Below are positions 1 to 64,000 of a stretch of 64,000 nucleotides of DNA, one piece after another; within the stretch, counting starts at the first letter, position 1; every line of letters begins with the position of its first letter. The notes under the pieces were generated by a model, which worked only from the letters and a program-made list of their open reading frames with translations, made no database searches and had not been told where the DNA came from. The DNA is from Thermodesulfovibrio yellowstonii DSM 11347 (GTDB taxonomy: Bacteria; Nitrospirota; Thermodesulfovibrionia; Thermodesulfovibrionales; Thermodesulfovibrionaceae), in contig NC_011296.1 in the NCBI RefSeq assembly GCF_000020985.1, positions 434,001 to 498,000 on the forward strand, read 5' to 3'. The position numbers and the translations under genes are program-made.

Positions 1-1
1 T

Positions 2-841
2 CTTAGCGAAGAAGAAGAAATATTCAAGGCTTTGAAAACAGGCTTAAGGGACTATGTAGAGAAAAATGGCTTTAGCAGAGTATGTCTTGGCTTAAGCGGA
101 GGAATTGACTCTTCCTTTGTTGCTTTGGTTGCAACCGATGCATTGGGAAGTGATAGAGTTACAGGAGTTTTCATGCCTTCAAGATATACTTCAAGGGAAA
201 GTAAAGAAGATGTTTATGAACTTGTAAAAAATCTCGGGATTGAGCTTATAGAGATTTCCATAGATGAGATTTTTGAGGAGTATCTCAGAAGGCTTGCGGA
301 TACTTTTAAAGGCTTGCCAGAAGATACAACTGAAGAGAATATTCAAAGCAGAATTCGCGGAAACATTCTTATGGCGATTTCAAACAAATTCGGCTGGCTT
401 GTAATTACAACAGGAAATAAATCAGAGATGGCAGTTGGCTATGCCACATTGTATGGTGACATGGCTGGTGGATTTGCAGTTATAAAAGATGTTTATAAAA
501 CACAGGTTTACAGAGTGGCAAAATGGGCATCACGGGATAGAATTCCAGAAAGAATATTTAAAAAACCACCGTCAGCAGAGCTAAGACCTGGACAGACTGA
601 TCAGGATACTTTACCACCCTATGAGATTCTTGATGAGATACTAAAAAGGCATATTGAAAAATGTATGAGTGAAGAAGAAATAGTGGAACAAGGATTTGAC
701 AGAGACACTGTGAGAAAAGTTTTAAGGATGGTTAAGAAAGCTGAATTTAAGCGTAGACAGTCACCTCCTGGAATAAAAATATCTCCTGTCTCCCTTGGCA
801 AAGATTGGAGATTTCCGATTACGAATAGATTTGGAGAATGA
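2..841 (+). CDS. nadE: NAD+ synthetase, C-terminal part (cut by window edge)
   Basis: Makes NAD+ from deamido-NAD+, ATP and ammonia or glutamine in the cytoplasm. The visible 280 residues hold the PP-loop ATP-binding motif LSGGIDSS near the start, and the STGNKSE-like signature appears as [19 protein letters not shown]. The frame stays open to the left edge, with a run of Glu codons and then [13 protein letters not shown]. That linker is typical of the boundary between the amidase and synthetase domains of glutamine-dependent NadE, so the gene very likely continues upstream. The TTG at 32 is an internal Leu codon, not the start. The stop TGA (839-841) lies 1 nt before the ATG of the next gene, so the restriction-modification genes are attached directly to its end. 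Confidence 0.9.
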
Positions 842-846
842 GATGG
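833..846 (+). repeat. 14-bp direct repeat at nadE / first methyltransferase junction (copy 1)
   Basis: GGAGAATGAGATGG covers the last codons of nadE, the ribosome binding site and the start codon of the first methyltransferase. The identical 14-mer recurs at 3235-3248, at the start of the second methyltransferase. The two copies bracket the first methyltransferase-endonuclease pair. Recombination between them would remove that pair and leave nadE joined cleanly to the second methyltransferase. Seen directly; the recombination role is inferred. Confidence 0.8.
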
Positions 847-2459
847 AAAGTTATAAACAGCAAGTTTTGGATATTATAGAACAGAATATAAAATTAATCA
901 CTCCAAAAGAAGCCGCCCGATGGGCTACAGAATATCTTAAGAAAAATATTACTGTTTCAAATATAGCATATTTAATTCAATACGGAAGGCTCAAAAACTA
1001 TGGAAGCAATGGAAATCCTCTCATAGATAAAGATGAATTAAAAGACTATTATGACTCCTTCAGAAACGAACTTTATCAAAAAAGTTCAATTTTTAAGGAT
1101 ATAAATTGGCATTTGTCTTTCAGTGAGTATAAAGAATCTGAAAGAACAAAACATGTTCACAGATTACATCCCTATAAGGGTAAATTCATTCCTCAGTTAG
1201 TGGAATATTTTCTTGATTCTCACACAGATGAGTTTAAAAAAGAAGTTTATTTCAAAAAAGATGATATTGTTTTAGACCCTTTTTGTGGGAGTGGAACAAC
1301 GCTTGTTCAAGCAAATGAATTAGGAATTCATGCTGTTGGAATTGATGTTTCTTACTTTAATTCACTCATTAGCAACATAAAAATAAAAAAGCATGAAATT
1401 TCAAAAATATACAATGAAATAAAAAGATTGACTGATGAAATTGAAGATTTTAATAAGAATAGTAAAGTATCATCTTTTGAAAATGAACTAAACGAAGAAC
1501 TTTCAAAATTTAACAACAAATATTTTCCATTTTCAGATTTTAAAATAGCAATTAGAAATAAAGAGATTGACGAGAACAAATACGCAAATGAAAGATTAAA
1601 AGATTTTCTTCCACTTTACTACAAATTAGTTAATAAATACAGTATAAAACTCAAACAGGATAGGGAAGATGCATTCATTGATAAGTGGTTTCTATCTACT
1701 GTAAGAGATGAAATAGAGTTTATGAAAGAGAAAGTTTTAGAAATAAATGATAAAGATGTTAAAAATGTAATCATGATAATTTTGAGTAGAACTGTTCGTT
1801 CCTGTAGAGCCACAACTCATTCAGATTTAGCAACTTTAAAAGAGCCTGTATTTGAACCCTATTATTGTAAAAAACATGGTAAGATTTGTAAGCCTATTTT
1901 TTCAATTATAAACTGGTGGAAAACATATACAGTAGATACCATTAAAAGATTGAGAGAGTTTGAAAAAATAAGAACCGATACTTTTCAGATATGTTTAACA
2001 GGAGATAGTAAAGCAATTGATATATTTGAACAAATTAAGAACATTAATCCTGATTTTGCTAACATACTAATAAATAAAAAATTCAGAGGTATATTTTCAA
2101 GCCCTCCCTATGTGGGATTGATTGATTACCATGAACAGCATGCATATGCCTATGAGATGTTCGGTTTTGAAAGAAGAGACGAATTGGAAATAGGACCTCT
2201 TTATAAGGGACAAGGAGAGGAAGCTAAAATGTCTTATATTAAAGGAATTGCTGATGTTTTAAAAAATTGCAAAAGATTTCTTCAAAAAAATTACGATATT
2301 TTCCTTGTTGCAAACGATAAATTTAATCTCTATCCCAAAATTGCTGAATTAGCAGGGATGCGAATAGTTGAAGAATTTAAAAGACCTGTTCTTAACAGGG
2401 TGGAAAAAAACAGAGAAACTCTATATTCAGAGTCAATTTTTCATTTAAAGGAAAAATAA
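843..2459 (+). CDS. Site-specific DNA methyltransferase (N4/N6 amino type), first R-M module
   Basis: A 538-residue protein from ATG 843, which has a GGAG ribosome site 6 nt upstream. A longer TTG reading from 795 would lie inside nadE and is not favoured. Residues about 15-65 resemble a MerR/excisionase-type helix-turn-helix (PKEAARWATEYL, then a small winged segment). The SAM-binding motif DPFCGSGTT is at about 145, and the catalytic SPPY is at 420-423, after an unusually long spacer of about 270 residues. SPPY rather than DPPY points to N4-cytosine methylation (family knowledge). It is followed after 2 nt by its likely partner endonuclease. Target site inferred as GGNCC only through that partner. 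Confidence 0.85.
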   Translation: MESYKQQVLDIIEQNIKLITPKEAARWATEYLKKNITVSNIAYLIQYGRLKNYGSNGNPLIDKDELKDYYDSFRNELYQKSSIFKDINWHLSFSEYKESERTKHVHRLHPYKGKFIPQLVEYFLDSHTDEFKKEVYFKKDDIVLDPFCGSGTTLVQANELGIHAVGIDVSYFNSLISNIKIKKHEISKIYNEIKRLTDEIEDFNKNSKVSSFENELNEELSKFNNKYFPFSDFKIAIRNKEIDENKYANERLKDFLPLYYKLVNKYSIKLKQDREDAFIDKWFLSTVRDEIEFMKEKVLEINDKDVKNVIMIILSRTVRSCRATTHSDLATLKEPVFEPYYCKKHGKICKPIFSIINWWKTYTVDTIKRLREFEKIRTDTFQICLTGDSKAIDIFEQIKNINPDFANILINKKFRGIFSSPPYVGLIDYHEQHAYAYEMFGFERRDELEIGPLYKGQGEEAKMSYIKGIADVLKNCKRFLQKNYDIFLVANDKFNLYPKIAELAGMRIVEEFKRPVLNRVEKNRETLYSESIFHLKEK

Positions 2460-2461
2460 AT

Positions 2462-3235
2462 ATGGAAATAGGTAGTGATATAAATGAAACAATTGAAAAA
2501 GTAATAATCAACAGTTTAAGAAAAAAATTTCAATCTTATAATCCAGAAACCTCTCATATGCCTTTCCATTACAGACTGCTTGGAAAAGACAGGATGACTT
2601 TATTTTCTTTCATCCAATCTTTAAATACCACTTTTGGCACATCAATTTTTGAACCAGTTGCAGAGACTTTAGCCAAGTTAAAACATAAACAAGCAAAAAG
2701 AAGGTATGTATTAGGCAATAAAATAAGCAAGGAAGCTCAAAAAGAAATCCAAAATATAATAAATGAATTAACAATTGGAAAAAATCCAGATAAAAAAGAA
2801 GAAATTGAGCGAATTAGAAGAGTCTGTCAAGAAGGAGAAATTGTCAAACTAAAAACAACGTTGGTTGATTTCTGTGTCATAAGCTATGACGATAATATTC
2901 ATCTTTTTGATATTAAAACTGCAAAACCAAATATTGGTGAATTTAAGAGTTATAAAAGAACTCTTCTTGAGTGGCTCGCTATCTTTTTCTACGAAAATCC
3001 TGAGGCAAAGGTCAATTCATATATAGCAATTCCATATAATCCCTATGAACCCAAACCCTATGAGCGTTGGACACTGAAAGGAATGCTTGATTTAGAAAAT
3101 GAGTTGATGGTTGCAGATGAATTCTGGAACTTTCTTGGTGGTGAAGGGGCTTATGAGGAAGTTTTAAATTGTTTTGAAAGGGCTGGAATAAAGTTAAGAC
3201 CAGAGATACATGAATATTTTGCAAAATTTAAGTAG
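2462..3235 (+). CDS. Type II restriction endonuclease, TdeIII-like
   Basis: 257 residues, 2 nt after the methyltransferase stop, so co-translated. The N-terminal text around FHYRLLGKDRMTLFSFIQSL and TTFGTSIFEPVA matches my memory of the TdeIII family, whose characterised members cut GGNCC. A PD-(D/E)xK-type nuclease core is visible as VDFCVIS with Asp136, then FDIKTAKPN with Asp150-x-Lys152. It protects the cell by cutting DNA not modified by its partner. The family call is by recognition, not by search; the GGNCC specificity is an inference. The gene ends in TTAAGTAGGAG, an end shared with the second endonuclease of this cluster. Confidence 0.72.
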   Translation: MEIGSDINETIEKVIINSLRKKFQSYNPETSHMPFHYRLLGKDRMTLFSFIQSLNTTFGTSIFEPVAETLAKLKHKQAKRRYVLGNKISKEAQKEIQNIINELTIGKNPDKKEEIERIRRVCQEGEIVKLKTTLVDFCVISYDDNIHLFDIKTAKPNIGEFKSYKRTLLEWLAIFFYENPEAKVNSYIAIPYNPYEPKPYERWTLKGMLDLENELMVADEFWNFLGGEGAYEEVLNCFERAGIKLRPEIHEYFAKFK

Positions 3236-3248
3236 GAGAATGAGATGG
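3235..3248 (+). repeat. 14-bp direct repeat at start of second methyltransferase (copy 2)
   Basis: Second exact copy of GGAGAATGAGATGG (first at 833-846). It overlaps the stop of the TdeIII-like endonuclease and supplies the ribosome binding site and ATG of the second methyltransferase. Confidence 0.8.
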
Positions 3249-4096
3249 GAACCTATCATAAACTGATAATTGGTGATGCTACCAGCATGAAAGAGATTGA
3301 AGATGAATCCGTTCATTTAATGATTACCTCTCCACCATACTTTAATGCTCCTTTTGATTATAAGGGACTGTTTAAAAGTTATGAGGCTTATTTTGAAATG
3401 ATTCAAAAAGTTGCAGAAGAAACATACAGAGTTTTAAAGAAAGGCAGAGTAGCAGTTATAAATATTGATGACATGTTGATAGATGGTGAAAAATTTACAA
3501 TTGTTGCTGATGTGACAAAGATTTTTCAGTCTGCAGGCTTTAAATATAGAGACAGAATCATCTGGAAAAAACCAGATGGCTACCTACGAATAAGCAGACG
3601 AAGTGGGGTGCTTCTTCAGAATCCTTATCCTATGTATTTTTATCCTGATAACCTTCTTGAAAGTATACTCATATTTCAGAAAGGCAAATTTAATTATAGT
3701 TCAGTGCCGAAGGATTTAAAGGAAGAGTCAAAAATTGATAAAAAAGAATTTTTAGAGAATAAATGGTATTCAACATTATGGGAGATGGTTAATGTTTTAC
3801 CCAATTCTTCTTTGGAAAAGGATATAGCAGCATTTCCAGAGGAGTTACCTTATAGGATTATTAAACTGTTTTCTTATATAGGAGAAACAGTGTTGGATCC
3901 CTTCGCAGGTTCGGGAACAACAATGAAAGTAGCAAGAAAACTTGGTAGAAATAGTATAGGTATTGAAATAAATAAATCTTTGTTATCTGTGATAAAGAAA
4001 AAGCTTGGTTTTGAGGGACAACTTTCGCTGGGTGAACACGGGGATAGATTGGAAATTATAATTAGAGAGGAAGAAAAAGTTGAATATTTTTGCTGA
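3245..4096 (+). CDS. Beta-class DNA methyltransferase, second R-M module
   Basis: 283 residues. The catalytic motif TSPPY comes first (residues 28-32, after GDATSMKEIEDESVHLMI). A variable, presumed target-recognition region follows, and the SAM-binding motif DPFAGSGTT comes last (about 218-226), then SIGIEI. This order defines the beta class, as in many N4-cytosine or N6-adenine enzymes; SPPY favours N4-cytosine. It has its own strong ribosome site (GGAG, 6 nt before ATG). Its 3' end overlaps the next gene by 17 nt, tying the two together as one modification-restriction unit. The specificity cannot be read from the sequence. Confidence 0.88.
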   Translation: MGTYHKLIIGDATSMKEIEDESVHLMITSPPYFNAPFDYKGLFKSYEAYFEMIQKVAEETYRVLKKGRVAVINIDDMLIDGEKFTIVADVTKIFQSAGFKYRDRIIWKKPDGYLRISRRSGVLLQNPYPMYFYPDNLLESILIFQKGKFNYSSVPKDLKEESKIDKKEFLENKWYSTLWEMVNVLPNSSLEKDIAAFPEELPYRIIKLFSYIGETVLDPFAGSGTTMKVARKLGRNSIGIEINKSLLSVIKKKLGFEGQLSLGEHGDRLEIIIREEEKVEYFC

Positions 4097-5147
4097 AATA
4101 GAAGGGATACAATATACTCCTTTTGCATGTCGTACTTTAAAGGAATATAACCTCTCAAATTTAGAGGATGCTTTCAAGAAAAATGCTACTTTTATTTTAA
4201 ATTTTGATAAAAATAATAAGTTCGCGCTAAGCTGGTGGGTATCACCAAAAAGAACCAGATCATATCCTTATGCAAGAGTTTATGATTCATTGGCTTTTCA
4301 GGGCAAAAGAGTAACTGTAATCCCTGTTCTAAAGGATGAGGGTAAGGATGGAGATCGTGATTTTATTCAATGGGACACAATTTCTTTAATGAGTTTGTTG
4401 GGTGTTTATGTAATCATATCCTATTACAAAGAAGCACAGAAAAATTTAAAATTTGAAAATAAAATTACCAATCAAAAGTTTGATTTTGAACACATAAAGC
4501 AAGAATTAAGAGCGATTTCCTCTTATCAATCTGATGCTCTACACTGGAATATTTCTCAAATTGAAAAAATAAAAGAGATTACAGAAAAGGCTTTAAACAG
4601 TTACAGAAAAATTTCTAAAAAACTCAAAGTTGAATTACACTCTGATGAAGAGATAGAAAGAAGAATCAAAGAAGTTCTCACTGAAAAAAATTCATTTATC
4701 AATTATTCAAGAGATTTAGCGGAAAAAGCTCAAATTAGAGAAAGCAGAACCATTCAGCCTAAAGAAAGAGTAAATGGACAAAAAGTTCAAATAACAATAA
4801 AAAACTATCTTGGGGGATATTACTTTTTCACATGTGATGAAGTTATTATTCAAAATGACATAATTTATCTTATAGAGTGCAAGCATAGTAAAAGGTCAAT
4901 ATTACCATCAAAGGCAGATATAAAAGATGGGCTTCTCAAGATGATACTTTATACAAATCTTAAAAATTTGAAGATAAATGATAGAAAATTTCAACATTGT
5001 GCAATTTTGAAACTAACAACTTCTCAAAGTTTTGATAGTGATAGAGTCAAAAAATTGGATTTTTTAGGGAAGATTCAAATAGAAAGCAAACAAAACAATT
5101 TTTCAGTAACAATAAATAATCTGGATTTGGAAAGTCTTATTAAGTAG
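4080..5147 (+). CDS. Probable restriction endonuclease, PD-(D/E)xK type, second R-M module
   Basis: 355 residues from a TTG start that overlaps the methyltransferase end by 17 nt. AGAGAGG about 9 nt upstream supports the TTG, and no later in-frame start is as well placed. I do not recognise the family with certainty. The N-terminal half (SWWVSPKRTRSYPYARVYD, then RDFIQWD) looks like a conserved binding domain. A middle helical stretch follows. A nuclease-like core near the C-terminus has Asp253 and then YLIECKHSK with Glu266-x-Lys268. Its place directly after a beta-class methyltransferase, and this core, make it the likely cutting partner. Target site unknown. Confidence 0.65.
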   Translation: MNIFAEIEGIQYTPFACRTLKEYNLSNLEDAFKKNATFILNFDKNNKFALSWWVSPKRTRSYPYARVYDSLAFQGKRVTVIPVLKDEGKDGDRDFIQWDTISLMSLLGVYVIISYYKEAQKNLKFENKITNQKFDFEHIKQELRAISSYQSDALHWNISQIEKIKEITEKALNSYRKISKKLKVELHSDEEIERRIKEVLTEKNSFINYSRDLAEKAQIRESRTIQPKERVNGQKVQITIKNYLGGYYFFTCDEVIIQNDIIYLIECKHSKRSILPSKADIKDGLLKMILYTNLKNLKINDRKFQHCAILKLTTSQSFDSDRVKKLDFLGKIQIESKQNNFSVTINNLDLESLIK

Positions 5148-5156
5148 GAGGTCAAA

Positions 5157-5423
5157 GTGAAAAGATTTTTTACTATTTTTTTAGTTGTTTTATTTTTCTC
5201 AGCTCTTGTTTTTATTGATAATTCCTTTTCCCAGCCTCAAACACAACCTCAAGTTCAGGCAAGTAAAGACAAAGTTCTTCAGTATGCAAAACCTAAAAAA
5301 CCTGTTAAAATAAAGCTTCATAGGGATAAAAAGGGAGAATACAGTTGGGATATTACGGGCGAAAACGCTGATGAGATTATTAGGGCTGACAAACGTCTAA
5401 GACAGCTTCTTAAGGAGGAGTAA
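5157..5423 (+). CDS. Small exported protein of unknown function
   Basis: 88 residues from GTG, with a strong GGAGG ribosome site 5 nt upstream that overlaps the end of the preceding endonuclease. Residues 1-25 are a signal peptide (basic MKRF, hydrophobic core, then NSFSQ). There is no Cys, so it is not a lipoprotein. The mature part is short, Gln-rich at first (PQTQPQVQ), then very basic and charged (KPKKPVKIKLHRDKKGEYSW), ending in a helical acidic/basic tail. It sits tightly before rsmI, so it is probably part of the original chromosomal operon rather than the R-M cassettes. No function recognised. Confidence 0.6.
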   Translation: MKRFFTIFLVVLFFSALVFIDNSFSQPQTQPQVQASKDKVLQYAKPKKPVKIKLHRDKKGEYSWDITGENADEIIRADKRLRQLLKEE

Positions 5424-6254
5424 GTGCCAAAGGGCAGACTTTATATTGTTTCAACGCCAATTGGAAATCTTGAAGATATAACATTGAGGGCACTGGATAC
5501 TTTAAAAAAAGTTGACTACATTGCCTGCGAAGATACTGAACATAGCCTCAAACTTCTCAACTACTACGAAATTAAAAAGCCTCTTATAAGTTACTGGTCT
5601 GAAAAAGAAAAGGTTCGGGCTGAGGAGATAATTCAAAAAATTAAAGCTGGTCACAATGTAGCCTTGATAACTGATGCGGGAACACCTGGAATATCAGACC
5701 CTGGAGCAGTTATTATATCAAGAGCAATTGAAGAAGACATAGAGATAATTCCTGTGCCAGGACCAACAGCCTTGATTGCTGCTTTAAGTATTTCAGGACT
5801 TAACACAGAAGAATTTACATTCATAGGTTTTCTTCCTGTAAAACAAACACAAAGAAGAAAGAAACTTCTTGAGCTTAGTTCTGAAAGAAGAACCCTTGTT
5901 TTTTATGAAGCTCCTCACAGGATACTCCAGAGTCTGGATGATATGCTTGAAGTATTTGGAGACAGAAGAATATGTGTAGCAAGGGAACTCACCAAAATGT
6001 TTGAGGAAGTACAGAGAGGAAGACTTTCTGAGGTATTAGAAAGACTTGAGGAGTCAAAAATAGCGGGTGAGTATGTTATAGTGATTGAGGGTGCTTTAGA
6101 AAAAGATAGAAGTATTGAGGAGGCTTTGAAAGAAGTCAGAGAACTAATGAAAAAAGGAAAAGGTAGAAAAGAAGCTGTTAAAATAGTATCAGAGTTATAC
6201 GGTTTAAGTAAAAAAGAGCTTTACGAGGAAAGCTTAAAAAAGGATGAAATATAA
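5424..6254 (+). CDS. rsmI: 16S rRNA (cytidine-1402-2'-O)-methyltransferase
   Basis: 276 residues. RsmI 2'-O-methylates C1402 in the decoding centre of 16S rRNA with SAM. The family signature is clear: LYIVSTPIGNLEDITLRAL at the N-terminus, CEDTEHS, TDAGTPGISDPG (Asp84 onward), VPGPTALIAAL, then TFIGFLP. The tetrapyrrole-methylase fold fills residues 1-220, with a helical tail after it. The start is GTG directly after the previous stop, with AAGGAGG upstream. Its stop overlaps the next ATG (TAATG), so translation is coupled to the dehydrogenase gene. Confidence 0.95.
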   Translation: MPKGRLYIVSTPIGNLEDITLRALDTLKKVDYIACEDTEHSLKLLNYYEIKKPLISYWSEKEKVRAEEIIQKIKAGHNVALITDAGTPGISDPGAVIISRAIEEDIEIIPVPGPTALIAALSISGLNTEEFTFIGFLPVKQTQRRKKLLELSSERRTLVFYEAPHRILQSLDDMLEVFGDRRICVARELTKMFEEVQRGRLSEVLERLEESKIAGEYVIVIEGALEKDRSIEEALKEVRELMKKGKGRKEAVKIVSELYGLSKKELYEESLKKDEI

Positions 6255-7261
6255 TGAAAACAGCTTACTTAGTAAGCCCAAATAAAATAGAGATAGTTGA
6301 AAAACCGTTATCAATCTTAAAAGAAGGAGAAGTTTTAGTCCGAGTAAAAGCTGCACTTACTTGTGGAACAGATTTAAAAGCCTATTTGAGAGGACATCCT
6401 TTAATACCCATGCCAGGACCTTTTGGACACGAGTTTTCAGGAATTATTGAGAAAGTAGGAGATGCTGTAAACGGTTTCAAGGCAGGAGATGCGGTTATGC
6501 TTGTTCACACAGCACCGTGTGGAGAATGTTCTTACTGTAAGCATGGACTTTTTAATTTATGTGAGATTCTCACAAAAGACATGATGCTTGGAGCTTTTTC
6601 AGAATATATGGTGGTAAAGAAAAGAGTTGTTGAGATTAACATGTTTCACAAGCCTGAAGAGATATCCTTTGAAGAAGCAGCTTTTCTTGAACCTCTTTCA
6701 TGTATAGTTCATGGAGTAAAGGCTCTTTCACCTTTAAAGAAAGATAAAGTTCTTGTAATTGGAACAGGTCCTGTAGGGCTACTTTTCCTTCAGGTTTTAA
6801 AAAGCATGAGTGTTAGTGTAGCAGTTATGGGAAGGAATAAAAATAAGCTTAGTTTAGCTGAAAGCTTAGGTGCTGATAGAATTTATTATTCTGGAGAAGA
6901 ACCTCTGGATTTTACAGATGGTTTTGGTTATGACAGAGTTGTTGAATGCACAGGACAGAAGGAAATTTGGCTACGCTCCATTGATTATGTTAGAAAAGGT
7001 GGCACTGTTCTGCTATTCGGTGGACTTAAAACAGGCACTGAGGTTTGCTATGATGCCGGAAGAATTCATTATGATGAAATAACACTCAAAGGGGCTTTTC
7101 ATTATAATCCTCAGGATGTTTGTGAAGCCTATGAATTGATTAAATCAAAAAAATTGAAACTAAAAGAGCTCATCTCAGGTAAAATATCTCTTTCAGAGAT
7201 TTCTACAGCTTTTGAAAAACTATCAAGAGGAGAGGGTGTTAAATATCTAATTGAGCCATGA
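6254..7261 (+). CDS. Zinc-dependent MDR alcohol/polyol dehydrogenase
   Basis: 335 residues of the medium-chain dehydrogenase family. Catalytic zinc ligands appear as Cys37 (LTCGTDLKAY) and His59-Glu60 (GPFGHEFSG). The structural-zinc lobe has four cysteines, C89, C92, C95 and C103. The NAD(P)-binding Rossmann motif is GTGPVGLL at about residue 170. It resembles threonine/sorbitol/galactitol-type dehydrogenases, but the substrate cannot be set. It overlaps rsmI by 1 nt and the fumarase alpha gene by 4 nt (ATGA), so all are one operon. Housekeeping carbon metabolism is the likely role. Confidence 0.85.
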   Translation: MKTAYLVSPNKIEIVEKPLSILKEGEVLVRVKAALTCGTDLKAYLRGHPLIPMPGPFGHEFSGIIEKVGDAVNGFKAGDAVMLVHTAPCGECSYCKHGLFNLCEILTKDMMLGAFSEYMVVKKRVVEINMFHKPEEISFEEAAFLEPLSCIVHGVKALSPLKKDKVLVIGTGPVGLLFLQVLKSMSVSVAVMGRNKNKLSLAESLGADRIYYSGEEPLDFTDGFGYDRVVECTGQKEIWLRSIDYVRKGGTVLLFGGLKTGTEVCYDAGRIHYDEITLKGAFHYNPQDVCEAYELIKSKKLKLKELISGKISLSEISTAFEKLSRGEGVKYLIEP

Positions 7262-8100
7262 GAAAGATAAAAAAAGAAGACATTGTAAACACAGTAAAGA
7301 AACTTTACATGGATGCGGTTATTTCTCTTCCAGAGGATGTCTCTAAGTGTTTGTTAGAAACTTATGAAAAAGAAGAAGGATTGGCTAAGGAAATCCTGAA
7401 TCAACTTATTGAAAATCAAAAAATTGCTCTGCAAGATAGAGTTCCACTTTGTCAGGATACTGGAATAGCGGTGCTTTTTGTTGAATGGGGTTTAGAGGCG
7501 ATATACGAAGATGGTGACCTAATGGAAGCTTTTAATGAAGGTATCCGGCTTGCTGTAAAAGAAGGGTATCTTAGAGCAAGCGTTGTTGATGACCCTGTTT
7601 TTGAAAGGAAAAATACAAAGGATAACACTCCATGCATTATTCATTTTGAGCCTGTCATGGGCGATAGAGTAAAAATAACTCTTGCTCCAAAAGGTGCTGG
7701 AAGTGAAAACATGTCTGCCCTGAGAATGCTTAAACCTGCACAGGGATTAAAGGGCGTGAAAGATTTTATCATTGAAACAGTTAAAAATGCAGGAGGCAAT
7801 CCCTGCCCACCAATTATTGTTGGAGTAGGAATTGGAGGCAACTTTGAAAAGTGCGCAATCTTGGCAAAAAAGGCTCTATTAAGAAAGGTGGGAGAGTCAA
7901 ACAGAAATCCTGCCTATGCACAGCTTGAAAAAAAACTTCTTGAGGAGATAAATGCACTAAACATAGGTCCTATGGGCATAGGAGGTAAGATTACAGCCTT
8001 AGCTGTTCATATTGAGTATGCTCCATGCCACATTGCATCTCTTCCTGTAGCAGTAAACATACAGTGTCACTCTGCAAGGCATAAGGAGGCAGAGATATGA
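7258..8100 (+). CDS. Class I fumarate hydratase, alpha subunit
   Basis: 280 residues. Class I fumarases (or the related L-tartrate dehydratases) use an oxygen-sensitive [4Fe-4S] cluster to interconvert fumarate and malate. The alpha part carries the cluster cysteines: Cys65 in PLCQDTG, Cys199 in NFEKCAILAKKALL, and a third near the C-terminus (QCHSARH). GVGIGGN is also present. The beta part follows as a separate gene with a 4-nt overlap, the split arrangement common in archaea and anaerobic bacteria. Fumarase is more likely than tartrate dehydratase because there is no tartrate gene nearby. Confidence 0.9.
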   Translation: MRKIKKEDIVNTVKKLYMDAVISLPEDVSKCLLETYEKEEGLAKEILNQLIENQKIALQDRVPLCQDTGIAVLFVEWGLEAIYEDGDLMEAFNEGIRLAVKEGYLRASVVDDPVFERKNTKDNTPCIIHFEPVMGDRVKITLAPKGAGSENMSALRMLKPAQGLKGVKDFIIETVKNAGGNPCPPIIVGVGIGGNFEKCAILAKKALLRKVGESNRNPAYAQLEKKLLEEINALNIGPMGIGGKITALAVHIEYAPCHIASLPVAVNIQCHSARHKEAEI

Positions 8101-8648
8101 GCAGGCTAAAAACTGAAGGCATAAAGATAAAAATTGAAACACCCCTTACAGATGAAGTAATTGAGCAATTAAAAGCAGGTGACTTGGTTCTGATAAACGG
8201 ATATGTGTATACAGCAAGAGATGCTGCACATAAAAGGCTCGTAGAGTTGATAAATAATAATACACCTCTACCCTTTGACTTAAAAGGACAGATTATCTAC
8301 TATGTGGGACCAACACCTGCACCTCCAGGAAAAGCAATAGGCTCAGCAGGACCTACCACATCATCAAGAATGGATAGTTACACTCCGCTTCTGCTCTCAT
8401 TAGGAATTAAAGGAATGATTGGCAAAGGTCAACGAAGTGAAGAAGTTGTAAAAGCAATCAAGAAATACAAAGCTGTTTATTTTCTTGCCACAGGAGGAGC
8501 TGGAGCACTTCTTAGCAGACACATAGTTTCAGCAGAGGAAATAGCCTTTCCTGAACTGGGGACAGAGTCTATAAAAAAGTTACTTTTAAAGGACTTTCCT
8601 GCAATTGTAGCGATAGATTGTCATGGAGGAAATATTTTCAGGGAATAA
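8097..8648 (+). CDS. Class I fumarate hydratase, beta subunit
   Basis: 183 residues, translationally coupled to the alpha subunit (ATGA overlap). Conserved beta-subunit text is present: LINGYVYTARDAAHKRL, then YVGPTPAPPGKAIGSAGPTTSSRMD with the substrate-binding TTSSRMDSYTP, FLATGGAGALL, and DCHGGNIF at the end. The length fits the stand-alone C-terminal domain. It pairs with the alpha protein to form the active hydratase in the cytoplasm. This is the last gene of the plus-strand operon, which converges on the next, minus-strand gene 38 nt away. Confidence 0.92.
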   Translation: MSRLKTEGIKIKIETPLTDEVIEQLKAGDLVLINGYVYTARDAAHKRLVELINNNTPLPFDLKGQIIYYVGPTPAPPGKAIGSAGPTTSSRMDSYTPLLLSLGIKGMIGKGQRSEEVVKAIKKYKAVYFLATGGAGALLSRHIVSAEEIAFPELGTESIKKLLLKDFPAIVAIDCHGGNIFRE

Positions 8649-8686
8649 GATTAAATCATATTTCCTGTTATTCTATCCTTTTTCTG

Positions 8687-9931
8687 TCATTCCGACAACC
8701 TGTTTTGCCCATATCTTCTCTTTATCTCCTCCAAAGCTTCCTCTTTTTTTGAAATTTTGCCCGCAAGAACAAGAGTTTCTATTCTTTCAATTATTTCGCC
8801 AACCAGAGGAGAGGGCTCAAATCCGAGAGAAAGGATGTCTTCTCCTTTAATGAGTGGAAGCTTTTTTTTGTTTTTGAGATAGACTTTTTTATAAAAGTTT
8901 TCAATTTCTCTGTAGAACCATGCTCTTGCCATTCCAAGAGGGTCTGTGCTTATACCATAAATAAGAGCAGGATATAAAACATTTTCATAATTTTTGACAA
9001 ATCTTACTTTGTCTAAAAGAGTTTCTACTTTTTTAATACTAACCCCAGCTTCTATTAGTTTTTCTACAAATCTTTCTTCCTTTTTTGATGGCTTAATCTG
9101 TTTTATGAAAGATAAAGCATGGTGTCCAAAAATTCCTGTGAATTTAAGACAGGCTATAATGTTTGGATTAAAGGTAATTTTGTGATGAGTAAAGATTTTT
9201 TCTGGATTTCTTAGCGCTTCCTCAATTATTATCAGTACTTGAAGATTTGGTCTGATTTGTAATAAATCAGGCATTTTAAAAAATGCTTTGAATATCTCAT
9301 CTTCTACCATCATTTCAACTGTTCTTGCACTATTGTCCACTGAGAGAATCTTCCAGAGTTCCTCTTTTATTCTTTCTTTTGCTGTCACTTTCATGAGAAA
9401 GGCATTTTTTTTCAAGGCTTCACGAGTATTATTCTCTATGTCAAAGTTGACAGTAGCGTGAAATCTGTAAGCTCTCAGAATTCTCAGAGGGTCTGCTTTT
9501 AGATTTTCTTCCTTTACCATTTTTATTAATCTATTTTTTAAATCCTCCATCCCCCCAAAGGGATCAATGAGGTTTTTAAGAGATAAGTCTGTAGCCATTG
9601 CATTTATTGTGAAATCTCGTTCGCTCAGGTCTGTTTCAATTGATTCTCCGCTTAATTGGGCAAAGTCAATTGTTACATTATCTTTAACGACTCTACCTAT
9701 TGAAAATACTTCATCAAGAAGAACAAAGGTTCCTCCTATTTTTCTTGAAAACTCTTTTGCGAGATCTATTGAATCACCTTTGATTGCAAAATCAATATCT
9801 TTTAAATCTCTCTTTAATAGCAAATCTCTCACAGAACCGCCCACAAGATAAGAGTTTTGGTAAAGTTTTTTTTCTTGTAAAAATTTCACTACTTCGTTAA
9901 AGTATTTATTTTCTCTCAGAGTTTCAAACAT
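8687..9931 (-). CDS. tRNA nucleotidyltransferase / poly(A) polymerase family protein
   Basis: 414 residues of the class II nucleotidyltransferase family, which includes CCA-adding enzyme and poly(A) polymerase. The nucleotidyltransferase head shows LVGGSVRDLLL (residues 29-39) and the metal-binding Asp45-x-Asp47 (KDIDFAI). The RNA-end-recognition set follows: ERDFTINAMA, DPFGGMEDL and RADPLRILRAYRF. The C-terminal half is helical, and no HD domain is evident. It may add all of CCA or only part of it, or be a polyadenylating paralogue; the sequence does not decide. It forms a minus-strand pair with dtd, which lies 3 nt upstream of its start. Confidence 0.85.
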   Translation of the reverse strand: MFETLRENKYFNEVVKFLQEKKLYQNSYLVGGSVRDLLLKRDLKDIDFAIKGDSIDLAKEFSRKIGGTFVLLDEVFSIGRVVKDNVTIDFAQLSGESIETDLSERDFTINAMATDLSLKNLIDPFGGMEDLKNRLIKMVKEENLKADPLRILRAYRFHATVNFDIENNTREALKKNAFLMKVTAKERIKEELWKILSVDNSARTVEMMVEDEIFKAFFKMPDLLQIRPNLQVLIIIEEALRNPEKIFTHHKITFNPNIIACLKFTGIFGHHALSFIKQIKPSKKEERFVEKLIEAGVSIKKVETLLDKVRFVKNYENVLYPALIYGISTDPLGMARAWFYREIENFYKKVYLKNKKKLPLIKGEDILSLGFEPSPLVGEIIERIETLVLAGKISKKEEALEEIKRRYGQNRLSE

Positions 9932-9934
9932 ATC

Positions 9935-10375
9935 TCACCTCGTGTTTAATATAAATGTTACAGGACCTTCATTTATAAGAGAAACATGCATGAAACTTCT
10001 GAAAACGCCTTCTTTCACTGGAATACCTTTGCTTCTAAGGCTGTCTATGAAATCCCTATAAAGTTTTTCTGCTTCTTCTGGCGGCATTGCTTTATCAAAG
10101 GAAGGCCGGTTTCCTTTTTTGCAGTCTCCTGCAAGAGTAAACTCTGATACTACCATTATTTCTCCACCAACATCTTTTATGGAGAGGTTCATTTTAGAGT
10201 TGTTATCCTCAAAGATCCTTAGATTAACAACCTTGTCCGCAAGATATTCAACATCCTTTTTACTGTCTTTTTTGTCTATCCCCAAAAAAATAAGGATACC
10301 TTTTCCAATCTCTGATATTGTTTCCCCTCCAACTTCTACAGACGCTTTGTTTACTCTCTGCAACAGTGCAATCAT
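9935..10375 (-). CDS. dtd: D-aminoacyl-tRNA deacylase
   Basis: 146 residues, full length for DTD. It hydrolyses D-amino acids (and glycine mischarged on tRNA-Ala) from tRNA. The N-terminus MIALLQRVNKASVEV is canonical. The motifs are VSEFTLAGD, GNRPSF.KAMPPEEAE, and the C-terminal NEGPVTF. The usual SQFTL reads SEFTL here, a Gln-to-Glu change that is worth noting but conservative. The gene precedes the nucleotidyltransferase gene on the same strand, giving a two-gene tRNA quality/maturation unit. Its start codon is only a few bases from the divergent response-regulator gene. Confidence 0.95.
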   Translation of the reverse strand: MIALLQRVNKASVEVGGETISEIGKGILIFLGIDKKDSKKDVEYLADKVVNLRIFEDNNSKMNLSIKDVGGEIMVVSEFTLAGDCKKGNRPSFDKAMPPEEAEKLYRDFIDSLRSKGIPVKEGVFRSFMHVSLINEGPVTFILNTR

Positions 10376-10396
10376 TTTATGTTAATATATCATACC

Positions 10397-11461
10397 ATGT
10401 TTGAAGAAGTCTCCAAAATTTTAGTAGTTGATGATGAAAGTATAAATTTAGAATTAATATCTGCTATTTTTGTAGATTCTCCACATATTAAGGTTCTTAC
10501 TGCAAAAGACGGACTTGAAGCAATAGAAATTCTTAAAATACATACTCCAGATGTAATTGTTCTTGATATAAGAATGCCAAGAATGAACGGAATAGAAGTT
10601 TTAAATGTTTTAAAATCTGATCCTCACACATCTCATATTCCTGTTGTTGTTCTTTCTGGAGATGACAAAGAAAGAAAAAATGCTTTAAAAAATGGTGCCA
10701 ATGATTTTATCCCGAAACCATTTGATGCAGAAGAGTTAAAACTCAGAGTTATTAATAATCTACAGGTCAAAAAATATCATGATTTAATAAAAAATATAAA
10801 TGACGTATTACAGAAAGAAGTAATGAAAAAAACAAAAGAACTCCGTGAAGCTCTGGAACTCGCAAGAGAGGCAGAATATGAAATGGTTGTAAAACTTGGT
10901 ATGATTTCTGAGTTTAGAGACGAAGAAACAGGGCAGCACATTAGAAGAATAAGCTATTACTCAAAATTACTTGCTCACTTAGCTGGTTTACCAGAATCGG
11001 AACAGAGTGTTATATTTTATGCATCTCCCTTGCATGATGTGGGAAAGGTTGGAATTCCGGATAATATCTTGAGAAAGCCAGGACCTTTAACCCATGAAGA
11101 GTTTGAAGTAATGAAACTTCATACTATTATAGGCGCTAAAATTCTGGATACAGATCCAAGATTTATTACCCTTCAAGCAGGAAAAATAATAGCAGAACAG
11201 CATCATGAAAAATGGGATGGTTCAGGATATCCTTATGGACTAAAAAAAGAGGAAATACATATTTATGCGAGAGTTGTTGCAGTATGTGATGTCTTTGATG
11301 CAATGACATCAGATAGGGTCTACAGACCAGCTTTTACTGTTGACCAAGCAATTGATATTATGAAAAAAAATATAGGAACTCACTTTGACCCGAATCTTTT
11401 TGATATTTTTATTAGCAATCTTGATGAATTTTTAAAAATAAAAGAAACATTTAAAGATTAA
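10397..11461 (+). CDS. Response regulator with HD-GYP output domain
   Basis: About 354 residues from ATG 10397; an alternative ATG at 10379 adds six residues. Neither has a visible ribosome site, and I prefer the second because REC domains usually begin just before KILVVDDE. The receiver domain holds DDE near the N-terminus and the phospho-acceptor Asp in VLDIRMPRMNG (residue 57), with a helical linker at about 125-165. The HD-GYP phosphodiesterase domain shows SPLHDVGK, HH-x-KWDGSGYPYGL and ARVVAVCDVFDAMTSDR. HD-GYP proteins degrade cyclic di-GMP (family knowledge). No histidine kinase gene is adjacent, so this is an orphan regulator. It is divergent from dtd with almost no gap. Confidence 0.9.
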   Translation: MFEEVSKILVVDDESINLELISAIFVDSPHIKVLTAKDGLEAIEILKIHTPDVIVLDIRMPRMNGIEVLNVLKSDPHTSHIPVVVLSGDDKERKNALKNGANDFIPKPFDAEELKLRVINNLQVKKYHDLIKNINDVLQKEVMKKTKELREALELAREAEYEMVVKLGMISEFRDEETGQHIRRISYYSKLLAHLAGLPESEQSVIFYASPLHDVGKVGIPDNILRKPGPLTHEEFEVMKLHTIIGAKILDTDPRFITLQAGKIIAEQHHEKWDGSGYPYGLKKEEIHIYARVVAVCDVFDAMTSDRVYRPAFTVDQAIDIMKKNIGTHFDPNLFDIFISNLDEFLKIKETFKD

Positions 11462-11464
11462 AAA

Positions 11465-12307
11465 TTATTCAACAATAAGATTATCAATTAATCTCGTATC
11501 TCCAATTTTTAAAGCAACTGCAAGCAAATATTTATTTTGCCTTTCTTTAACTTCTTCAAGTGTTAACGGATCATAAACTCCTGCATATTGAATTTCTCTG
11601 ATAAGTGGTTCATTTTTAAATATTTCATGCATTTTTAATTTTACATCTAAAGGCTTTTCCCCTTCGTTTAGAAGTCTTTCCCCCTCTTTTAAGGCTTTAT
11701 ATATAACAGTAGCTGATTGTCTTTCTTTCTCATTTAAATATAAATTTCTTGAACTCATTGCAAGACCGTCTTGTTCTCTTACAGTTGGGCATACAATTAT
11801 TTCAACATCAAAATTCAAATCCTCAACCATTCTTCTAATTATCAATGATTGTTGATAATCTTTTTGTCCAAAATATGCTCTCAAAGGCTTTACTATGTTG
11901 AATAACTTACAGACAATTGTGGCAACACCGCGAAAATGCCCAGGTCTGAAGATGCCGCAGAGTTTATCGCTCAATCCTTCAACTACAACATATGTGCTAT
12001 AGCCTTCTGGATAAAGAGAATTAACATCAGGCAAGAACAAATAATCAATTGCAAGAGCTTCAAGTTTTTCTTTATCTAATTCTACATCTCTTGGATATTT
12101 TTCATAGTCTTCGCCTTGAGCAAACTGTGTTGGATTTACAAAGATACTTACAATAACTATATCATTTTCTTCCTTTGCTCTTCTGATCAAAGATAAATGT
12201 CCTTCATGCAATGCTCCCATTGTTGGAATGAAACCTATGGATTTGCCTTTAAATCTTAATTCTTTACTTATTTCCCTCATTATTCTTGGAATTCTTATTA
12301 CTTCCAT
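11465..12307 (-). CDS. panC: Pantothenate synthetase (pantoate-beta-alanine ligase)
   Basis: 280 residues, normal length. It condenses pantoate and beta-alanine with ATP to form pantothenate, the precursor of coenzyme A. Signatures are FIPTMGALHEGHLSLIRRA (the HxGH ATP site), VSIFVNPTQF, FGQKDYQQ and DGLAMSSRN. It converges with the HD-GYP gene (3-nt gap) and diverges from the DUF218 gene. A TATAAT box on the minus strand at 12322-12317 lies only 9 nt from the ATG, so the transcript would have almost no leader. Confidence 0.96.
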   Translation of the reverse strand: MEVIRIPRIMREISKELRFKGKSIGFIPTMGALHEGHLSLIRRAKEENDIVIVSIFVNPTQFAQGEDYEKYPRDVELDKEKLEALAIDYLFLPDVNSLYPEGYSTYVVVEGLSDKLCGIFRPGHFRGVATIVCKLFNIVKPLRAYFGQKDYQQSLIIRRMVEDLNFDVEIIVCPTVREQDGLAMSSRNLYLNEKERQSATVIYKALKEGERLLNEGEKPLDVKLKMHEIFKNEPLIREIQYAGVYDPLTLEEVKERQNKYLLAVALKIGDTRLIDNLIVE

Positions 12308-12316
12308 AATGGTTTA

Positions 12317-12359
12317 ATTATAACTTAATTTTGGATGTAATAGACAATTCTGGTATACT
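12317..12359. promoter_or_regulatory. Divergent promoters for panC and the DUF218 gene
   Basis: On the plus strand, TTGGAT (12331-12336), a 17-nt spacer and TATACT (12354-12359, preceded by TG) form a convincing sigma-70-type promoter. The ATG at 12366 is only 6 nt after the -10 box. On the minus strand, TATAAT reads at 12322-12317, with panC starting 9 nt later. Both transcripts would be leaderless or nearly so, and no Shine-Dalgarno sequence is seen before either start. Confidence 0.5.
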
Positions 12360-12365
12360 TAATTC

Positions 12366-13073
12366 ATGTTTTTTCTGAAAAAAGTTATTACCTCTTTGAT
12401 TTTGCCGCCTGGTATTTTAATAATTATTTTTCTTTTAATTGCACTGTTAGAGAAAAGAAGAAATTTTATCCGTTATTTGGCTTTTTTCTCAGCCTTATTG
12501 GTTTATCTAATCTCTATTGAACCTGTGAAAGATTTATTATTGTATCCTCTGGAAAAAAGTTACAGCGTTTCGGAAAAATTAGATGCTGATGCTATTGTTA
12601 TACTTGGAGGAGGTGTTTATAGCTGGGCTTCCTTTCCAGAAGATTCGTCAAACAGGCTATTTACAGGATACTTGGTTTATAGGAAAACAAAACTTCCTAT
12701 TATTGTGTCTGGAGGAGCTGTTGAAGGGAAAATTTCAGATAGTGCAGCTATGGCTGCAATGTTAAAAGAATTTGGAGTTGAAGATAGCAAAATTATTGAA
12801 GAAAATAAAAGCAGAGATACTGCTCAGAATGCTTTATATGTTGCTAAGATATGCAAAGAAAAATCTTTTAAAAAGGTGATACTGGTTACATCAGCTTATC
12901 ACATGAAAAGAGCAGTTAAGTTTTTTAAGCAAGCAGGACTTGAAGTTTTACCATATCCAGCAGATTTTAAACAAAGCAATCATTATAACATTTATAGTTT
13001 TTTACCGAAATTCGGTAACTTTGCTCTTTCATCAAAAGCTATAAGGGAGCATATAGCTTTAATAGTATATTAA
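12366..13073 (+). CDS. DUF218 (YdcF/SanA/ElyC-like) membrane protein
   Basis: 235 residues. Two membrane segments (about 8-28 and 35-52) are followed by a DUF218 domain facing the periplasm or cytoplasm: ADAIVILGGGVYSW, IVSGGAV, ENKSRDTAQNALYVAKI and VTSAYHMKRAVKFF. Relatives (SanA, ElyC, YdcF) affect envelope integrity and undecaprenyl-phosphate-dependent polymer synthesis (family knowledge, loosely defined). The neighbour on the opposite strand is a WecA-type undecaprenyl-phosphate transferase, which fits an envelope role. Confidence 0.8.
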   Translation: MFFLKKVITSLILPPGILIIIFLLIALLEKRRNFIRYLAFFSALLVYLISIEPVKDLLLYPLEKSYSVSEKLDADAIVILGGGVYSWASFPEDSSNRLFTGYLVYRKTKLPIIVSGGAVEGKISDSAAMAAMLKEFGVEDSKIIEENKSRDTAQNALYVAKICKEKSFKKVILVTSAYHMKRAVKFFKQAGLEVLPYPADFKQSNHYNIYSFLPKFGNFALSSKAIREHIALIVY

Positions 13074-13082
13074 AATACTAAT

Positions 13083-14153
13083 TCATTTAAGTTTTAGAAT
13101 TTTTGGGGTTTTAAATTTTACAATTTTAAAGTAGAGCCATGCATACAAAATCATAAAAATAATGCATGATAAAATTAGAAGCAGTTTATGCCTCCAGAAA
13201 AGCAAAGCAGGAATTGTGCATAATATCTGCATTATCCATAAATAGGGCGATGTTAATGAATTTCTGAGCCTTCTTTTTATTTTTCTGAATTTAGGTTTTA
13301 CAATTCTTCTGTATATTAGTGTATGCAGATGTATACTGTCTGGTTTAAAAGGACTGAATGAGCGAGCAAATTTTCTTCTCCATATTGAAAAAACGGTTTC
13401 CCATATGGGATACATAAGAAGAAGAAAAGGAAACCATGCAGAAACCTGAGGATGGCTATTAACTATCAAAACTCCGCTGAGTCCAGCAAGAAATCCTGTA
13501 GTATAGGCACCTCCGTCACCTAAAAATATATTTCCAAAGGGATAGTTCCACAGAAAAAATCCCATTAAAGAGGCAAAAATACATAAATTAAGATAAAGCA
13601 AAAAAATATCACCAACTAAAAAGGAGACATAAGCATAAGATAAAAAAACAAGAATACACACACCTGATGCAAGTCCATTAAATCCATCTATGATATTTAC
13701 AGCATTTGAAACCCCAGCAAGAGCAAAAGATGTAAAGATAACTGAAAAGATGAAAATTGATCTAAGAGCATCATCAAAATATGGGATGTCAATCCTTAGA
13801 AGATTTGCTTCAAGAAGAAAACAGGCAACCATACCAGACAAAAATGCACAGGCAAGTCTCATTTTTGCACCAACTTTTTTTGTTATATCCTCTGCAATGC
13901 CTCCTAAAAATACAGGTATGCAGGAAAGAATAATAAAAAGAAATTTATTTGAAAAATCTTTTTTAGCAATAAAAAAGGCAATACAAACAAAAATCAGAGA
14001 TAAAAATATTGCAATACCTCCTGTTCTTGGAACTTGCCAGTTATGAAACTTCTGTATTCCCTCAAACTTATCAAGATGGCTTTTATGTTTAATTCTTAGA
14101 AGAATGAGGCATAAAAGAAAGGATGACATAAAAGCAATAAGCAAATAAGGCAT
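13083..14153 (-). CDS. WecA/MraY-type undecaprenyl-phosphate sugar-1-phosphate transferase
   Basis: 356 residues, about ten membrane helices. Such enzymes start polysaccharide synthesis by moving HexNAc-1-phosphate from a UDP-sugar to undecaprenyl phosphate at the inner membrane. Motifs are RTGGIAIF, GGIAEDITKK (the usual DD pair reads ED), NIIDGFNGLASG, WNYPFGNIFLGDGGA and HLHTL. The sugar is probably GlcNAc or a relative. It lies at the edge of the polysaccharide region but on the opposite strand, so it is separately controlled. Its own ribosome site (GGGGAGGG on the minus strand) is strong. It is the likely initiating enzyme for the O-antigen or capsule made by the downstream locus. Confidence 0.88.
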   Translation of the reverse strand: MPYLLIAFMSSFLLCLILLRIKHKSHLDKFEGIQKFHNWQVPRTGGIAIFLSLIFVCIAFFIAKKDFSNKFLFIILSCIPVFLGGIAEDITKKVGAKMRLACAFLSGMVACFLLEANLLRIDIPYFDDALRSIFIFSVIFTSFALAGVSNAVNIIDGFNGLASGVCILVFLSYAYVSFLVGDIFLLYLNLCIFASLMGFFLWNYPFGNIFLGDGGAYTTGFLAGLSGVLIVNSHPQVSAWFPFLLLMYPIWETVFSIWRRKFARSFSPFKPDSIHLHTLIYRRIVKPKFRKIKRRLRNSLTSPYLWIMQILCTIPALLFWRHKLLLILSCIIFMILYAWLYFKIVKFKTPKILKLK

Positions 14154-14257
14154 AAACCCTCCCCATGCTTAATTTTTAATATAATAACATAATAGGTTGT
14201 TATAAAAGACAATATTCCTATGTTTTCCAAAGTTTTCCAAACTTTTTTATTTTCTTA

Positions 14258-14392
14258 CCCCTCTGAGCGAAGCGAAGAGTCTCCTCCTTTTTCTTGTCAT
14301 TCCGAACACCCTCAATGGGTGTGAGGAATCTCTGTCCTGTTTTCCCCTTGCAGAAAAAAGAGAAGGAGATTCCTCGTCGCTAACGCTATGAA
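14258..14392. repeat. Interspersed inverted-repeat element, composite copy
   Basis: Contains the family's modules in mixed order: CTGAGCGAAGCGAAGAGTCT (left arm), TCTCCTCC, TGTCATTCCGAA, GAGGAATCTC, then GGAGATTCCTCGTCGCTAACGC (right arm). It lacks a clean TGACA end, so it is degenerate. The same modules recur at 15755, 17316, 17462, 18947, 20598, 52708 and 54389. Confidence 0.75.
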
Positions 14393-14415
14393 GGTAAATC
14401 ACTAAATAACGAGGC

Positions 14416-14459
14416 TTGTAGTTTAATGATTTTGTGTAAATTACAATTTTTTGAACAGT
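14416..14459 (+). repeat. 44-nt hairpin element, copy 1
   Basis: TTGTAGTTTA and TAAATTACAA form a 10-bp inverted repeat (one G-U pair if RNA), followed by a T run and TTTTTGAACAGT. By eye it matches a second 44-nt copy at 20737-20780 at 38 of 44 positions, with the differences mostly in the loop. Both copies follow an interspersed repeat and precede a glycan-region gene. It could be a protein-binding site, an AT-rich attenuator or a mobile remnant. Confidence 0.6.
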
Positions 14460-14485
14460 TTTTTATTAGATAAAGAGATAGTTTA

Positions 14486-14530
14486 TTGACATGAAAATAC
14501 ATTTCATGTTATTGTTCAAATAATGAACAA
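14486..14530 (+). promoter_or_regulatory. Promoter with two palindromic operators for the winged-helix gene
   Basis: A perfect -35 TTGACA is at 14486-14491. A perfect inverted repeat ACATGAAA / TTTCATGT (14489-14496 and 14502-14509, 5-nt spacer) fills the promoter spacer. The -10 region is weak (TATTGT at about 14510-14515). A second perfect inverted repeat, TTGTTCA / TGAACAA (14512-14518 and 14524-14530), covers the start codon. This layout suggests autorepression by the downstream regulator. No ribosome site precedes the ATG at 14523. Confidence 0.6.
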
Positions 14531-15101
14531 ATCATCAATAAACGATGAAATCTCCCTTCGTATTCTTGAACATATTCATGAAAGTCCATCAATAACCCAG
14601 AGAGACTTAGCATCAAAGCTTGGGATAGCTCTTGGACTTACAAATTCTTACATAAAGAGGCTATATAAAAAAGGCTATATAAAGATTAAAAACCTTACAG
14701 GTAAAAGGATAATCTACATGCTTACTCCAAAGGGTTTTACGGAAAAAGCTCGGCTTACGCTAAACTATATGGCAAGGTCTTTTAACTATTTTAAGGAAAT
14801 AAAACAGCGAATAGATAAAACCTATGACCTGATGGTGTCATTGGGTATTAAAGATGTGGTTATCTGGGGAAATGATGAACTGGCAGAACTCTGTTATATT
14901 GCATCAATAGGGCTTCCCATTAAAATATTTGGAGTAGTAAGTCTAAATGGAGCTAAAAAATTTCATAATTTACCTGTCTATTCAAAGGCAGAAATAAGAA
15001 ATACCCAATTTGATGCCATTCTTGTGGCAACTTTTGATGAAAAGGAGATTGCCGAACTGAAAAATATAGATGCTAAGGTTTATTATCTATGGCAGACGTA
15101 G
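14523..15101 (+). CDS. Winged-helix regulator with C-terminal Rossmann-like domain
   Basis: 192 residues. Residues 1-85 are a MarR/Lrp-like winged helix (ITQRDLASKLGIALGLTNSYIKRLYKKGYIKI, then a wing ending YMLTPKGF). A helical linker follows. Residues about 112-190 (KDVVIWGNDELAELCYIASIGLPIKIFGVVSL, then FDAILVATFD) look like a small alpha/beta nucleotide-binding domain, similar in style to the N-terminal half of sugar acyltransferases; this is inference. Related regulators precede NusG-type antiterminators in exopolysaccharide loci. It overlaps such a gene by 13 nt and sits under a palindromic operator, so it probably controls itself and the polysaccharide locus, perhaps sensing a nucleotide sugar. 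Confidence 0.75.
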   Translation: MNKSSINDEISLRILEHIHESPSITQRDLASKLGIALGLTNSYIKRLYKKGYIKIKNLTGKRIIYMLTPKGFTEKARLTLNYMARSFNYFKEIKQRIDKTYDLMVSLGIKDVVIWGNDELAELCYIASIGLPIKIFGVVSLNGAKKFHNLPVYSKAEIRNTQFDAILVATFDEKEIAELKNIDAKVYYLWQT

Positions 15102-15598
15102 CATTTAACTGGTATTGTATATATGTAAAATCAAGGCATGAGTTTAAGGTGTTTGATAGACTAACAAAGGCTGGCATAGAGGCATTTCTGCCTGCTGTTG
15201 AAAGGCTTAGAAGATGGAAGGACAGAAAAAAGCTCATTAAATTCCCGCTTTTCCCCGGCTATCTTTTTGTATGCATAGAGAAAAGCTATGAATTGATGCT
15301 TAAAGTGCTTAAAACTCCGGGGGTTGTCACTTTCATAAAAACTCCTTCTGGCGAACCAGAGCCTATACCAGAGGAGGAAATAGTCCCACTTAGAAAAGCA
15401 ATAGAAAACGGAAGAGAAATAGACCCGTATCCTTATCTCAAGGAAGGACAGAGGGTAAAAATAAAGAGCGGACCCCTTGCAGGAGCAACGGGAATACTGA
15501 AGAAAAAAGAGAAGCAGCATTTTTTTATTATTTCAATACATATACTTCAGAGGGCTGTAAGTGTTAAAATAGATGCTTCTGAAGTAGAACTGACTTAA
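15089..15598 (+). CDS. NusG-family specialised antiterminator (RfaH/UpxY/LoaP type)
   Basis: 169 residues. The NGN domain (WYCIYVKSRHEFKVFDRL, then PLFPGYLFVCI) is followed by a KOW motif in LKEGQRVKIKSGPLAGATGILKK. It is a paralogue of NusG that rides with RNA polymerase and helps it read through long operons. The charged, arginine-rich loop RLRRWKDRKKLIKFPLFPGY is typical of the specialised branch. It overlaps the winged-helix gene by 13 nt and stands just before the nucleotide-sugar genes, so the glycan operon is the expected target. Confidence 0.9.
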   Translation: MADVAFNWYCIYVKSRHEFKVFDRLTKAGIEAFLPAVERLRRWKDRKKLIKFPLFPGYLFVCIEKSYELMLKVLKTPGVVTFIKTPSGEPEPIPEEEIVPLRKAIENGREIDPYPYLKEGQRVKIKSGPLAGATGILKKKEKQHFFIISIHILQRAVSVKIDASEVELT

Positions 15599-15623
15599 TA
15601 CTTAAAGCCTGCTCGGTTATTTT

Positions 15624-15671
15624 TGGTAGTTTTATTTCTCTGCCAATGTAACTGAGGAGGCGGAGCATTGG
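15624..15671 (+). promoter_or_regulatory. Possible JUMPstart/ops-like element and hairpin
   Basis: Just after the antiterminator gene, TGGTAG (15624-15629) is followed by GGCGGAGCATTG (15659-15670), which resembles the ops core GGCGGTAGCNTG with one base missing. The inverted repeat CCAATG (15643-15648) / CATTGG (15666-15671) would present the GGAGGCGGAG sequence in a 17-nt loop. Spacing differs from classic JUMPstart, so this is a weak match; its location makes it interesting. Confidence 0.3.
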
Positions 15672-15754
15672 GAAAAAAGTGAAAATAAACTCTAATAGAA
15701 AAATCTTTTGCCTGCGACGCATGATTCCGCTTTGTTACGGCTTGTGCAAAAAAG

Positions 15755-15794
15755 TGTCATTCCGAAAGGCTTGATGCCCTGAGGAATCTCTGCC
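15755..15794. repeat. Interspersed repeat, short fragment
   Basis: TGTCATTCCGAAAGGC and then CCTGAGGAATCTC are one arm of the TGTCA...TGACA repeat family; the other arm is missing. Confidence 0.65.
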
Positions 15795-15882
15795 ATGAGA
15801 AAAGAGAATTTTGGGTTAAATAAGCCTAAAAATAAGATTAGAAATGCTAATTTTCATGATAAAATAAAAACGAGGAGATAAA

Positions 15883-16101
15883 ATGAGATTTAAAGTGGTG
15901 ATAATATATGATCCAGAATACGATGGCTATGTTGTTGATGTTCCAGAGCTTGTAGGATGCATGAGTCAGGGGAAAACAATAGATGAAGCTCTTGAGAATA
16001 TAAAAGATGCAATTAGAGGATGGATAGAAGTAGAAAAAAAACACGGAAGATTTGACATTTTTGAAGAAAAGGAAGTGTTTCTTGGCGAGGTTACTGTTTA
16101 A
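15883..16101 (+). CDS. hicB: HicB-family antitoxin
   Basis: 72 residues. The partial RNase-H-like HicB fold is recognisable: MRFKVVIIYDPEYDGYVVDVPELVGCMSQGKTIDEALENIKDAI. HicB binds and blocks the HicA RNase and often represses its own promoter. Here a separate DNA-binding tail is short or absent. A strong GAGGAG ribosome site lies 7 nt before the ATG. The order is antitoxin first, toxin directly after the stop, a common arrangement. The pair lies between the glycan antiterminator and galE. Confidence 0.88.
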   Translation: MRFKVVIIYDPEYDGYVVDVPELVGCMSQGKTIDEALENIKDAIRGWIEVEKKHGRFDIFEEKEVFLGEVTV

Positions 16102-17303
<1,202 letters not shown>

Positions 17304-17315
17304 AAAGTCTTCCTT

Positions 17316-17389
17316 TGTCAGCCCGAGCGTTAGCGAGGGATCTCAGTAAAGGATGAGATTCCTCGTCGATTACGCTTCTCGGAATGACA
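17316..17389. repeat. Interspersed inverted repeat, complete copy
   Basis: Begins TGTCAGCCCGAGCGTTAGCG and ends CTCGGAATGACA, with AGGGATCTC and GAGATTCCTCG as inner arms. The whole 74-bp unit can fold on itself. Confidence 0.8.
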
Positions 17390-17461
17390 AGTAAAGAAAG
17401 TCTCGGAAGGACAGGAATAGAGAAATGATAGTAATGGAGAAAAGTGAAGGCGCCCCTATTC

Positions 17462-17549
17462 TGTCACCCTGAGGCGAACCGAAGGGTCTCCTCCTTTTTA
17501 AAAAAAAAGATGAGATTCCTCGCTTCGCTTCGCTACTTTCGGAATGACA
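17462..17549. repeat. Interspersed inverted repeat, complete copy
   Basis: Begins TGTCACCCTGAGGCGAACCG, passes through GGGTCTCCTCC, an A-rich centre and GAGATTCCTCGCTTCGC, and ends TTTCGGAATGACA. It shares both arms with the other family members. Confidence 0.8.
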
Positions 17550-17664
17550 AAAAGAGTGTTCAGATTGATATAAAGATAGGCGGAATGATAAGAAGAGGAA
17601 CAGAATGACAAAGAGGAAAGTCTCAGAGTTAAAAAAGTTAAATTATTACATGGGTGGATGATAG

Positions 17665-18819
17665 ATGAAAAAAGCACTTATCACAGGCATCACAGGTCAG
17701 GACGGAAGCTATCTTGCAGAGTTTTTACTTTCAAAGGGCTATGAAGTTCATGGACTTATAAGAAGAGCAAGCACCTTCAACACCCAGCGGATAGACCATA
17801 TATACATTGATCCTCACATGCCTGAAGCAAGACTTTTTCTTCATTATGGAGACCTTTCTGATTCGGGACAGCTCGTGCATATTATATACAACATTCAACC
17901 CGATGAGATATATCATCTCGGAGCTCAAAGTCATGTGCGTGTGAGCTTTGACATGCCTGAGTATACTGGAGACATTACTGCCCTTGGCACAACAAGGCTT
18001 CTTGAGGCAGTAAGGAGGAGTGGCATAAAGACACGCTTTTATCAAGCATCATCCTCCGAGATGTTTGGAGCATCTCCTCCACCTCAGAATGAAAAAACAC
18101 TCTTTTATCCAAGAAGCCCCTATGCAGCTGCAAAAGTATATGCCTACTGGGTCACAGTAAACTACAGAGAGGCCTATGGACTATTTGCTTGTAATGGCAT
18201 ACTTTTCAACCATGAAAGTCCCCGAAGAGGTGAGACCTTTGTAACACGAAAGATTACCCGTGCCCTTGCCCATATCCTTGCAGGCAAACAGAAAAAACTC
18301 TATCTTGGAAACCTAAATGCCAAACGTGACTGGGGATTTGCTCCCGAGTATGTGGAGATGATGTGGCTAATGCTTCAGGCAGATGAACCTGATGACTATG
18401 TTGTTGGCACAGGCGAAAGCCACTCGGTAAGAGAGTTTGTTGAAAAGGCATTCTCTTATGCGGGAATTGAGATTGAATGGAAAGGCTCAGGAACAGATGA
18501 AAAAGGTATAGTTTCTTCCTTAAAGGAAAACTTGGACATTGAACAGAGAATCTTGAACACAGGAGATGTCGTCATTGAAATAGACCCTCGATATTTCCGT
18601 CCAACGGAAGTTGAGCATCTTGAGGCAGATATAACAAAGGCAAAAAATAAACTTGGCTGGCAACCAAGGACAACTTTTGATGAGCTTGTAAAGATAATGG
18701 TTGACTATGACATGAAGTTTACAGGACTTAAACCCATAGGTGAAGGAATCAAAACATGCATGGAAAAAGGCTTTTGCTACACAAATCATGAGTATTCAAA
18801 AGAAAGAATTAGATATTAA
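17665..18819 (+). CDS. gmd: GDP-mannose 4,6-dehydratase
   Basis: 384 residues. It converts GDP-D-mannose to GDP-4-keto-6-deoxymannose, the precursor of GDP-L-fucose and GDP-rhamnose. Family text is strong: [42 protein letters not shown], the catalytic [37 protein letters not shown] and FRPTEVEHL. It stands alone between repeat-rich gaps and is followed by an fcl homologue, giving a two-step GDP-fucose-type pathway. In one 60-base stretch (from 17761) I count 27 G/C, well above the central locus. Confidence 0.96.
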
Positions 18820-18845
18820 AATTAACTCAATGGTGGACATTACTT

Positions 18846-18953
18846 CTAAGCATATCTTTCAACTTGAGCATTTCTGTAACCCTGAGCGTCTCTTCCACCC
18901 TGAGAATAACTGTTACCCTGAGCATCTTTGTCATCCTGAGTATCACTGTCACC
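18846..18953. repeat. Degenerate 18-bp tandem array, six units
   Basis: Six consecutive 18-bp units, all in register. Examples are ctgagcgtctcttccacc, ctgagaataactgttacc, ctgagcatctttgtcatc and ctgagtatcactgtcacc. Each carries CTGAG plus a GT(C/T)A(C/T)C end, that is, the TGTCACCCTGAG edge of the interspersed repeat. The array runs directly into a normal repeat copy whose own edge supplies the next unit. Confidence 0.8.
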
Positions 18954-19235
18954 CCGAGCGTAAGCGAGGGGTCTCCTCCGTTTCTTTCATTCCAAGCATT
19001 CTTAATAGACGCGAAGAATTCGCCTTTAAGGGTCATCCAGAGGGCAAAGCCCGAGGGATCTCCTCCTTTAGAAAAACAGAGGAGATTCCTCGCAAACCCT
19101 TCGCCTATGGCTCAGGGCTCGCTTCGCTCGGCTCGGAATTACATTCCTATTCTGTCACCCCGAGCGAAAGCGAAGGGTCTACTCCTTTGGAGGCGAGGAG
19201 ATTCCTCACTCCGCTTCGCTTCGTTCGGAATGACA
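18947..19235. repeat. Mosaic of interspersed repeats
   Basis: At least three units end to end. The first starts TGTCACCCCGAGCGTAAGCG. The middle one has GGTCATCCAGAGGGC and GGAGATTCCTCGC. The third is a complete copy at 19153-19235 from TGTCACCCCGAGCGAAAGCG to TTCGGAATGACA. Confidence 0.75.
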
Positions 19236-19390
19236 GGGAATAATTAGGGTTTACTTGTCTTTGGTAAATATTATAAGTTTTAAACATCGGCATGAAAGAA
19301 ATTTATACAGCTTCATAGGTATGTTAAGTAGTTTTTTATTTAGCATATTATGCGGAATTATTGTAAAAGAAATCTTACAGAATATTTAAG

Positions 19391-20590
19391 ATGAACAAAG
19401 GCAGTAAAATAGCAGTTCTTGGTGTGAGCGGGCTTGTGGGAAGTGCCCTTGTGAGGAAACTTCTTGAGAGAGGCTACGAAAAAGTTATTGGCACATACAA
19501 AAGCAGGAAGCCAAATTTTGAGGACATTCAATTATTTCAGGTTGACCTGACCAATCAATCAGAAACAGAAACTTTCTTTGCGGAACAAGCTCCCGAGTAT
19601 GTCTTTCTTGCTGCTGCAAAAGTGGGTGGAATACTTGCAAACAATACCTACAAAGCAGAATTTATTTACGAAAACATGGCAATAGCTCTAAATGTGATCC
19701 ACAGTGCTTACAAATATGGAGTAAATAAGCTTCTTAATCTTGGCTCCTCCTGCATCTATCCAAAACACGCGCCTCAACCCTTGAAAGAAGAATATCTGCT
19801 TACAGCTCCTCTTGAACCCACAAACGAACCTTATGCAATAGCAAAGATAGCAGCGATAAAACTCTGTCGTTACTACAACGAACAGTATGGCACAAATTTT
19901 TTATCTGTTATGCCCACAAACCTTTACGGACCTAATGATAACTTCAACTTAGAAACTTCCCATGTTCTGCCTGCTCTTATCAGAAAATTCCATCTTGCAA
20001 AGCTTCTTGAAGAGGGAGATATTGAAGGGATAAAAAGAGACTTTCAAAAATATCCCATAGGCTTTGGACTTGATGAAAAATTAGACCTCTCAGACAAAAG
20101 CTTAATCTCTCAAATCCTCAACCATTTAGGCATAAAGTTTTCTAATTCAGCTAACAACTTTGAAAACCGAACCTTTAAAAATGTCATAGTCACCATGTGG
20201 GGCGCAGGCAAAGTATATCGTGAATTCCTTCATGTTGATGACCTTGCCGATGCCTGTGTATTTTTAATGGAGAATGTTGATGCTTGGAGCTTATCTCCTT
20301 ATCATCCAAAAATTAAGATTGAACATAGAGCCTTTAACCTCGAACCAATGCTTCCTGATTATCTTATAAATATCGGAACAGGAGAAGACCTCACAATTGA
20401 TGAACTTGCTCATACAATAAAGAACATAGTCGGATTCAGAGGCGATATTAATTATGATACATCTAATCCTGACGGAACTCCGAGAAAGCTTCTTGATGTC
20501 TCAAATATTAAAAGACTTGGTTGGAGTTACAAAATAGGGCTAAAAGACGGAATCAAGAGAGTCTATGAGTGGTATAAAGACAACTTATAA
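19391..20590 (+). CDS. fcl: GDP-L-fucose synthase-type epimerase/reductase
   Basis: 399 residues, longer than the usual roughly 310-320. It uses NADPH to epimerise and reduce GDP-4-keto-6-deoxymannose to GDP-L-fucose. Core motifs are VLGVSGLVGSALVRKL, AAAKVGGILANNTY, GSSCIYPKHAPQPL with the catalytic Ser, YAIAKIAAIKLC with Tyr-x3-Lys, PTNLYGPNDNF and REFLHVDDLADAC. The extra length is mainly an insert at about residues 205-265 (ending before VTMWGAGKVYREF), plus a segment near residues 300-320. With gmd upstream, GDP-fucose or a close 6-deoxyhexose is the expected product. Confidence 0.88.
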   Translation: MNKGSKIAVLGVSGLVGSALVRKLLERGYEKVIGTYKSRKPNFEDIQLFQVDLTNQSETETFFAEQAPEYVFLAAAKVGGILANNTYKAEFIYENMAIALNVIHSAYKYGVNKLLNLGSSCIYPKHAPQPLKEEYLLTAPLEPTNEPYAIAKIAAIKLCRYYNEQYGTNFLSVMPTNLYGPNDNFNLETSHVLPALIRKFHLAKLLEEGDIEGIKRDFQKYPIGFGLDEKLDLSDKSLISQILNHLGIKFSNSANNFENRTFKNVIVTMWGAGKVYREFLHVDDLADACVFLMENVDAWSLSPYHPKIKIEHRAFNLEPMLPDYLINIGTGEDLTIDELAHTIKNIVGFRGDINYDTSNPDGTPRKLLDVSNIKRLGWSYKIGLKDGIKRVYEWYKDNL

Positions 20591-20597
20591 TTTTAGT

Positions 20598-20708
20598 TGT
20601 CACTTTGAGGGGAAAAGGTCCCGAAGAGTCTCCTCTGTATAGGCAGGAGATTCCTCGCAGACCCCTCGCCTGCGGCTCAGGGCTTGCTTCGCTCGGCTCG
20701 GAATGACA
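20598..20708. repeat. Interspersed inverted repeat, complete copy
   Basis: From TGTCACTTTGAGG through GAGTCTCCTCT and GGAGATTCCTCGC to CTCGGCTCGGAATGACA. The inner part (CTTCGCTCGGCTCGGAAT) closely matches 19125-19140. This is the last copy before a repeat-free stretch of about 32 kb. Confidence 0.8.
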
Positions 20709-20736
20709 GATGGAGGTAATTGAAAAATAGGATCGA

Positions 20737-20780
20737 TTGTAGTTTATTGCTTTTCAATAAATTACAAGTTTTTGAACAGT
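20737..20780 (+). repeat. 44-nt hairpin element, copy 2
   Basis: TTGTAGTTTATTG (20737-20749) and CAATAAATTACAA (20755-20767) form a 13-bp stem with one G-U pair and a 5-nt loop, followed by GTTTTTGAACAGT. It has the same length and layout as 14416-14459. It lies 25 nt before the ribosome site of the first gene of the main glycan block. Confidence 0.6.
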
Positions 20781-20805
20781 CTCATTATAAAAATTAGAGG
20801 TGACT

Positions 20806-21753
20806 ATGAGCAACTATTTCACTAAACGAATCTTAATTACAGGCGGGGCAGGATTTATAGGGTCTCACTTATGTGAAAAACTTCTCAGTGAAGGGCATGA
20901 AGTACTTTGTGTTGATAATTTTTACACAGGGAAAAGAGCTAATATTGCTCATCTTTTATCCAATCCTAACTTTGAAATATTACGTCATGATATAACTTTC
21001 TCCCTTTATGTAGAGGTAGATGAAATTTATCATCTTGCATGTCCTGCGTCTCCTGTGCATTATCAATTTGATCCTGTCCAGACAATAAAAACAGCAGTGC
21101 ATGGAAGCATAAACATGCTTGGGCTGGCAAAGAGAACAAAAGCAAAAATATTACTTGCTTCAACAAGTGAAGTTTATGGAGACCCTACAGTACATCCTCA
21201 ACAAGAAACATACTGGGGAAATGTAAATCCCATTGGTCCGAGAGCCTGTTATGATGAAGGGAAAAGATGTGCCGAGACTCTATTTTTTGATTATCATAGA
21301 CAGCATAAAGTTAGAATTAAAATTGCCAGAATTTTTAATACTTATGGTCCGAGAATGCATCCTAATGATGGGAGGGTAGTAAGTAACTTTATTATTCAGG
21401 CTTTAAAGGGAGAAGACATAACCATATATGGAGATGGAAGTCAAACAAGAAGTTTTTGTTATATTGATGACATGATTGAAGGTCTGATAAAACTAATGAA
21501 TTCAGAAAATGATTTTACAGGTCCTGTGAATTTAGGAAATCCTTTTGAAATATCAATTCTTGAGCTTGCAAAAAAAATAATAGAATTAACAGGTTCAAAA
21601 TCAAAAATTGTATTTAAGCCATTACCTGACGATGATCCGAAGAGAAGACAGCCTGATATTACACTGGCTAAACAAAAGCTTAACTGGCAACCATTTACAC
21701 TTTTAGAAGAAGGGCTTTTAAAAACTATAGAATATTTCCGAAAAATACTATAA
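20806..21753 (+). CDS. UDP-glucuronate decarboxylase (UDP-xylose synthase)
   Basis: 315 residues from ATG 20806, which has AGAGGTG as ribosome site; a GTG two codons earlier is less likely. It converts UDP-glucuronate to UDP-xylose via a 4-keto intermediate. UXS marks are [59 protein letters not shown] with the catalytic Tyr-x3-Lys, [10 protein letters not shown] and [14 protein letters not shown]. No UDP-glucose dehydrogenase gene lies in the window, so the substrate must come from elsewhere. It opens the compact glycan block. Confidence 0.92.
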
Positions 21754-21757
21754 TTCG

Positions 21758-22828
21758 ATGCAATATAAAACAATTTTAATAACAGGTGGAGCTGGTTTTG
21801 TAGGCTCTAACCTTGCCATTAAATTCAAAGAAAGATATTCCGATATAAAAGTTATAGCATTGGATAATCTCAGAAGACGTGGCTCAGAACTCAATCTTGT
21901 ACGATTAAAAAGATATGGAGTTGAGTTTATTCATGGTGATATTAGAAATAGAGAAGACTTGGAAAGCATTGGTTACTTTGATTTAATGATAGAATGTTCA
22001 GCTGAGCCATCAGTGCTTTCAGGATATAATGAATCACCAGAGTATCTTATTAACACCAATTTAATCGGAACTATAAACTGTCTTGAAATGTTAAGAAAAA
22101 ATAAAGCTGATATAATTTTTCTGTCAACCAGCCGTGTATATCCGATCAAGACACTTAATTCGCTTGAATATGAAGAATTAGAAACACGTTTTGAATTGAA
22201 ACTATATCAGTCTATTAAAGGAGTTTCTCAAAAAGGGATAACAGAAGAATTTCCATTAAATGGTATTCGTTCTCTTTATGGAACTACAAAATTAGCATCT
22301 GAACTTTTAATTCAAGAATATATTGGTGTCTATGGTATTCGTGGTGTTATTAATCGTTGTGGAGTATTAACAGGTCCGTGGCAGATGGGAAAGGTTGAGC
22401 AAGGATTTGTAGTTTTATGGGTGGCGAAGCATATTTATGGAGGTGAATTGTGTTACATAGGATATAAAGGGACTGGTAAACAGGTTAGAGATATTCTGCA
22501 TATTGATGATCTTTATAACCTGATAGAGAAGCAAATACTCAATATTCATACATATAATGGTCAAATTTTCAATATTGGAGGTGGCAGAAATATTAGTGTG
22601 TCACTGAAAGAACTAACCCAGATTTGCCAAGATGTCACGGGTAATAAAATAGAAATTAAATCTATTCCAGATACAAGATTCGCTGATATTCCCTATTATA
22701 TAACAGATTACACAAAAGCACAGACTGAAATTGGTTGGATACCTAAGTATTCTGTAAGAGAAATAATTGAAGAGATAGCAAGATGGATATATGATAACAA
22801 AGAATTATTAAGTCCAATACTTGCATAG
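21758..22828 (+). CDS. SDR epimerase, CDP-paratose 2-epimerase-like (first of a pair)
   Basis: 356 residues of the extended short-chain dehydrogenase family. It shows [39 protein letters not shown], and an intact catalytic site in LYGTTKLASE (Tyr-x3-Lys). RCGVLTGPWQMGKVEQGF and GKQVRDILHIDDL recall CDP-paratose/tyvelose 2-epimerases. The CDP-glucose pathway genes that would make CDP-paratose are absent here, so the real substrate is unknown. It is 4 nt after UXS and 17 nt before a paralogous SDR; the two probably act on one pathway. Confidence 0.75.
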   Translation: MQYKTILITGGAGFVGSNLAIKFKERYSDIKVIALDNLRRRGSELNLVRLKRYGVEFIHGDIRNREDLESIGYFDLMIECSAEPSVLSGYNESPEYLINTNLIGTINCLEMLRKNKADIIFLSTSRVYPIKTLNSLEYEELETRFELKLYQSIKGVSQKGITEEFPLNGIRSLYGTTKLASELLIQEYIGVYGIRGVINRCGVLTGPWQMGKVEQGFVVLWVAKHIYGGELCYIGYKGTGKQVRDILHIDDLYNLIEKQILNIHTYNGQIFNIGGGRNISVSLKELTQICQDVTGNKIEIKSIPDTRFADIPYYITDYTKAQTEIGWIPKYSVREIIEEIARWIYDNKELLSPILA

Positions 22829-22845
22829 AGCATGGAGGGTTATGA

Positions 22846-23907
22846 ATGAACATAGCTTTAATTACAGGTTCTGCAGGGCTAATAGGTTCCGAAAGTGTTA
22901 GATTTTTTGCCCAGAAAGGTTTCACTATAGTTGGAATTGACAATGATATGCGAAAAGTTTTTTTTGGTGAGGAGGCTTCCACACGATGGAATCTGGAGAG
23001 GTTAAAAGAGGAAGTTCCAGAATACATTCATTATGAAGTAGATATACGAGACCAGCAAAAGATAGAACAGATATTTAAAGAATATAATACTGATATAAAA
23101 CTTATAGTCCATACAGCAGCTCAACCTTCACATGATTGGGCAGCTAAGGATCCATTTACTGATTTTACTGTAAATGCAAATGGTACTCTGGTTTTGCTGG
23201 AAATGACAAGAAGGTATTGCCCAGAAGCTGTATTTATTTTTACATCAACCAATAAAGTTTATGGAGATGCTCCCAATCAGCTTCCTTTAATAGAACTTGA
23301 CACACGCTGGGAACTTGATAAATCACATCCATATTATGAGTACGGGATAGACGAATCAATGAGTATTGATCAGTCAAAGCACAGTCTTTTTGGAGCTTCA
23401 AAAGTAGCTGCAGACATTCTGGTTCAGGAATATGGAAGATATTTTGGTATGAAAACAGTTTGTTTCAGAGGCGGGTGTCTAACAGGACCTAATCACTCAG
23501 GAACACAACTTCACGGATTTTTAGCCTATTTAATGAAATGCGCTATAACTGGTGAAAACTATACAGTTTTTGGTTATAAAGGTAAACAGGTAAGGGATAA
23601 CATTCATAGTTTTGACCTTGTAAATATGTTCTGGCATTTTTATCAGAATCCAAGATGCGGTGAAGTTTATAATGCAGGAGGAAGTAGATATTCCAATTGT
23701 TCTATGTTAGAAGCAATTAAAATGTGTGAAGAAATTACAGGCAAAAAACTCAATTGGTCATATACCGATACCAATCGCATTGGTGACCATATCTGGTGGA
23801 TAAGTGATGTAAGAAAATTTAAGAAACATTATCCTACTTGGGAATTTACCAGAGATATCAAGCAAATATTGATTGAGATTTTTGGAGGTCTTGTTAAAAG
23901 GCTTTAA
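22846..23907 (+). CDS. SDR epimerase, CDP-paratose 2-epimerase-like (second of a pair)
   Basis: 353 residues with a strong GGAGGG ribosome site. The Rossmann motif is [14 protein letters not shown], then [48 protein letters not shown] and [16 protein letters not shown]. At the position of the catalytic Tyr-x3-Lys it reads [12 protein letters not shown], so the Tyr is Phe. As I recall the subfamily, this is usual for its close relatives, which suggests an altered mechanism or dependence on the paired SDR just upstream. The exact sugar is unknown. Confidence 0.75.
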
Positions 23908-23915
23908 AATAATTC

Positions 23916-25352
23916 ATGAAAAAAAACTTCTTGTATTATTTGTCTCCCTCAGTAGTAATAGGAATATTGAGTACGTTTATAATGGTTCCTGTTACAACCT
24001 ACTATCTTGAACCAAAAGATTTTGGAATTTTTGCCATTATTAATACTATTGTTATGCCTATAGGACCTCTGTCTTCAACAGGAGTATCGTGGGTTCTGGG
24101 AGGAAATTACTATAAAATAAATGAGGAAGAAAGAAAAATATTGCTTTTTAATCTATTGATTCTGGATTTTACTTTTAAGTTTTTCTGGGTTATAGTATTC
24201 TGGCTTTTATCTTATTTATTATTGCCAGTTATAATAAAAGATTTTGAACACAGATATATACTATATTTTAAGTTAATATTATTAGCCACTCTATTTACAG
24301 CCTTATGGCCTACCATATCTTATTTCATTGTATTACAACAGAAAGGCAGATTGCATGCTATATTTGAAATAATTCCTTGGCTTTGTGGAGCAATAACTAC
24401 TATTGTTAGCTTGAGCGTTTTTAATTTTTCAACATTAGCATTATTTTTGAATCCTCTGGTGTCAGGTTTGACCTCATTTTTATTAGGTTTATGGTATATT
24501 AAAAATTATATAAAACCGATAATTGTAAAGAAGTGGTTAACTGAAATTTTTAAAGTGGGAATACCATCAATTCTAGTAAATTTAGTAGATATACTAACAA
24601 GCGTGTTAAGTAGATATTTTATTCAAAAATGGATAAATCTTTCTCAGCTTGGAATATATTCTCATTCCGAGAGTTATAAAACTATATTTACAATGGGCAC
24701 AAAGGCATTCAGCAGAAGTTTTGTTCCACCATTGCTTGAGGCTTTTTCAAAAAATACAAGCACCGAGAAAATAGAAACACAGTTAAAAAGATGGTATGGA
24801 CTATTAGGACTTGCAGGAGTTTTTGTGACCTTGTTTTCTTATGAAATAGTCAATATATTAACACATGGAAAATTTGTAAAAGCAGCACCGCTGGTACCAA
24901 TATGGTTTTTTCTTATTCTTTCGTTTACATATGGAATGCCTGGAACTCAATTTTTGCTTGTTCAAAAAAAAAATCAATTCATGATGTATTCTGGAATAAT
25001 CACAGGAATGATTTTTATTAGTGTTATTGCATTTTCGGTATATCAGTTTGGTCTATTCGGTGCGGTTATTTCTTTGGTATTGTATAACTTTTGCATTCAG
25101 TTAGTGAGAACTATTTACGCAAAGAAACTTGGCAGCAGAAATTTGGGAGAGAAATATTTTGCTTTAGTAACAGTTTTAATGTTTGGAGTTTACTTATTAA
25201 ATGAATTATTTAAGTTAAGTTTTATCGGTAAAATTTTAGTATTAATCCTATTATATGTCTATATATTTAAACAATTTGGATTAAATGAAATGATATATAA
25301 AAAACAAAAAATTTTTTTCATTATTTTAGCAAATAAGAATGAAAAAAAGTAA
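23916..25352 (+). CDS. wzx: Wzx-type O-antigen/capsule flippase
   Basis: 478 residues, about 12-14 hydrophobic helices spread over the full length and few charged loops. The N-terminus (LSPSVVIGILSTFIMVPVTTYYLEPKDFGIFAIINTIV) is characteristic of the polysaccharide-transport (PST/MOP) family. It flips undecaprenyl-diphosphate-linked repeat units to the periplasm, for polymerisation by the Wzy-like protein encoded further down. Its 3' end overlaps the APS kinase gene by 14 nt, so the sulfation genes belong to the same transcript. Confidence 0.85.
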   Translation: MKKNFLYYLSPSVVIGILSTFIMVPVTTYYLEPKDFGIFAIINTIVMPIGPLSSTGVSWVLGGNYYKINEEERKILLFNLLILDFTFKFFWVIVFWLLSYLLLPVIIKDFEHRYILYFKLILLATLFTALWPTISYFIVLQQKGRLHAIFEIIPWLCGAITTIVSLSVFNFSTLALFLNPLVSGLTSFLLGLWYIKNYIKPIIVKKWLTEIFKVGIPSILVNLVDILTSVLSRYFIQKWINLSQLGIYSHSESYKTIFTMGTKAFSRSFVPPLLEAFSKNTSTEKIETQLKRWYGLLGLAGVFVTLFSYEIVNILTHGKFVKAAPLVPIWFFLILSFTYGMPGTQFLLVQKKNQFMMYSGIITGMIFISVIAFSVYQFGLFGAVISLVLYNFCIQLVRTIYAKKLGSRNLGEKYFALVTVLMFGVYLLNELFKLSFIGKILVLILLYVYIFKQFGLNEMIYKKQKIFFIILANKNEKK

Positions 25353-25941
25353 CAATAATCTCACACTTTATAAAGGTTATATTAATAGAGAGGATAGAGA
25401 ACGTTTACATGGTCATAAATCATTTGTTATCTGGTTTACAGGTCTTCCTGCATCTGGCAAATCAACAATTGCTCACTTGGTTGAAAAAGAATTATATAAA
25501 AGAGGATGTTCTACATATGTATTAGACGGTGACAATGTTAGATATGGATTATGTTCAGATCTTGGATTTTCTATTGAAGAAAGGAAAGAAAATATCCGAC
25601 GAGTTGGGGAGTTAGTAAAATTATTTGTTGATGCCGGGATTATAGTGATTACAAGCTTTATCTCACCTTTTAAAGAAGATAGAGAAAAGGTTCGTTCTCT
25701 TTTTAAGGAAGAAGACTTTATTGAAGTATATACAAAATGTCCTGTGGAGACATGTTCTTTACGCGATCAAAAGGGTATTTATAAAAAAGCTATAAAAGGA
25801 GAAATAAAAAATTTTACAGGAATATCTGCACCTTATGAGGAACCTGAAAATCCAGAAATTACAATATTTACCGATATTGATAGCCCAATAGAAGCATGTC
25901 AAAAAATTTTAAGGTACATTAAAGATAAACTAAAATTATGA
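25339..25941 (+). CDS. cysC: Adenylylsulfate (APS) kinase
   Basis: 200 residues. It phosphorylates APS to PAPS, the universal sulfate donor. The P-loop is GLPASGKST, followed by VLDGDNVRYGLCSDLGFS, ERKENIRRVGE, VITSFISPFKEDREKVR, and the C-terminal IKNFTGISAPYEEPENPEI. All the standard CysC motifs are present. It lies inside the glycan operon and overlaps both the flippase gene and the next gene, a sulfotransferase (4 nt, ATGA). This strongly suggests that its PAPS serves polysaccharide sulfation rather than sulfate assimilation. ATP sulfurylase is not in the window. Confidence 0.93.
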   Translation: MKKSNNNLTLYKGYINREDRERLHGHKSFVIWFTGLPASGKSTIAHLVEKELYKRGCSTYVLDGDNVRYGLCSDLGFSIEERKENIRRVGELVKLFVDAGIIVITSFISPFKEDREKVRSLFKEEDFIEVYTKCPVETCSLRDQKGIYKKAIKGEIKNFTGISAPYEEPENPEITIFTDIDSPIEACQKILRYIKDKLKL

Positions 25942-27008
25942 AGTATAAAAAAATATTTTTTCACTTTTTATCAAAATATATTCCATCTGCATTAAAACTT
26001 AAAATTAAAAATTTTTTATTCTATTTTAAAAAATCATGCGTTACACTTGAAAAGCCTATTTTTATATGGGGCACGGGTCGGAGCGGTACACATCTTTTAT
26101 ATGATTTATTATCGTTACATCCTGATTTATGTTTTGTAAGAACATATAAACGATGGAAAAAAGGATTATGGGGAAGCATGCATTATGGGGATACAACACC
26201 AGAAAAATTAAAAGGTTATCCAATACCTGTAGAAGGAATGATATTTAATTGGCAAACAGCTGGCCTTATTCCCATCTTTAAGGGTAAAATGAAGAGAGAT
26301 CATATTTTGAAAATAAATAAAGATATTGTTATAGAGAACTATAAAACATTATATGTTAAATGGAAATGGTTAAAATGTGACAAGAAATATCGAGTATTAG
26401 ATAAAACACCTGCATATATAATGATGGTTGAAATAATAAATGAAATATTTCCTGATAGTTATCATATTTTTTGCATAAGGGATCCTCGATCTGTTGTTAA
26501 CTCAATCCTTAGAATCGCCAGATTTACAGGTAAAGATAACTTTGAAAAAGAATATAAAGATGGATTCTTTGCTAATATGTATCCAGATGGATATGAAAAA
26601 ATTATCGGGAAATCATTAGTTGAAATTATTTGTTGGCAAGTTGAGAAATTAATTCTTACAGGATTTAGTTATATTAAACTTTTAGATAATAGACTAATTC
26701 CATTCAGATATGAAGAATTGTTAAACGATATACATAATTCTTATTTCAATTTGATTAAAAAATTAGAACTTTCTCCATTTTATAAAATAATTGACTTAAT
26801 TCCTAATAAATTTCCAGACTATAGCCCTGATTGGCCACAGCCATTTGAAAACTTTGATGCAAATGAAAAGATTTGTTTCAATAGTGAGGAATTAAAATTT
26901 TTTTCAGAGATACAAAAATTAGCTATATTACTTGGTTATGATAAAAATAAACCCGGTAAAATTATTAAACCGATCAGTAGAGAGTTATATCAAATATCAA
27001 ATAATTAG
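25938..27008 (+). CDS. PAPS-dependent sulfotransferase
   Basis: 356 residues. The 5'-phosphosulfate-binding loop is IFIWGTGRSGTHLLYDLL near residue 42, and the 3'-phosphate-binding segment is IFCIRDPRSVVNSIL near residue 180. KTPAYIMM lies between them as the usual conserved stretch. It transfers sulfate from PAPS to an acceptor, here presumably a sugar hydroxyl of the surface glycan, because the gene is wedged between wzx-cysC and a glycosyltransferase. It overlaps cysC by 4 nt. It is AT-rich like the following genes. A soluble cytosolic enzyme; no membrane segment seen. Confidence 0.85.
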   Translation: MKYKKIFFHFLSKYIPSALKLKIKNFLFYFKKSCVTLEKPIFIWGTGRSGTHLLYDLLSLHPDLCFVRTYKRWKKGLWGSMHYGDTTPEKLKGYPIPVEGMIFNWQTAGLIPIFKGKMKRDHILKINKDIVIENYKTLYVKWKWLKCDKKYRVLDKTPAYIMMVEIINEIFPDSYHIFCIRDPRSVVNSILRIARFTGKDNFEKEYKDGFFANMYPDGYEKIIGKSLVEIICWQVEKLILTGFSYIKLLDNRLIPFRYEELLNDIHNSYFNLIKKLELSPFYKIIDLIPNKFPDYSPDWPQPFENFDANEKICFNSEELKFFSEIQKLAILLGYDKNKPGKIIKPISRELYQISNN

Positions 27009-27021
27009 AAAAATCAGAAAA

Positions 27022-28311
27022 ATGAATCTCTGTCTAATTACAAATGGTCTTCCAGGACCAGCTTATCATGGTGGTGCAGTTACCTGCTGGGCTATTGTTA
27101 AAGCAGCAATCGTAAGGGAACATAGAGTAACTGTATTAAGCCTTTTTGATACATCAGAATTTAATCCATACCTTGAGTCAAAGGATATACAAACCAAAGG
27201 TCTTTATGATATCGGAGCTGCCGTAGAATTTGTAAACTTTGACTATATGGGATTGTCAGGATTAAGTAAATCAACGGATTTTAAATCAAAGATTGCACAT
27301 AGAGTTAAAAGAATTATAAATCCTCCCATGGAGCACTATTTCCCCTGGGCAAAACTTAAAAAGGAAGTTGAGAATAAATTAAGTCAGATTAAACCAGATG
27401 CAATATTTGTATATCATTTTGATGCATTGAGTGCAGTTTATAATATTAATACCGCTCCTAAAATGGCAGGGGTTGGTGATTTATGGCATCTACCAGGATA
27501 TTTTAGATGGAGGATAAAAAAGCCTTCTATAAGAAAATATTTATTAGAGGGTCCATATCAATTAGCATACAGCCTTATTTTTAAAAAGCTCATGTTGCAG
27601 ATGCTTGCTAATTGTCAAAAAAGAGGTGCTTTTGCTGCTCACTATGCGGAGTGGCTTAGGAAACAAAAAGGTTTTGAAGATTCTTTATATTTGAGGACAC
27701 CTGTTCATGACCCTGTTGGAAGTAAATGGCGTGAGTTAAGAGATGAATATATAAGTAAAAGAGAAAATAAAAATCCCAAGATCTTAATGATAGGAGATAT
27801 TACTGGGACAGCAGCCAAATGGGGACTTTGTTTATTTAAAAATGAAGTTCTTCCTGAATTAGAAAAGGAATTCGGCAAAAACGGGTTTGAGATTCATCTT
27901 GTAGGAGGAGGACAACTTGATGGGGAGTTTAAAATTTTATGTGAACTTCCATATATAAGGGTTAGAGGGAGGATTGTGCCACCAGATGTAGAATTTTTGA
28001 GCTCAGACATTTTGTTTGTGCCTACACCCATAACTTTGGGAATCAGAGTAAGAATTATAACAGGTTTTTCCTATGGTTCCTGTGTTGTAACTCACAAGGC
28101 TAATACTGCTGGTATTCCCGAGATTGAACATGATAATAATGCCTTGGTTTCAGACAGTGGAGCAGGATTGGCAAAAGAGATTATTAGAGCATTAAAAGAT
28201 AAGGAATTAAGGAAAAAACTGGAGCAAAATGCCAGAAAAACATTTGAAAATTACTTTTCTGAAAAAACAGCAGCAGAAAACATTGTTAAAGAAATAGAAA
28301 AAATAATTTGA
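27022..28311 (+). CDS. Glycosyltransferase, GT-B fold (GT4-like)
   Basis: 429 residues from ATG 27022. A TTG reading from 26932 would overlap the sulfotransferase by 77 nt and adds a non-conserved tail, so I reject it. The N-terminal GT-B half starts MNLCLITNGLPGPAYHGGAVTCW, with a glycine-rich donor/acceptor loop. The C-terminal half shows ILMIGDITGTAAKWGL, VGGGQLDGEF, VPTPITLGIRVRIITGFSYGSCVVTH and TAGIPEIEHDNNALV. It probably adds one sugar of the repeat unit; donor and linkage cannot be read. It is followed 10 nt later by neuB. Confidence 0.78.
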   Translation: MNLCLITNGLPGPAYHGGAVTCWAIVKAAIVREHRVTVLSLFDTSEFNPYLESKDIQTKGLYDIGAAVEFVNFDYMGLSGLSKSTDFKSKIAHRVKRIINPPMEHYFPWAKLKKEVENKLSQIKPDAIFVYHFDALSAVYNINTAPKMAGVGDLWHLPGYFRWRIKKPSIRKYLLEGPYQLAYSLIFKKLMLQMLANCQKRGAFAAHYAEWLRKQKGFEDSLYLRTPVHDPVGSKWRELRDEYISKRENKNPKILMIGDITGTAAKWGLCLFKNEVLPELEKEFGKNGFEIHLVGGGQLDGEFKILCELPYIRVRGRIVPPDVEFLSSDILFVPTPITLGIRVRIITGFSYGSCVVTHKANTAGIPEIEHDNNALVSDSGAGLAKEIIRALKDKELRKKLEQNARKTFENYFSEKTAAENIVKEIEKII

Positions 28312-28321
28312 GAGGGAAAAA

Positions 28322-29359
28322 ATGGAAATAACAATAGGTAAAAGAAAAATTGGTTATGAACATCCTGTTTATATTATTGCTGAAGGTTGTGATAATCATC
28401 TTGGCAATCTGGATGTTGCAAAGGAGATGGCAAGGCAGGCAAAACTCGCAGGTGCTGATGCCATTAAATTTCAGCATCATATACCTGATGAGGAGATGCT
28501 TCCTGATGTCCCTATGTCAGACAATTTCAATATGCCACTTTATGAATTTCTCAAAAAATATGCCTTAACACTTGAACAGCATATAGAATTAAAAAAATAC
28601 TGTGAATCAATCGGGATACAATATCTATGTACTCCTTTCAGCTGGAAAGCTGCTCAGGAATTAAATGAAATTGGCGTTGAAGCTTTCAAAATTGGTTCTG
28701 GGGAAATGACTGACATTCCAACTCTGAAAAAAATGGCTTCTTTTGGTAAACCCATGATAGTCTCTACAGGAATGAGCACTTTTGAAGAAATTGATAGAAC
28801 TTATAAATTATTGAGAGACATGAATGTTCCTCTGGTGCTTATGCATTGTGTTTCTGAGTATCCACCTGTTTATCATGATATCAATCTGAAAGTTATAAAT
28901 CAAATGATTGAGCGTTATCCTGAAGCAATTATTGGACATTCTGACCATACACCTGATTTATTTACCTGTTTTGCAGCTGTAGCACTCGGTGCAAAGGTTA
29001 TTGAAAAACATGTAATCCTTGACAAAAGACAGCCCGGTCCAGACCAATCTGTATCTATTGATTTTTATGAACTGGCAACATTGGTGGAAGGTATTCGTAA
29101 GATTGAATCAGCTATGGGTAATGAGAAAATTATACATGAAAGAGAAAAACAAATCAGAAAGTGGGCATTCAGAAGCATAGTATCTTTGAGTGATATTAAA
29201 GCAGGGGAAATAATAACAGAAGATATGATATGGTCAAAGAGGCCTGGGACAGGAATTCCTTCATATTTTATGGATAAAATTATCGGAGCAAAAGCTAAGC
29301 GATTTATACCTGCAAACACTTTACTCTCATGGGATGATATTGAGATAGAAAAGGAATAA
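28322..29359 (+). CDS. neuB: Sialic-acid synthase (NeuB family)
   Basis: 345 residues. It condenses ManNAc (or a related 6-deoxy sugar) with phosphoenolpyruvate to a nonulosonic acid. The TIM barrel shows YIIAEGCDNHLGNLDVAKEM, DAIKFQHH, KIGSGEMTDIP, STGMST, GHSDHTPD and EKHVILDKRQPGPDQ. The C-terminal SAF (antifreeze-like) domain starts near residue 285 (RSIVSLSDIKAGEIITEDM). The start has a GAGGG ribosome site. It heads a neuB-neuC-CBS-neuA set. Legionaminic or pseudaminic synthase is possible, but the extra aminotransferase/dehydratase genes those pathways need are absent, which favours Neu5Ac. Confidence 0.9.
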   Translation: MEITIGKRKIGYEHPVYIIAEGCDNHLGNLDVAKEMARQAKLAGADAIKFQHHIPDEEMLPDVPMSDNFNMPLYEFLKKYALTLEQHIELKKYCESIGIQYLCTPFSWKAAQELNEIGVEAFKIGSGEMTDIPTLKKMASFGKPMIVSTGMSTFEEIDRTYKLLRDMNVPLVLMHCVSEYPPVYHDINLKVINQMIERYPEAIIGHSDHTPDLFTCFAAVALGAKVIEKHVILDKRQPGPDQSVSIDFYELATLVEGIRKIESAMGNEKIIHEREKQIRKWAFRSIVSLSDIKAGEIITEDMIWSKRPGTGIPSYFMDKIIGAKAKRFIPANTLLSWDDIEIEKE

Positions 29360-30504
29360 TGAAAAAATTGAAATTATTATTTATAACAGGCTCCAGAGGA
29401 GAATGGGGATATATAAGGCCGATTTTAAGGCTCTGTAATAAAAGAAAAGATGTGAATTTTTCCCTATGTGTCACCAATATGCATCTTTTACCTGATTTCG
29501 GTTTATCCATAAAGGAGATTGAAAGAGACGGATTCCATGTTGATTATAAAATATATATGTCTCTTGATGGATACAATCATTATACAATGGTTAAATCGCT
29601 TGGAGTTTTTCTGTCTTCCTTAGCTGATGTAGTGGCAAGCACTAAGCCTGACTGGATTATATTAGCAGGAGATAGAGGGGAGCAACTTATGGGGGCAATT
29701 GTAGGAGCATTCTGTTATATACCCGTTGCTCATATACAGGCAGGTGAGCTATCTGGAAATATTGACGGTATGACAAGACACGCTATCGGTAAATATGCTC
29801 ATCTGCATTTTGCTTCAAATGAAGATGCCGCGGAGAGATTAATAAAATTGGGAGAAGAACCTTTCAGAATACATATTGTTGGAGCGCCTCAACTGGATGA
29901 ACTGGTGCAGGGTTTATATACTAAAAGAGATAACTTATTTAATAAATATTCGTTAAATTTACAAAATTATCTTTTAGTAATGCTACATCCTGTAACAGAA
30001 GAATATCATAAAGCTTCGGAACAGGTGGAAATTTTAATGCGTGCGTTGTCAAAGTTTGATATGCCAAAAATTGTAATTCTTCCCAATAATGATGCTGGTT
30101 CGTTAATGATCCGAGAAGGCATAGAAAACAACAGAAAGGGAGATTTTTATGTATTCTCTAATTTAAGTAGGGAAGATTATCTCGGTTTTCTAAAATATTG
30201 TAGTGCTATTGTGGGAAATTCAAGTTCAGGTATTTTAGAAGCACCAACCTTTAAAATCCCTGCAGTTAATATCGGAAGAAGGCAACATAAAAGACTAAGA
30301 GGAAATAATGTAATAGATGTTGATTTTGAGGAAGAGGCAATTATATCCGCCATAAAAAAAGCAATTTCAAAAGAATTCAGAGAAATGCTGAAAAATAATT
30401 GCACCAATCCTTACGGTGACGGTAAATCTTCAGAAAGGATTTTAAATATATTAATCAATATTCCTATTAATGATACCTTGTTAATTAAAAATCTGACATA
30501 TTAA
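29359..30504 (+). CDS. neuC: Hydrolysing UDP-GlcNAc 2-epimerase (NeuC family)
   Basis: 381 residues. It converts UDP-GlcNAc to ManNAc plus UDP, the first step to sialic acid. The N-terminus LLFITGSRGEWGYIRPILR matches NeuC/LegG rather than the non-hydrolysing WecB type. VAHIQAGELSGNIDGMTRHAIGKYAHLHFASNEDA is the family hallmark, followed by VGAPQLDEL, MLHPVTEEY, VGNSSSGILEAPTF and IGRRQHKR. It overlaps neuB by one base. LegG, which acts on UDP-diNAcBac, is the main alternative. Confidence 0.9.
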   Translation: MKKLKLLFITGSRGEWGYIRPILRLCNKRKDVNFSLCVTNMHLLPDFGLSIKEIERDGFHVDYKIYMSLDGYNHYTMVKSLGVFLSSLADVVASTKPDWIILAGDRGEQLMGAIVGAFCYIPVAHIQAGELSGNIDGMTRHAIGKYAHLHFASNEDAAERLIKLGEEPFRIHIVGAPQLDELVQGLYTKRDNLFNKYSLNLQNYLLVMLHPVTEEYHKASEQVEILMRALSKFDMPKIVILPNNDAGSLMIREGIENNRKGDFYVFSNLSREDYLGFLKYCSAIVGNSSSGILEAPTFKIPAVNIGRRQHKRLRGNNVIDVDFEEEAIISAIKKAISKEFREMLKNNCTNPYGDGKSSERILNILINIPINDTLLIKNLTY

Positions 30505-30515
30505 AGGAGATAATA

Positions 30516-30881
30516 ATGGATAAAGTTACTAAATTCTGTGTTAATGATAAAAATACAATCAAAGAGACAATATCTGTGATTCAAGGAAATTTTTCAAGAT
30601 GCGTTGTTGTTCTAAATGAAAATAAAAAAGTTGTTGGAGTATTCAGCGAAGGAGATGTTTTAAGAACAATTTTACAGAATATTGATTTACATACCCCGCT
30701 GAAAAAGGTTATTAGTCCATCTTTTCTGTATTTAAAAGAAAAAAATATGTCAAAAGCTTATGAACTTATAAAAAAGTATGGGATAACTTTAATTCCCGTA
30801 ATAGATGATAGTTTCAATCTCAAAGAGGTAATAACGATTTTTGATGTAATGAAGCATCTGGAGTTTATAAATGGAAAATAA
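30516..30881 (+). CDS. Stand-alone two-CBS-domain protein in the sialic-acid set
   Basis: 121 residues, just two CBS repeats: VVVLNENKKVVGVFSEGDVLRTIL (first) and LIPVIDDSFNLKEVITIFDVMKHL (second). CBS pairs bind adenosine nucleotides or SAM and act as regulatory modules. In the legionaminic-acid pathway a CBS pair is fused to a nucleotidyltransferase (PtmE). Here it is free and overlaps neuA by 11 nt, so it may regulate NeuA or NeuB in trans. The ribosome site is GGAG (AAAGGAGATAATAATG). Its function is an inference from place and fold. Confidence 0.8.
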   Translation: MDKVTKFCVNDKNTIKETISVIQGNFSRCVVVLNENKKVVGVFSEGDVLRTILQNIDLHTPLKKVISPSFLYLKEKNMSKAYELIKKYGITLIPVIDDSFNLKEVITIFDVMKHLEFINGK

Positions 30882-31566
30882 GATAGTTGCTATTATTCCT
30901 GCCCGTGGTGGTTCTAAAGGAATACCCAAAAAAAATATTGCTTTATTGAAAGGTAAACCCTTGCTGGCATATACAATTGAATCAGCAATTGAATCAATGG
31001 TGACAAAAGAGATTTTTGTCAGTACTGATTCTGAAGAAATAGCTGAGATTTCAAAAAAATATGGAAGTAAAGTTATAATGCGTCCTGCAGAACTCTCTCA
31101 TGATACAGCATCTACTGAATCAGCTTTGATTCATGCTATAGAAACTATCAGACAGGAGTATAATTGGATGCCCGATTATGTTTTAACTCTTCCTCCAACG
31201 TCCCCTCTCAGAAGCGCTAAAACAATTAAGGAATTTGTTAAATATTTTTTATCACTTGATGGTAAATATGATGCCATGCTTTCTCTTACTGTTCATAGAG
31301 GAGATTTCTGGAAAAAGGATTCTCAAGGAAATTTTGTTAGATTATTTCCTGATGCGCCGAGAAGAAGACAGGATAGAGAGCCACTTTATCTTGAAAATAG
31401 TGCCATTTATATAACAAAGACAGAATCTCTGTTAATCACTAATTCCATACTGGGTAAGCATTGCACGGGCTTTATTATAAATGATATTGAAGCTACAGAT
31501 ATCAATGAGCCTATTGATTTGTTGTGGGCGGAATTTTTGATAGAACATGTTTTTAACAAAAAATAA
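30871..31566 (+). CDS. neuA: CMP-sialic-acid synthetase (NeuA family)
   Basis: 231 residues, full length. It activates the nonulosonic acid with CTP to the CMP-sugar used by sialyltransferases. Motifs are AIIPARGGSKGIPKKNI (nucleotide binding), STDSEEIAEI, RPAELSHDTASTESA, LPPTSPLRSAKTI, RRRQDREPLYLENSAIYI and the C-terminal DINEPIDLLWAE. It overlaps the CBS gene by 11 nt. The next gene may encode the transferase that uses its product. Confidence 0.92.
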   Translation: MENKIVAIIPARGGSKGIPKKNIALLKGKPLLAYTIESAIESMVTKEIFVSTDSEEIAEISKKYGSKVIMRPAELSHDTASTESALIHAIETIRQEYNWMPDYVLTLPPTSPLRSAKTIKEFVKYFLSLDGKYDAMLSLTVHRGDFWKKDSQGNFVRLFPDAPRRRQDREPLYLENSAIYITKTESLLITNSILGKHCTGFIINDIEATDINEPIDLLWAEFLIEHVFNKK

Positions 31567-31570
31567 GCCA

Positions 31571-33208
31571 ATGGATTTTAATCTATATTTTAATTTTTTT
31601 ACAAAAAAAGTTTTTGGACAATATCTTCCAAGATATAAATGGATGAAAGAGGAATATGGCAGGCTCAGGAAACTTTTACCTGAGTTTTTAAAAGAGAGGC
31701 TGGTGAAAAATTATGATAAACGAGTGCTTTTTGCCAGCATGGGTTCTTATGATGCCAAAACAGAGGGCATTTATCTTAAAGCTCTGGAAACCATCAGTTA
31801 TGAACCCTGCGTTATAACAGCCTATGATCCTTATGTTAAAGACATATTCAGCCTCTATGGAATTAAAAATGTCTTTTACTATGAAGATTACCTTAAGAAA
31901 TATTCTACTGACAGGCTGAAAAAGGAGGCGGAATTTTATTTAAAACATGTTAAGGGAAAAGAAATTTTAAATATTAAAATGGATGGAATAAGTGTGGGAA
32001 AGTACGCTGCTTCATCATTCATGAGGATTACAAGAAGTAGCAGTATAAAGATAAATAATGAACAGGATAAACTCATATTAATTAATCAGATGACGAAGTC
32101 CTTACAGGCTGCTAAAGCGATAGAGGATATTTTAAAGGATCTTAACCCAGATCTTGTATTAGTTATTGACCGTGGATATACTCCTGTAGGTCAACTCTTT
32201 GATGCATGTTTAATTAATGATATTCCTGTAATTACAAGAAATGCATCTCATAAAAGTGGCTTTGAAATTGTTAAAAGGTATTCATCACCTCAGATGAGTC
32301 CAGTGCATCCGCAGTCATTATCTTCAGAGTCATGGGAATATATAAAACAAATGGCATGGAATGAAAGCAAATGGCAAATCCTTTACAAAGAACTTTTTGA
32401 CACTTACAACACTGGAGACTGGTTTGCCGAAGTAGGCACACAATTTGGTAAAAGAATGTATGCGAAAGAAGAACTTTTAGAGAAACTTCAATTAGATGAG
32501 CATAAAAAAACTGCTATAATATTCCCTCATATGTTCTGGGATGCCACTTTTTTCTGGGGCGAAGATTTGTTTGAGGACTATTATGACTGGTTTGTTAATG
32601 TCTTGAAGGTAGCAGCTAAAAATAAAAATCTAAACTGGATAATAAAGATACATCCTGCAAATGTGGTAAAGGCAAAGAGAGATGATTATAAAGGTGTTCA
32701 TAAAGAATTGGCAGCTGTGTATGAAACACTTGGTAGTTTGCCTGAGCATATAAAAGTTATTCCCCCCGAAAGTGATATAAATACCTTTAGTTTATTTAGT
32801 TTAATGGATTACTGTCTTACTGTTAGAGGCACAATTGGTATAGAAGCCTCCATGATGGGAATAAATACAATAACTGCAGGTACAGGCAGATATGACAGGC
32901 TTGGATTTACTCATGATTTTGACTCAAAAGAGGAATATTTGGATTTTGTTAAAAATTTACATGATGTTCCACCAATGAATGAAAAGAGTATAGAACTTGC
33001 CCGTCGTTTTGCTTATGGTATTTTCCTATTAAGACCAATACATCTTGATCTTCTGGATTTAAGATACAATCAGGATGAAAAAGGTTCTATGAGATTTAAA
33101 CCTCTTTTCAAAAATATAGAAGAATTTGAAAGTTCAAAATTTGTTCAAGGTTTGAAAGATTTTGTAATTTCTAAAAAAGAGGATTATTTAGATATGGATA
33201 GAATTTAA
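31571..33208 (+). CDS. Capsule-type GT-B transferase, candidate sialyltransferase
   Basis: 545 residues from ATG 31571; an ATG at 31547 is an alternative that overlaps neuA. Neither has a clear ribosome site. I do not recognise a named family with certainty. The C-terminal half resembles capsule-polysaccharide/Kdo or glycerophosphate transferases: WIIKIHPANVVKAKRDDY, then VIPPESDINTFSLFSLMDYCLTVRGTIGIEASMMGINTITAG. The N-terminal half has RVLFASMGSYDAKTEGIYLKALE and LVLVIDRGYTPVGQLFD. No membrane segment. It directly follows neuA, so transfer of the CMP-activated acid is a reasonable guess, not shown. Confidence 0.6.
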   Translation: MDFNLYFNFFTKKVFGQYLPRYKWMKEEYGRLRKLLPEFLKERLVKNYDKRVLFASMGSYDAKTEGIYLKALETISYEPCVITAYDPYVKDIFSLYGIKNVFYYEDYLKKYSTDRLKKEAEFYLKHVKGKEILNIKMDGISVGKYAASSFMRITRSSSIKINNEQDKLILINQMTKSLQAAKAIEDILKDLNPDLVLVIDRGYTPVGQLFDACLINDIPVITRNASHKSGFEIVKRYSSPQMSPVHPQSLSSESWEYIKQMAWNESKWQILYKELFDTYNTGDWFAEVGTQFGKRMYAKEELLEKLQLDEHKKTAIIFPHMFWDATFFWGEDLFEDYYDWFVNVLKVAAKNKNLNWIIKIHPANVVKAKRDDYKGVHKELAAVYETLGSLPEHIKVIPPESDINTFSLFSLMDYCLTVRGTIGIEASMMGINTITAGTGRYDRLGFTHDFDSKEEYLDFVKNLHDVPPMNEKSIELARRFAYGIFLLRPIHLDLLDLRYNQDEKGSMRFKPLFKNIEEFESSKFVQGLKDFVISKKEDYLDMDRI

Positions 33209-35034
33209 TGTGCGGGATTGTTGGCTTAACAGACAGAGATAACTTCCATCTTCTTTCCAAAATGAATAATATTCTTTTTCATAGAGGACCCGATGATAGT
33301 GGTGAATTTATAGATAAAGAAAGCGGTTTCGCTTTTGCTATGAGAAGGCTTGCCATAATAGATATTGAAGGTGGTAAGCAACCTATGAGTAATGAAGATA
33401 ATAGCCTCTGGGTGATATGCAATGGAGAAATATATAATTCACCAGAATTAAGAAAGAATTTGATAAAGAAAGGACATATTTTTAAAACAAAAAATTCTGA
33501 TGTGGAAGTGCTATTACATTTATATAAAGAAAAAGGCACGCAGTTATTGCAGGATTTAAATGGCATGTTTGCCTTTGTAATTTATGATAAAAATAAAGGA
33601 ATTTTATTTGGAGCAAGGGATCGGATAGGCATTAAACCTTTTTATTACTGTTACAAAAATGGAAAATTCGCTTTTTCATCTGAGATGAAAAGCCTACTTA
33701 TACTTCCGTGGATTTCAAAGGAAATAAATCCTGAAAGCCTTTATCACTATATAAGTCTTCAGTTTGTGCCTGCACCTTACAGTATATTTTTGGATATAAA
33801 AAAACTTCCTGCAGGACATTACTTTATATATGACTTGCACAAAAAGGAGTTAATCATAAATAAATACTGGGAACTTAATGTATCTGAACTTGAGAATAAA
33901 TCTGTTGATGAATGGAAAGAGCTCATAATACAAAAGTTAAAAGAGTCTATTAAAAGATGGACATTAAGCGATGTGCCGATTGCATGTTCACTTTCAGGTG
34001 GGCTTGATTCTTCAACAGTTGTTGGAATTCTGGCAAGTGAGGGATTCAGTGATTTAAGAACATATTCTCTCGGATTTAAAAGTATAGAGGAGCAGGAATT
34101 TAATGAACTTCCATTGGCAAGAAAAGTTGCTGAAAAGTGGAACACTGATCATCATGAAGTAGTTATTGATGCAAAAAGAATTCTTAATGACTTAGAAAAA
34201 ATGGTATGGCATCTTGATGAGCCATATGCTGGCGGGTTGCCTTCATGGTATATTTATGAAATTATCGGAGAGGATGTTAAGGTTGCGTTAACTGGCACAG
34301 GTGGAGATGAATTATTTGGAAATTATGGTAGATATAAAGTTCATGAAAGAGGTTTATGGTATAAATTTTTAAAAGCTATGAAAGAAAGCATCCTAAATCA
34401 CAATTTTTCTGAAATAAAAAATGCATTTAGGTATCCAAAGGGATATTTTTACTGGAAATATTTTTCAGATGCTGTGAAGGATAAGATTATATTTAACGAT
34501 TACAACCAGAAATACAAAACAGAGGCTTATCTTGAAAATATCTGGCATGAATCAGGCACAAAAAATCCTCGTAATGCAGTAGCTTATATTGATTTTAGAC
34601 TTCAACTGCCAGAGGAATTTTTGCATGTTACAGATCGTTTTTCAATGGCTCATTCTGTTGAAGCTCGGGTTCCTTTTCTGGATCATGAGCTTGTGGAGTT
34701 AGTTTTTAAAATGCCTCCTGCTATGCGCACAGGATGGAATGAACCAAAATCTTTTTTTAAAAGCATTATTAAGAATTTATTACCTGAAGAGTTATGGAAT
34801 GCTCCAAAAAGAGGATTCATATTGCCATTGACTTTATGGACAAGAAAAGACTTAAAATTTTTGATAAAAGAAAGTTTATCTCCTGATTATCTTAAAAAAC
34901 AAGGAATTTTCTCAGAAAAAGTTTATGATAAAATTGTTAACCCTCATCTTGAAGGTAAAAAAGACTATACACAACAGGTCTGGACCTTTTTGATGTTCCA
35001 GATGTGGTATAAAAAGTATGTATTAGGAGATTAA
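33208..35034 (+). CDS. asnB: Glutamine-hydrolysing asparagine synthetase-like amidotransferase
   Basis: 608 residues. The N-terminal class II glutaminase has the nucleophile Cys2 (MCGIVGLTDRD), then HRGPDDSGEF and RRLAIIDIEGGKQPM. The C-terminal synthetase has the PP-loop SLSGGLDSSTVVG near residue 265 and TGTGGDELFGNYGRY. AsnB proteins make asparagine, but copies within O-antigen loci can form sugar-acid amides (known for some uronic acids). It overlaps the preceding gene by one base (TAATG). A role in modifying a uronic or nonulosonic acid carboxyl group is plausible here. Confidence 0.85.
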   Translation: MCGIVGLTDRDNFHLLSKMNNILFHRGPDDSGEFIDKESGFAFAMRRLAIIDIEGGKQPMSNEDNSLWVICNGEIYNSPELRKNLIKKGHIFKTKNSDVEVLLHLYKEKGTQLLQDLNGMFAFVIYDKNKGILFGARDRIGIKPFYYCYKNGKFAFSSEMKSLLILPWISKEINPESLYHYISLQFVPAPYSIFLDIKKLPAGHYFIYDLHKKELIINKYWELNVSELENKSVDEWKELIIQKLKESIKRWTLSDVPIACSLSGGLDSSTVVGILASEGFSDLRTYSLGFKSIEEQEFNELPLARKVAEKWNTDHHEVVIDAKRILNDLEKMVWHLDEPYAGGLPSWYIYEIIGEDVKVALTGTGGDELFGNYGRYKVHERGLWYKFLKAMKESILNHNFSEIKNAFRYPKGYFYWKYFSDAVKDKIIFNDYNQKYKTEAYLENIWHESGTKNPRNAVAYIDFRLQLPEEFLHVTDRFSMAHSVEARVPFLDHELVELVFKMPPAMRTGWNEPKSFFKSIIKNLLPEELWNAPKRGFILPLTLWTRKDLKFLIKESLSPDYLKKQGIFSEKVYDKIVNPHLEGKKDYTQQVWTFLMFQMWYKKYVLGD

Positions 35035-35035
35035 A

Positions 35036-35782
35036 ATGCATGAGATTGAATGGACGGATGAGAAAATAGCTCTAATCTGGAATTATTATGCTAAAAATCC
35101 CTCTTATCAGGGTCAGTATTTTAGCTGTCATTCAGGCAGAAATATAATTGAATATGTAAATAAGCATATTAAACTTAAAAATATTAAAACATTTCTTGAT
35201 TTCGGTTGTGGACCAGGGTATCTCATAGAGCACTTGCTGAAATTTTTAGGCAATAGATGGGGGGGGAAGGTACACGGACTTGATTTTTCAAAAGAATCTA
35301 TTGAGAAGTTTAGAGAGAAGTTTAGTAGATTTAATAATGTTGCAAATGCGATTTGGGTAAATAAACTACCTTTTCCGATAGAAGATAATTCTATAGATTG
35401 CGTCTTTGCAGTAGAGATAATAGAACATCTAAATGATTTATATTTATCGGCCACATTAAATGAAATATACAGAATTTTAAGACCAGGCGGTTATTTAATT
35501 ATTACAACACCTAACAATGAAGACCTTGAAGCTAATAAAACAATCTGTCCAGAATGCGGTTGTATCTTTCATAGATGGCAACATGTCAGAAGTTGGGATA
35601 AAGTTTCTTTAAATATGCTATTAAACCAGCATAATTTTACTGATATAAAAATAAAAGAAGCTTTAATTTATCCTGATAGTTCAAGAAAAATAATTAAAGT
35701 TCTTAAGAAAGTTATAAAAGTGCTACTGATGGAGAGAAAAAATATTAATCCAAATAAAATAGTTGCAATTGTTAAAAAATGA
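35036..35782 (+). CDS. Class I SAM-dependent methyltransferase
   Basis: 248 residues. Motif I is FLDFGCGPGYLIEHLL near residue 58, followed by VHGLDFSKESIEKF, the acidic segment DCVFAVEIIEHL and YRILRPGGYLIITTPN. A CPECGCIFHRWQHVRSW stretch near residue 175 looks like a small zinc or substrate site shared by some glycan methyltransferases. The GGAG ribosome site overlaps the asnB end, which is one base upstream. It likely O- or N-methylates a sugar of the repeat unit. Confidence 0.8.
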   Translation: MHEIEWTDEKIALIWNYYAKNPSYQGQYFSCHSGRNIIEYVNKHIKLKNIKTFLDFGCGPGYLIEHLLKFLGNRWGGKVHGLDFSKESIEKFREKFSRFNNVANAIWVNKLPFPIEDNSIDCVFAVEIIEHLNDLYLSATLNEIYRILRPGGYLIITTPNNEDLEANKTICPECGCIFHRWQHVRSWDKVSLNMLLNQHNFTDIKIKEALIYPDSSRKIIKVLKKVIKVLLMERKNINPNKIVAIVKK

Positions 35783-37038
35783 ATAATTTACGAGTTCTTC
35801 ATATAAGCACTACTGATAAAAAAGGAGGTTCTGGGCGCTCAGCATATAGAATACATTCTTCTCTCAAAAATTATGGAATTAATTCAGAAATGTTAGTAGG
35901 TTATAAATCAATTAATGATCCTGATGCTAACTGTCTCAATAAAAAAATATTAAAATTTACAGATCGTATTTGTAACAAATTTATGAGTTTTTATGGACTG
36001 TCAGATATATTTTATCCTTCTTCCTTTTTTTTATTGAGACATCCTTCATTTAAAAAATGTAATATTTTACAACTCTATAATATACACGGTAATTATTTTA
36101 GTTTTTTATCGTTACCTTTATTAAGCATTTATAAGCCTATTGTATGGAGATTATCTGATATGTGGCCTTTGACTGGTCACTGTGGTTACAGTTACGAATG
36201 TGAAAAATGGAGAAATGGATGTGGAAATTGCCCCTACCTTGATGAATATCCACCTTTAAATAAAGATAAAACCGCTTTTTTATGGAAGTTGAAGAAGTAT
36301 GTTATGAATAAAATTAAATATATGATAATTGTTGCTCCTTCTTTATGGATAAAAAATTTAGTTCAAGAAAGCCCGATTCTTTGCAAATTTCCAATATTCT
36401 ATATACCGAATGGAGTTAATACTGAAATTTTTAAAAAACATAATAAAATGAAAATTCGGGAATCTTTGGGGATCAGTCCTAATAAAAAAGTTATATTATT
36501 TATAGCAGAGGATTTTTTTAAGGATAAAAGAAAAGGAGGAATATATTTAATTGAAGCCCTCAGGTTATTAGATAGATCTTTTTTAAAAAATTTAGTATTA
36601 CTCATAATTGGTAAAAATGATGTTAATGATGAAATTATAATACCTGTTGATATAATTAAAACTGGTTCTATTAGTAATGATATACAATTGGCAGAGTTTT
36701 ATTCCTCTGCAGACCTGATGGTTCTACCAACTCTTGCTGATAACTTGCCTAATACTTTACTTGAAAGCATGTCCTGCGGAACTCCTGTTGTGGCATTTAA
36801 TAATGGTGGAGTTCCTGAAGTAATAAAACATATGGAAAATGGATATCTTGTTAAAAATAGAGATGTTGAAGAACTTGCAAGAGCTTTGAAATTATTTTTA
36901 TCAAATGATATTTTTTTAAAAAGTTTGTCCGAAAATTGTAGAAATCATATTTGTAAAAATTTTTCTCAAGATAAAGAAATTAAAAAATATATTGAATTAT
37001 ATTCAGAGTTAATAAAAAATGAAAAATCATTTTATTGA
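35779..37038 (+). CDS. Glycosyltransferase family 4, WcaC-like
   Basis: 419 residues. The GT-B start is RVLHISTTDKKGGSGRSAYRI. A Cys-rich acceptor-side insert (DMWPLTGHCGYSYECEKW, then NGCGNCPYLDEYPP, about residues 128-158) is typical of a GT4 branch found in colanic-acid-like loci. The C-terminal donor site shows LPTLADNLPNTLLESMSCGTPVVAFNNGGVPEVI with the E-x7-E pattern. It overlaps the methyltransferase by 4 nt and the next GT by 20 nt. Sugar specificity unknown. Confidence 0.85.
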   Translation: MNNLRVLHISTTDKKGGSGRSAYRIHSSLKNYGINSEMLVGYKSINDPDANCLNKKILKFTDRICNKFMSFYGLSDIFYPSSFFLLRHPSFKKCNILQLYNIHGNYFSFLSLPLLSIYKPIVWRLSDMWPLTGHCGYSYECEKWRNGCGNCPYLDEYPPLNKDKTAFLWKLKKYVMNKIKYMIIVAPSLWIKNLVQESPILCKFPIFYIPNGVNTEIFKKHNKMKIRESLGISPNKKVILFIAEDFFKDKRKGGIYLIEALRLLDRSFLKNLVLLIIGKNDVNDEIIIPVDIIKTGSISNDIQLAEFYSSADLMVLPTLADNLPNTLLESMSCGTPVVAFNNGGVPEVIKHMENGYLVKNRDVEELARALKLFLSNDIFLKSLSENCRNHICKNFSQDKEIKKYIELYSELIKNEKSFY

Positions 37039-37972
37039 TGAATCTGATAAACCTTTGGTTTCAATAATTACACCAACTTACAATCAGGCTAAATTTTTAG
37101 CTGAAACGATTGAAAGTGTTCTTAAACAGGACTATAAAAATATTGAATATATAATAATTGATGGTGGTTCTACCGATGGAACGTTAGATATTTTGAAAAA
37201 ATATAGTGATAAAGTTTTCTGGATTTCAGAAAAGGACAAAGGACAGGTCGATGCAATAAATAAAGGTTTGAAAATTGCAAAGGGTTCTATATTAGCTTAC
37301 CTTAATTCAGATGATACCTATTATACAGAAAATGCTGTTTCTCTCGCTGTAGAGTACTTAATTAATAATTCTCACATAGGAATCGTATACGGTAAAAGCG
37401 TTTATGTAGATGAAAAAGGACAAATAATTGGTTACTATAATTCCTATGAATTTGATTATGAAAAAATATTTAGTGAATGTCTAAACCCCGTTCCTCAGCC
37501 TTCAACTTTTATAAAAAGAGAAGTGTTTGAAAAAATAGGTTTTTTTGATGATAAGTTGTGTTATGCAATGGATTTGGATTTTTGGCTCAGAGCAGGATTA
37601 TTTTTTCAGTTTGGTTATTTACCTGAAATATTATCAACATTCAGGCTTCATTCTGAGTCAAAAAGTGTTGCTTGTATTGCAAAGGCTGCCCCAGAAATAA
37701 TTTATATATATAAGAAAATTTTTAGAAATCCAAATTTGCCAAATGATTTAAAAAATAAAGAAAAAGAGATTATGGCACGAGTTTATCTATATTCAGCAGA
37801 ACAATATTTTTCTGGGAATTCTTGGAAAGAAGCAAGAAAAAATTTTATAAAAGCTTTAAGATTAAATGTTAAAGTATTAAAACTCAAACAATATATTAAA
37901 TTTATATTTTCATTAATGCCAATAATTTTTAAGCCTTTTTGGGGAATAATTAAAAAAACTCATGCTAAGTAA
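37019..37972 (+). CDS. Glycosyltransferase family 2
   Basis: 317 residues. The GT-A fold opens with PLVSIITPTYNQAKFLAETIESVL, then IIIDGGSTDGTLDIL and the metal-binding pair in LAYLNSDDTYY. NPVPQPSTFIKREVFEKIGFFD and YAMDLDFWLRA follow as the acceptor-binding part. The C-terminal 60 residues are helical and basic. It probably adds a hexose from a nucleotide sugar to the lipid-linked repeat unit. It overlaps its neighbours at both ends (20 and 11 nt). Confidence 0.87.
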   Translation: MKNHFIDESDKPLVSIITPTYNQAKFLAETIESVLKQDYKNIEYIIIDGGSTDGTLDILKKYSDKVFWISEKDKGQVDAINKGLKIAKGSILAYLNSDDTYYTENAVSLAVEYLINNSHIGIVYGKSVYVDEKGQIIGYYNSYEFDYEKIFSECLNPVPQPSTFIKREVFEKIGFFDDKLCYAMDLDFWLRAGLFFQFGYLPEILSTFRLHSESKSVACIAKAAPEIIYIYKKIFRNPNLPNDLKNKEKEIMARVYLYSAEQYFSGNSWKEARKNFIKALRLNVKVLKLKQYIKFIFSLMPIIFKPFWGIIKKTHAK

Positions 37973-39407
37973 ATACCTATATTTTCATCAATTAATAAAA
38001 ATAATTGTAACATTAATAATTCTTTTAATTTGTTTTATTTTTTGTCTTCAGTATATTTGTGGTGTACCTATAAATGCTAATTTATTAACTTATTTTCTTT
38101 TATTCATAATATGCATTTTTACTTACAGATTATCTAAATCTTCCAGAATTTTTTTACAAAACATGATAAATTTATCAGTAGCTTTTTTTATAATTATATT
38201 TTTTTTACAAAGGATAATTATTTTAATAATAAATCCTTCTTTTTTTGGATGGGTTCAATACGAAGGATTTAAGACACTTACAATAAATGAATTAAACTGG
38301 GCAATTATAACTTATTGTATAATAACAGGAATTTTTGTTATATCAATTAAACTTTTTTCAGAAAATGTAAAATTTTCATCAACACAATTTGTTGATATTT
38401 ACTTTAAGAGTAGAAAATTGATTTATTTTTTAGCTTATCTTATTCAAATAAGTCTGATATTATTAACAATCAAAATGAATTGGAAAATGGGACAAGAATG
38501 GCATTATGGTTGGATTACACGATTACTCCCTGTGAGTATTTTCCCATATATATTTGCCTGTTTTTTAGTAGATTATAGACATCTTCTAAATAAGGCAGAA
38601 AAAGGAATAATTATTATTTTCTTTTTACTTAATTATTTATGGGGATTACTTCAAGGAAGCAGGGCAGGAATTTATTTATTAATTTTACTTTTTCTGATTG
38701 CGTTTTTAACTAAATATGGAGATTTTAAAATATCTCTTAAAAGCTTGGGCATTTTCTTTTTACTTATTTTATTTATAAGTATACCTTCATGGTTTATTGC
38801 TGCAAATATAAGAGGAACAACTTATGAAACAGAGATAATTCCTATTATATCTTCTATTTCACAAAGATTATCAGGTGGAATTGATAATTTTATATTAATA
38901 ATAAATAATCGTTATTATGAACAATACACGGATATTATTAGCTGGGCTAATATAATAAAATCATCAATTAATGCTTTTGTGCCAGGTAACTTATTTAACA
39001 TTCCATTTGAAAGTTTGGGGAGTTTTATGAAAATTTTAATATATGGCGATGAGAGTGAAAGAATTCATGGAGAAGGATGGACTGTATCCGCACAATTTTA
39101 CATAATGACAGATTATTTCGGGATGTATATATTTACATTTTTATGGGCTATGTTATTTGTTAAACTTTTCAAGTTTTTTTCTAATAAAAATTCTTTTTTA
39201 AATAGATTGATAAAAATACAACTTTTTAATATTTTTATTTTGAATTTTTGGGACGGACATAATTTAGATGCAATTATTTCAGAAATTATGTATATAGCAT
39301 TTTACTATATTGCTTTTCACTTATTTTTAAATTTTGTTTATTTTACTATAAAAAATGAAACAAATGGGAAAAAACAATCATGTATAGAAAAATTTCAAGG
39401 ATCCTGA
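37962..39407 (+). CDS. wzy: Wzy-like O-antigen polymerase (oligosaccharide repeat unit polymerase)
   Basis: 481 residues with 11-13 hydrophobic helices and a long soluble segment at about residues 275-375 that carries RGTTYETEIIPIISSISQR and EGWTVSAQFYIMTDYFG. QGSRAGIYLLILLFLIAFL is the text most like known O-antigen polymerases. Wzy proteins vary greatly, so the call rests on topology, size and location beside wzx and GTs. One 60-base line here (from 38041) has only 14 G/C, among the most AT-rich in the window. It overlaps the next gene by 28 nt. Confidence 0.65.
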   Translation: MLSKYLYFHQLIKIIVTLIILLICFIFCLQYICGVPINANLLTYFLLFIICIFTYRLSKSSRIFLQNMINLSVAFFIIIFFLQRIIILIINPSFFGWVQYEGFKTLTINELNWAIITYCIITGIFVISIKLFSENVKFSSTQFVDIYFKSRKLIYFLAYLIQISLILLTIKMNWKMGQEWHYGWITRLLPVSIFPYIFACFLVDYRHLLNKAEKGIIIIFFLLNYLWGLLQGSRAGIYLLILLFLIAFLTKYGDFKISLKSLGIFFLLILFISIPSWFIAANIRGTTYETEIIPIISSISQRLSGGIDNFILIINNRYYEQYTDIISWANIIKSSINAFVPGNLFNIPFESLGSFMKILIYGDESERIHGEGWTVSAQFYIMTDYFGMYIFTFLWAMLFVKLFKFFSNKNSFLNRLIKIQLFNIFILNFWDGHNLDAIISEIMYIAFYYIAFHLFLNFVYFTIKNETNGKKQSCIEKFQGS

Positions 39408-41179
39408 ATTTAAATATTTCTGAAAAGATGAAAGGTTTTTTTATGTGCATATGCCTTTTTATTTTAATGTCTCCTTTTATTTTAATGAAAACTGGAATAG
39501 GTGAGGATGATGCAGCAATAATTTTAGCATCTATTAATCTTTCAAAATATGAAATATTCACACCAAATTTATTTAAAAATTTAATAGCTAATCTTTTTAA
39601 CTATTCTCATGGATGGATGAATTTAGTTTGGTCATATTTCTGGTATTATTTATTAAATTTATTTAATATTCCACTGTATACATGGGTATTTATTTTTCCT
39701 TCAACATCATGTATTTTTCTCTCTATGATTGGTATTTATTTTTTTACTTATAATATTACTAAAAATTATAAAATTAGTTTCTTTTCATCATTAATATTTA
39801 TAACCTTTCCGATTATCCTTGGATTAGCGCGTTCATATACTATTACTATATCCCTCCCTCTTTTTATGCGAACATGGTTTTTACTATCTATAGTTTGGGT
39901 ATTAAATAATAAAACTAAATTTAATATGGCATTTTGTATGATTCTAATGGGTGCTTTGATTTGTTCAGAAAATGTTTTTTATTTCCCTATTTTTTTAGCA
40001 ATTGTTTTAATTTTTTTATTTTTTTTACAAAAAAATTTACAAATAGATGATTTAAAGCAAAGCGTTCTTATGTCATTAAAAAATACATTATTATTTTTCA
40101 AAAATCCTTTTATAATTATACCTTTTGTTATAATATTTCTTTATGTCATTGCTTTTATTTGTGAAGAGATATTATCAATTCAGAACGGTTTTCTTCGGTA
40201 TCCTTTTATTAGACATGAGGGGAAGGGAATTGTATTAGGTCTTCCAGAAAACTTTTTAAAACAATTGATATCTCATCTGGGTTATGGAATATTTATCATA
40301 TTTACATTAATTAGTGTTTATTTATTTTATTTTTTTAAGAAAAAGATTAATTTTAATGGCAAGAGTTATCTTATTATTTTTTTATATACTTGGATGTTTT
40401 TAAGTATTTTTCTGATTTTCCTGTATTCCCCTAAAAATAATGCTATGCATTTTATTTCATGGGCAACGCCACCAATGTGCATAATTTTTGCTATAGGTTT
40501 TCATTATTTTTTCAATAAAACAAAAAAAATTATGGGCATGTTTATTATAATGATTGTAACATTAAATTTTTTAAGCACTATAAGTATAGTTTTTGATAAA
40601 CCCTTTGAATTAAATAAAATATATGGCTCTTCTGTCCCATATAATGTTTCTCATACTTTTAAAGCTGTTGGAACAATACTACGCAATGAAAAATATGCTC
40701 CAGTAATAGATGATGACCAGACAACAATCAAATTTGATGATTTGATAAAAGGAATCAAATCAAAAATTTCAGACAAAAATAATTCTTTTATTTTTTCAAA
40801 AAGAAATTTAATCAAACAAGAGAGAAAAATAGTTTTAGCAGGAATTGTCCCTGGTACGAAAAAATCTCCTTATTTAGCCTTGTTTTACTGGGGAGCAGAT
40901 GTAGCTCATATACCAGATAATAAAACTCTTGTAATTATTAATATTAAGGAATTTAATGAAAATAAGGAACATAAAATTAATTCCTTAAACTTTGCCAAAG
41001 ATAATAATTTTAGTATAAAGTATGTTTTATACGATAAAGATGAGCCTGTATGCTGGATGTTTTATAAAAATTATAAAGGTCCTGTTGTGAAATATCAAAT
41101 AAAAGAATTATGTGATGAATTTGATAAAAAATATGCTTCCATTAAATATATAAAGACACCTTGGGCACATGCTTTGTAA
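39380..41179 (+). CDS. GT-C family membrane glycosyltransferase (ArnT/PMT-like)
   Basis: 599 residues. About 10-12 membrane helices fill residues 18-425, followed by a soluble C-terminal domain. An acidic pair in the first outer loop (GIGEDDAAII, Glu42-Asp44) matches the catalytic loop of GT-C enzymes that use lipid-linked sugars. ARSYTITISLPLF is a further family-like stretch. It may decorate the glycan in the periplasm using an undecaprenyl- or polyprenyl-phosphate sugar, perhaps one made by the DPM1-like GT2 encoded at 42647. Very AT-rich. A Wzy-type role is the main alternative. Confidence 0.65.
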   Translation: MYRKISRILNLNISEKMKGFFMCICLFILMSPFILMKTGIGEDDAAIILASINLSKYEIFTPNLFKNLIANLFNYSHGWMNLVWSYFWYYLLNLFNIPLYTWVFIFPSTSCIFLSMIGIYFFTYNITKNYKISFFSSLIFITFPIILGLARSYTITISLPLFMRTWFLLSIVWVLNNKTKFNMAFCMILMGALICSENVFYFPIFLAIVLIFLFFLQKNLQIDDLKQSVLMSLKNTLLFFKNPFIIIPFVIIFLYVIAFICEEILSIQNGFLRYPFIRHEGKGIVLGLPENFLKQLISHLGYGIFIIFTLISVYLFYFFKKKINFNGKSYLIIFLYTWMFLSIFLIFLYSPKNNAMHFISWATPPMCIIFAIGFHYFFNKTKKIMGMFIIMIVTLNFLSTISIVFDKPFELNKIYGSSVPYNVSHTFKAVGTILRNEKYAPVIDDDQTTIKFDDLIKGIKSKISDKNNSFIFSKRNLIKQERKIVLAGIVPGTKKSPYLALFYWGADVAHIPDNKTLVIINIKEFNENKEHKINSLNFAKDNNFSIKYVLYDKDEPVCWMFYKNYKGPVVKYQIKELCDEFDKKYASIKYIKTPWAHAL

Positions 41180-41942
41180 ATTTTGTAGTATAAATAAAAG
41201 TAAAATTGATCAAATATTAAAGAAATTCCCAAAACGCCGATTGGAGTTACCAGAAAGATACAAAAATATTTATCAGGAATATTATAAAATAAACAGAAAT
41301 GAAAAATATAACTTGCTCAATCGGGTTAAATTTTATCTCGAAAGAGTAATGCATTATGAAGCGGCTAAAATTCAAGGAGCTAATATATTAGAATTAGGAG
41401 CGGGGAATTTAAATCATTTAAATTTTGAAAAGCATTATATAAATTATGATATTATTGAACCAAATAATTTTCTATATAAAAACTCGCCTTTATTGAAAAA
41501 AGTAAATAAAGTTTATGGAGATATTTTAGAAGTTCCTATTAATTCTAAATATGATAAAATTATTTCAATTGCTGTTTTGGAACATTTGACTGATTTACCA
41601 TTAACGTTAGCTTATATTGGCTTGTTAATGAAAAATTCTTCTTCTTTTTATGCGGGAATACCAGCATAGGGAAAATTGTTGTGGAAATTAGCCTGGAAAT
41701 TTACGACAGGTGTTCATTTTAAATTAAAATATGGTCTTAATTATAATGTTTTAATGCAACATGAACATGTGAATTCATGTGAAGAAATTGTAAGTTTATG
41801 TCAGTATTTTTTCATAAAAGTAAATATAAAAAAATTTCCTTTTGGTATTCCAGCTTTGTCATTATATTACTGTATCCATTGTACGCAGCCAAATTTTTTA
41901 CATATTGATGAATATTTGAAGAAAAGAGGATTTTTTTTATGA
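41169..41942 (+). pseudogene. SAM-dependent methyltransferase broken by an in-frame TAG
   Basis: Two open pieces in the same frame (41169-41669 and on to 41942) are separated by a single TAG at 41667-41669. The first piece has motif I as ILELGAGNLNHL, IISIAVLEHLTDL and FYAGIPA. The text after the stop (GKLLWKLAWKFTTG) continues without a gap. Related enzymes carry an acidic residue here (IPxEGG-x-LW), so a GAG-to-TAG change is likely. The whole would be 257 residues. Either a real nonsense mutation or a sequencing error. The second piece has no ribosome site of its own. Confidence 0.75.
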
Positions 41943-42637
41943 AAAGAGATATTACTGTAATAATTAATTATATTTTAGATAATTTGTTACCCCCATTTAT
42001 TAGAGATAGTGAATTTCTCAGTAAAATTCTCTTTAAAAAGATTTTGGGTTATAAATATAAGATTTTTATTAATTTTAAAAAAAATATTCGTAATTTAACA
42101 GATAATGATTTAGTAGAAATTTATAAATTGACAAAGAATAGTCATTTAAATAGAAAGACAGATTTGAATTCACATTGTGTAAAAAAAATTGTTCAAGAAA
42201 TAGAAGGGAATAAAATTATTGATGTCGGGTGTGGTAAAGGATATTTAGTAGAAGTATTAAAAAAGCAATGTTCGCCTCAATGTTTAATATTTGGTGTTGA
42301 CATACTGTTACCAGAAGGAGAAAAAAACAGACACGAATATATTAAAGCTTCTATTCTAAACTTACCATTTAGAGATAAAGAATTTGATACAGTTATATGT
42401 GCTCATACTCTTGAACATATTATTGATATTAAAAAAGCGATTAGTGAATTGCGGAGAATTTGTAAAAAAAAGTTAATTATAGTCCTGCCATGCCAGAGGG
42501 AATACAAGTATACATTTGATTTACATATACATTTTTTCCCTTATGATTATAAGATTTTAAATTTATTCCGACCAAAAAATAATAGCTTTACACTTGAAAA
42601 AATTGCAGGTGACTGGCTTTATATAGAAAACTATTAG
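41939..42637 (+). CDS. Class I SAM-dependent methyltransferase
   Basis: 232 residues. The N-terminal 75 residues are basic and hydrophobic with no recognised domain. The SAM-binding motif is IIDVGCGKGYLVEVLKK near residue 96, then FGVDILLPEGEKN, DTVICAHTLEHI and ISELRRICKKKLIIVLPCQRE. It overlaps the broken methyltransferase gene by 4 nt (ATGA). It could methylate a sugar or the lipid carrier intermediate; the acceptor is unknown. It might share or replace the task of the broken neighbour. Confidence 0.78.
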   Translation: MKRDITVIINYILDNLLPPFIRDSEFLSKILFKKILGYKYKIFINFKKNIRNLTDNDLVEIYKLTKNSHLNRKTDLNSHCVKKIVQEIEGNKIIDVGCGKGYLVEVLKKQCSPQCLIFGVDILLPEGEKNRHEYIKASILNLPFRDKEFDTVICAHTLEHIIDIKKAISELRRICKKKLIIVLPCQREYKYTFDLHIHFFPYDYKILNLFRPKNNSFTLEKIAGDWLYIENY

Positions 42638-42646
42638 GAGTGCAAT

Positions 42647-43585
42647 ATGAATAAAGAGACATTAATATCAATAGTAATACCTGTTTACAATGAAGAGCAG
42701 AATTTAAAAAAAGTCTTGGATGGAATCTTTTATCATATTAATAATTTAAAAGATATAAATTTTGAAATTATAGTAGTGGATGATGGTTCTATAGATAATA
42801 CATGGAATATTATTTCTGATTACCAAAATAGGATATTAAAGGGAATTAGATTTAGTAGAAATTTTGGCAAAGAATCAGCTATAGCCGCTGGCTTGCATTA
42901 TTCTCGGGGTGATGCAGTGATTGTTATAGATGGAGATGGACAACATCCTGCTGAACTTATACCTGAAATGATTAAAATCTGGAGGGAAAAGAAAGTTGAT
43001 ATTGTTGAATGTGTTAAAATTTATAGAGGAAATGAGCCATTCTTCTACAAGATAGGCTCAATAATATTTTATTCGCTTTTAAAGTTTAGTTCTGGTTTAG
43101 ATATAAAAAATTCCTCAGATTTTAAGCTAATTAGCAAAAAAGTGGTTGATGCTTATAAACAATTTAATGAATCTTTGATTTTCTATAGAGGAATTATTTC
43201 AGATATAGGTTTTACAAAATTTCAAATCCCTTTCTCTGTAAAAGAAAGAATTGCTGACAGAACAAAATGGTCTTTTTGGGCTCGTGTTAAATATGCTATT
43301 AATATAGCCACTTCTTATTCATCTCTTCCAATAAATTTAATAACTTACATGGGTATTTTAACTTTGATAATTAGTATTATAGGGATTGTTCATACATTTT
43401 ACAAGAAAATTGAAGGTAGTGCAGTGAGTGGTTTTACAACAGTCATTATATTAATATTATTTTTAGGAAGCCTTTTAATGATTAGTATCGGAATAATAGG
43501 CATATATATTGCTAAAATCTTCATTGAAGTTAAACATCGCCCACGATATATAATAAAAGAAAGTTTAAATTTCAAAAAAGAGTAA
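42647..43585 (+). CDS. GT2 polyprenyl-phosphate sugar transferase (GtrB/DPM1-like)
   Basis: 312 residues. The GT-A domain has SIVIPVYNEEQNLKKVLDGI, VVDDGSIDNTW, SRNFGKESAIAAGLHYS and VIDGDGQHPAELIP. Two membrane helices sit near residues 228-250 and 262-290, followed by a short basic tail. This is the GtrB/ArnC layout, which loads a sugar onto undecaprenyl phosphate for use outside the membrane. The GT-C enzyme encoded at 39380 is a natural user of such a donor. AGGAG 7 nt before the ATG. Confidence 0.85.
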   Translation: MNKETLISIVIPVYNEEQNLKKVLDGIFYHINNLKDINFEIIVVDDGSIDNTWNIISDYQNRILKGIRFSRNFGKESAIAAGLHYSRGDAVIVIDGDGQHPAELIPEMIKIWREKKVDIVECVKIYRGNEPFFYKIGSIIFYSLLKFSSGLDIKNSSDFKLISKKVVDAYKQFNESLIFYRGIISDIGFTKFQIPFSVKERIADRTKWSFWARVKYAINIATSYSSLPINLITYMGILTLIISIIGIVHTFYKKIEGSAVSGFTTVIILILFLGSLLMISIGIIGIYIAKIFIEVKHRPRYIIKESLNFKKE

Positions 43586-43590
43586 AAACA

Positions 43591-44817
43591 TTGAAAATAT
43601 TATTTATTACACAAAATTTCCCTTATCCTCCATATAAAGATGGCTCAAGACTAATATCATATAATCTTATTAAATATTTATCTCAAAATAACGAAGTGTA
43701 TTTAATTACTTTTTGTGAAGAAGAAGATATAGGATATATTGATAAAATCAAAATTTTTTGTTCAAATCTTTTGATTATTCCCTTGATTAAGGGAGAATTA
43801 ACTCCTTTAAAGAAAATAAAACAAAACATTCGTAAAATTATTACACCTAAAAGATTTAGTTCTAAGTTAATGTATATATCAATTCAAAAAATAGCTAATT
43901 TATGGAAGCCAGATATTGTTCACATAGATTTACCAATGATGTCACAATATTATCGTGCTGTTGAAAAATTGCCTAAAATTATATCCTCACATGATGCCAT
44001 TTCTCTTAACGCATATAAAATTTGGAAAAATACTTTAAATCCTTTTAAAAAAGTAAAATGGTTTTATCTTTATAAACAAAGAAAATGGATAGAATCTCAT
44101 TATTATCCAAAATTTCATGCTTGTACTGTAGTGTCTGAAGAAGATAAATCGTTTTTATCAAAACATTGTCCTGATTTATATATTGAAGTTATTCCTAATG
44201 GAGTGGATACTGAATATTTTAGTCCTGATCTTATGAATAATATTCCTTCTCAGGATTTTACAATAGGTTTATTTGGTAATTTTATTTTTCCTCCTAATGA
44301 AGATGGAGCTTTGTATTTTACTTCTAAAATATATCCACTTATTAAGAACAAAATTCCAGATGTTAAGCTTTATATAATCGGTAGGAATCCTACAAAAAAA
44401 ATTAAGTCTCTTGCAAATAATCAGAATATAATTATTACTGGAGAAGTTAGTGATATTAGAGAATATTACCTAAAAGTTTCGGTAGTCGTTGCACCATTTC
44501 GTTTAGGTTCAGGGATAAAGAATACAGTTTTACAGGCTATGTCAATGGCAAGACCTATAGTGGCAACATTCCAAGCAGTGAAAGCCATAGAAGTTTTAGA
44601 TGGAGAACATCTTTTGATAGCAGATAATATTAGCATGTTTGCAGATAAAGTTATTTTTTTACTTAAAAATAAAATGGTTGGTGAAAAATTAGGAAAACTA
44701 TCAAGAGAATTAGTTATAAAAAAATACTCATGGAAGTCACATGCAGAAAATTTCCAAAAATTATATAAAAAAATAATAAATTCTTGCTATTGGAATCATG
44801 AAAATAGCAATTATTAA
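43591..44817 (+). CDS. Glycosyltransferase family 4
   Basis: 408 residues from a TTG start 5 nt after the previous stop; no closer ATG gives the N-terminal GT-B strand (LKILFITQNFPYPPYKDGSRLISYNLIKYL). The C-terminal half shows FTIGLFGNFIFPPNEDGALYF, LYIIGRNPTKKIKSL, ITGEVSDIREYYLKVSVVVAPFRLGSGIKNTVLQAMSM and ARPIVAT. This is the pattern of GT4 enzymes similar to WsaF or PelF-like relatives. It overlaps the next GT by 20 nt. Sugar specificity unknown. Confidence 0.82.
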   Translation: MKILFITQNFPYPPYKDGSRLISYNLIKYLSQNNEVYLITFCEEEDIGYIDKIKIFCSNLLIIPLIKGELTPLKKIKQNIRKIITPKRFSSKLMYISIQKIANLWKPDIVHIDLPMMSQYYRAVEKLPKIISSHDAISLNAYKIWKNTLNPFKKVKWFYLYKQRKWIESHYYPKFHACTVVSEEDKSFLSKHCPDLYIEVIPNGVDTEYFSPDLMNNIPSQDFTIGLFGNFIFPPNEDGALYFTSKIYPLIKNKIPDVKLYIIGRNPTKKIKSLANNQNIIITGEVSDIREYYLKVSVVVAPFRLGSGIKNTVLQAMSMARPIVATFQAVKAIEVLDGEHLLIADNISMFADKVIFLLKNKMVGEKLGKLSRELVIKKYSWKSHAENFQKLYKKIINSCYWNHENSNY

Positions 44818-45922
44818 TTTAACTGGAGGTGGATTGAGTGGAGGATATAAAAAATATATTGTGAATGTATTTCCAAGACTTTTTGACAATAAACAAATAA
44901 AAGATCTTCTAATATTTTTCCCTCCCCAAGCATTAAATTTTGTATCTTTAAATAACTTTCCTGCCCAAACATGGCCATTTATAGATTATTACAATGGTTT
45001 TATGTGGTTAAAATCACAAATTAAAAAATTTTCTCCAGATGTTATATTTATACCAACAGCGAGATGGTTCTGTGCAGGAAAAGTCCCTGTTGTCTCAATG
45101 ATTCAGAATATGGCTCCTCTTGTTTTTCCATTTCAAGGTTCGATTAAAGAGACTGCAAAAAATATGATACGTTATTATCAATCCAAAAGAGCAATTCAAA
45201 AATCTACTCGGATTATTGCTTTATCTAATTATGTAAAAAATTTTCTTGTAAAAAAATGGGGTATAAAAGAAAATAAAATAGGAGTTGTATATCATGGAGT
45301 TTCTTTATCAAATATAAAAATAATTAAACCAAAAGCATTGAAACATTTAGATAATCAAATTTTTATTTTCACTGCGGGCTCAATTTATCCTTATCGTGGA
45401 CTTGAAGATATAATATTTGCCTTTAACAATTTAACAAAGAATTTGAATAATATCTATCTTGTTATCGCGGGTGAAGTTCCTCAGAGTATGAAAAGTTATA
45501 AATCAAAACTCGATGGATTGATTAAAAGTCTGAATATTCATTCAAAAGTAATATGGACTGGTTTTTTATCGGATGAAGAAATGTCTTGGTGCTATAAAAA
45601 TTGCTCTCTATTTGTAACGACTAGTCGGATAGAAGCATGTCCAAATATTGTCCTTGAAGCAATGGCGAATGGATGTTTATGTGTCTCTACTGATAGTCCC
45701 CCAATGCCTGAATTTTTTGGAGATATCGCAATTTATTATCGTGCAAAAAATATTGAGTCACTTACAGAAGCTATATTGAAAATACTTTTCTTAGATGATA
45801 AGAAAAAACAAGAGATTTCAAAAAGAATTATGTCTATAGCGTACTCCTTTTCATGGGATATATGTGCAAAAAAAACTATAGAACAGCTTCAAAAAGCTAT
45901 TGATGAATATAAAAAAAAATAA
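44798..45922 (+). CDS. Glycosyltransferase family 4
   Basis: 374 residues. The N-terminal part shows AIINLTGGGLSGGYKKYIVNVFPRL (glycine-rich loop) and VIFIPTARWF. The C-terminal part shows FIFTAGSIYPYRGLEDIIFAF, VIAGEVPQSMKSYKSKL, VIWTGFLSDEEMSWCYKNCSLFVTTSRIEACPNIVLEAMANG, with the E-x7-E donor motif, then FFGDIAIYY. It probably adds one sugar to the repeat unit. It overlaps the upstream GT and lies 7 nt before an SDR gene. Confidence 0.85.
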   Translation: MKIAIINLTGGGLSGGYKKYIVNVFPRLFDNKQIKDLLIFFPPQALNFVSLNNFPAQTWPFIDYYNGFMWLKSQIKKFSPDVIFIPTARWFCAGKVPVVSMIQNMAPLVFPFQGSIKETAKNMIRYYQSKRAIQKSTRIIALSNYVKNFLVKKWGIKENKIGVVYHGVSLSNIKIIKPKALKHLDNQIFIFTAGSIYPYRGLEDIIFAFNNLTKNLNNIYLVIAGEVPQSMKSYKSKLDGLIKSLNIHSKVIWTGFLSDEEMSWCYKNCSLFVTTSRIEACPNIVLEAMANGCLCVSTDSPPMPEFFGDIAIYYRAKNIESLTEAILKILFLDDKKKQEISKRIMSIAYSFSWDICAKKTIEQLQKAIDEYKKK

Positions 45923-45929
45923 TAACGAA

Positions 45930-46943
45930 ATGAAAATTCTTGTCACAGGTGGTTCAGGATTTATTGGGACAAACTATATTGAATTCGCTATATCTAAAAG
46001 ATTTGAGGTGCTGAATATTGATACTAAACCACCTTTTAAGAAGGAGCATATTCAATTCTGGAAAGAATGTGATATAATGGATTTTGATAAGTTAAAAAAA
46101 ATAATTTTTGAATTTAAACCAGAATATGTAGTCCATCTTGCTGCAAAGACAGGCGCTCATTCTATAAGGGACATAAAAGAGTTTGCTCCTAATATTCAGG
46201 GCGTGGAGAATTTGATTAAAGCGTTAATAGATTATAGTGGCTTAATGAGTGAAAGGGTAAATGGGATCAGGGAAGGATGTTTAAAAAGAGTTATTTTTAC
46301 TTCTTCGCTGCTTGTGTGTAAGATGGGATATATTCCCAAGCATGATGAGGATTATATGCCAACTACTGCTTATGGACAAAGTAAAGTAGAAGGGGAAAAG
46401 ATTGTGCGTAACTGGCAAAATCTGCCTTTTGAATGGACTATCATAAGACCAATTTCTGTTTGGGGACCTTGGATGATTGAGCCTTATATCAATTTTTTCA
46501 AAGCTATTAAGCAAGGTTGGTATTTTCACATAGGAGATGGACACTATAAGCGTTCCATGGGATATGTAGAAAATATTGCCCATGAGATACACAGTATTTT
46601 ACTTGCACCAAGTGAAAAAGTTCACAAAAAGACTTTTTATGTGGGTGACCCAGAGCCAACAGATTTACATGACTTTGCTGAGTCGGTAAGAGAAAAAATG
46701 GGAGCACCTAAAATTCATAGAATGCCGATGTGGATAGCAAAAACTTTTGCAAAAGTTGGAGATACATTAAAAATTTTAGGTTGGACAAATGCACCGCTTA
46801 CAAGCTTTAGGCTTAAAAATATTACTACCGAGTATGTATTTGATTTATCTCCAATTTTAGAGGTATGTGATGGTAAACTTCCTTATGATAGAGAAACTGC
46901 TGTGGAGAAAACGGTAGAGTGGTTTAAAAGATGTTACAACTAA
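45930..46943 (+). CDS. NAD-dependent epimerase/dehydratase (extended SDR)
   Basis: 337 residues from ATG 45930, just before KILVTGGSGFIGTNYIEF. A reading from 45900 adds an Asn/Lys-rich tail and overlaps the GT, so I disfavour it. The catalytic motif is intact: TSSLLV, then AYGQSKVEGEKI. PISVWGPWM, IGDGHYKRSMGYVENIAHEI and TFYVGDPEPTDLHDFAE form the substrate half. It resembles UDP-sugar 4-epimerases and 4-reductases. It overlaps the following bi-domain oxidoreductase by 13 nt, and the two probably act in the same sugar pathway. Confidence 0.82.
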   Translation: MKILVTGGSGFIGTNYIEFAISKRFEVLNIDTKPPFKKEHIQFWKECDIMDFDKLKKIIFEFKPEYVVHLAAKTGAHSIRDIKEFAPNIQGVENLIKALIDYSGLMSERVNGIREGCLKRVIFTSSLLVCKMGYIPKHDEDYMPTTAYGQSKVEGEKIVRNWQNLPFEWTIIRPISVWGPWMIEPYINFFKAIKQGWYFHIGDGHYKRSMGYVENIAHEIHSILLAPSEKVHKKTFYVGDPEPTDLHDFAESVREKMGAPKIHRMPMWIAKTFAKVGDTLKILGWTNAPLTSFRLKNITTEYVFDLSPILEVCDGKLPYDRETAVEKTVEWFKRCYN

Positions 46944-49099
46944 TCCAGAACCATCGTACGGGTAAGCTTGAACTGGTAGATGTTCCGGTGCCAAATGTAT
47001 CAGCAAATAACTTGCTGGTCAAAAATTATGCATCATTAGTAAGCATTGGCACTGAACTTTCAATTATAGAGCTTGGCAGGAAATCACTGTTGGGTAAAGC
47101 ACGAGCCCGCCCAGATTTAGTCAAGCGATTTTTAGATAAGGCAAAGAAAGAGGGATTTTTAAAGACTTTTCAGGAAGCAATGGGAAGACTGGACAATCCT
47201 GTACCTCTTGGATATAGTTCTGCAGGTATTGTAGTTGAAGTCGGGAGGAATATTCATAAATTTGCTCCAGGAGATAGGGTTGCTTGTATAGGCGCAGGGT
47301 ATGCTTCACATGCAGAATACGTGGCAGTGCCTGAGAATCTCTGCTGTAGGATACCAGAAAATGTCAGCTTTGAAGAAGCTTCCTTTGGAATGCTTGGAAT
47401 AATTGCTATGCACGGCATAAGATGCGGGAATCTAACCTTCGGTGAAAAGGTTGCTGTTATTGGACTTGGTTTACTTGGATTGTTAACCATTCAGATATTG
47501 AAAGCATATGGTTTCATGGTTATGGGATTTGATATAGATGAGTCAAAAGTGGAAATGGCAAGAAAGTTAGGAGTAGATGCAGTTAGCTCAGATGCTGAAG
47601 TTTTTGAAAATTTGGTTGATAAATACACAAATGGATTTGGTGCAGATGCTGTAATAATTACTGCTGCAACAAAGTCTGATGCTCCTATTCATTTGGCAGT
47701 AGAGATAGCAAGGTTTCGTGGCAGGATTGTTGTTGTGGGAGTTGCCGATATCCATCCTGATAGAAATGAACTTTGGCATAAAGAATTAGAACTTATAGTT
47801 TCAAAGGCAGCAGGTCCTGGTAGTCTTGACCCAATCTATGAAAATAAAGGCATTGATTATCCGCTGGGATATGTTAGATGGACAGAAAATAGAAATCTTG
47901 AAGAGTTTTTAAGGCTTGTTTCTGAAAAAAAAGTCAATTTGGAGCAACTCATAACTCATAGATTCCAAATCGAAGAGGCTGTTCAAGTTTATGAAAATAT
48001 GATGAGTAATAGAGGTGGACCCTATGTAGGGGTTGTTCTAAAATACTCTGCTGAAAAAGAGATAACAGAGGAGAGATTTAAAAAGATAAGAGAAACATTA
48101 GAAAGTTCTTCTGTAACATTGGGGGTAATCGGCGCTGGATTATTCGGTAAGGCTTTACTGATTCCTGCCCTGTCAAAGCTATCCGATGTTCGCTTCCATA
48201 CTCTTTCTACAAGTTCTGGTATAAATGCATATCATGTTGCTAAAAAATACGGATTTGAGAATGTTACGACTGATTATAAAGAGATTTTAAACAATAAAGA
48301 AATTAACTCAGTCTTTATACTAACCCCACACCGTCTTCATGCAAAAATGGTTATAGAATGTCTACAGGCAGGAAAACATACCTTTGTGGAAAAGCCATTG
48401 TGTATCAATGAAGAGGAGTTAAAAGAAATAACAGGTGTCTATTCCTCTCTGGCGAATGATGAAAAATCTCTTCCCTTTCTTATGGTTGGTTATAATAGAA
48501 GATTTTCTCCTCATACTTATAAACTAAAAAGTTTCCTGAGTAATCGTAAAGACCCGCTAATGATTATTTACAGAGTTAATGCTGGGTTTGTTCCACCTGA
48601 ACATTGGGTTCACTCTGAAGAAGAGGGTGGGGGAAGAATTATTGGAGAAATTTGTCATTTCATTGATTTAATGATTTATTTGACAGACAGTTTACCTATG
48701 CAAGTTTATGCAGAGAGAGTTTCTGGTAACAATAAGACCATAGTTAATGACGACAACGTTTCAATTGTAATCAAATTCAAGGATGGTTCTGTGGGTAATA
48801 TTTTCTACTCTGCCTCAGGAGATAAAGCATTCTCAAGAGAAAGAGTGGAGGTTTATTCTGAAGGTAAGACATTGATTATTGAAGATTTCAAAAACTCTTA
48901 TTTCTGGTTAGGGGGTAGGACTAAAAAGTTTAAAACTTTAAATCAGGAGATAGGCTATAAGGAAGAGTTATCTCATTTCATAAATGTAATCAAAGGGAAT
49001 GAAAAACCAAAAATAACCTACGATGAAATTTATTACTCCACCCTTGCAACCTTCAAAATCAACGAATCTCTCTCAAAGGGTACAGTAATTCACCTATGA
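46931..49099 (+). CDS. Bi-domain oxidoreductase: MDR dehydrogenase fused to Gfo/Idh/MocA
   Basis: 722 residues. Residues 1-375 are a medium-chain dehydrogenase without the zinc ligands (GYSSAGIVVEVG, then the Rossmann motif VIGLGLLGLLTIQIL). Residues 390-722 are a Gfo/Idh/MocA oxidoreductase (VTLGVIGAGLFGKALL, FILTPHRLHAKMVIECL, HTFVEKPLCI with Glu-Lys-Pro, GGGRIIGEICHFIDLM). Such fusions are seen in polysaccharide loci. The two halves could pass a keto-sugar between sites, for oxidation at one carbon and reduction at another. It overlaps the SDR gene before it and the GT after it (4 nt, ATGA). Confidence 0.85.
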   Translation: MLQLIQNHRTGKLELVDVPVPNVSANNLLVKNYASLVSIGTELSIIELGRKSLLGKARARPDLVKRFLDKAKKEGFLKTFQEAMGRLDNPVPLGYSSAGIVVEVGRNIHKFAPGDRVACIGAGYASHAEYVAVPENLCCRIPENVSFEEASFGMLGIIAMHGIRCGNLTFGEKVAVIGLGLLGLLTIQILKAYGFMVMGFDIDESKVEMARKLGVDAVSSDAEVFENLVDKYTNGFGADAVIITAATKSDAPIHLAVEIARFRGRIVVVGVADIHPDRNELWHKELELIVSKAAGPGSLDPIYENKGIDYPLGYVRWTENRNLEEFLRLVSEKKVNLEQLITHRFQIEEAVQVYENMMSNRGGPYVGVVLKYSAEKEITEERFKKIRETLESSSVTLGVIGAGLFGKALLIPALSKLSDVRFHTLSTSSGINAYHVAKKYGFENVTTDYKEILNNKEINSVFILTPHRLHAKMVIECLQAGKHTFVEKPLCINEEELKEITGVYSSLANDEKSLPFLMVGYNRRFSPHTYKLKSFLSNRKDPLMIIYRVNAGFVPPEHWVHSEEEGGGRIIGEICHFIDLMIYLTDSLPMQVYAERVSGNNKTIVNDDNVSIVIKFKDGSVGNIFYSASGDKAFSRERVEVYSEGKTLIIEDFKNSYFWLGGRTKKFKTLNQEIGYKEELSHFINVIKGNEKPKITYDEIYYSTLATFKINESLSKGTVIHL

Positions 49100-50304
49100 G
49101 GGTGCTATTAATAACTGATTCCTACCCTCCGGAGATTCGTTCTGCCTCTCATTTGATGCTGGAGCTGGCTGAAGGGTTGAGAGACAGAGGTTTTGATGTT
49201 ACTGTTGCTACAACCTATCCAGAATATAATTTAGACAACGAGCAGAGGAATATAAAATATCCAGAGTTTACTGAAGAAAATCAAATTAAGGTCATTAGAA
49301 TAAAAACTCTGCCACATCACAATGTAAATTTTATTATTAGAGGCATTTCTCAGATTAGCATGCCCTACATATTTGAGAATAAAATTAAAAAATACTTAAA
49401 AAAGGCAGAGATAATTATTGTTTATAGCCCCCCTATGCCCCTTGCAATGCTTGGAGCTAAACTTAAGAAGAATTTTAATGCAAAGTTTTTATTAAATGTT
49501 CAGGACATATTTCCTCAAAATGCAATTGATTTAGGCGTTTTAAAAAATCCTCTTTTAATAAAGTTTTTTAAAGACATGGAGCGAAATGCTTACATAGACG
49601 CAGATTTGATCTTTGTTCACTCTGAGGGCAACTTAAACTTTTTAAAAATGAATCATCCAGACATTGCAACCAAATTTATAGTCCTTCATAACTGGATTGA
49701 TACAAAACAGTTTGAGAGGCTGTCAAGGACTAACAAATACAGGAAGCTATATAATATAGAGGATAAATTTATTATACTTTTTGCTGGGGTTATGGGTCTT
49801 TCTCAGGGTCTTGATTTTGTCATAGAACTGGCTGAAAAGGTGAGGGATTTGAAGGATTTAGTGTTCCTTTTTGTTGGTGATGGCATGGAGAGAACAAAAC
49901 TACAGGATTTAGCCAGAGCCAAAAATTTAAATAATGTTATATTCAAGCCCTTTGTATCTAAAGAGGAATATCCCTATCTTGTTAAAGATTGTGATGTTGG
50001 ACTTGTATCTTTATCCAGTAAAAACAAAACTCCTGTGGTGCCAGGGAAGATTCTTGGATATATGGCTGCAAAACTTCCTGTTTTAGCTTTTTTGAATAGG
50101 GAAAGTGATGGGCATATTATAATTAAACAAGCAAATTGCGGATTTAGCTGTATTCATGGAGATATTCAAAAAGCAGAGGATTTAGTGAGAGAAATTTATA
50201 AAAATAAAATTTCACTCAGCACATACGGCAAGAATGGTTATAACTATTTGGTGAATAATTTTGAAAGGAAAATTTGTATTCAAAAGTTGATAGAAAAATT
50301 TTAG
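49096..50304 (+). CDS. Glycosyltransferase family 4 (WbuB-like)
   Basis: 402 residues. It begins MRVLLITDSYPPEIRSASHLMLELAEGL, then VTVATTYPEYNLD, a stretch with IIIVYSPPMPLAMLGAKL, LLNVQDIFPQNAIDLGVL, and the donor half FIILFAGVMGLSQGLDFVIEL, LFVGDGMERTKL and VPGKILGYMAAKLPVLAF. This matches the WbuB branch, which transfers fucosamine-like or other acetamido sugars in O-antigen loci (family knowledge, variable). Coupled to the bi-domain oxidoreductase by overlap, so it may use that enzyme's product. Confidence 0.85.
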   Translation: MRVLLITDSYPPEIRSASHLMLELAEGLRDRGFDVTVATTYPEYNLDNEQRNIKYPEFTEENQIKVIRIKTLPHHNVNFIIRGISQISMPYIFENKIKKYLKKAEIIIVYSPPMPLAMLGAKLKKNFNAKFLLNVQDIFPQNAIDLGVLKNPLLIKFFKDMERNAYIDADLIFVHSEGNLNFLKMNHPDIATKFIVLHNWIDTKQFERLSRTNKYRKLYNIEDKFIILFAGVMGLSQGLDFVIELAEKVRDLKDLVFLFVGDGMERTKLQDLARAKNLNNVIFKPFVSKEEYPYLVKDCDVGLVSLSSKNKTPVVPGKILGYMAAKLPVLAFLNRESDGHIIIKQANCGFSCIHGDIQKAEDLVREIYKNKISLSTYGKNGYNYLVNNFERKICIQKLIEKF

Positions 50305-50316
50305 GGAGGTAGCTTC

Positions 50317-51417
50317 ATGGATTACTATGAAAAGAGAGTAAAAATGGTTGATGATTATATGGCTAAATTAGATATAGGTAAAGATTTAATAAAATACTAC
50401 GAGGGAAGAAATATTTTAGTGACCGGTGGAGCTGGTGCTATTGGAAGTAATTTAATAATTGCACTCTCAAAGTTAGTTGGCAGTAGGGGTAAAGTTATTG
50501 TTCTTGATAATCTATCAGCGATAAAAGTCAGAGACCCTTGGAATGTGACACCTCTTCCAAATATAATGTTTGTGTTTGGTGATGTAAGAAATGATATTGA
50601 CCTGAAAAGAGTCTTCAAAGAGGATATAAGCATTGTTTTTCATCTGGCTGCTTTCTTTGCAAATCAGAATTCGGTAGACTATCCAGAGGTTTCAGCAGAG
50701 GTTGATGTTATCGGTCAAATTAAATTACTGGAATATTCCCGATTGGCAAAAGTAGAGAAATTCATATATGCATCAAGTGGATGTGCTATTTATGGTTCCT
50801 ATCCTAAACTACCATTAAAAGAAGACTTTATTTCCATGCATCTCACTACTCCATATCAGATAAATAAGATGACAGGAGAGATGTACTGTAATTTCTATCA
50901 TCATCATTATGGGTTGTCGATTGTCAACTGTAGATTTTTTAATTCGTACGGGCCTGGTGAAGTGCCAGGTCAGTATAGAAACGTTATACCAAATTTTATT
51001 TACTGGTCAATGAAAGGGTTGCCTTTACCAATTACAGGAACAGGAGAGGAAACAAGAGACTTTACCTATGTTTTAGACCTTGTTCAAGGACTTATAAAGG
51101 CTGGTTACTATAAAAAGGCTATAGGGGAGAATTTTAATCTTGCTGCTGGCAGAGAAGTTTCAATCAAGGAAGTAGCTTCAATGGTCTTGGAAGCAACTGG
51201 AAATAAGGCAGGATTGATTTTTAAGGAAAGAAGAAAATGGGATACAAAACCGAGACTTCTTGCATCAATTGAAAAGGCAAAAGAACTAATAGGTTATAAA
51301 CCTATTGTTGATTTTAGGGAGGGTTTTGATGCAAATATTGAGTGGTTCAAAGATAACTGGGAAAAGATAGAAATACTTGCTGATTTTCCACCTGGTATGA
51401 GCAGTGCGGTGAGGTAA
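50317..51417 (+). CDS. NAD-dependent sugar epimerase/dehydratase (extended SDR)
   Basis: 366 residues with a good GGGAGG ribosome site. NAD binding is at [18 protein letters not shown]. The catalytic part is YASSGCAIYGS and TPYQINKMTGE (Tyr-x3-Lys). CRFFNSYGPGEVPGQYRNVIPNF, ITGTGEETRDFTYVLDL and FNLAAGREVSI complete the UDP-sugar epimerase pattern. A 38-residue N-terminal extension rich in Lys and Tyr precedes the Rossmann fold. It lies between a WbuB-like GT and wecB. The substrate is probably a UDP-HexNAc or hexose; not resolved. Confidence 0.85.
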   Translation: MDYYEKRVKMVDDYMAKLDIGKDLIKYYEGRNILVTGGAGAIGSNLIIALSKLVGSRGKVIVLDNLSAIKVRDPWNVTPLPNIMFVFGDVRNDIDLKRVFKEDISIVFHLAAFFANQNSVDYPEVSAEVDVIGQIKLLEYSRLAKVEKFIYASSGCAIYGSYPKLPLKEDFISMHLTTPYQINKMTGEMYCNFYHHHYGLSIVNCRFFNSYGPGEVPGQYRNVIPNFIYWSMKGLPLPITGTGEETRDFTYVLDLVQGLIKAGYYKKAIGENFNLAAGREVSIKEVASMVLEATGNKAGLIFKERRKWDTKPRLLASIEKAKELIGYKPIVDFREGFDANIEWFKDNWEKIEILADFPPGMSSAVR

Positions 51418-51482
51418 AGTTTCATAATTTTCAATGTTTGAGGCTTAGGTTCGGGATTTTTTGATTAAGGGGTAAAGAGATT

Positions 51483-52610
51483 TTGAGAAAAATATTAATG
51501 ATATTTGGGACGAGGCCAGAGGCAATAAAGATGGCTCCTCTTTACTGGGAATTTAAAAAATATCAAGAAGATTTTGATGTAAAAGTTTGTGTGACTGCTC
51601 AACACAGACAAATGCTTGACCAAGTTTTGAATTTTTTTAATATAAAGCCAGACTACGACCTAAATCTGATGAGGAACAATCAGAGCCTCTTTAATATAAC
51701 ATCTGACAGTATTGTGGAACTTGAGAAGGTTTACGATGACTTTAATCCTCATATTGTTTTAGTTCAAGGAGATACAACAACCTCTTTTACGAGCGCGCTT
51801 TCGGCATATTACAAAAAAATAAAGGTTGCCCATATTGAGGCAGGGCTGAGAAGCGGCAATAAATATTCACCCTTTCCAGAAGAGATAAACAGAGTCTTGG
51901 TTGGACACATTGCTGATTATCATTTTGCACCTACGGAAAAGGCAAAACAAAATTTGTATAACGAGGGAATAAGGGAAAATGTTTGGGTTGTTGGGAATAC
52001 AGTAATTGATGCTTTATTTTTAGGATTGAGAATTTTAGAGGAAAATGAGGAGCTCAGGTCTAAAATTGAACTTTATTTTAATGGAATTTTTGAATTTCAG
52101 CGAGAAAAGATAATATTAGTTACAGGGCATAGAAGAGAAAGCTTTGGTGAAGGATTTGAAAACATTTGCAATGCCTTAAAAGAGATTGCTGAGAGTTATC
52201 CAGAATTAAAGATAATCTATCCGGTTCATCTAAATCCTAATGTAAGAGAGCCAGTCAATAGAATATTAAATGGGATTAAGAATATTTTTCTCTTAGAGCC
52301 TCTGGAATATCCATATTTGATTTGGTTAATGTCAAAATCTTTTCTGATATTGACTGATTCTGGTGGAATTCAAGAAGAAGCACCTTCTTTAGGAAAGCCG
52401 GTATTGGTTATGAGAGAAGTAACAGAGAGAGTTGAGGGAATAGAGGCCGGAACTGCAAGTCTTGTAGGCATCAAGAAAGAAAATATTGTAAAGGCAGTTC
52501 AGAGTTTAATTGAAAATACCTCTGAATATCATAAAATGGCAAGGGCTATAAACCCTTACGGAGACGGTCTATCAAGCAAGAGAATTGTGGAGATAATAAG
52601 AAGTATTTGA
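51483..52610 (+). CDS. wecB: Non-hydrolysing UDP-GlcNAc 2-epimerase
   Basis: 375 residues. It interconverts UDP-GlcNAc and UDP-ManNAc. Family text is firm: IMIFGTRPEAIKMAPLYWEF, VQGDTTTSFTSALSAYY, VAHIEAGLRSGNKYSPFPEEINR, LVTGHRRESFGEGF and LTDSGGIQEEAPSLGKPVLVMRE. The start is TTG at 51483, placed right before RKILMIFG; a GGGG-AAAGAG stretch upstream is a modest ribosome site. UDP-ManNAc could feed ManNAc or ManNAcA residues, though no UDP-ManNAc dehydrogenase is seen. It is the last catalytic gene of the block. Confidence 0.94.
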   Translation: MRKILMIFGTRPEAIKMAPLYWEFKKYQEDFDVKVCVTAQHRQMLDQVLNFFNIKPDYDLNLMRNNQSLFNITSDSIVELEKVYDDFNPHIVLVQGDTTTSFTSALSAYYKKIKVAHIEAGLRSGNKYSPFPEEINRVLVGHIADYHFAPTEKAKQNLYNEGIRENVWVVGNTVIDALFLGLRILEENEELRSKIELYFNGIFEFQREKIILVTGHRRESFGEGFENICNALKEIAESYPELKIIYPVHLNPNVREPVNRILNGIKNIFLLEPLEYPYLIWLMSKSFLILTDSGGIQEEAPSLGKPVLVMREVTERVEGIEAGTASLVGIKKENIVKAVQSLIENTSEYHKMARAINPYGDGLSSKRIVEIIRSI

Positions 52611-52707
52611 GATTAATAAGGGTTTAAATTTAAATTGTTTAAGAATAATATAAAAATAATGTATTGGAATGATGAGAATATCAGATGCTCTATAAAATGA
52701 CGCTTTT

Positions 52708-52788
52708 TGTCACCCTGAGGCGAAGCTGAAGGGTCTTCTCTATTGTAGCTAAGGAGATTCCTCGTCGCTTACGCTCCTCGGAATGACA
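52708..52788. repeat. Interspersed inverted repeat, complete copy
   Basis: From TGTCACCCTGAGGCGAAGC through GGGTCTTCTC and GGAGATTCCTCGTCGCTTACGC to CTCGGAATGACA, followed by loose fragments (ctcggaatgaaaaaaggaatgataacg) to about 52820. This is the first copy after the repeat-free glycan block. Confidence 0.8.
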
Positions 52789-52881
52789 AAAAACAGCTCG
52801 GAATGAAAAAAGGAATGATAACGAAAGAACATAAAAGCTATAAATTTTTGCATAGCCTAACAAAAACTTCGGAGGTTTGGA

Positions 52882-53649
52882 ATGAACGAGCAAGGACGAA
52901 AGGAACAATACTCTGATGAGATTGACCTTTATGAACTGCTTCTCGTGCTTAAAAAAAGGCTCAAGCTTATCGTTGCTGTTTCTTTCATCGGGCTTTTAAT
53001 AGGAGGCTTGGTAGCTTTTCTATCTCCCGATATTTATCAGGCAAGGGCAACTCTTTGGGTAGACTCTTTGATTGGTCAGTCTGTTATTGAGAGATTTAAA
53101 ACAAGTGATAGTAAAACATCATTTATAATTCCTTTAGGACAAACCAAGTCGCCAGAGGTCAATAATCTATCTCTATCAATACTTAATAGCCTTGAGTTTA
53201 AAAAGAAGGTGCTTGATAGATTGATAAAACAGTATGGAGAAAAAGAAAATATACTCAACTTGACTAAATCAATCAATAAAGGCCAAGGAGACATTGTTTT
53301 TAAGGCTGAGATAGACAAAAAGACAGGGAGCATTAATCTAATTTCTGAACAGAAGGATAAAAAATTTGCTGAGGATATTCTCAGGTATGCAATAGATGAA
53401 TTTGAAAAGGAGCTTGGAAAAACCTCTCAGACCTACGCTGAGGCAATATCAACACAAAAAGAAAAAATTAAAAATAATAAAAATTTCATATTAAGCGTTA
53501 TAGAACAGCCTACCTCTCTTGATTCTCCCGTAAAACCAAAAAGAAAGCTCATTATAGCTGTGGCTGGAATAAGCGCACTTTTTTCAGGGATTTTTCTTGC
53601 CTTTGTGGCTGAGTGGTGGAATAATGTTAGAGCAAGAAGGAAAAATTAA
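52882..53649 (+). CDS. wzz: Chain-length determinant protein (Wzz family)
   Basis: 255 residues with a GGAGG ribosome site. The N-terminal Wzz domain begins EIDLYELLLVLKKRLKLIVAVSFIGLLIGGLVAFLSPDIYQARATLWV, with the first membrane helix at about 33-50. A periplasmic helical part follows, then VKPKRKLIIAVAGISALFSGIFLAFVAEWW, with the Pro-rich start and second helix at about 222-245. No tyrosine-kinase domain is attached and no kinase gene follows, so this is the Wzz1-like type that sets O-antigen chain length with Wzy. Confidence 0.9.
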   Translation: MNEQGRKEQYSDEIDLYELLLVLKKRLKLIVAVSFIGLLIGGLVAFLSPDIYQARATLWVDSLIGQSVIERFKTSDSKTSFIIPLGQTKSPEVNNLSLSILNSLEFKKKVLDRLIKQYGEKENILNLTKSINKGQGDIVFKAEIDKKTGSINLISEQKDKKFAEDILRYAIDEFEKELGKTSQTYAEAISTQKEKIKNNKNFILSVIEQPTSLDSPVKPKRKLIIAVAGISALFSGIFLAFVAEWWNNVRARRKN

Positions 53650-53732
53650 AGCACATGTTATACTGTCAAGTTATGGGAAAATAAAATTGAAGATTTTTAT
53701 AATAGGTGTAGTAGAAGGACTGGAGGGTTTTT

Positions 53733-54275
53733 ATGGATGAGAAAACTTTATTAGAAATTGTAAGAAAAGCAGTAAAGGAAGAATTTAATATTTTCAGACA
53801 GGAGATGGCAACAAAGGAAGACTTGAAAGCCTTTGCAACTAAAGAAGATCTGAAAGCTTTTGCGACCAAGGAGGACTTGAAAGCCTTCGCAACAAAAGAA
53901 GACCTGAATAAATTAAAAGCAGAGTTTATGTTTGAGATTAACTACATAAAATCTGAGATGGTAACCAGAGATGATCTTAAAATTTATATCACCAAAGAAG
54001 ACTTTAATACATATATAGAAGCTATTTCTGAAAGACTTGAAAGATTCTCAAGAAATATATTGAGTATGCTTGAACACTACGAGCGCGATGTTAGAGAACT
54101 TCATAAAAAATTTGATCTTATTGATTTTGGCTTACTTCTTACACATCTTGATAGACTGGCTGGTTTCATGGAGAAAAAGGAACAGGAAAGAATTATCGCT
54201 GAAAACCAGCTTAAAAGGCAGTATCTGGAGATAAGAGATAGAGTTAAAAAGATAGAAAGCATTATCGGCATGTAA
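53733..54275 (+). CDS. Coiled-coil protein with four 9-residue repeats
   Basis: 180 residues with GGAGG 7 nt before ATG. Residues about 24-60 hold four tandem ATKEDLKAF units, so the DNA has a near-perfect 27-bp tandem repeat at about 53805-53912. Further TRDDLKIY and TKEDFNTY units follow at wider spacing. The rest is alpha-helical and strongly charged. It resembles the Bdr-like/DUF1640-type coiled-coil proteins by pattern only. No signal peptide or clear membrane helix. It is separated from wzz by 83 nt with a possible TATACT box near 53662. Function unknown. Confidence 0.7.
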   Translation: MDEKTLLEIVRKAVKEEFNIFRQEMATKEDLKAFATKEDLKAFATKEDLKAFATKEDLNKLKAEFMFEINYIKSEMVTRDDLKIYITKEDFNTYIEAISERLERFSRNILSMLEHYERDVRELHKKFDLIDFGLLLTHLDRLAGFMEKKEQERIIAENQLKRQYLEIRDRVKKIESIIGM

Positions 54276-54388
54276 TAATGTTTACATCCAAAAATTTCCT
54301 TCTTTATATAATGTGAACATGGTAAAAAAGTTACATTTTATTGAAATTCTATAAACTCTAACACCTTTATTTTTCATTTACCCACATC

Positions 54389-54858
54389 TGTCATTCCGCT
54401 TTCACTCGGACATTCCGAACTTCTTCCTGTCGTTCCAATCCCTTTTCCCTGTCATTCCAATGAGCATAAGTGACGAGGAATCTCCGTCTCCAAAGAAGTA
54501 GCCCCCTTGCTAATGCTCGGGGTGACAGAATACGACTGTCCATTCCAAACCGTAGGGAAGCCCTGAGTCGTAGGCAAAGACCCCTACAGGTCAGATTCCT
54601 CGGGGTCATTGGGACCCCTCGGAATGACAGAGAGAAGTGTCATTCAGAGGAGCCATGAGTGACGAGGAATTCTTTCCTTTCAACTGAAACATAAGAGAGA
54701 TTTCTCACATCCATTCAGAGTGTTCGGAATTACAGAAAATCATCCTTCCGAGCCGAAGGCGAGGAATATCCTCATTTCCGATTTAAGGGGGAGATCCCTC
54801 GGACAAGCCTTCGGGATGACCCTTTCGGCTCAGATATCTCACTTAGTTCTGAATGACA
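54389..54858. repeat. Large mosaic of interspersed repeats
   Basis: About 470 bases of repeat modules in mixed order and direction: TGTCATTCCGC, GACGAGGAATCTCCG, GGGGTGACAGA, AGATTCCTCGGGG, CTCGGAATGACAGAGAG, GAAGGCGAGGAATATCC, and a terminal CTGAATGACA. No complete clean unit remains; it looks like several copies inserted into or recombined with each other. Confidence 0.75.
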
Positions 54859-54881
54859 AGAAATGACCGAATACTAATTTT

Positions 54882-54911
54882 TTGAAAGATTTGGATATAT
54901 TTTGTTATACT
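54882..54911 (+). promoter_or_regulatory. metE promoter
   Basis: TTGAAA (54882-54887), an 18-nt spacer, and TATACT (54906-54911). Transcription would start near 54918, immediately before the riboswitch P1 stem. Confidence 0.6.
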
Positions 54912-54919
54912 TTAACCTA

Positions 54920-55070
54920 ACTGGATTTTAAGGGAAGAGAGGTGAGAATCCTCCGCTGCCCCGCAGCCGTGTTGGGAACGAAAGCCCACGCATGCCACTG
55001 GAGAGCAAATTCTCTGGGAAGGCGGGCAAGTAGGTTGAAGAGAGCCCAAAGCCGGAAGACCTATCCAGTC
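54920..55070 (+). ncRNA. Cobalamin (B12) riboswitch controlling metE
   Basis: P1 pairs ACTGGAT (54920-54926) with ATCCAGT (55063-55069). Inside are the class-typical AAGGGAAGAGAGGTGAGAAT, CCGCTGCCCCGCAGCCGTG, ATGCCACTGG, GGGAAGGCGGGCAAGTAGG and GCCGGAAGACCTATC. The downstream platform has a hairpin AGAGAGCC-TTT-GGCTTTCT (55071-55088) without a T run, and AAAGCC at 55048 could pair with GGCTTT at 55082. Translation control therefore seems more likely than termination. Bound adenosyl- or methylcobalamin would switch off B12-independent MetE. Confidence 0.92.
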
Positions 55071-55112
55071 AGAGAGCCTTTGGCTTTCTGAAATGCCTCG
55101 TGGGAGGAGCAG

Positions 55113-57350
55113 ATGAAGATTAAAACCACTGTCTTTGGCTATCCCCGTATCGGTCCGAAGAGAGAACTAAAAAAAGCTCTGGAAGACTACTGGAACTGGA
55201 AGATTTCAAAAGTAGAACTTTTAGAGACTGCCAATTCTTTAATCATCCAGAATGCTAAAGTCATTCAATCCTCTGGAGTTGACCTCATTCCATCTAATGA
55301 ATTTTCCCTTTATGACTTTATTCTTGACCATTCAGTAATGTTTAACGCTGTGCCTAAGAGATTTAACAGAATTTCAGACCCCTTGGATAGATATTTTGCT
55401 ATGGCAAGGGGCACTCAAGAGCTTCCAGCCCTTGAGATGACCAAGTGGTTTAATACGAATTATCACTACATTGTGCCAGAAATAGAGGATGAAGAGTTTG
55501 AGCTTATGGAAAACAAGCCCCTTAGGGAATTTGCTTTGCTAAGAGATAGTCTATCCGTAAAAACTAAACCTGTCATAGTGGGACCTTTTACCTATCTGAA
55601 GTCTGCGAAGTTAAATATGGATAGAGTGGAAAGATTATCGGAAAAAATATTGCCTGCCTATAAAAAGCTCCTCATAAAACTCGATGCAGCAGGAGTTGAA
55701 GAAATACAGATTGATGAACCTGCAATGGTAATGGATATGGAAGAGCGGGAGATAGAACTCTTAACAGGTCTTTACAGGGAACTGACAAAGGGACTTACTT
55801 TAAAAGTTTATATTCAAACTTATTATGAAGCGGTTTCAGCATATGAAAAACTTGTTTTCTCTCTGTCTGTCCATGGATTTGGATTTGACCTTGTAGACGG
55901 CAAGGAAAATCTTGAAAATATACTAACTCTTGGATTTCCATCCGATAAAGTTCTCATTGCTGGAGTTGTATCGGGAAGAGACCCTTGGAGGACAGACTTT
56001 ACTGTTGTTATGAGCATGCTGGAGAGACTTTTCAGAGTTACCGATAAGATTATGCTTTCCAATTCATCTCCACTAATTCATCTTCCAATAACTGTTGAGG
56101 CAGAGAGAGGACATATTCAAGAGGATATACTTAACATGCTAAGCTTTGCTAATGAGAGACTTGAAGAGTTAACCATTCTCAAAAGAGCAATTAATGATGG
56201 AGCAGCCTTGCCAGCAAGGAAAAGTATAGTCCATGAGATATTTTCAAAGGCAGAGGTAAGGAGCAAAATCTCAAGCATAGATGAAAAAGCTATTTTAAGA
56301 AAACCCGAATTTCAAGAGAGATACAGAATGCAGATGGATTCTCTCAAGCTGCCTCTTTTCCCTACAACTACCATAGGAAGCTTTCCTCAGACAAAGGAAG
56401 TAAGAAAATTCAGGGCAGATTATAAAAATGGCAAGATAACTGAGGAGGAATACAAAAAGTTTATTTTTCAGGAGATTGAAAAGGCTGTAAAAATTCAGGA
56501 AGAACTTGACATAGATGTGCTTGTTCATGGAGAGTTTGAGAGAACAGACATGGTAGAGTTTTTTGCTGAAAAACTAAAAGGCTTTGCGATAACTAAAAAT
56601 GGCTGGGTTCAGTCTTATGGTTCAAGATGTGTAAGACCACCGGTAATTTACGGAGATGTATGGAGGGACAAAGCTCTTACAGTTGAGGAAACCCTCTATG
56701 CTCAATCTCTCACCCCAAGACCAGTGAAGGGAATTATGACAGGTGCTGTTACAATTCTTCAGTGGTCTTATCCAAGAAAGGATATATCAAGGCGCGAGAT
56801 TGCCTACCAGATAGCTCTTGCTCTAAAGGAGGAAGTTCTGGAACTTGAGAAAAGGGGTATCAAAATTATTCAGATTGACGAGCCTGCTTTCAGAGAAGGT
56901 TTGCCTCTTAAGAGAAACAAGCAGGATGAGTATTTTGATTGGACCATAAATAGTTTCAGGCTTACCACAGCCGATGTCTCTCCCTTTACGCAGATTCATA
57001 CTCACATGTGCTATTCAGACTTTAATGAGATAATTGACAGGATTTACGCTCTTGATGCTGATGTGATATCAATTGAGGCTTCAAGAAGCAAAGGAGAGAT
57101 TTTATCTGCCTTTGAGAACTTCAGATACGACCATGGCATTGGATTGGGAGTTTATGATATTCACTCTCCAAGAGTACCCTCTGTTGAGGAGATGATTGAG
57201 ATTATTGAGCGTTCTGTGAGTCTGATTGATAAGTCACTTTTTTGGATAAACCCAGACTGTGGACTAAAGACAAGAGGATGGCAGGAGACGGTGGCATCAC
57301 TAAAAAATATGGTTTTAGCTGCAAAGGCTATGCGTAAAAGGGAGGTTTAG
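55113..57350 (+). CDS. metE: Cobalamin-independent methionine synthase
   Basis: 745 residues, full length. It transfers the methyl group from 5-methyl-tetrahydropteroyl-triglutamate to homocysteine, with a catalytic zinc. The N-terminal barrel begins TTVFGYPRIGPKRELKKALEDYW. The C-terminal barrel shows LPLFPTTTIGSFPQT, VHGEFERTDMVEFFAE, QIDEPAFREGLPLK, the zinc ligands in IHTHMCYSDFNEI, and INPDCGLKTRGW. A GGGAGGAG ribosome site lies 4 nt upstream, below the B12 riboswitch. Its presence suggests the cell also has a B12-dependent MetH or takes up B12. nrdD follows after one base. Confidence 0.97.
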   Translation: MKIKTTVFGYPRIGPKRELKKALEDYWNWKISKVELLETANSLIIQNAKVIQSSGVDLIPSNEFSLYDFILDHSVMFNAVPKRFNRISDPLDRYFAMARGTQELPALEMTKWFNTNYHYIVPEIEDEEFELMENKPLREFALLRDSLSVKTKPVIVGPFTYLKSAKLNMDRVERLSEKILPAYKKLLIKLDAAGVEEIQIDEPAMVMDMEEREIELLTGLYRELTKGLTLKVYIQTYYEAVSAYEKLVFSLSVHGFGFDLVDGKENLENILTLGFPSDKVLIAGVVSGRDPWRTDFTVVMSMLERLFRVTDKIMLSNSSPLIHLPITVEAERGHIQEDILNMLSFANERLEELTILKRAINDGAALPARKSIVHEIFSKAEVRSKISSIDEKAILRKPEFQERYRMQMDSLKLPLFPTTTIGSFPQTKEVRKFRADYKNGKITEEEYKKFIFQEIEKAVKIQEELDIDVLVHGEFERTDMVEFFAEKLKGFAITKNGWVQSYGSRCVRPPVIYGDVWRDKALTVEETLYAQSLTPRPVKGIMTGAVTILQWSYPRKDISRREIAYQIALALKEEVLELEKRGIKIIQIDEPAFREGLPLKRNKQDEYFDWTINSFRLTTADVSPFTQIHTHMCYSDFNEIIDRIYALDADVISIEASRSKGEILSAFENFRYDHGIGLGVYDIHSPRVPSVEEMIEIIERSVSLIDKSLFWINPDCGLKTRGWQETVASLKNMVLAAKAMRKREV

Positions 57351-57351
57351 G

Positions 57352-60300
57352 ATGTTTAAAAATATAATAAAGCGCGACGGCCGCATTGTCCCCTTTGACC
57401 CTGAAAAAATTACTGTAGCCATTTCAAAGGCGGGAAAAGCAACGGGCGAGTTTGATTACGATACAGCAAAAAGGCTTACGATAAAAGTCCTATTGCTTGC
57501 GGAGGAATTAATCAGAGACCGAGACCCACATGTAGAGGAAATACAAGACATAGTTGAGGAGATACTTTTAAGCAGTCCCTACAGGAAAACAGCTAAGGCA
57601 TACATCATATACCGCGACCAGCATGCGAGAATGCGTGAGATTGCCCGTCAGGGTGGACTTGAGCTCATAGACAACTATCTTAGCAAGGTTGACTGGCGAA
57701 TTAGTGAAAACTCAAATATGAGTTTCAGTCTTCAGGGGCTTAACAATTATATCTCCTCTGAGATAAGCAAAAGCTACTGGCTACACAAAATATATCCTCC
57801 AGAGGTGAGAGAAGCCCATATAAATGGCGATATGCATATTCACGACCTGAACACCCTTTCTGCCTATTGTGTTGGATGGGATTTGATGGACTTGCTTATC
57901 CGGGGCTTTGGTGGAGTTCCTGGTAAAGTTGAATCTCGGCCTGCTAAACATCTTCGGCCTGCACTGGGTCAGATTGTCAATTTCTTGTATACAACCCAGG
58001 GAGAGTGTTATTCCTCAGATACACAGGTTCTTACATATTCAGGTTGGAAGTATTTTTTTGAGCTCACAGAGCATGATTTCATCTTTACTATGAATACTGA
58101 GACAAAAAAAATTGAACTTCAAAAACCAGTAAAGTTTTACGAATTTGATTATAACGGTGCGATGTATCACTTTAAGTCCAAGAAGCTTGACTTGCTTGTA
58201 ACGCCAAATCACAGGATGTTGGTGCAACAGTATAGTCCAACATCCAAAGAAAATGGAAAGCTAAAGTTCATTGAAGCAGAAAAATTCAATCCAAATACTC
58301 ACTTTATACCAAAGCACGCATTATGGGAAGGCAGGATAGAGGAATACTTTATTCTGCCTGAGATCAAAATTTACCAATACATAAATTTTAAAAAAGTAAA
58401 CAGTAAAAGTGAAAGTCCAGATATCCTTGAGGAAGAGGCAAGAATCTACAGCTCTCAACCAATTGAAAAATATGAGATCAAAGTGTTACCTCCAAAGAAG
58501 ATTCCCATGAATCTATGGCTTAAATTCTTTGGATTCTGGTTAGCCGAAGGATGCACTTATTTGAGAAAGAGACAGAGAAAAGGAAGAGAAGTTCCCTACT
58601 ATGAATACTTAGTAAGAATATCTCAGAAAAAAAGCGAAATTGCTGAAGAATTTGAAAAGGTGCTCAGTCAAATTCCCTTCAGCTACAACAAGAAGTTTAA
58701 AGCTGACTTAATAGAGTTTTACATTAATGACAAGCAATTGTTTTCATACCTAAGGAAATTTGGAAAAAGCTGCGACAAATTCATTCCTTCTGAAATTAAA
58801 AACCTAAGTAAGGAACAACTTGAGATTATCTTTGACTGGCTAATGAAAGGTGATGGCTGGAGTGGGGATGGAAACATAGAGTATTCAACAAAAAGTAAAA
58901 GATTAGCTGATGACATACAGGAGATAGTGCTTAAACTTGGAATGTCAGCTAACATTTATGAGAGAAAAAAGGGAAATTTCAAGTGGTATGATGTAGGAGT
59001 ATCTTTAGCAAAAAACTTTAGACTCAATAGTGTCAATAAGCAAGTCACAAATTATGCAGGAAAAGTTTACTGTGTAGAAGTTCCAAATCATACTCTTTAT
59101 GTAAGAAGAAATGGTAAAGCCTGTTGGTGTGGAAATTCAGCAGGAGCGCAAGCTTTCAGCAATGTGGACACCCTTCTTGCACCCTTCATTGCCTATGACG
59201 GATTGAATTATAAGCAAGTAAAACAGGCACTTCAGGAATGGGTCTTCAACCTCAATGTGCCTACTCGCGTTGGTTTTCAATGTCTTTCTGAAGACACCGA
59301 AATTTTAACCTTAGATGGATGGAAAAGATATAACGAAGTTGAAATTGGAGACTCAATTTATACATTCAACATAAACAATGGCGAGATTGAGACAAAATTG
59401 GTTACCTATGTTTTCAGAAAGGAATACTCTGGAATTATGTATAATCTGAAAAACAGAAGCCAGAGTCAACTAATCTCGCCAAATCATAGAGTTGTAAGAA
59501 AGGTTTTTAATACAGAAAAATACAGGCTGGATAGGATTGAAGATTTACTAAGCTACAGTTCACCATTAATTATTCCAGTAGCAGGAGAAAACAAAAATCC
59601 CGATTATCCCATCTCAGATGAGGAGCTTAAAATTTTCTCATGGATACTTTCAGAGGGAAGCATTGAGAGGGAAGGAAGTCACAGAGTTAGCATATATCAG
59701 TCTAAGGAAACTCATCCCGAGAACTATGAAGAGATTATTCAGCTTTTGGAAGATTTGAATTTTGAATATAGTGTTAAAGAGCAACACTCTCTTGGTAAGT
59801 GCAAGCATATAAGGCTAAAGCCAAAGTCAAGTAAAGCAATACATGAACTCATAGGCGCTAAGGTTAAAAAGTTTCCCGAATATCTTTATAGGTTAAGTAA
59901 GAGGCAAGCGAGACTATTTCTTGAAACATACTTAAAAGGTGATGGCTGGACCGAAAAGTTCAGAAAAAGAATAACCGTTACAGAAGAAGAAGCAAAGGAT
60001 TTCATTACTGCGATTGCGGTATTGGCAGGATATAACTTTAATGTGAGAAAGAGAAAAATGGGAGGAATTTCCAAAAAGCTTCAGTATATTATTACCCTTA
60101 CAGAGACAAAAGCTGACCATATAATGAAAATTGAAAAGATTGAATACAGAGGTATTATCTGGAGCGTTAATACAGAAAACGAGACTGTTATTGCAAGAAG
60201 AAATGGACAGGTTTTTATAACTGGAAACACCCCTTTCTCCAATATCACCCTTGACCTTAAAGTGCCTGAGCATTTTGTCTCTCAGGCAGTGATAATCGGA

Positions 60301-61509
60301 GGAAAAACTCAGGATGCTACATACGGAGAGTTTCAGAGAGAGATGGACATGTTCAATCAAGCTCTCTTTGAAGTGCTTTCTGAGGGCGATGCAAAGGGAA
60401 GAGTGTTTACCTTCCCAATTCCTACAATTAACATAACAAAAGATTTTGACTGGAATAGCCCAGTTGTAGACCTAATAATGCAGGCAACGGCAAAATACGG
60501 AATACCATATTTTGCAAACTATGTTAATTCTGATTTAAAACCAGAGGATGCTCGCTCTATGTGTTGCAGGCTCAGACTCGAAACTAAAGCGCTAAAGCAT
60601 AGAGGTGGCGGACTTTTTGGTTCTAATCCTCTCACAGGAAGTATAGGGGTTGTGACCATAGATCTTCCAAGAATCGGATATTTAAGTAATTCAGAAGAGG
60701 AATTTTATCAAAGACTTCTCAGGCTTATGGAGATTGCGAAGACATCCCTTGAGATAAAACGGAAAGTACTTGAGAGATTTACAGATTCAGGACTTTACCC
60801 CTACTCCAAGCATTATCTGAGTTCTATAAAAGAAAGAGCAGGAGCTTACTGGTGTAATCACTTCTCAACAATTGGAATAATTGGAATGAACGAAGCTATA
60901 GCAAATGCTCGTTGGCTTAACTCTAAGGGAATTTGGACAGAGGAAGGGAAAGCCTTTGCTTTGAAAGTAATGGATTTTATGAGAGAGAAACTCCTTGAAT
61001 ATCAAAAAGAAACAGGCAATCTATACAATCTTGAGGCAACACCAGCAGAGGGAACAAGTTACAGACTTGCGAGGATTGATAAGCAAAAATATCCAGATAT
61101 TATCACTCAAGGCAGCGAACATCCTTACTATACAAACTCCACATGGCTTCCTGTTGGATTTACAGAGTCAATTCATTACATATTAGACAATCAGGATGAG
61201 TTGCAGAGCAAATACACAGGAGGCACAGTTCAACATATATTCTTGGGTGAAAAGCCCGAACCCCAGAAACTAAAAAGATTCATAAGACAGGTGTTTGAAA
61301 AATATACACTTCCCTACATAAGCATAACACCAACTTTCAGTGTATGTTCTGAATGTGGCTACATTGAAGGCGAACACTCTACATGCCCCAAATGTGGTAG
61401 AGAATGCGAAATATATTCCCGTGTGGTAGGCTATCTCCGTCCTGTATCTAACTGGAATGAAGGCAAAAAAGAAGAATTCAAAGACAGAAAATATATGAAA
61501 GAGCTTTGA
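57352..61509 (+). CDS. nrdD: Anaerobic ribonucleoside-triphosphate reductase with two inteins
   Basis: 1385 residues before splicing; about 692 remain after removing two inteins, which is normal for NrdD. It reduces NTPs to dNTPs in anaerobes with a glycyl radical. An ATP-cone domain (IIKRDGRIVPFDPEKITVAISKAG) fills residues 1-95. The catalytic barrel contains DMHIHDL, SAGAQAFSNVDTLLAPF, and TPFSNITLDL. A zinc site has CSECG and CPKCG near the C-terminus, and the glycyl-radical loop reads RVVGYLRPVSNWNEGK. The activase gene nrdG is not in the window. It starts 1 nt after metE with an AGGGAGG ribosome site overlapping the metE end. Confidence 0.96.
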   Translation: MFKNIIKRDGRIVPFDPEKITVAISKAGKATGEFDYDTAKRLTIKVLLLAEELIRDRDPHVEEIQDIVEEILLSSPYRKTAKAYIIYRDQHARMREIARQGGLELIDNYLSKVDWRISENSNMSFSLQGLNNYISSEISKSYWLHKIYPPEVREAHINGDMHIHDLNTLSAYCVGWDLMDLLIRGFGGVPGKVESRPAKHLRPALGQIVNFLYTTQGECYSSDTQVLTYSGWKYFFELTEHDFIFTMNTETKKIELQKPVKFYEFDYNGAMYHFKSKKLDLLVTPNHRMLVQQYSPTSKENGKLKFIEAEKFNPNTHFIPKHALWEGRIEEYFILPEIKIYQYINFKKVNSKSESPDILEEEARIYSSQPIEKYEIKVLPPKKIPMNLWLKFFGFWLAEGCTYLRKRQRKGREVPYYEYLVRISQKKSEIAEEFEKVLSQIPFSYNKKFKADLIEFYINDKQLFSYLRKFGKSCDKFIPSEIKNLSKEQLEIIFDWLMKGDGWSGDGNIEYSTKSKRLADDIQEIVLKLGMSANIYERKKGNFKWYDVGVSLAKNFRLNSVNKQVTNYAGKVYCVEVPNHTLYVRRNGKACWCGNSAGAQAFSNVDTLLAPFIAYDGLNYKQVKQALQEWVFNLNVPTRVGFQCLSEDTEILTLDGWKRYNEVEIGDSIYTFNINNGEIETKLVTYVFRKEYSGIMYNLKNRSQSQLISPNHRVVRKVFNTEKYRLDRIEDLLSYSSPLIIPVAGENKNPDYPISDEELKIFSWILSEGSIEREGSHRVSIYQSKETHPENYEEIIQLLEDLNFEYSVKEQHSLGKCKHIRLKPKSSKAIHELIGAKVKKFPEYLYRLSKRQARLFLETYLKGDGWTEKFRKRITVTEEEAKDFITAIAVLAGYNFNVRKRKMGGISKKLQYIITLTETKADHIMKIEKIEYRGIIWSVNTENETVIARRNGQVFITGNTPFSNITLDLKVPEHFVSQAVIIGGKTQDATYGEFQREMDMFNQALFEVLSEGDAKGRVFTFPIPTINITKDFDWNSPVVDLIMQATAKYGIPYFANYVNSDLKPEDARSMCCRLRLETKALKHRGGGLFGSNPLTGSIGVVTIDLPRIGYLSNSEEEFYQRLLRLMEIAKTSLEIKRKVLERFTDSGLYPYSKHYLSSIKERAGAYWCNHFSTIGIIGMNEAIANARWLNSKGIWTEEGKAFALKVMDFMREKLLEYQKETGNLYNLEATPAEGTSYRLARIDKQKYPDIITQGSEHPYYTNSTWLPVGFTESIHYILDNQDELQSKYTGGTVQHIFLGEKPEPQKLKRFIRQVFEKYTLPYISITPTFSVCSECGYIEGEHSTCPKCGRECEIYSRVVGYLRPVSNWNEGKKEEFKDRKYMKEL
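58006..59136 (+). other. Intein 1 in NrdD with LAGLIDADG-type homing endonuclease
   Basis: 377 residues (Cys219 to Asn595). It begins CYSSDTQVLTYSGWKYF (block A), has LLVTPNHRMLVQ (block B, with the conserved Thr-x-x-His), two dodecapeptide endonuclease motifs (LKFFGFWLAEG and FDWLMKGDGW), and ends VYCVEVPNHTLYVRRNGKACWCGN before Ser of SAGAQAFS (seen). Removal restores LYTTQGE-SAGAQAF. The residue before the final Asn is Gly, not the usual His. Self-splicing and homing are family knowledge. Confidence 0.93.
59281..60228 (+). other. Intein 2 in NrdD with LAGLIDADG-type homing endonuclease
   Basis: 316 residues (Cys644 to Asn959). It begins CLSEDTEILTLDGWKRY, has QLISPNHRVVRK (block B, Ser in place of Thr), endonuclease motifs IFSWILSEG and LETYLKGDGW, and ends IIWSVNTENETVIARRNGQVFITGN before Thr of TPFSNITLDL. 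Removal restores RVGFQ-TPFSN. It is only 48 host residues after intein 1 and differs from it in sequence, so it is an independent invasion. The penultimate residue is again Gly. Confidence 0.93.
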
Positions 61510-61533
61510 TAAAGCAAGATTGCCTTTTTGAAC

Positions 61534-61539
61534 TATAAT
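61534..61539 (+). promoter_or_regulatory. Possible -10 box of the trp operon
   Basis: A perfect TATAAT 15 nt before the ATG at 61555; no convincing -35 at the right distance. If used, the leader is only about 8 nt, leaving no room for a trp attenuator peptide. Confidence 0.35.
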
Positions 61540-61554
61540 TATTTAAACTATCAA

Positions 61555-63045
61555 ATGAATTTAAATGAAAAAGAATTTCTTAAACTATCAGATAAATTTA
61601 ATCTAATTCCTCTTTACAGGGAAATTATCGCAGACCTTGATACTCCTGTAGGAGCTTTTCTTAAACTTAATCGCCGCCCTTCTTTTCTTCTTGAGAGTGT
61701 TCAAGGAGGAGAGAAATGGGGTAGATACTCAATAATTGGTATTGAACCCTCTGTTGTGATTAAAGCAGAAGGTAAGAAAATAACTGTTCAAAAAGGACAA
61801 AACAGGAGGGTTTATAAAAAGTTAGAACCTTTTAATTTTTTAAGAAAACTTTTCACTCAGTATAAGCCCTATATTGACTCAGAACTTCCAAGATTCTTTG
61901 GTGGAATGGTAGGCTTTATTTCCTATGATACTGTAAAACTTTTTGAAAAAGTTCCTGATATTCCAAAACCCTCAATAGACATGCCTGACATTTTTCTAAT
62001 GATTCCGGAAACACTTCTAATTTTTGATAATCTTAAACAATCAATCAAAATTGTGTATAATGCCTTCATAGATAAAGATGCAACTTCTATTTACCAAAAA
62101 GCACAGAAAAAAATTGACAACCTCATTTCTGATTTAAAAAGTCATAGTGATGAGAGATTTAGAACCTATCTAAATGTCCCAGAAAAAGGGAGCAAAACAC
62201 TGCACGGATTTCATTCTAATTTCAGCAAGGAGGAATTTCTCTCTGCGGTAAAAAAGGCAAAAGAGTATGTATTAAATGGTGATGTTGTTCAGGTTGTAAT
62301 ATCACAGCGATTTGAAACTGAAACCCAAGCTCATCCCTTTGATATTTACAGAATTCTAAGAATTATAAATCCCTCTCCATATATGTTTTATATTGATACA
62401 GGCGAGGGTTTTCTTGTAGGCTCTTCTCCTGAAATTCTTGTTAGACTTGAAGATGAAAGGGTTATTGTAAGACCTATTGCAGGAACTCGTCCAAGAGGAA
62501 AAACAGAGGAAGAAGACCTTGCTCTTGAAAAAGAGCTACTCAGCGATGAGAAAGAAATAGCAGAACACATTATGCTTGTTGACCTTGGAAGAAATGATGT
62601 GGGTAGAGTAGCAGAGATAGGTTCGGTCAATGTTACAGAATTAATGACAATTGAAAGATATAGCCATGTAATGCACATTGTAAGCAATGTAGAGGGGAAG
62701 CTTAAGAAGGGACTTGATATGTTTGATGTTTTTATGTCCTGTTTCCCTGCAGGAACTGTAACAGGCGCACCAAAGGTAAGAGCAATGCAGATTATTGAAG
62801 AACTTGAACCAACAAAAAGAGGTCCTTATGCAGGAGCAATAGGATATTTTGGATTCAGTGGTAATATGGATATGTGCATTGGCATAAGAATGCTAACAAT
62901 CAAGGACAATCATGTATTTGTTCAGGCAGGAGCAGGAATTGTTGCAGATTCTATACCTGAAAGAGAGTATACAGAAACAGTTAATAAAGCAAAGGCTATG
63001 CTTAAAACAGTAAATTTTCTCCAATCTGGAGGACTGTCCTCATGA
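61555..63045 (+). CDS. trpE: Anthranilate synthase component I
   Basis: 496 residues from ATG 61555; a TTG at 61528 adds nine residues but spans a TATAAT box. It makes anthranilate from chorismate. The tryptophan-binding feedback site shows [20 protein letters not shown] (the LLES-x10-S pattern), and the catalytic C-terminal domain shows [76 protein letters not shown] and [14 protein letters not shown]. Feedback inhibition is therefore expected. It overlaps trpG by 4 nt. Confidence 0.95.
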
Positions 63046-63605
63046 TTCTTATAATTGACAACTATGATTCATTCACATATAATCTCTATCAATATGTTGG
63101 AGAGATGGTTAAAAACGTTAAAGTTTATAGAAACGATAAAATTACAATTAAAGATATTGAAAAAATGTCTCCTGAAAAAATTATTATTTCTCCAGGTCCT
63201 TGCACTCCTACAGAAGCAGGAATTTCAATTGATGTAATAAAATATTTTGCAGGTAAAATACCAATTCTTGGAGTATGCCTTGGACATCAGGCAATTGGAG
63301 CAGCCTTTGGTGCAAAAGTTATTCGTTCTCATGAAATAATGCATGGCAAGACATCTCTCATTTATCACGATGGCAAAACAATTTTTACAGGGCTTCCAAA
63401 CCCTTTTGAGGCAACAAGATATCATTCACTTATAGTTGAAAGGGAAACTCTACCAGACTGTCTTATTGTTAGTGCATGGACATCAAATGATATAATTATG
63501 GGTATAAGGCACAGGGAATATCCTGTTGAAGGAGTGCAGTTTCATCCTGAAAGCATTCTTACAAAAACTGGCAAAGACTTATTAAAAAACTTTTTAAAAC
63601 TATGA
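63042..63605 (+). CDS. trpG: Anthranilate synthase component II (glutamine amidotransferase)
   Basis: 187 residues, class I glutaminase. [20 protein letters not shown] opens the protein. The catalytic Cys is in [10 protein letters not shown], and the His-Glu pair is in [10 protein letters not shown]. It supplies ammonia to TrpE and may also serve p-aminobenzoate synthesis. ATGA overlaps with trpE before and trpD after show one coupled operon. Confidence 0.95.
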
Positions 63606-64000
63606 TAGAAGAAGCAATATACAGATTAAGCAAAAGAGAAAACCTTCCTGAGGAACTTTTAAAGGGAAGCTTTATTGAGATAATTGAAGAGAAAGCTTCT
63701 CCAGTGCAGATTTCAGCTTTTTTAATGGGATTATCAATGAAGGGAGAGACAGAGGACGAAATTCTTGCAACTGTTAAACTTTTTAGAGATTATGCAATAA
63801 AAATTAAATCTCCTCAGGGAACAATAGATATTGTTGGCACAGGAGGAGACCATTCTGGTACATTCAATGTGTCTACTGCTACAAGCTTTGTAGTAGCAGG
63901 CGCAGGTGTTCCTGTGGCAAAGCATGGCAATCGCTCTGCTTCAAGCCAATGTGGAAGCATTGATGTCCTTGAAGAATTGGGAATAAAGGTTGATATGTCT
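63602..64000 (+). CDS. trpD: Anthranilate phosphoribosyltransferase, N-terminal part (cut by window edge)
   Basis: 133 codons are visible from ATG 63602, which overlaps the trpG stop (ATGA). The N-terminal helical domain ([20 protein letters not shown]) leads to the PRPP-binding loop [52 protein letters not shown], which is the family signature. It converts anthranilate and PRPP to phosphoribosylanthranilate. The gene runs on past the right edge. Confidence 0.95.

Follow-up and report, generated by a model that had tools for sequence, protein, structure and literature searches.

A candidate CMP-nonulosonate transferase with a KpsC-like predicted fold, encoded next to neuA in Thermodesulfovibrio yellowstonii, and its widespread bacterial family

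KpsC, a dual-module retaining beta-Kdo transferase of the GT99/GT107 type, acts on a CMP-activated ulosonate, and its Asp160 is reported to form a covalent Kdo adduct that was mapped by mass spectrometry (PMC10148158). Kdo adducts were likewise described for Asp232 of WbbB (PMC9587256) and Asp193 of KrkA (PMC12887879), and the latter 2026 paper on GT140/KrkA places Glu102 of KrkA at the end of the strand before that of KpsC Glu66. Features of this retaining ulosonate transferase superfamily (GT99/GT107/GT140-like) are a KpsC/WbbB-type GT-B fold, the nucleophilic Asp of a QxxxD motif with an invariant Gln, a CMP-binding (K/R)xHP motif, and a Glu of the N-terminal domain that serves as general base. 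As stated in PMC12887879, KpsS1 of A. baumannii (GT118) is a retaining Pse transferase related to KpsS; it is reported to be 30% identical to E. coli KpsS, with both donor and product alpha, and to have a putative base at the KrkA-type position. From the equatorial C5 substituent of sialic acids, the same paper derives a stereochemical argument that a switch to these sugars may not come easily to retaining Kdo-like enzymes. Nonulosonate-linked proteins outside the classical sialyltransferase families are also described in PMC7439481, namely the Tannerella TagB-type Pse/Leg transferase candidates and B. subtilis SpsB; SpsB is a TagB-domain protein that adjoins Leg genes and, according to that source, is dispensable for Leg on spores, so gene neighbourhood alone can mislead.

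The window analyzed here, a 64,000-nucleotide stretch of the T. yellowstonii genome (a single 2.0-Mb contig), contains a surface-polysaccharide cluster in which a glycosyltransferase is ordinary, but the family to which one of its proteins belongs stands out as the best candidate to supply the nonulosonate transferase that is missing from many bacteria. With a probability of roughly 0.8, we consider this 545-aa protein to be a member of the KpsC-like superfamily that acts as a CMP-nonulosonate transferase, regardless of the sugar and anomer involved; that it is a CMP-nonulosonate transferase at all, irrespective of superfamily, is slightly more probable still. The features considered are listed below.

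23916-25352, forward strand: Wzx-type flippase of the same cluster (profile search)
28322-29359, forward strand: neuB, nonulosonate synthase (profile search; below the curated cut-off of the best model)
29359-30504, forward strand: neuC, UDP-hydrolysing UDP-GlcNAc 2-epimerase (TIGR03568, 403 bits against a cut-off of 235.9)
30516-30881, forward strand: small CBS-domain protein that recurs beside neuC in related loci (profile search, related loci)
30871-31566, forward strand: neuA, CMP-nonulosonate synthetase (cytidylyltransferase; profile search, below the curated cut-off of the best model)
31571-33208, forward strand: candidate CMP-nonulosonate transferase, 545 aa, reading frame open and intact (Pfam, family alignment, AlphaFold model, structural alignment, neighbourhood)
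32168-32170, forward strand: Asp200, candidate general base, acidic in 67 of 68 family members, its position argued from topology relative to KrkA Glu102
32528-32530, forward strand: His320, at the place of the QxxxD Gln to which the Kdo carboxylate binds (65 His, 2 Gln and 1 Pro among the 68)
32540-32542, forward strand: Asp324, Asp in 68 of 68, aligned with the KpsC nucleophile Asp160
32645-32656, forward strand: K359-I-H361-P362, (K/R)xHP motif predicted from the family alignment to bind CMP; H361 and P362 in 68 of 68
32825-32845, forward strand: R419-GTIGI-E425, aligned with the TSxxGFEA loop of KpsC
33208-35034, forward strand: AsnB-type amidotransferase, overlapping the transferase frame by one base; directly downstream also in 19 of 75 related loci

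The genes neuB, neuC, the CBS-domain gene, neuA and the transferase gene share one strand, each adjoining or overlapping the next to within a few bases, and the transferase frame, which the original prediction placed right after neuA, opens 5 bases past the end of that gene. An alternative in-frame ATG upstream, at 31547, would give 553 residues; the start at 31571 is favoured because L052, the nearest homologue at 62% identity, is 546 residues long. Both capsule-type features noted earlier are present, IKIHPAN at residues 358-364 and RGTIGIEASMMG at residues 419-430, and the Pfam Capsule_synth model PF05159 matches just above its cut-off (23 against 20 bits) at residues 303-453, in the C-terminal part only. 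No NCBIfam model matched the protein, and direct sequence searches of the PDB with the single protein or with a 68-row profile returned no relatives. The N-terminal half, which had been called unplaceable, was left unlabelled by the Pfam and NCBIfam searches, but in the predicted structure it folds at high confidence and lies within the range of the structural alignment to KpsC and WbbB (model residue 45-51 onward).

Several neighbouring genes deserve a comment of their own. A free-standing CBS-domain protein adjoins neuC in loci L053, L057, L061, L064, L065, L069, L071, L079, L087, L088, L089 and L131, where NeuC is window-like, and this protein is possibly a nucleotide-sensing regulator of nonulosonate synthesis. 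The AsnB-type amidotransferase downstream may act on the nonulosonate or on an adjacent uronic acid, and the polysaccharide may be sulfated, because an APS kinase and a sulfotransferase are encoded in the same cluster at 25339-27008. The overlapping reading frames at 18740-19247 consist of short repeats (TPSVSEGS, CHPE) and resemble a repetitive element, not a gene.

A plain protein search gave matches in 35 of the 395 genomes of the phylum, the source genome included, and a scan of the collection with an 11-row alignment yielded 89 confirmed loci, the best 80 of which are considered below. The scan relied on two peptide patterns (TVRGT-G-E and the WD..FF.G stretch), one being sufficient per locus; the patterns cover D324, R419, G420 and E425, whose invariance therefore stems in part from the selection, and H361, P362, H320 and residue 200 lie outside the patterns. 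The Asp and HP motifs are retained in members collected by plain tblastn (rows of alignment A1), and the Asp also persists, as judged by eye, in six more distant relatives (L022, L024, L025, L027, L029 and L030). Alignment A2 comprises 68 sequences, the window protein and those of 67 of the best 80 of 89 loci. With the HMM made from it, the 17 nearest proteins of the phylum reached 534-1408 bits and two outliers reached 217 and 187 bits, and KpsC and other Capsule_synth proteins obtained no more than 20 bits. Owing to this gap between members at 534 bits or above and the other Capsule_synth proteins, the family is discrete as judged from sequence, and it does not belong to the KpsC family proper by this measure. 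PF05159 is matched by 46 of the 68 members at E ≤ 0.01, and no NCBIfam model matches more than one of them; BFO_1060 is matched weakly by a single member (E 0.0018), and no relation to the TagB-type candidates of Tannerella emerged at the level of the family.

Among the best 80 of 89 loci, members are labelled as coming from, among others, Nitrospira, Omnitrophota, Planctomycetota, Lentisphaerae, Opitutales, several classes of Proteobacteria, Desulfobacterota, Acidobacteria, Actinobacteria, Chloroflexi, Elusimicrobia, Spirochaetaceae, Fibrobacteres, Flammeovirgaceae and Peregrinibacteria or Peribacteria. Five members (L094, L103, L110, L114 and L129) lie on contigs labelled Pelagibacteraceae or uncultured Alphaproteobacteria, and tblastn in plasmids and in phages gave one partial match each. 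The family is a well-delimited and widespread relative of the KpsC capsule enzymes, and neither it nor a retaining sialyltransferase was found described among the listed results of open-access literature searches. The gene appears to have been acquired horizontally, since the 10 congeners in the set gave no match to the 545-aa protein and its nearest relatives, among the best 80 of 89 loci, belong to MAGs of Planctomycetota (62%) and Omnitrophota (52%); the GC content, which is 24-29% at 36001-46000 in the downstream portion of the cluster and 32-42% over most of the remaining window, is in line with such acquisition.

The genomic association with Neu genes was assessed by tblastn with the Neu proteins of the window and of E. 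coli K1, and it is not built in, because the search for family members used no neighbour information. NeuA and NeuB together were found beside 60 of the best 80 of 89 loci, all three of NeuA, NeuB and NeuC beside 56 and at least one beside 66; no Neu gene was seen at the remaining 14, nine of which have less than 8 kb upstream. When at least 8 kb upstream was available (58 loci from the same best 80 of 89), both NeuA and NeuB were present in 49, any Neu gene in 53 and none in five. Control loci from the same phylum had any Neu gene in 0 of 20 cases for GT4 relatives of the protein at window 35779-37038, and in 6 of 20 for other Capsule_synth proteins, with NeuA plus NeuB in 2 of 20. The controls come from one phylum and the 80 loci from many, so the fairer comparison is the one within the phylum, where 11 of the 17 family loci have NeuA plus NeuB, compared with 0 of 20 for GT4 (Fisher p 1.4e-5) and 2 of 20 for the other Capsule_synth proteins (p 7e-4). 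The six phylum loci without this pair are L035, L042 and L045-L048, of which L035 and L045 are on contigs shorter than 9 kb.

In 32 of the best 80 of 89 loci, fewer than 600 bp separate the end of NeuA from the transferase gene downstream of it; the same holds for NeuC in 6. The pathway leading from UDP-GlcNAc to a nonulosonate by way of neuB, neuC and neuA is well established. In two Bradyrhizobium loci (L125 and L127), neuB, neuC, neuA and the transferase gene follow one another almost without gaps, and these four genes would make up a complete route from UDP-GlcNAc to the transferred nonulosonate. Over the 26 loci with all genes, distances between transferase modules correlated with those of NeuA (0.82), NeuB (0.77) and NeuC (0.69) more strongly than with those of AsnB (0.46) and GT4 (0.54); the contrast is smaller over the larger set available for each pair (0.65, 0.59 and 0.52 against 0.56 and 0.61), and shared ancestry inflates all of these values. 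Separately, L045-L048 (genus g6) form a four-member clade of the family with no NeuA, NeuB or NeuC in the fetched stretch, and HILDDA replaces H..WDA in L046 and L047. Capsule_synth proteins outside the family were seen near NeuA and NeuB (L228, L236), near NeuA only (L232, L233) and near NeuB only (L234, L237), and represent further unclassified nonulosonate-linked groups.

A fused protein gives a view of two such pathways at one locus. A Nitrospira MAG encodes a 1,174-aa protein (L064:4996-8517, identical with locus L034:11995-15519) that has two family modules and is located between two NeuB/NeuC sets; both modules carry the Asp, HP and RGT motifs. Module 2, NeuB2 and NeuC2 each have their nearest relative in L065. 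Module 1 is nearest to L084, L095 and L089 (L080 being seventh), NeuB1 to L080, L084 and L095, and NeuC1 to L080. By this pattern, the two modules largely track one nonulosonate pathway each, with the exception of L089 and L088, where a module near module 1 of L064 accompanies NeuB and NeuC of the set-2/window type.

Concerning the sugar itself, the genes favour Neu5Ac or a derivative of it over legionaminic or pseudaminic acid. Because the window has no LegC-type aminotransferase, CMP-Neu5Ac is the most likely donor: none of the five DegT aminotransferase matches of the genome is in the window, DegT was found within 4 kb of a Neu gene in 0 and anywhere in 4 of the best 80 of 89 family loci, with a probe that may miss divergent LegC, and the NeuC encoded in the window scores above the curated cut-off for UDP-GlcNAc 2-epimerases. 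We thus lean, with some reserve, towards Neu5Ac over other nonulosonates. A different CMP-nonulosonate, for example one with legionaminic acid, with an epimer or with a derivative that is formylated or amidated, is a serious minority possibility; divergent NeuB/NeuC types in the family loci, window NeuB and NeuA scores that fall short of the curated cut-offs of the best-matching models, and the AsnB-type genes directly downstream of the transferase gene all point in this direction. So does the neuB-neuC-neuA-transferase operon of L101, which includes formyltransferase-like and polysaccharide-deacetylase-like reading frames (L101:6078-7828) and, on account of these, suggests an N-formylated or re-acylated nonulosonate in that locus. 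Identity to NeuA, NeuB and NeuC of E. coli K1 failed to separate the nonulosonate types.

Competing candidates for the transferase were sought in the window and in the genome. The statement that the window contains no recognized sialyltransferase family member was borne out for the cluster, as the sialyltransferase-family Pfam models matched none of the 21 cluster proteins scanned. No Maf or GT38 protein was found in the genome by searches that detected the positive controls; the genome-wide searches for GT52, GT80 and GT42 also gave no matches, but they likewise missed their positive controls. PF03102 gave a single strong match, the NeuB of the window (257 bits), besides two weak ones elsewhere (57 and 47 bits), and the only PF05159 protein of the genome is the 545-aa protein itself. 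The latter is the sole such candidate that these genome searches brought out.

The original prediction had proposed a comparison with GT38, GT52, GT80, GT97 and KpsS/KpsC, and KpsC led the 50 structural matches listed. The AlphaFold2 model obtained from A2 (pLDDT 95.5, pTM 0.94) was aligned by VIA-align first with KpsC entries (Z 15.7-14.1) and then with WbbB (13.3), at rmsd 3.8-5.0; other GT-B structures reached Z ≤ 12.6, the leading ones at rmsd 7-8.5, and GT38 and GT80 structures were absent among the 50 matches listed. At E ≤ 1, the 545-aa protein had no match to Pfam models of GT52, GT80 and GT42 (PF07922, PF11477 and PF06002), to GT38 (PF07388) or to polyol-phosphate transferases. E. coli NeuS (GT38) gave an hhalign probability of 0.3%, and single-sequence hhalign against KpsS, NeuE and NeuS found nothing. 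The KpsS profile, which represents KpsS and not KpsS1, was matched weakly by A2 (E 0.0016, probability 16%).

When A2 was compared with a profile of nine KpsC modules (A3), the two could be aligned with E 2.1e-8 and 95% probability: H320-MFW-D324 falls on Q156-TFN-D160, KIHP on KVHP, and RGTIGIEA on TSQYGFEA. D324, H361, P362, R419 and E425 are invariant in the 68 sequences of A2, K359 is Lys in 67 and Arg in one, and D/E200, H/Q320, D324, H361 and E425 are kept together in 66. Residue 200 is Asp or Glu in 67 of 68 and ends the strand preceding the one that matches the Glu66 strand of KpsC, a topology that suggests the KrkA Glu102-like position; the base assignment is topological, since the HMM-HMM alignment covers the C-terminal domain alone. 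An earlier equation of Asp200 with KpsC Glu66 through an [ED]xG[FY] motif was rejected, because a global profile alignment sets Glu66 at about residues 224-227, on the next strand, where the family has no conserved acid.

The family thus resembles KpsC in its predicted GT-B fold, in the aligned nucleophile Asp, KxHP and C-terminal E motif, in the CMP-activated ulosonate donor that we infer for it, and in the tandem modules of the L064 protein; unlike KpsC, it has His for the Gln of QxxxD, has no aligned Glu66-type base and is linked to NeuA, NeuB and NeuC. The GT99 module of WbbB is similar in fold and, by fold class, in the HP motif and nucleophile position, and differs in its Kdo donor, in a base on another strand and in giving no sequence-level match. 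By description only, the N-terminal module of KrkA (GT140) shares the nucleophile, (K/R)xHP and the acid ending the preceding N-terminal strand, with Kdo as donor and a canonical QxxxD as differences; KpsS1 shares the broad superfamily and a nonulosonate donor. The original prediction had named a strong match to a Kdo or polyol-phosphate transferase family with different donor residues as the outcome that would speak against it. Half of this was found: the fold is that of KpsC, but the sequence resemblance is remote, and the Gln of QxxxD is His in 65 of 68 members.

On this basis, the GT-B protein would take the CMP-nonulosonate, most likely CMP-Neu5Ac, from the products of the adjacent neuB, neuC and neuA, and transfer the nonulosonate to the growing repeat unit of the surface polysaccharide. 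Asp324 would attack the anomeric carbon, as in KpsC and WbbB, His361 would bind or protonate the phosphate of the leaving CMP, and a covalent enzyme-nonulosonate adduct would form; Asp/Glu200 would then activate the acceptor hydroxyl, which displaces Asp324, with net retention. Provided that the protein is a CMP-nonulosonate transferase, such a retaining double displacement is probable. CMP-Neu5Ac is the beta anomer, so retention would lead to a beta-sialoside. An inverting CMP-nonulosonate transferase, with a KpsC-like C-terminal domain derived from a sialyltransferase-like ancestor, a structural or carboxylate-binding Asp324 and an ordinary alpha-sialoside as product, is unlikely, even though the loss of the ulosonate-carboxylate-binding Gln to His and the strand devoid of a conserved Glu66-type acid would suit it. 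It is opposed by the presence of Asp324, aligned with Asp160, in all 68 sequences, by the retaining enzymes being the closest folds and by the acid at the KrkA Glu102-like position in 67 of 68.

A different donor, e.g., CMP-Kdo or a CDP-polyol, for a gene that merely resides in nonulosonate loci and perhaps adds a sugar onto the nonulosonate, appears distinctly improbable. Four members (L045-L048) and five long loci have no Neu genes nearby, and SpsB is a precedent (PMC7439481), but the polyol-phosphate transferase Pfam search was negative, the modules of the fused L064 protein follow the NeuB/NeuC sets, the distances correlate better with NeuA and NeuB than with other cluster genes, and searches of the genome for Maf and GT38 and of the cluster with sialyltransferase-family Pfam models brought up no rival candidate. 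An epimerase-like enzyme is most improbable, since the UDP-GlcNAc 2-epimerases that Foldseek ranked first for the model (KpsC being 21st) reached at best Z 11.7 at rmsd 8.8 in VIA-align against 15.7 for KpsC, the PF02350 match (17.3 bits) is below the Pfam cut-off of 30.6, and a normal NeuC is encoded next door. The proposal that this protein leads the candidates for a new CMP-nonulosonate transferase is therefore supported by NeuA and NeuB at 60 of the best 80 of 89 loci, by a predicted fold nearest to CMP-Kdo transferases and by its being the only such candidate found in the genome.

Nonulosonate genes without a recognizable sialyltransferase are found in this genome and beside the family genes of many uncultured lineages, and a conserved family would fill this transferase gap and give an annotation handle for MAGs. 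We regard it as a tentative possibility, short of an even chance, that these proteins from many phyla are the first family of retaining sialyltransferases, forming beta-linked sialosides from CMP-Neu5Ac through a covalent Asp-sialyl intermediate, one of them being a naturally occurring tandem enzyme whose two modules serve two different nonulosonates. If retaining, the family would offer a route to beta-sialosides and would overturn the expectation expressed in PMC12887879 for KpsC-type enzymes and sugars with an equatorial C5 substituent; if inverting, it would represent a change of mechanism inside one fold, so either outcome would be informative. Moreover, the tandem L064 protein would allow the donor specificity of two modules to be read in one polypeptide.
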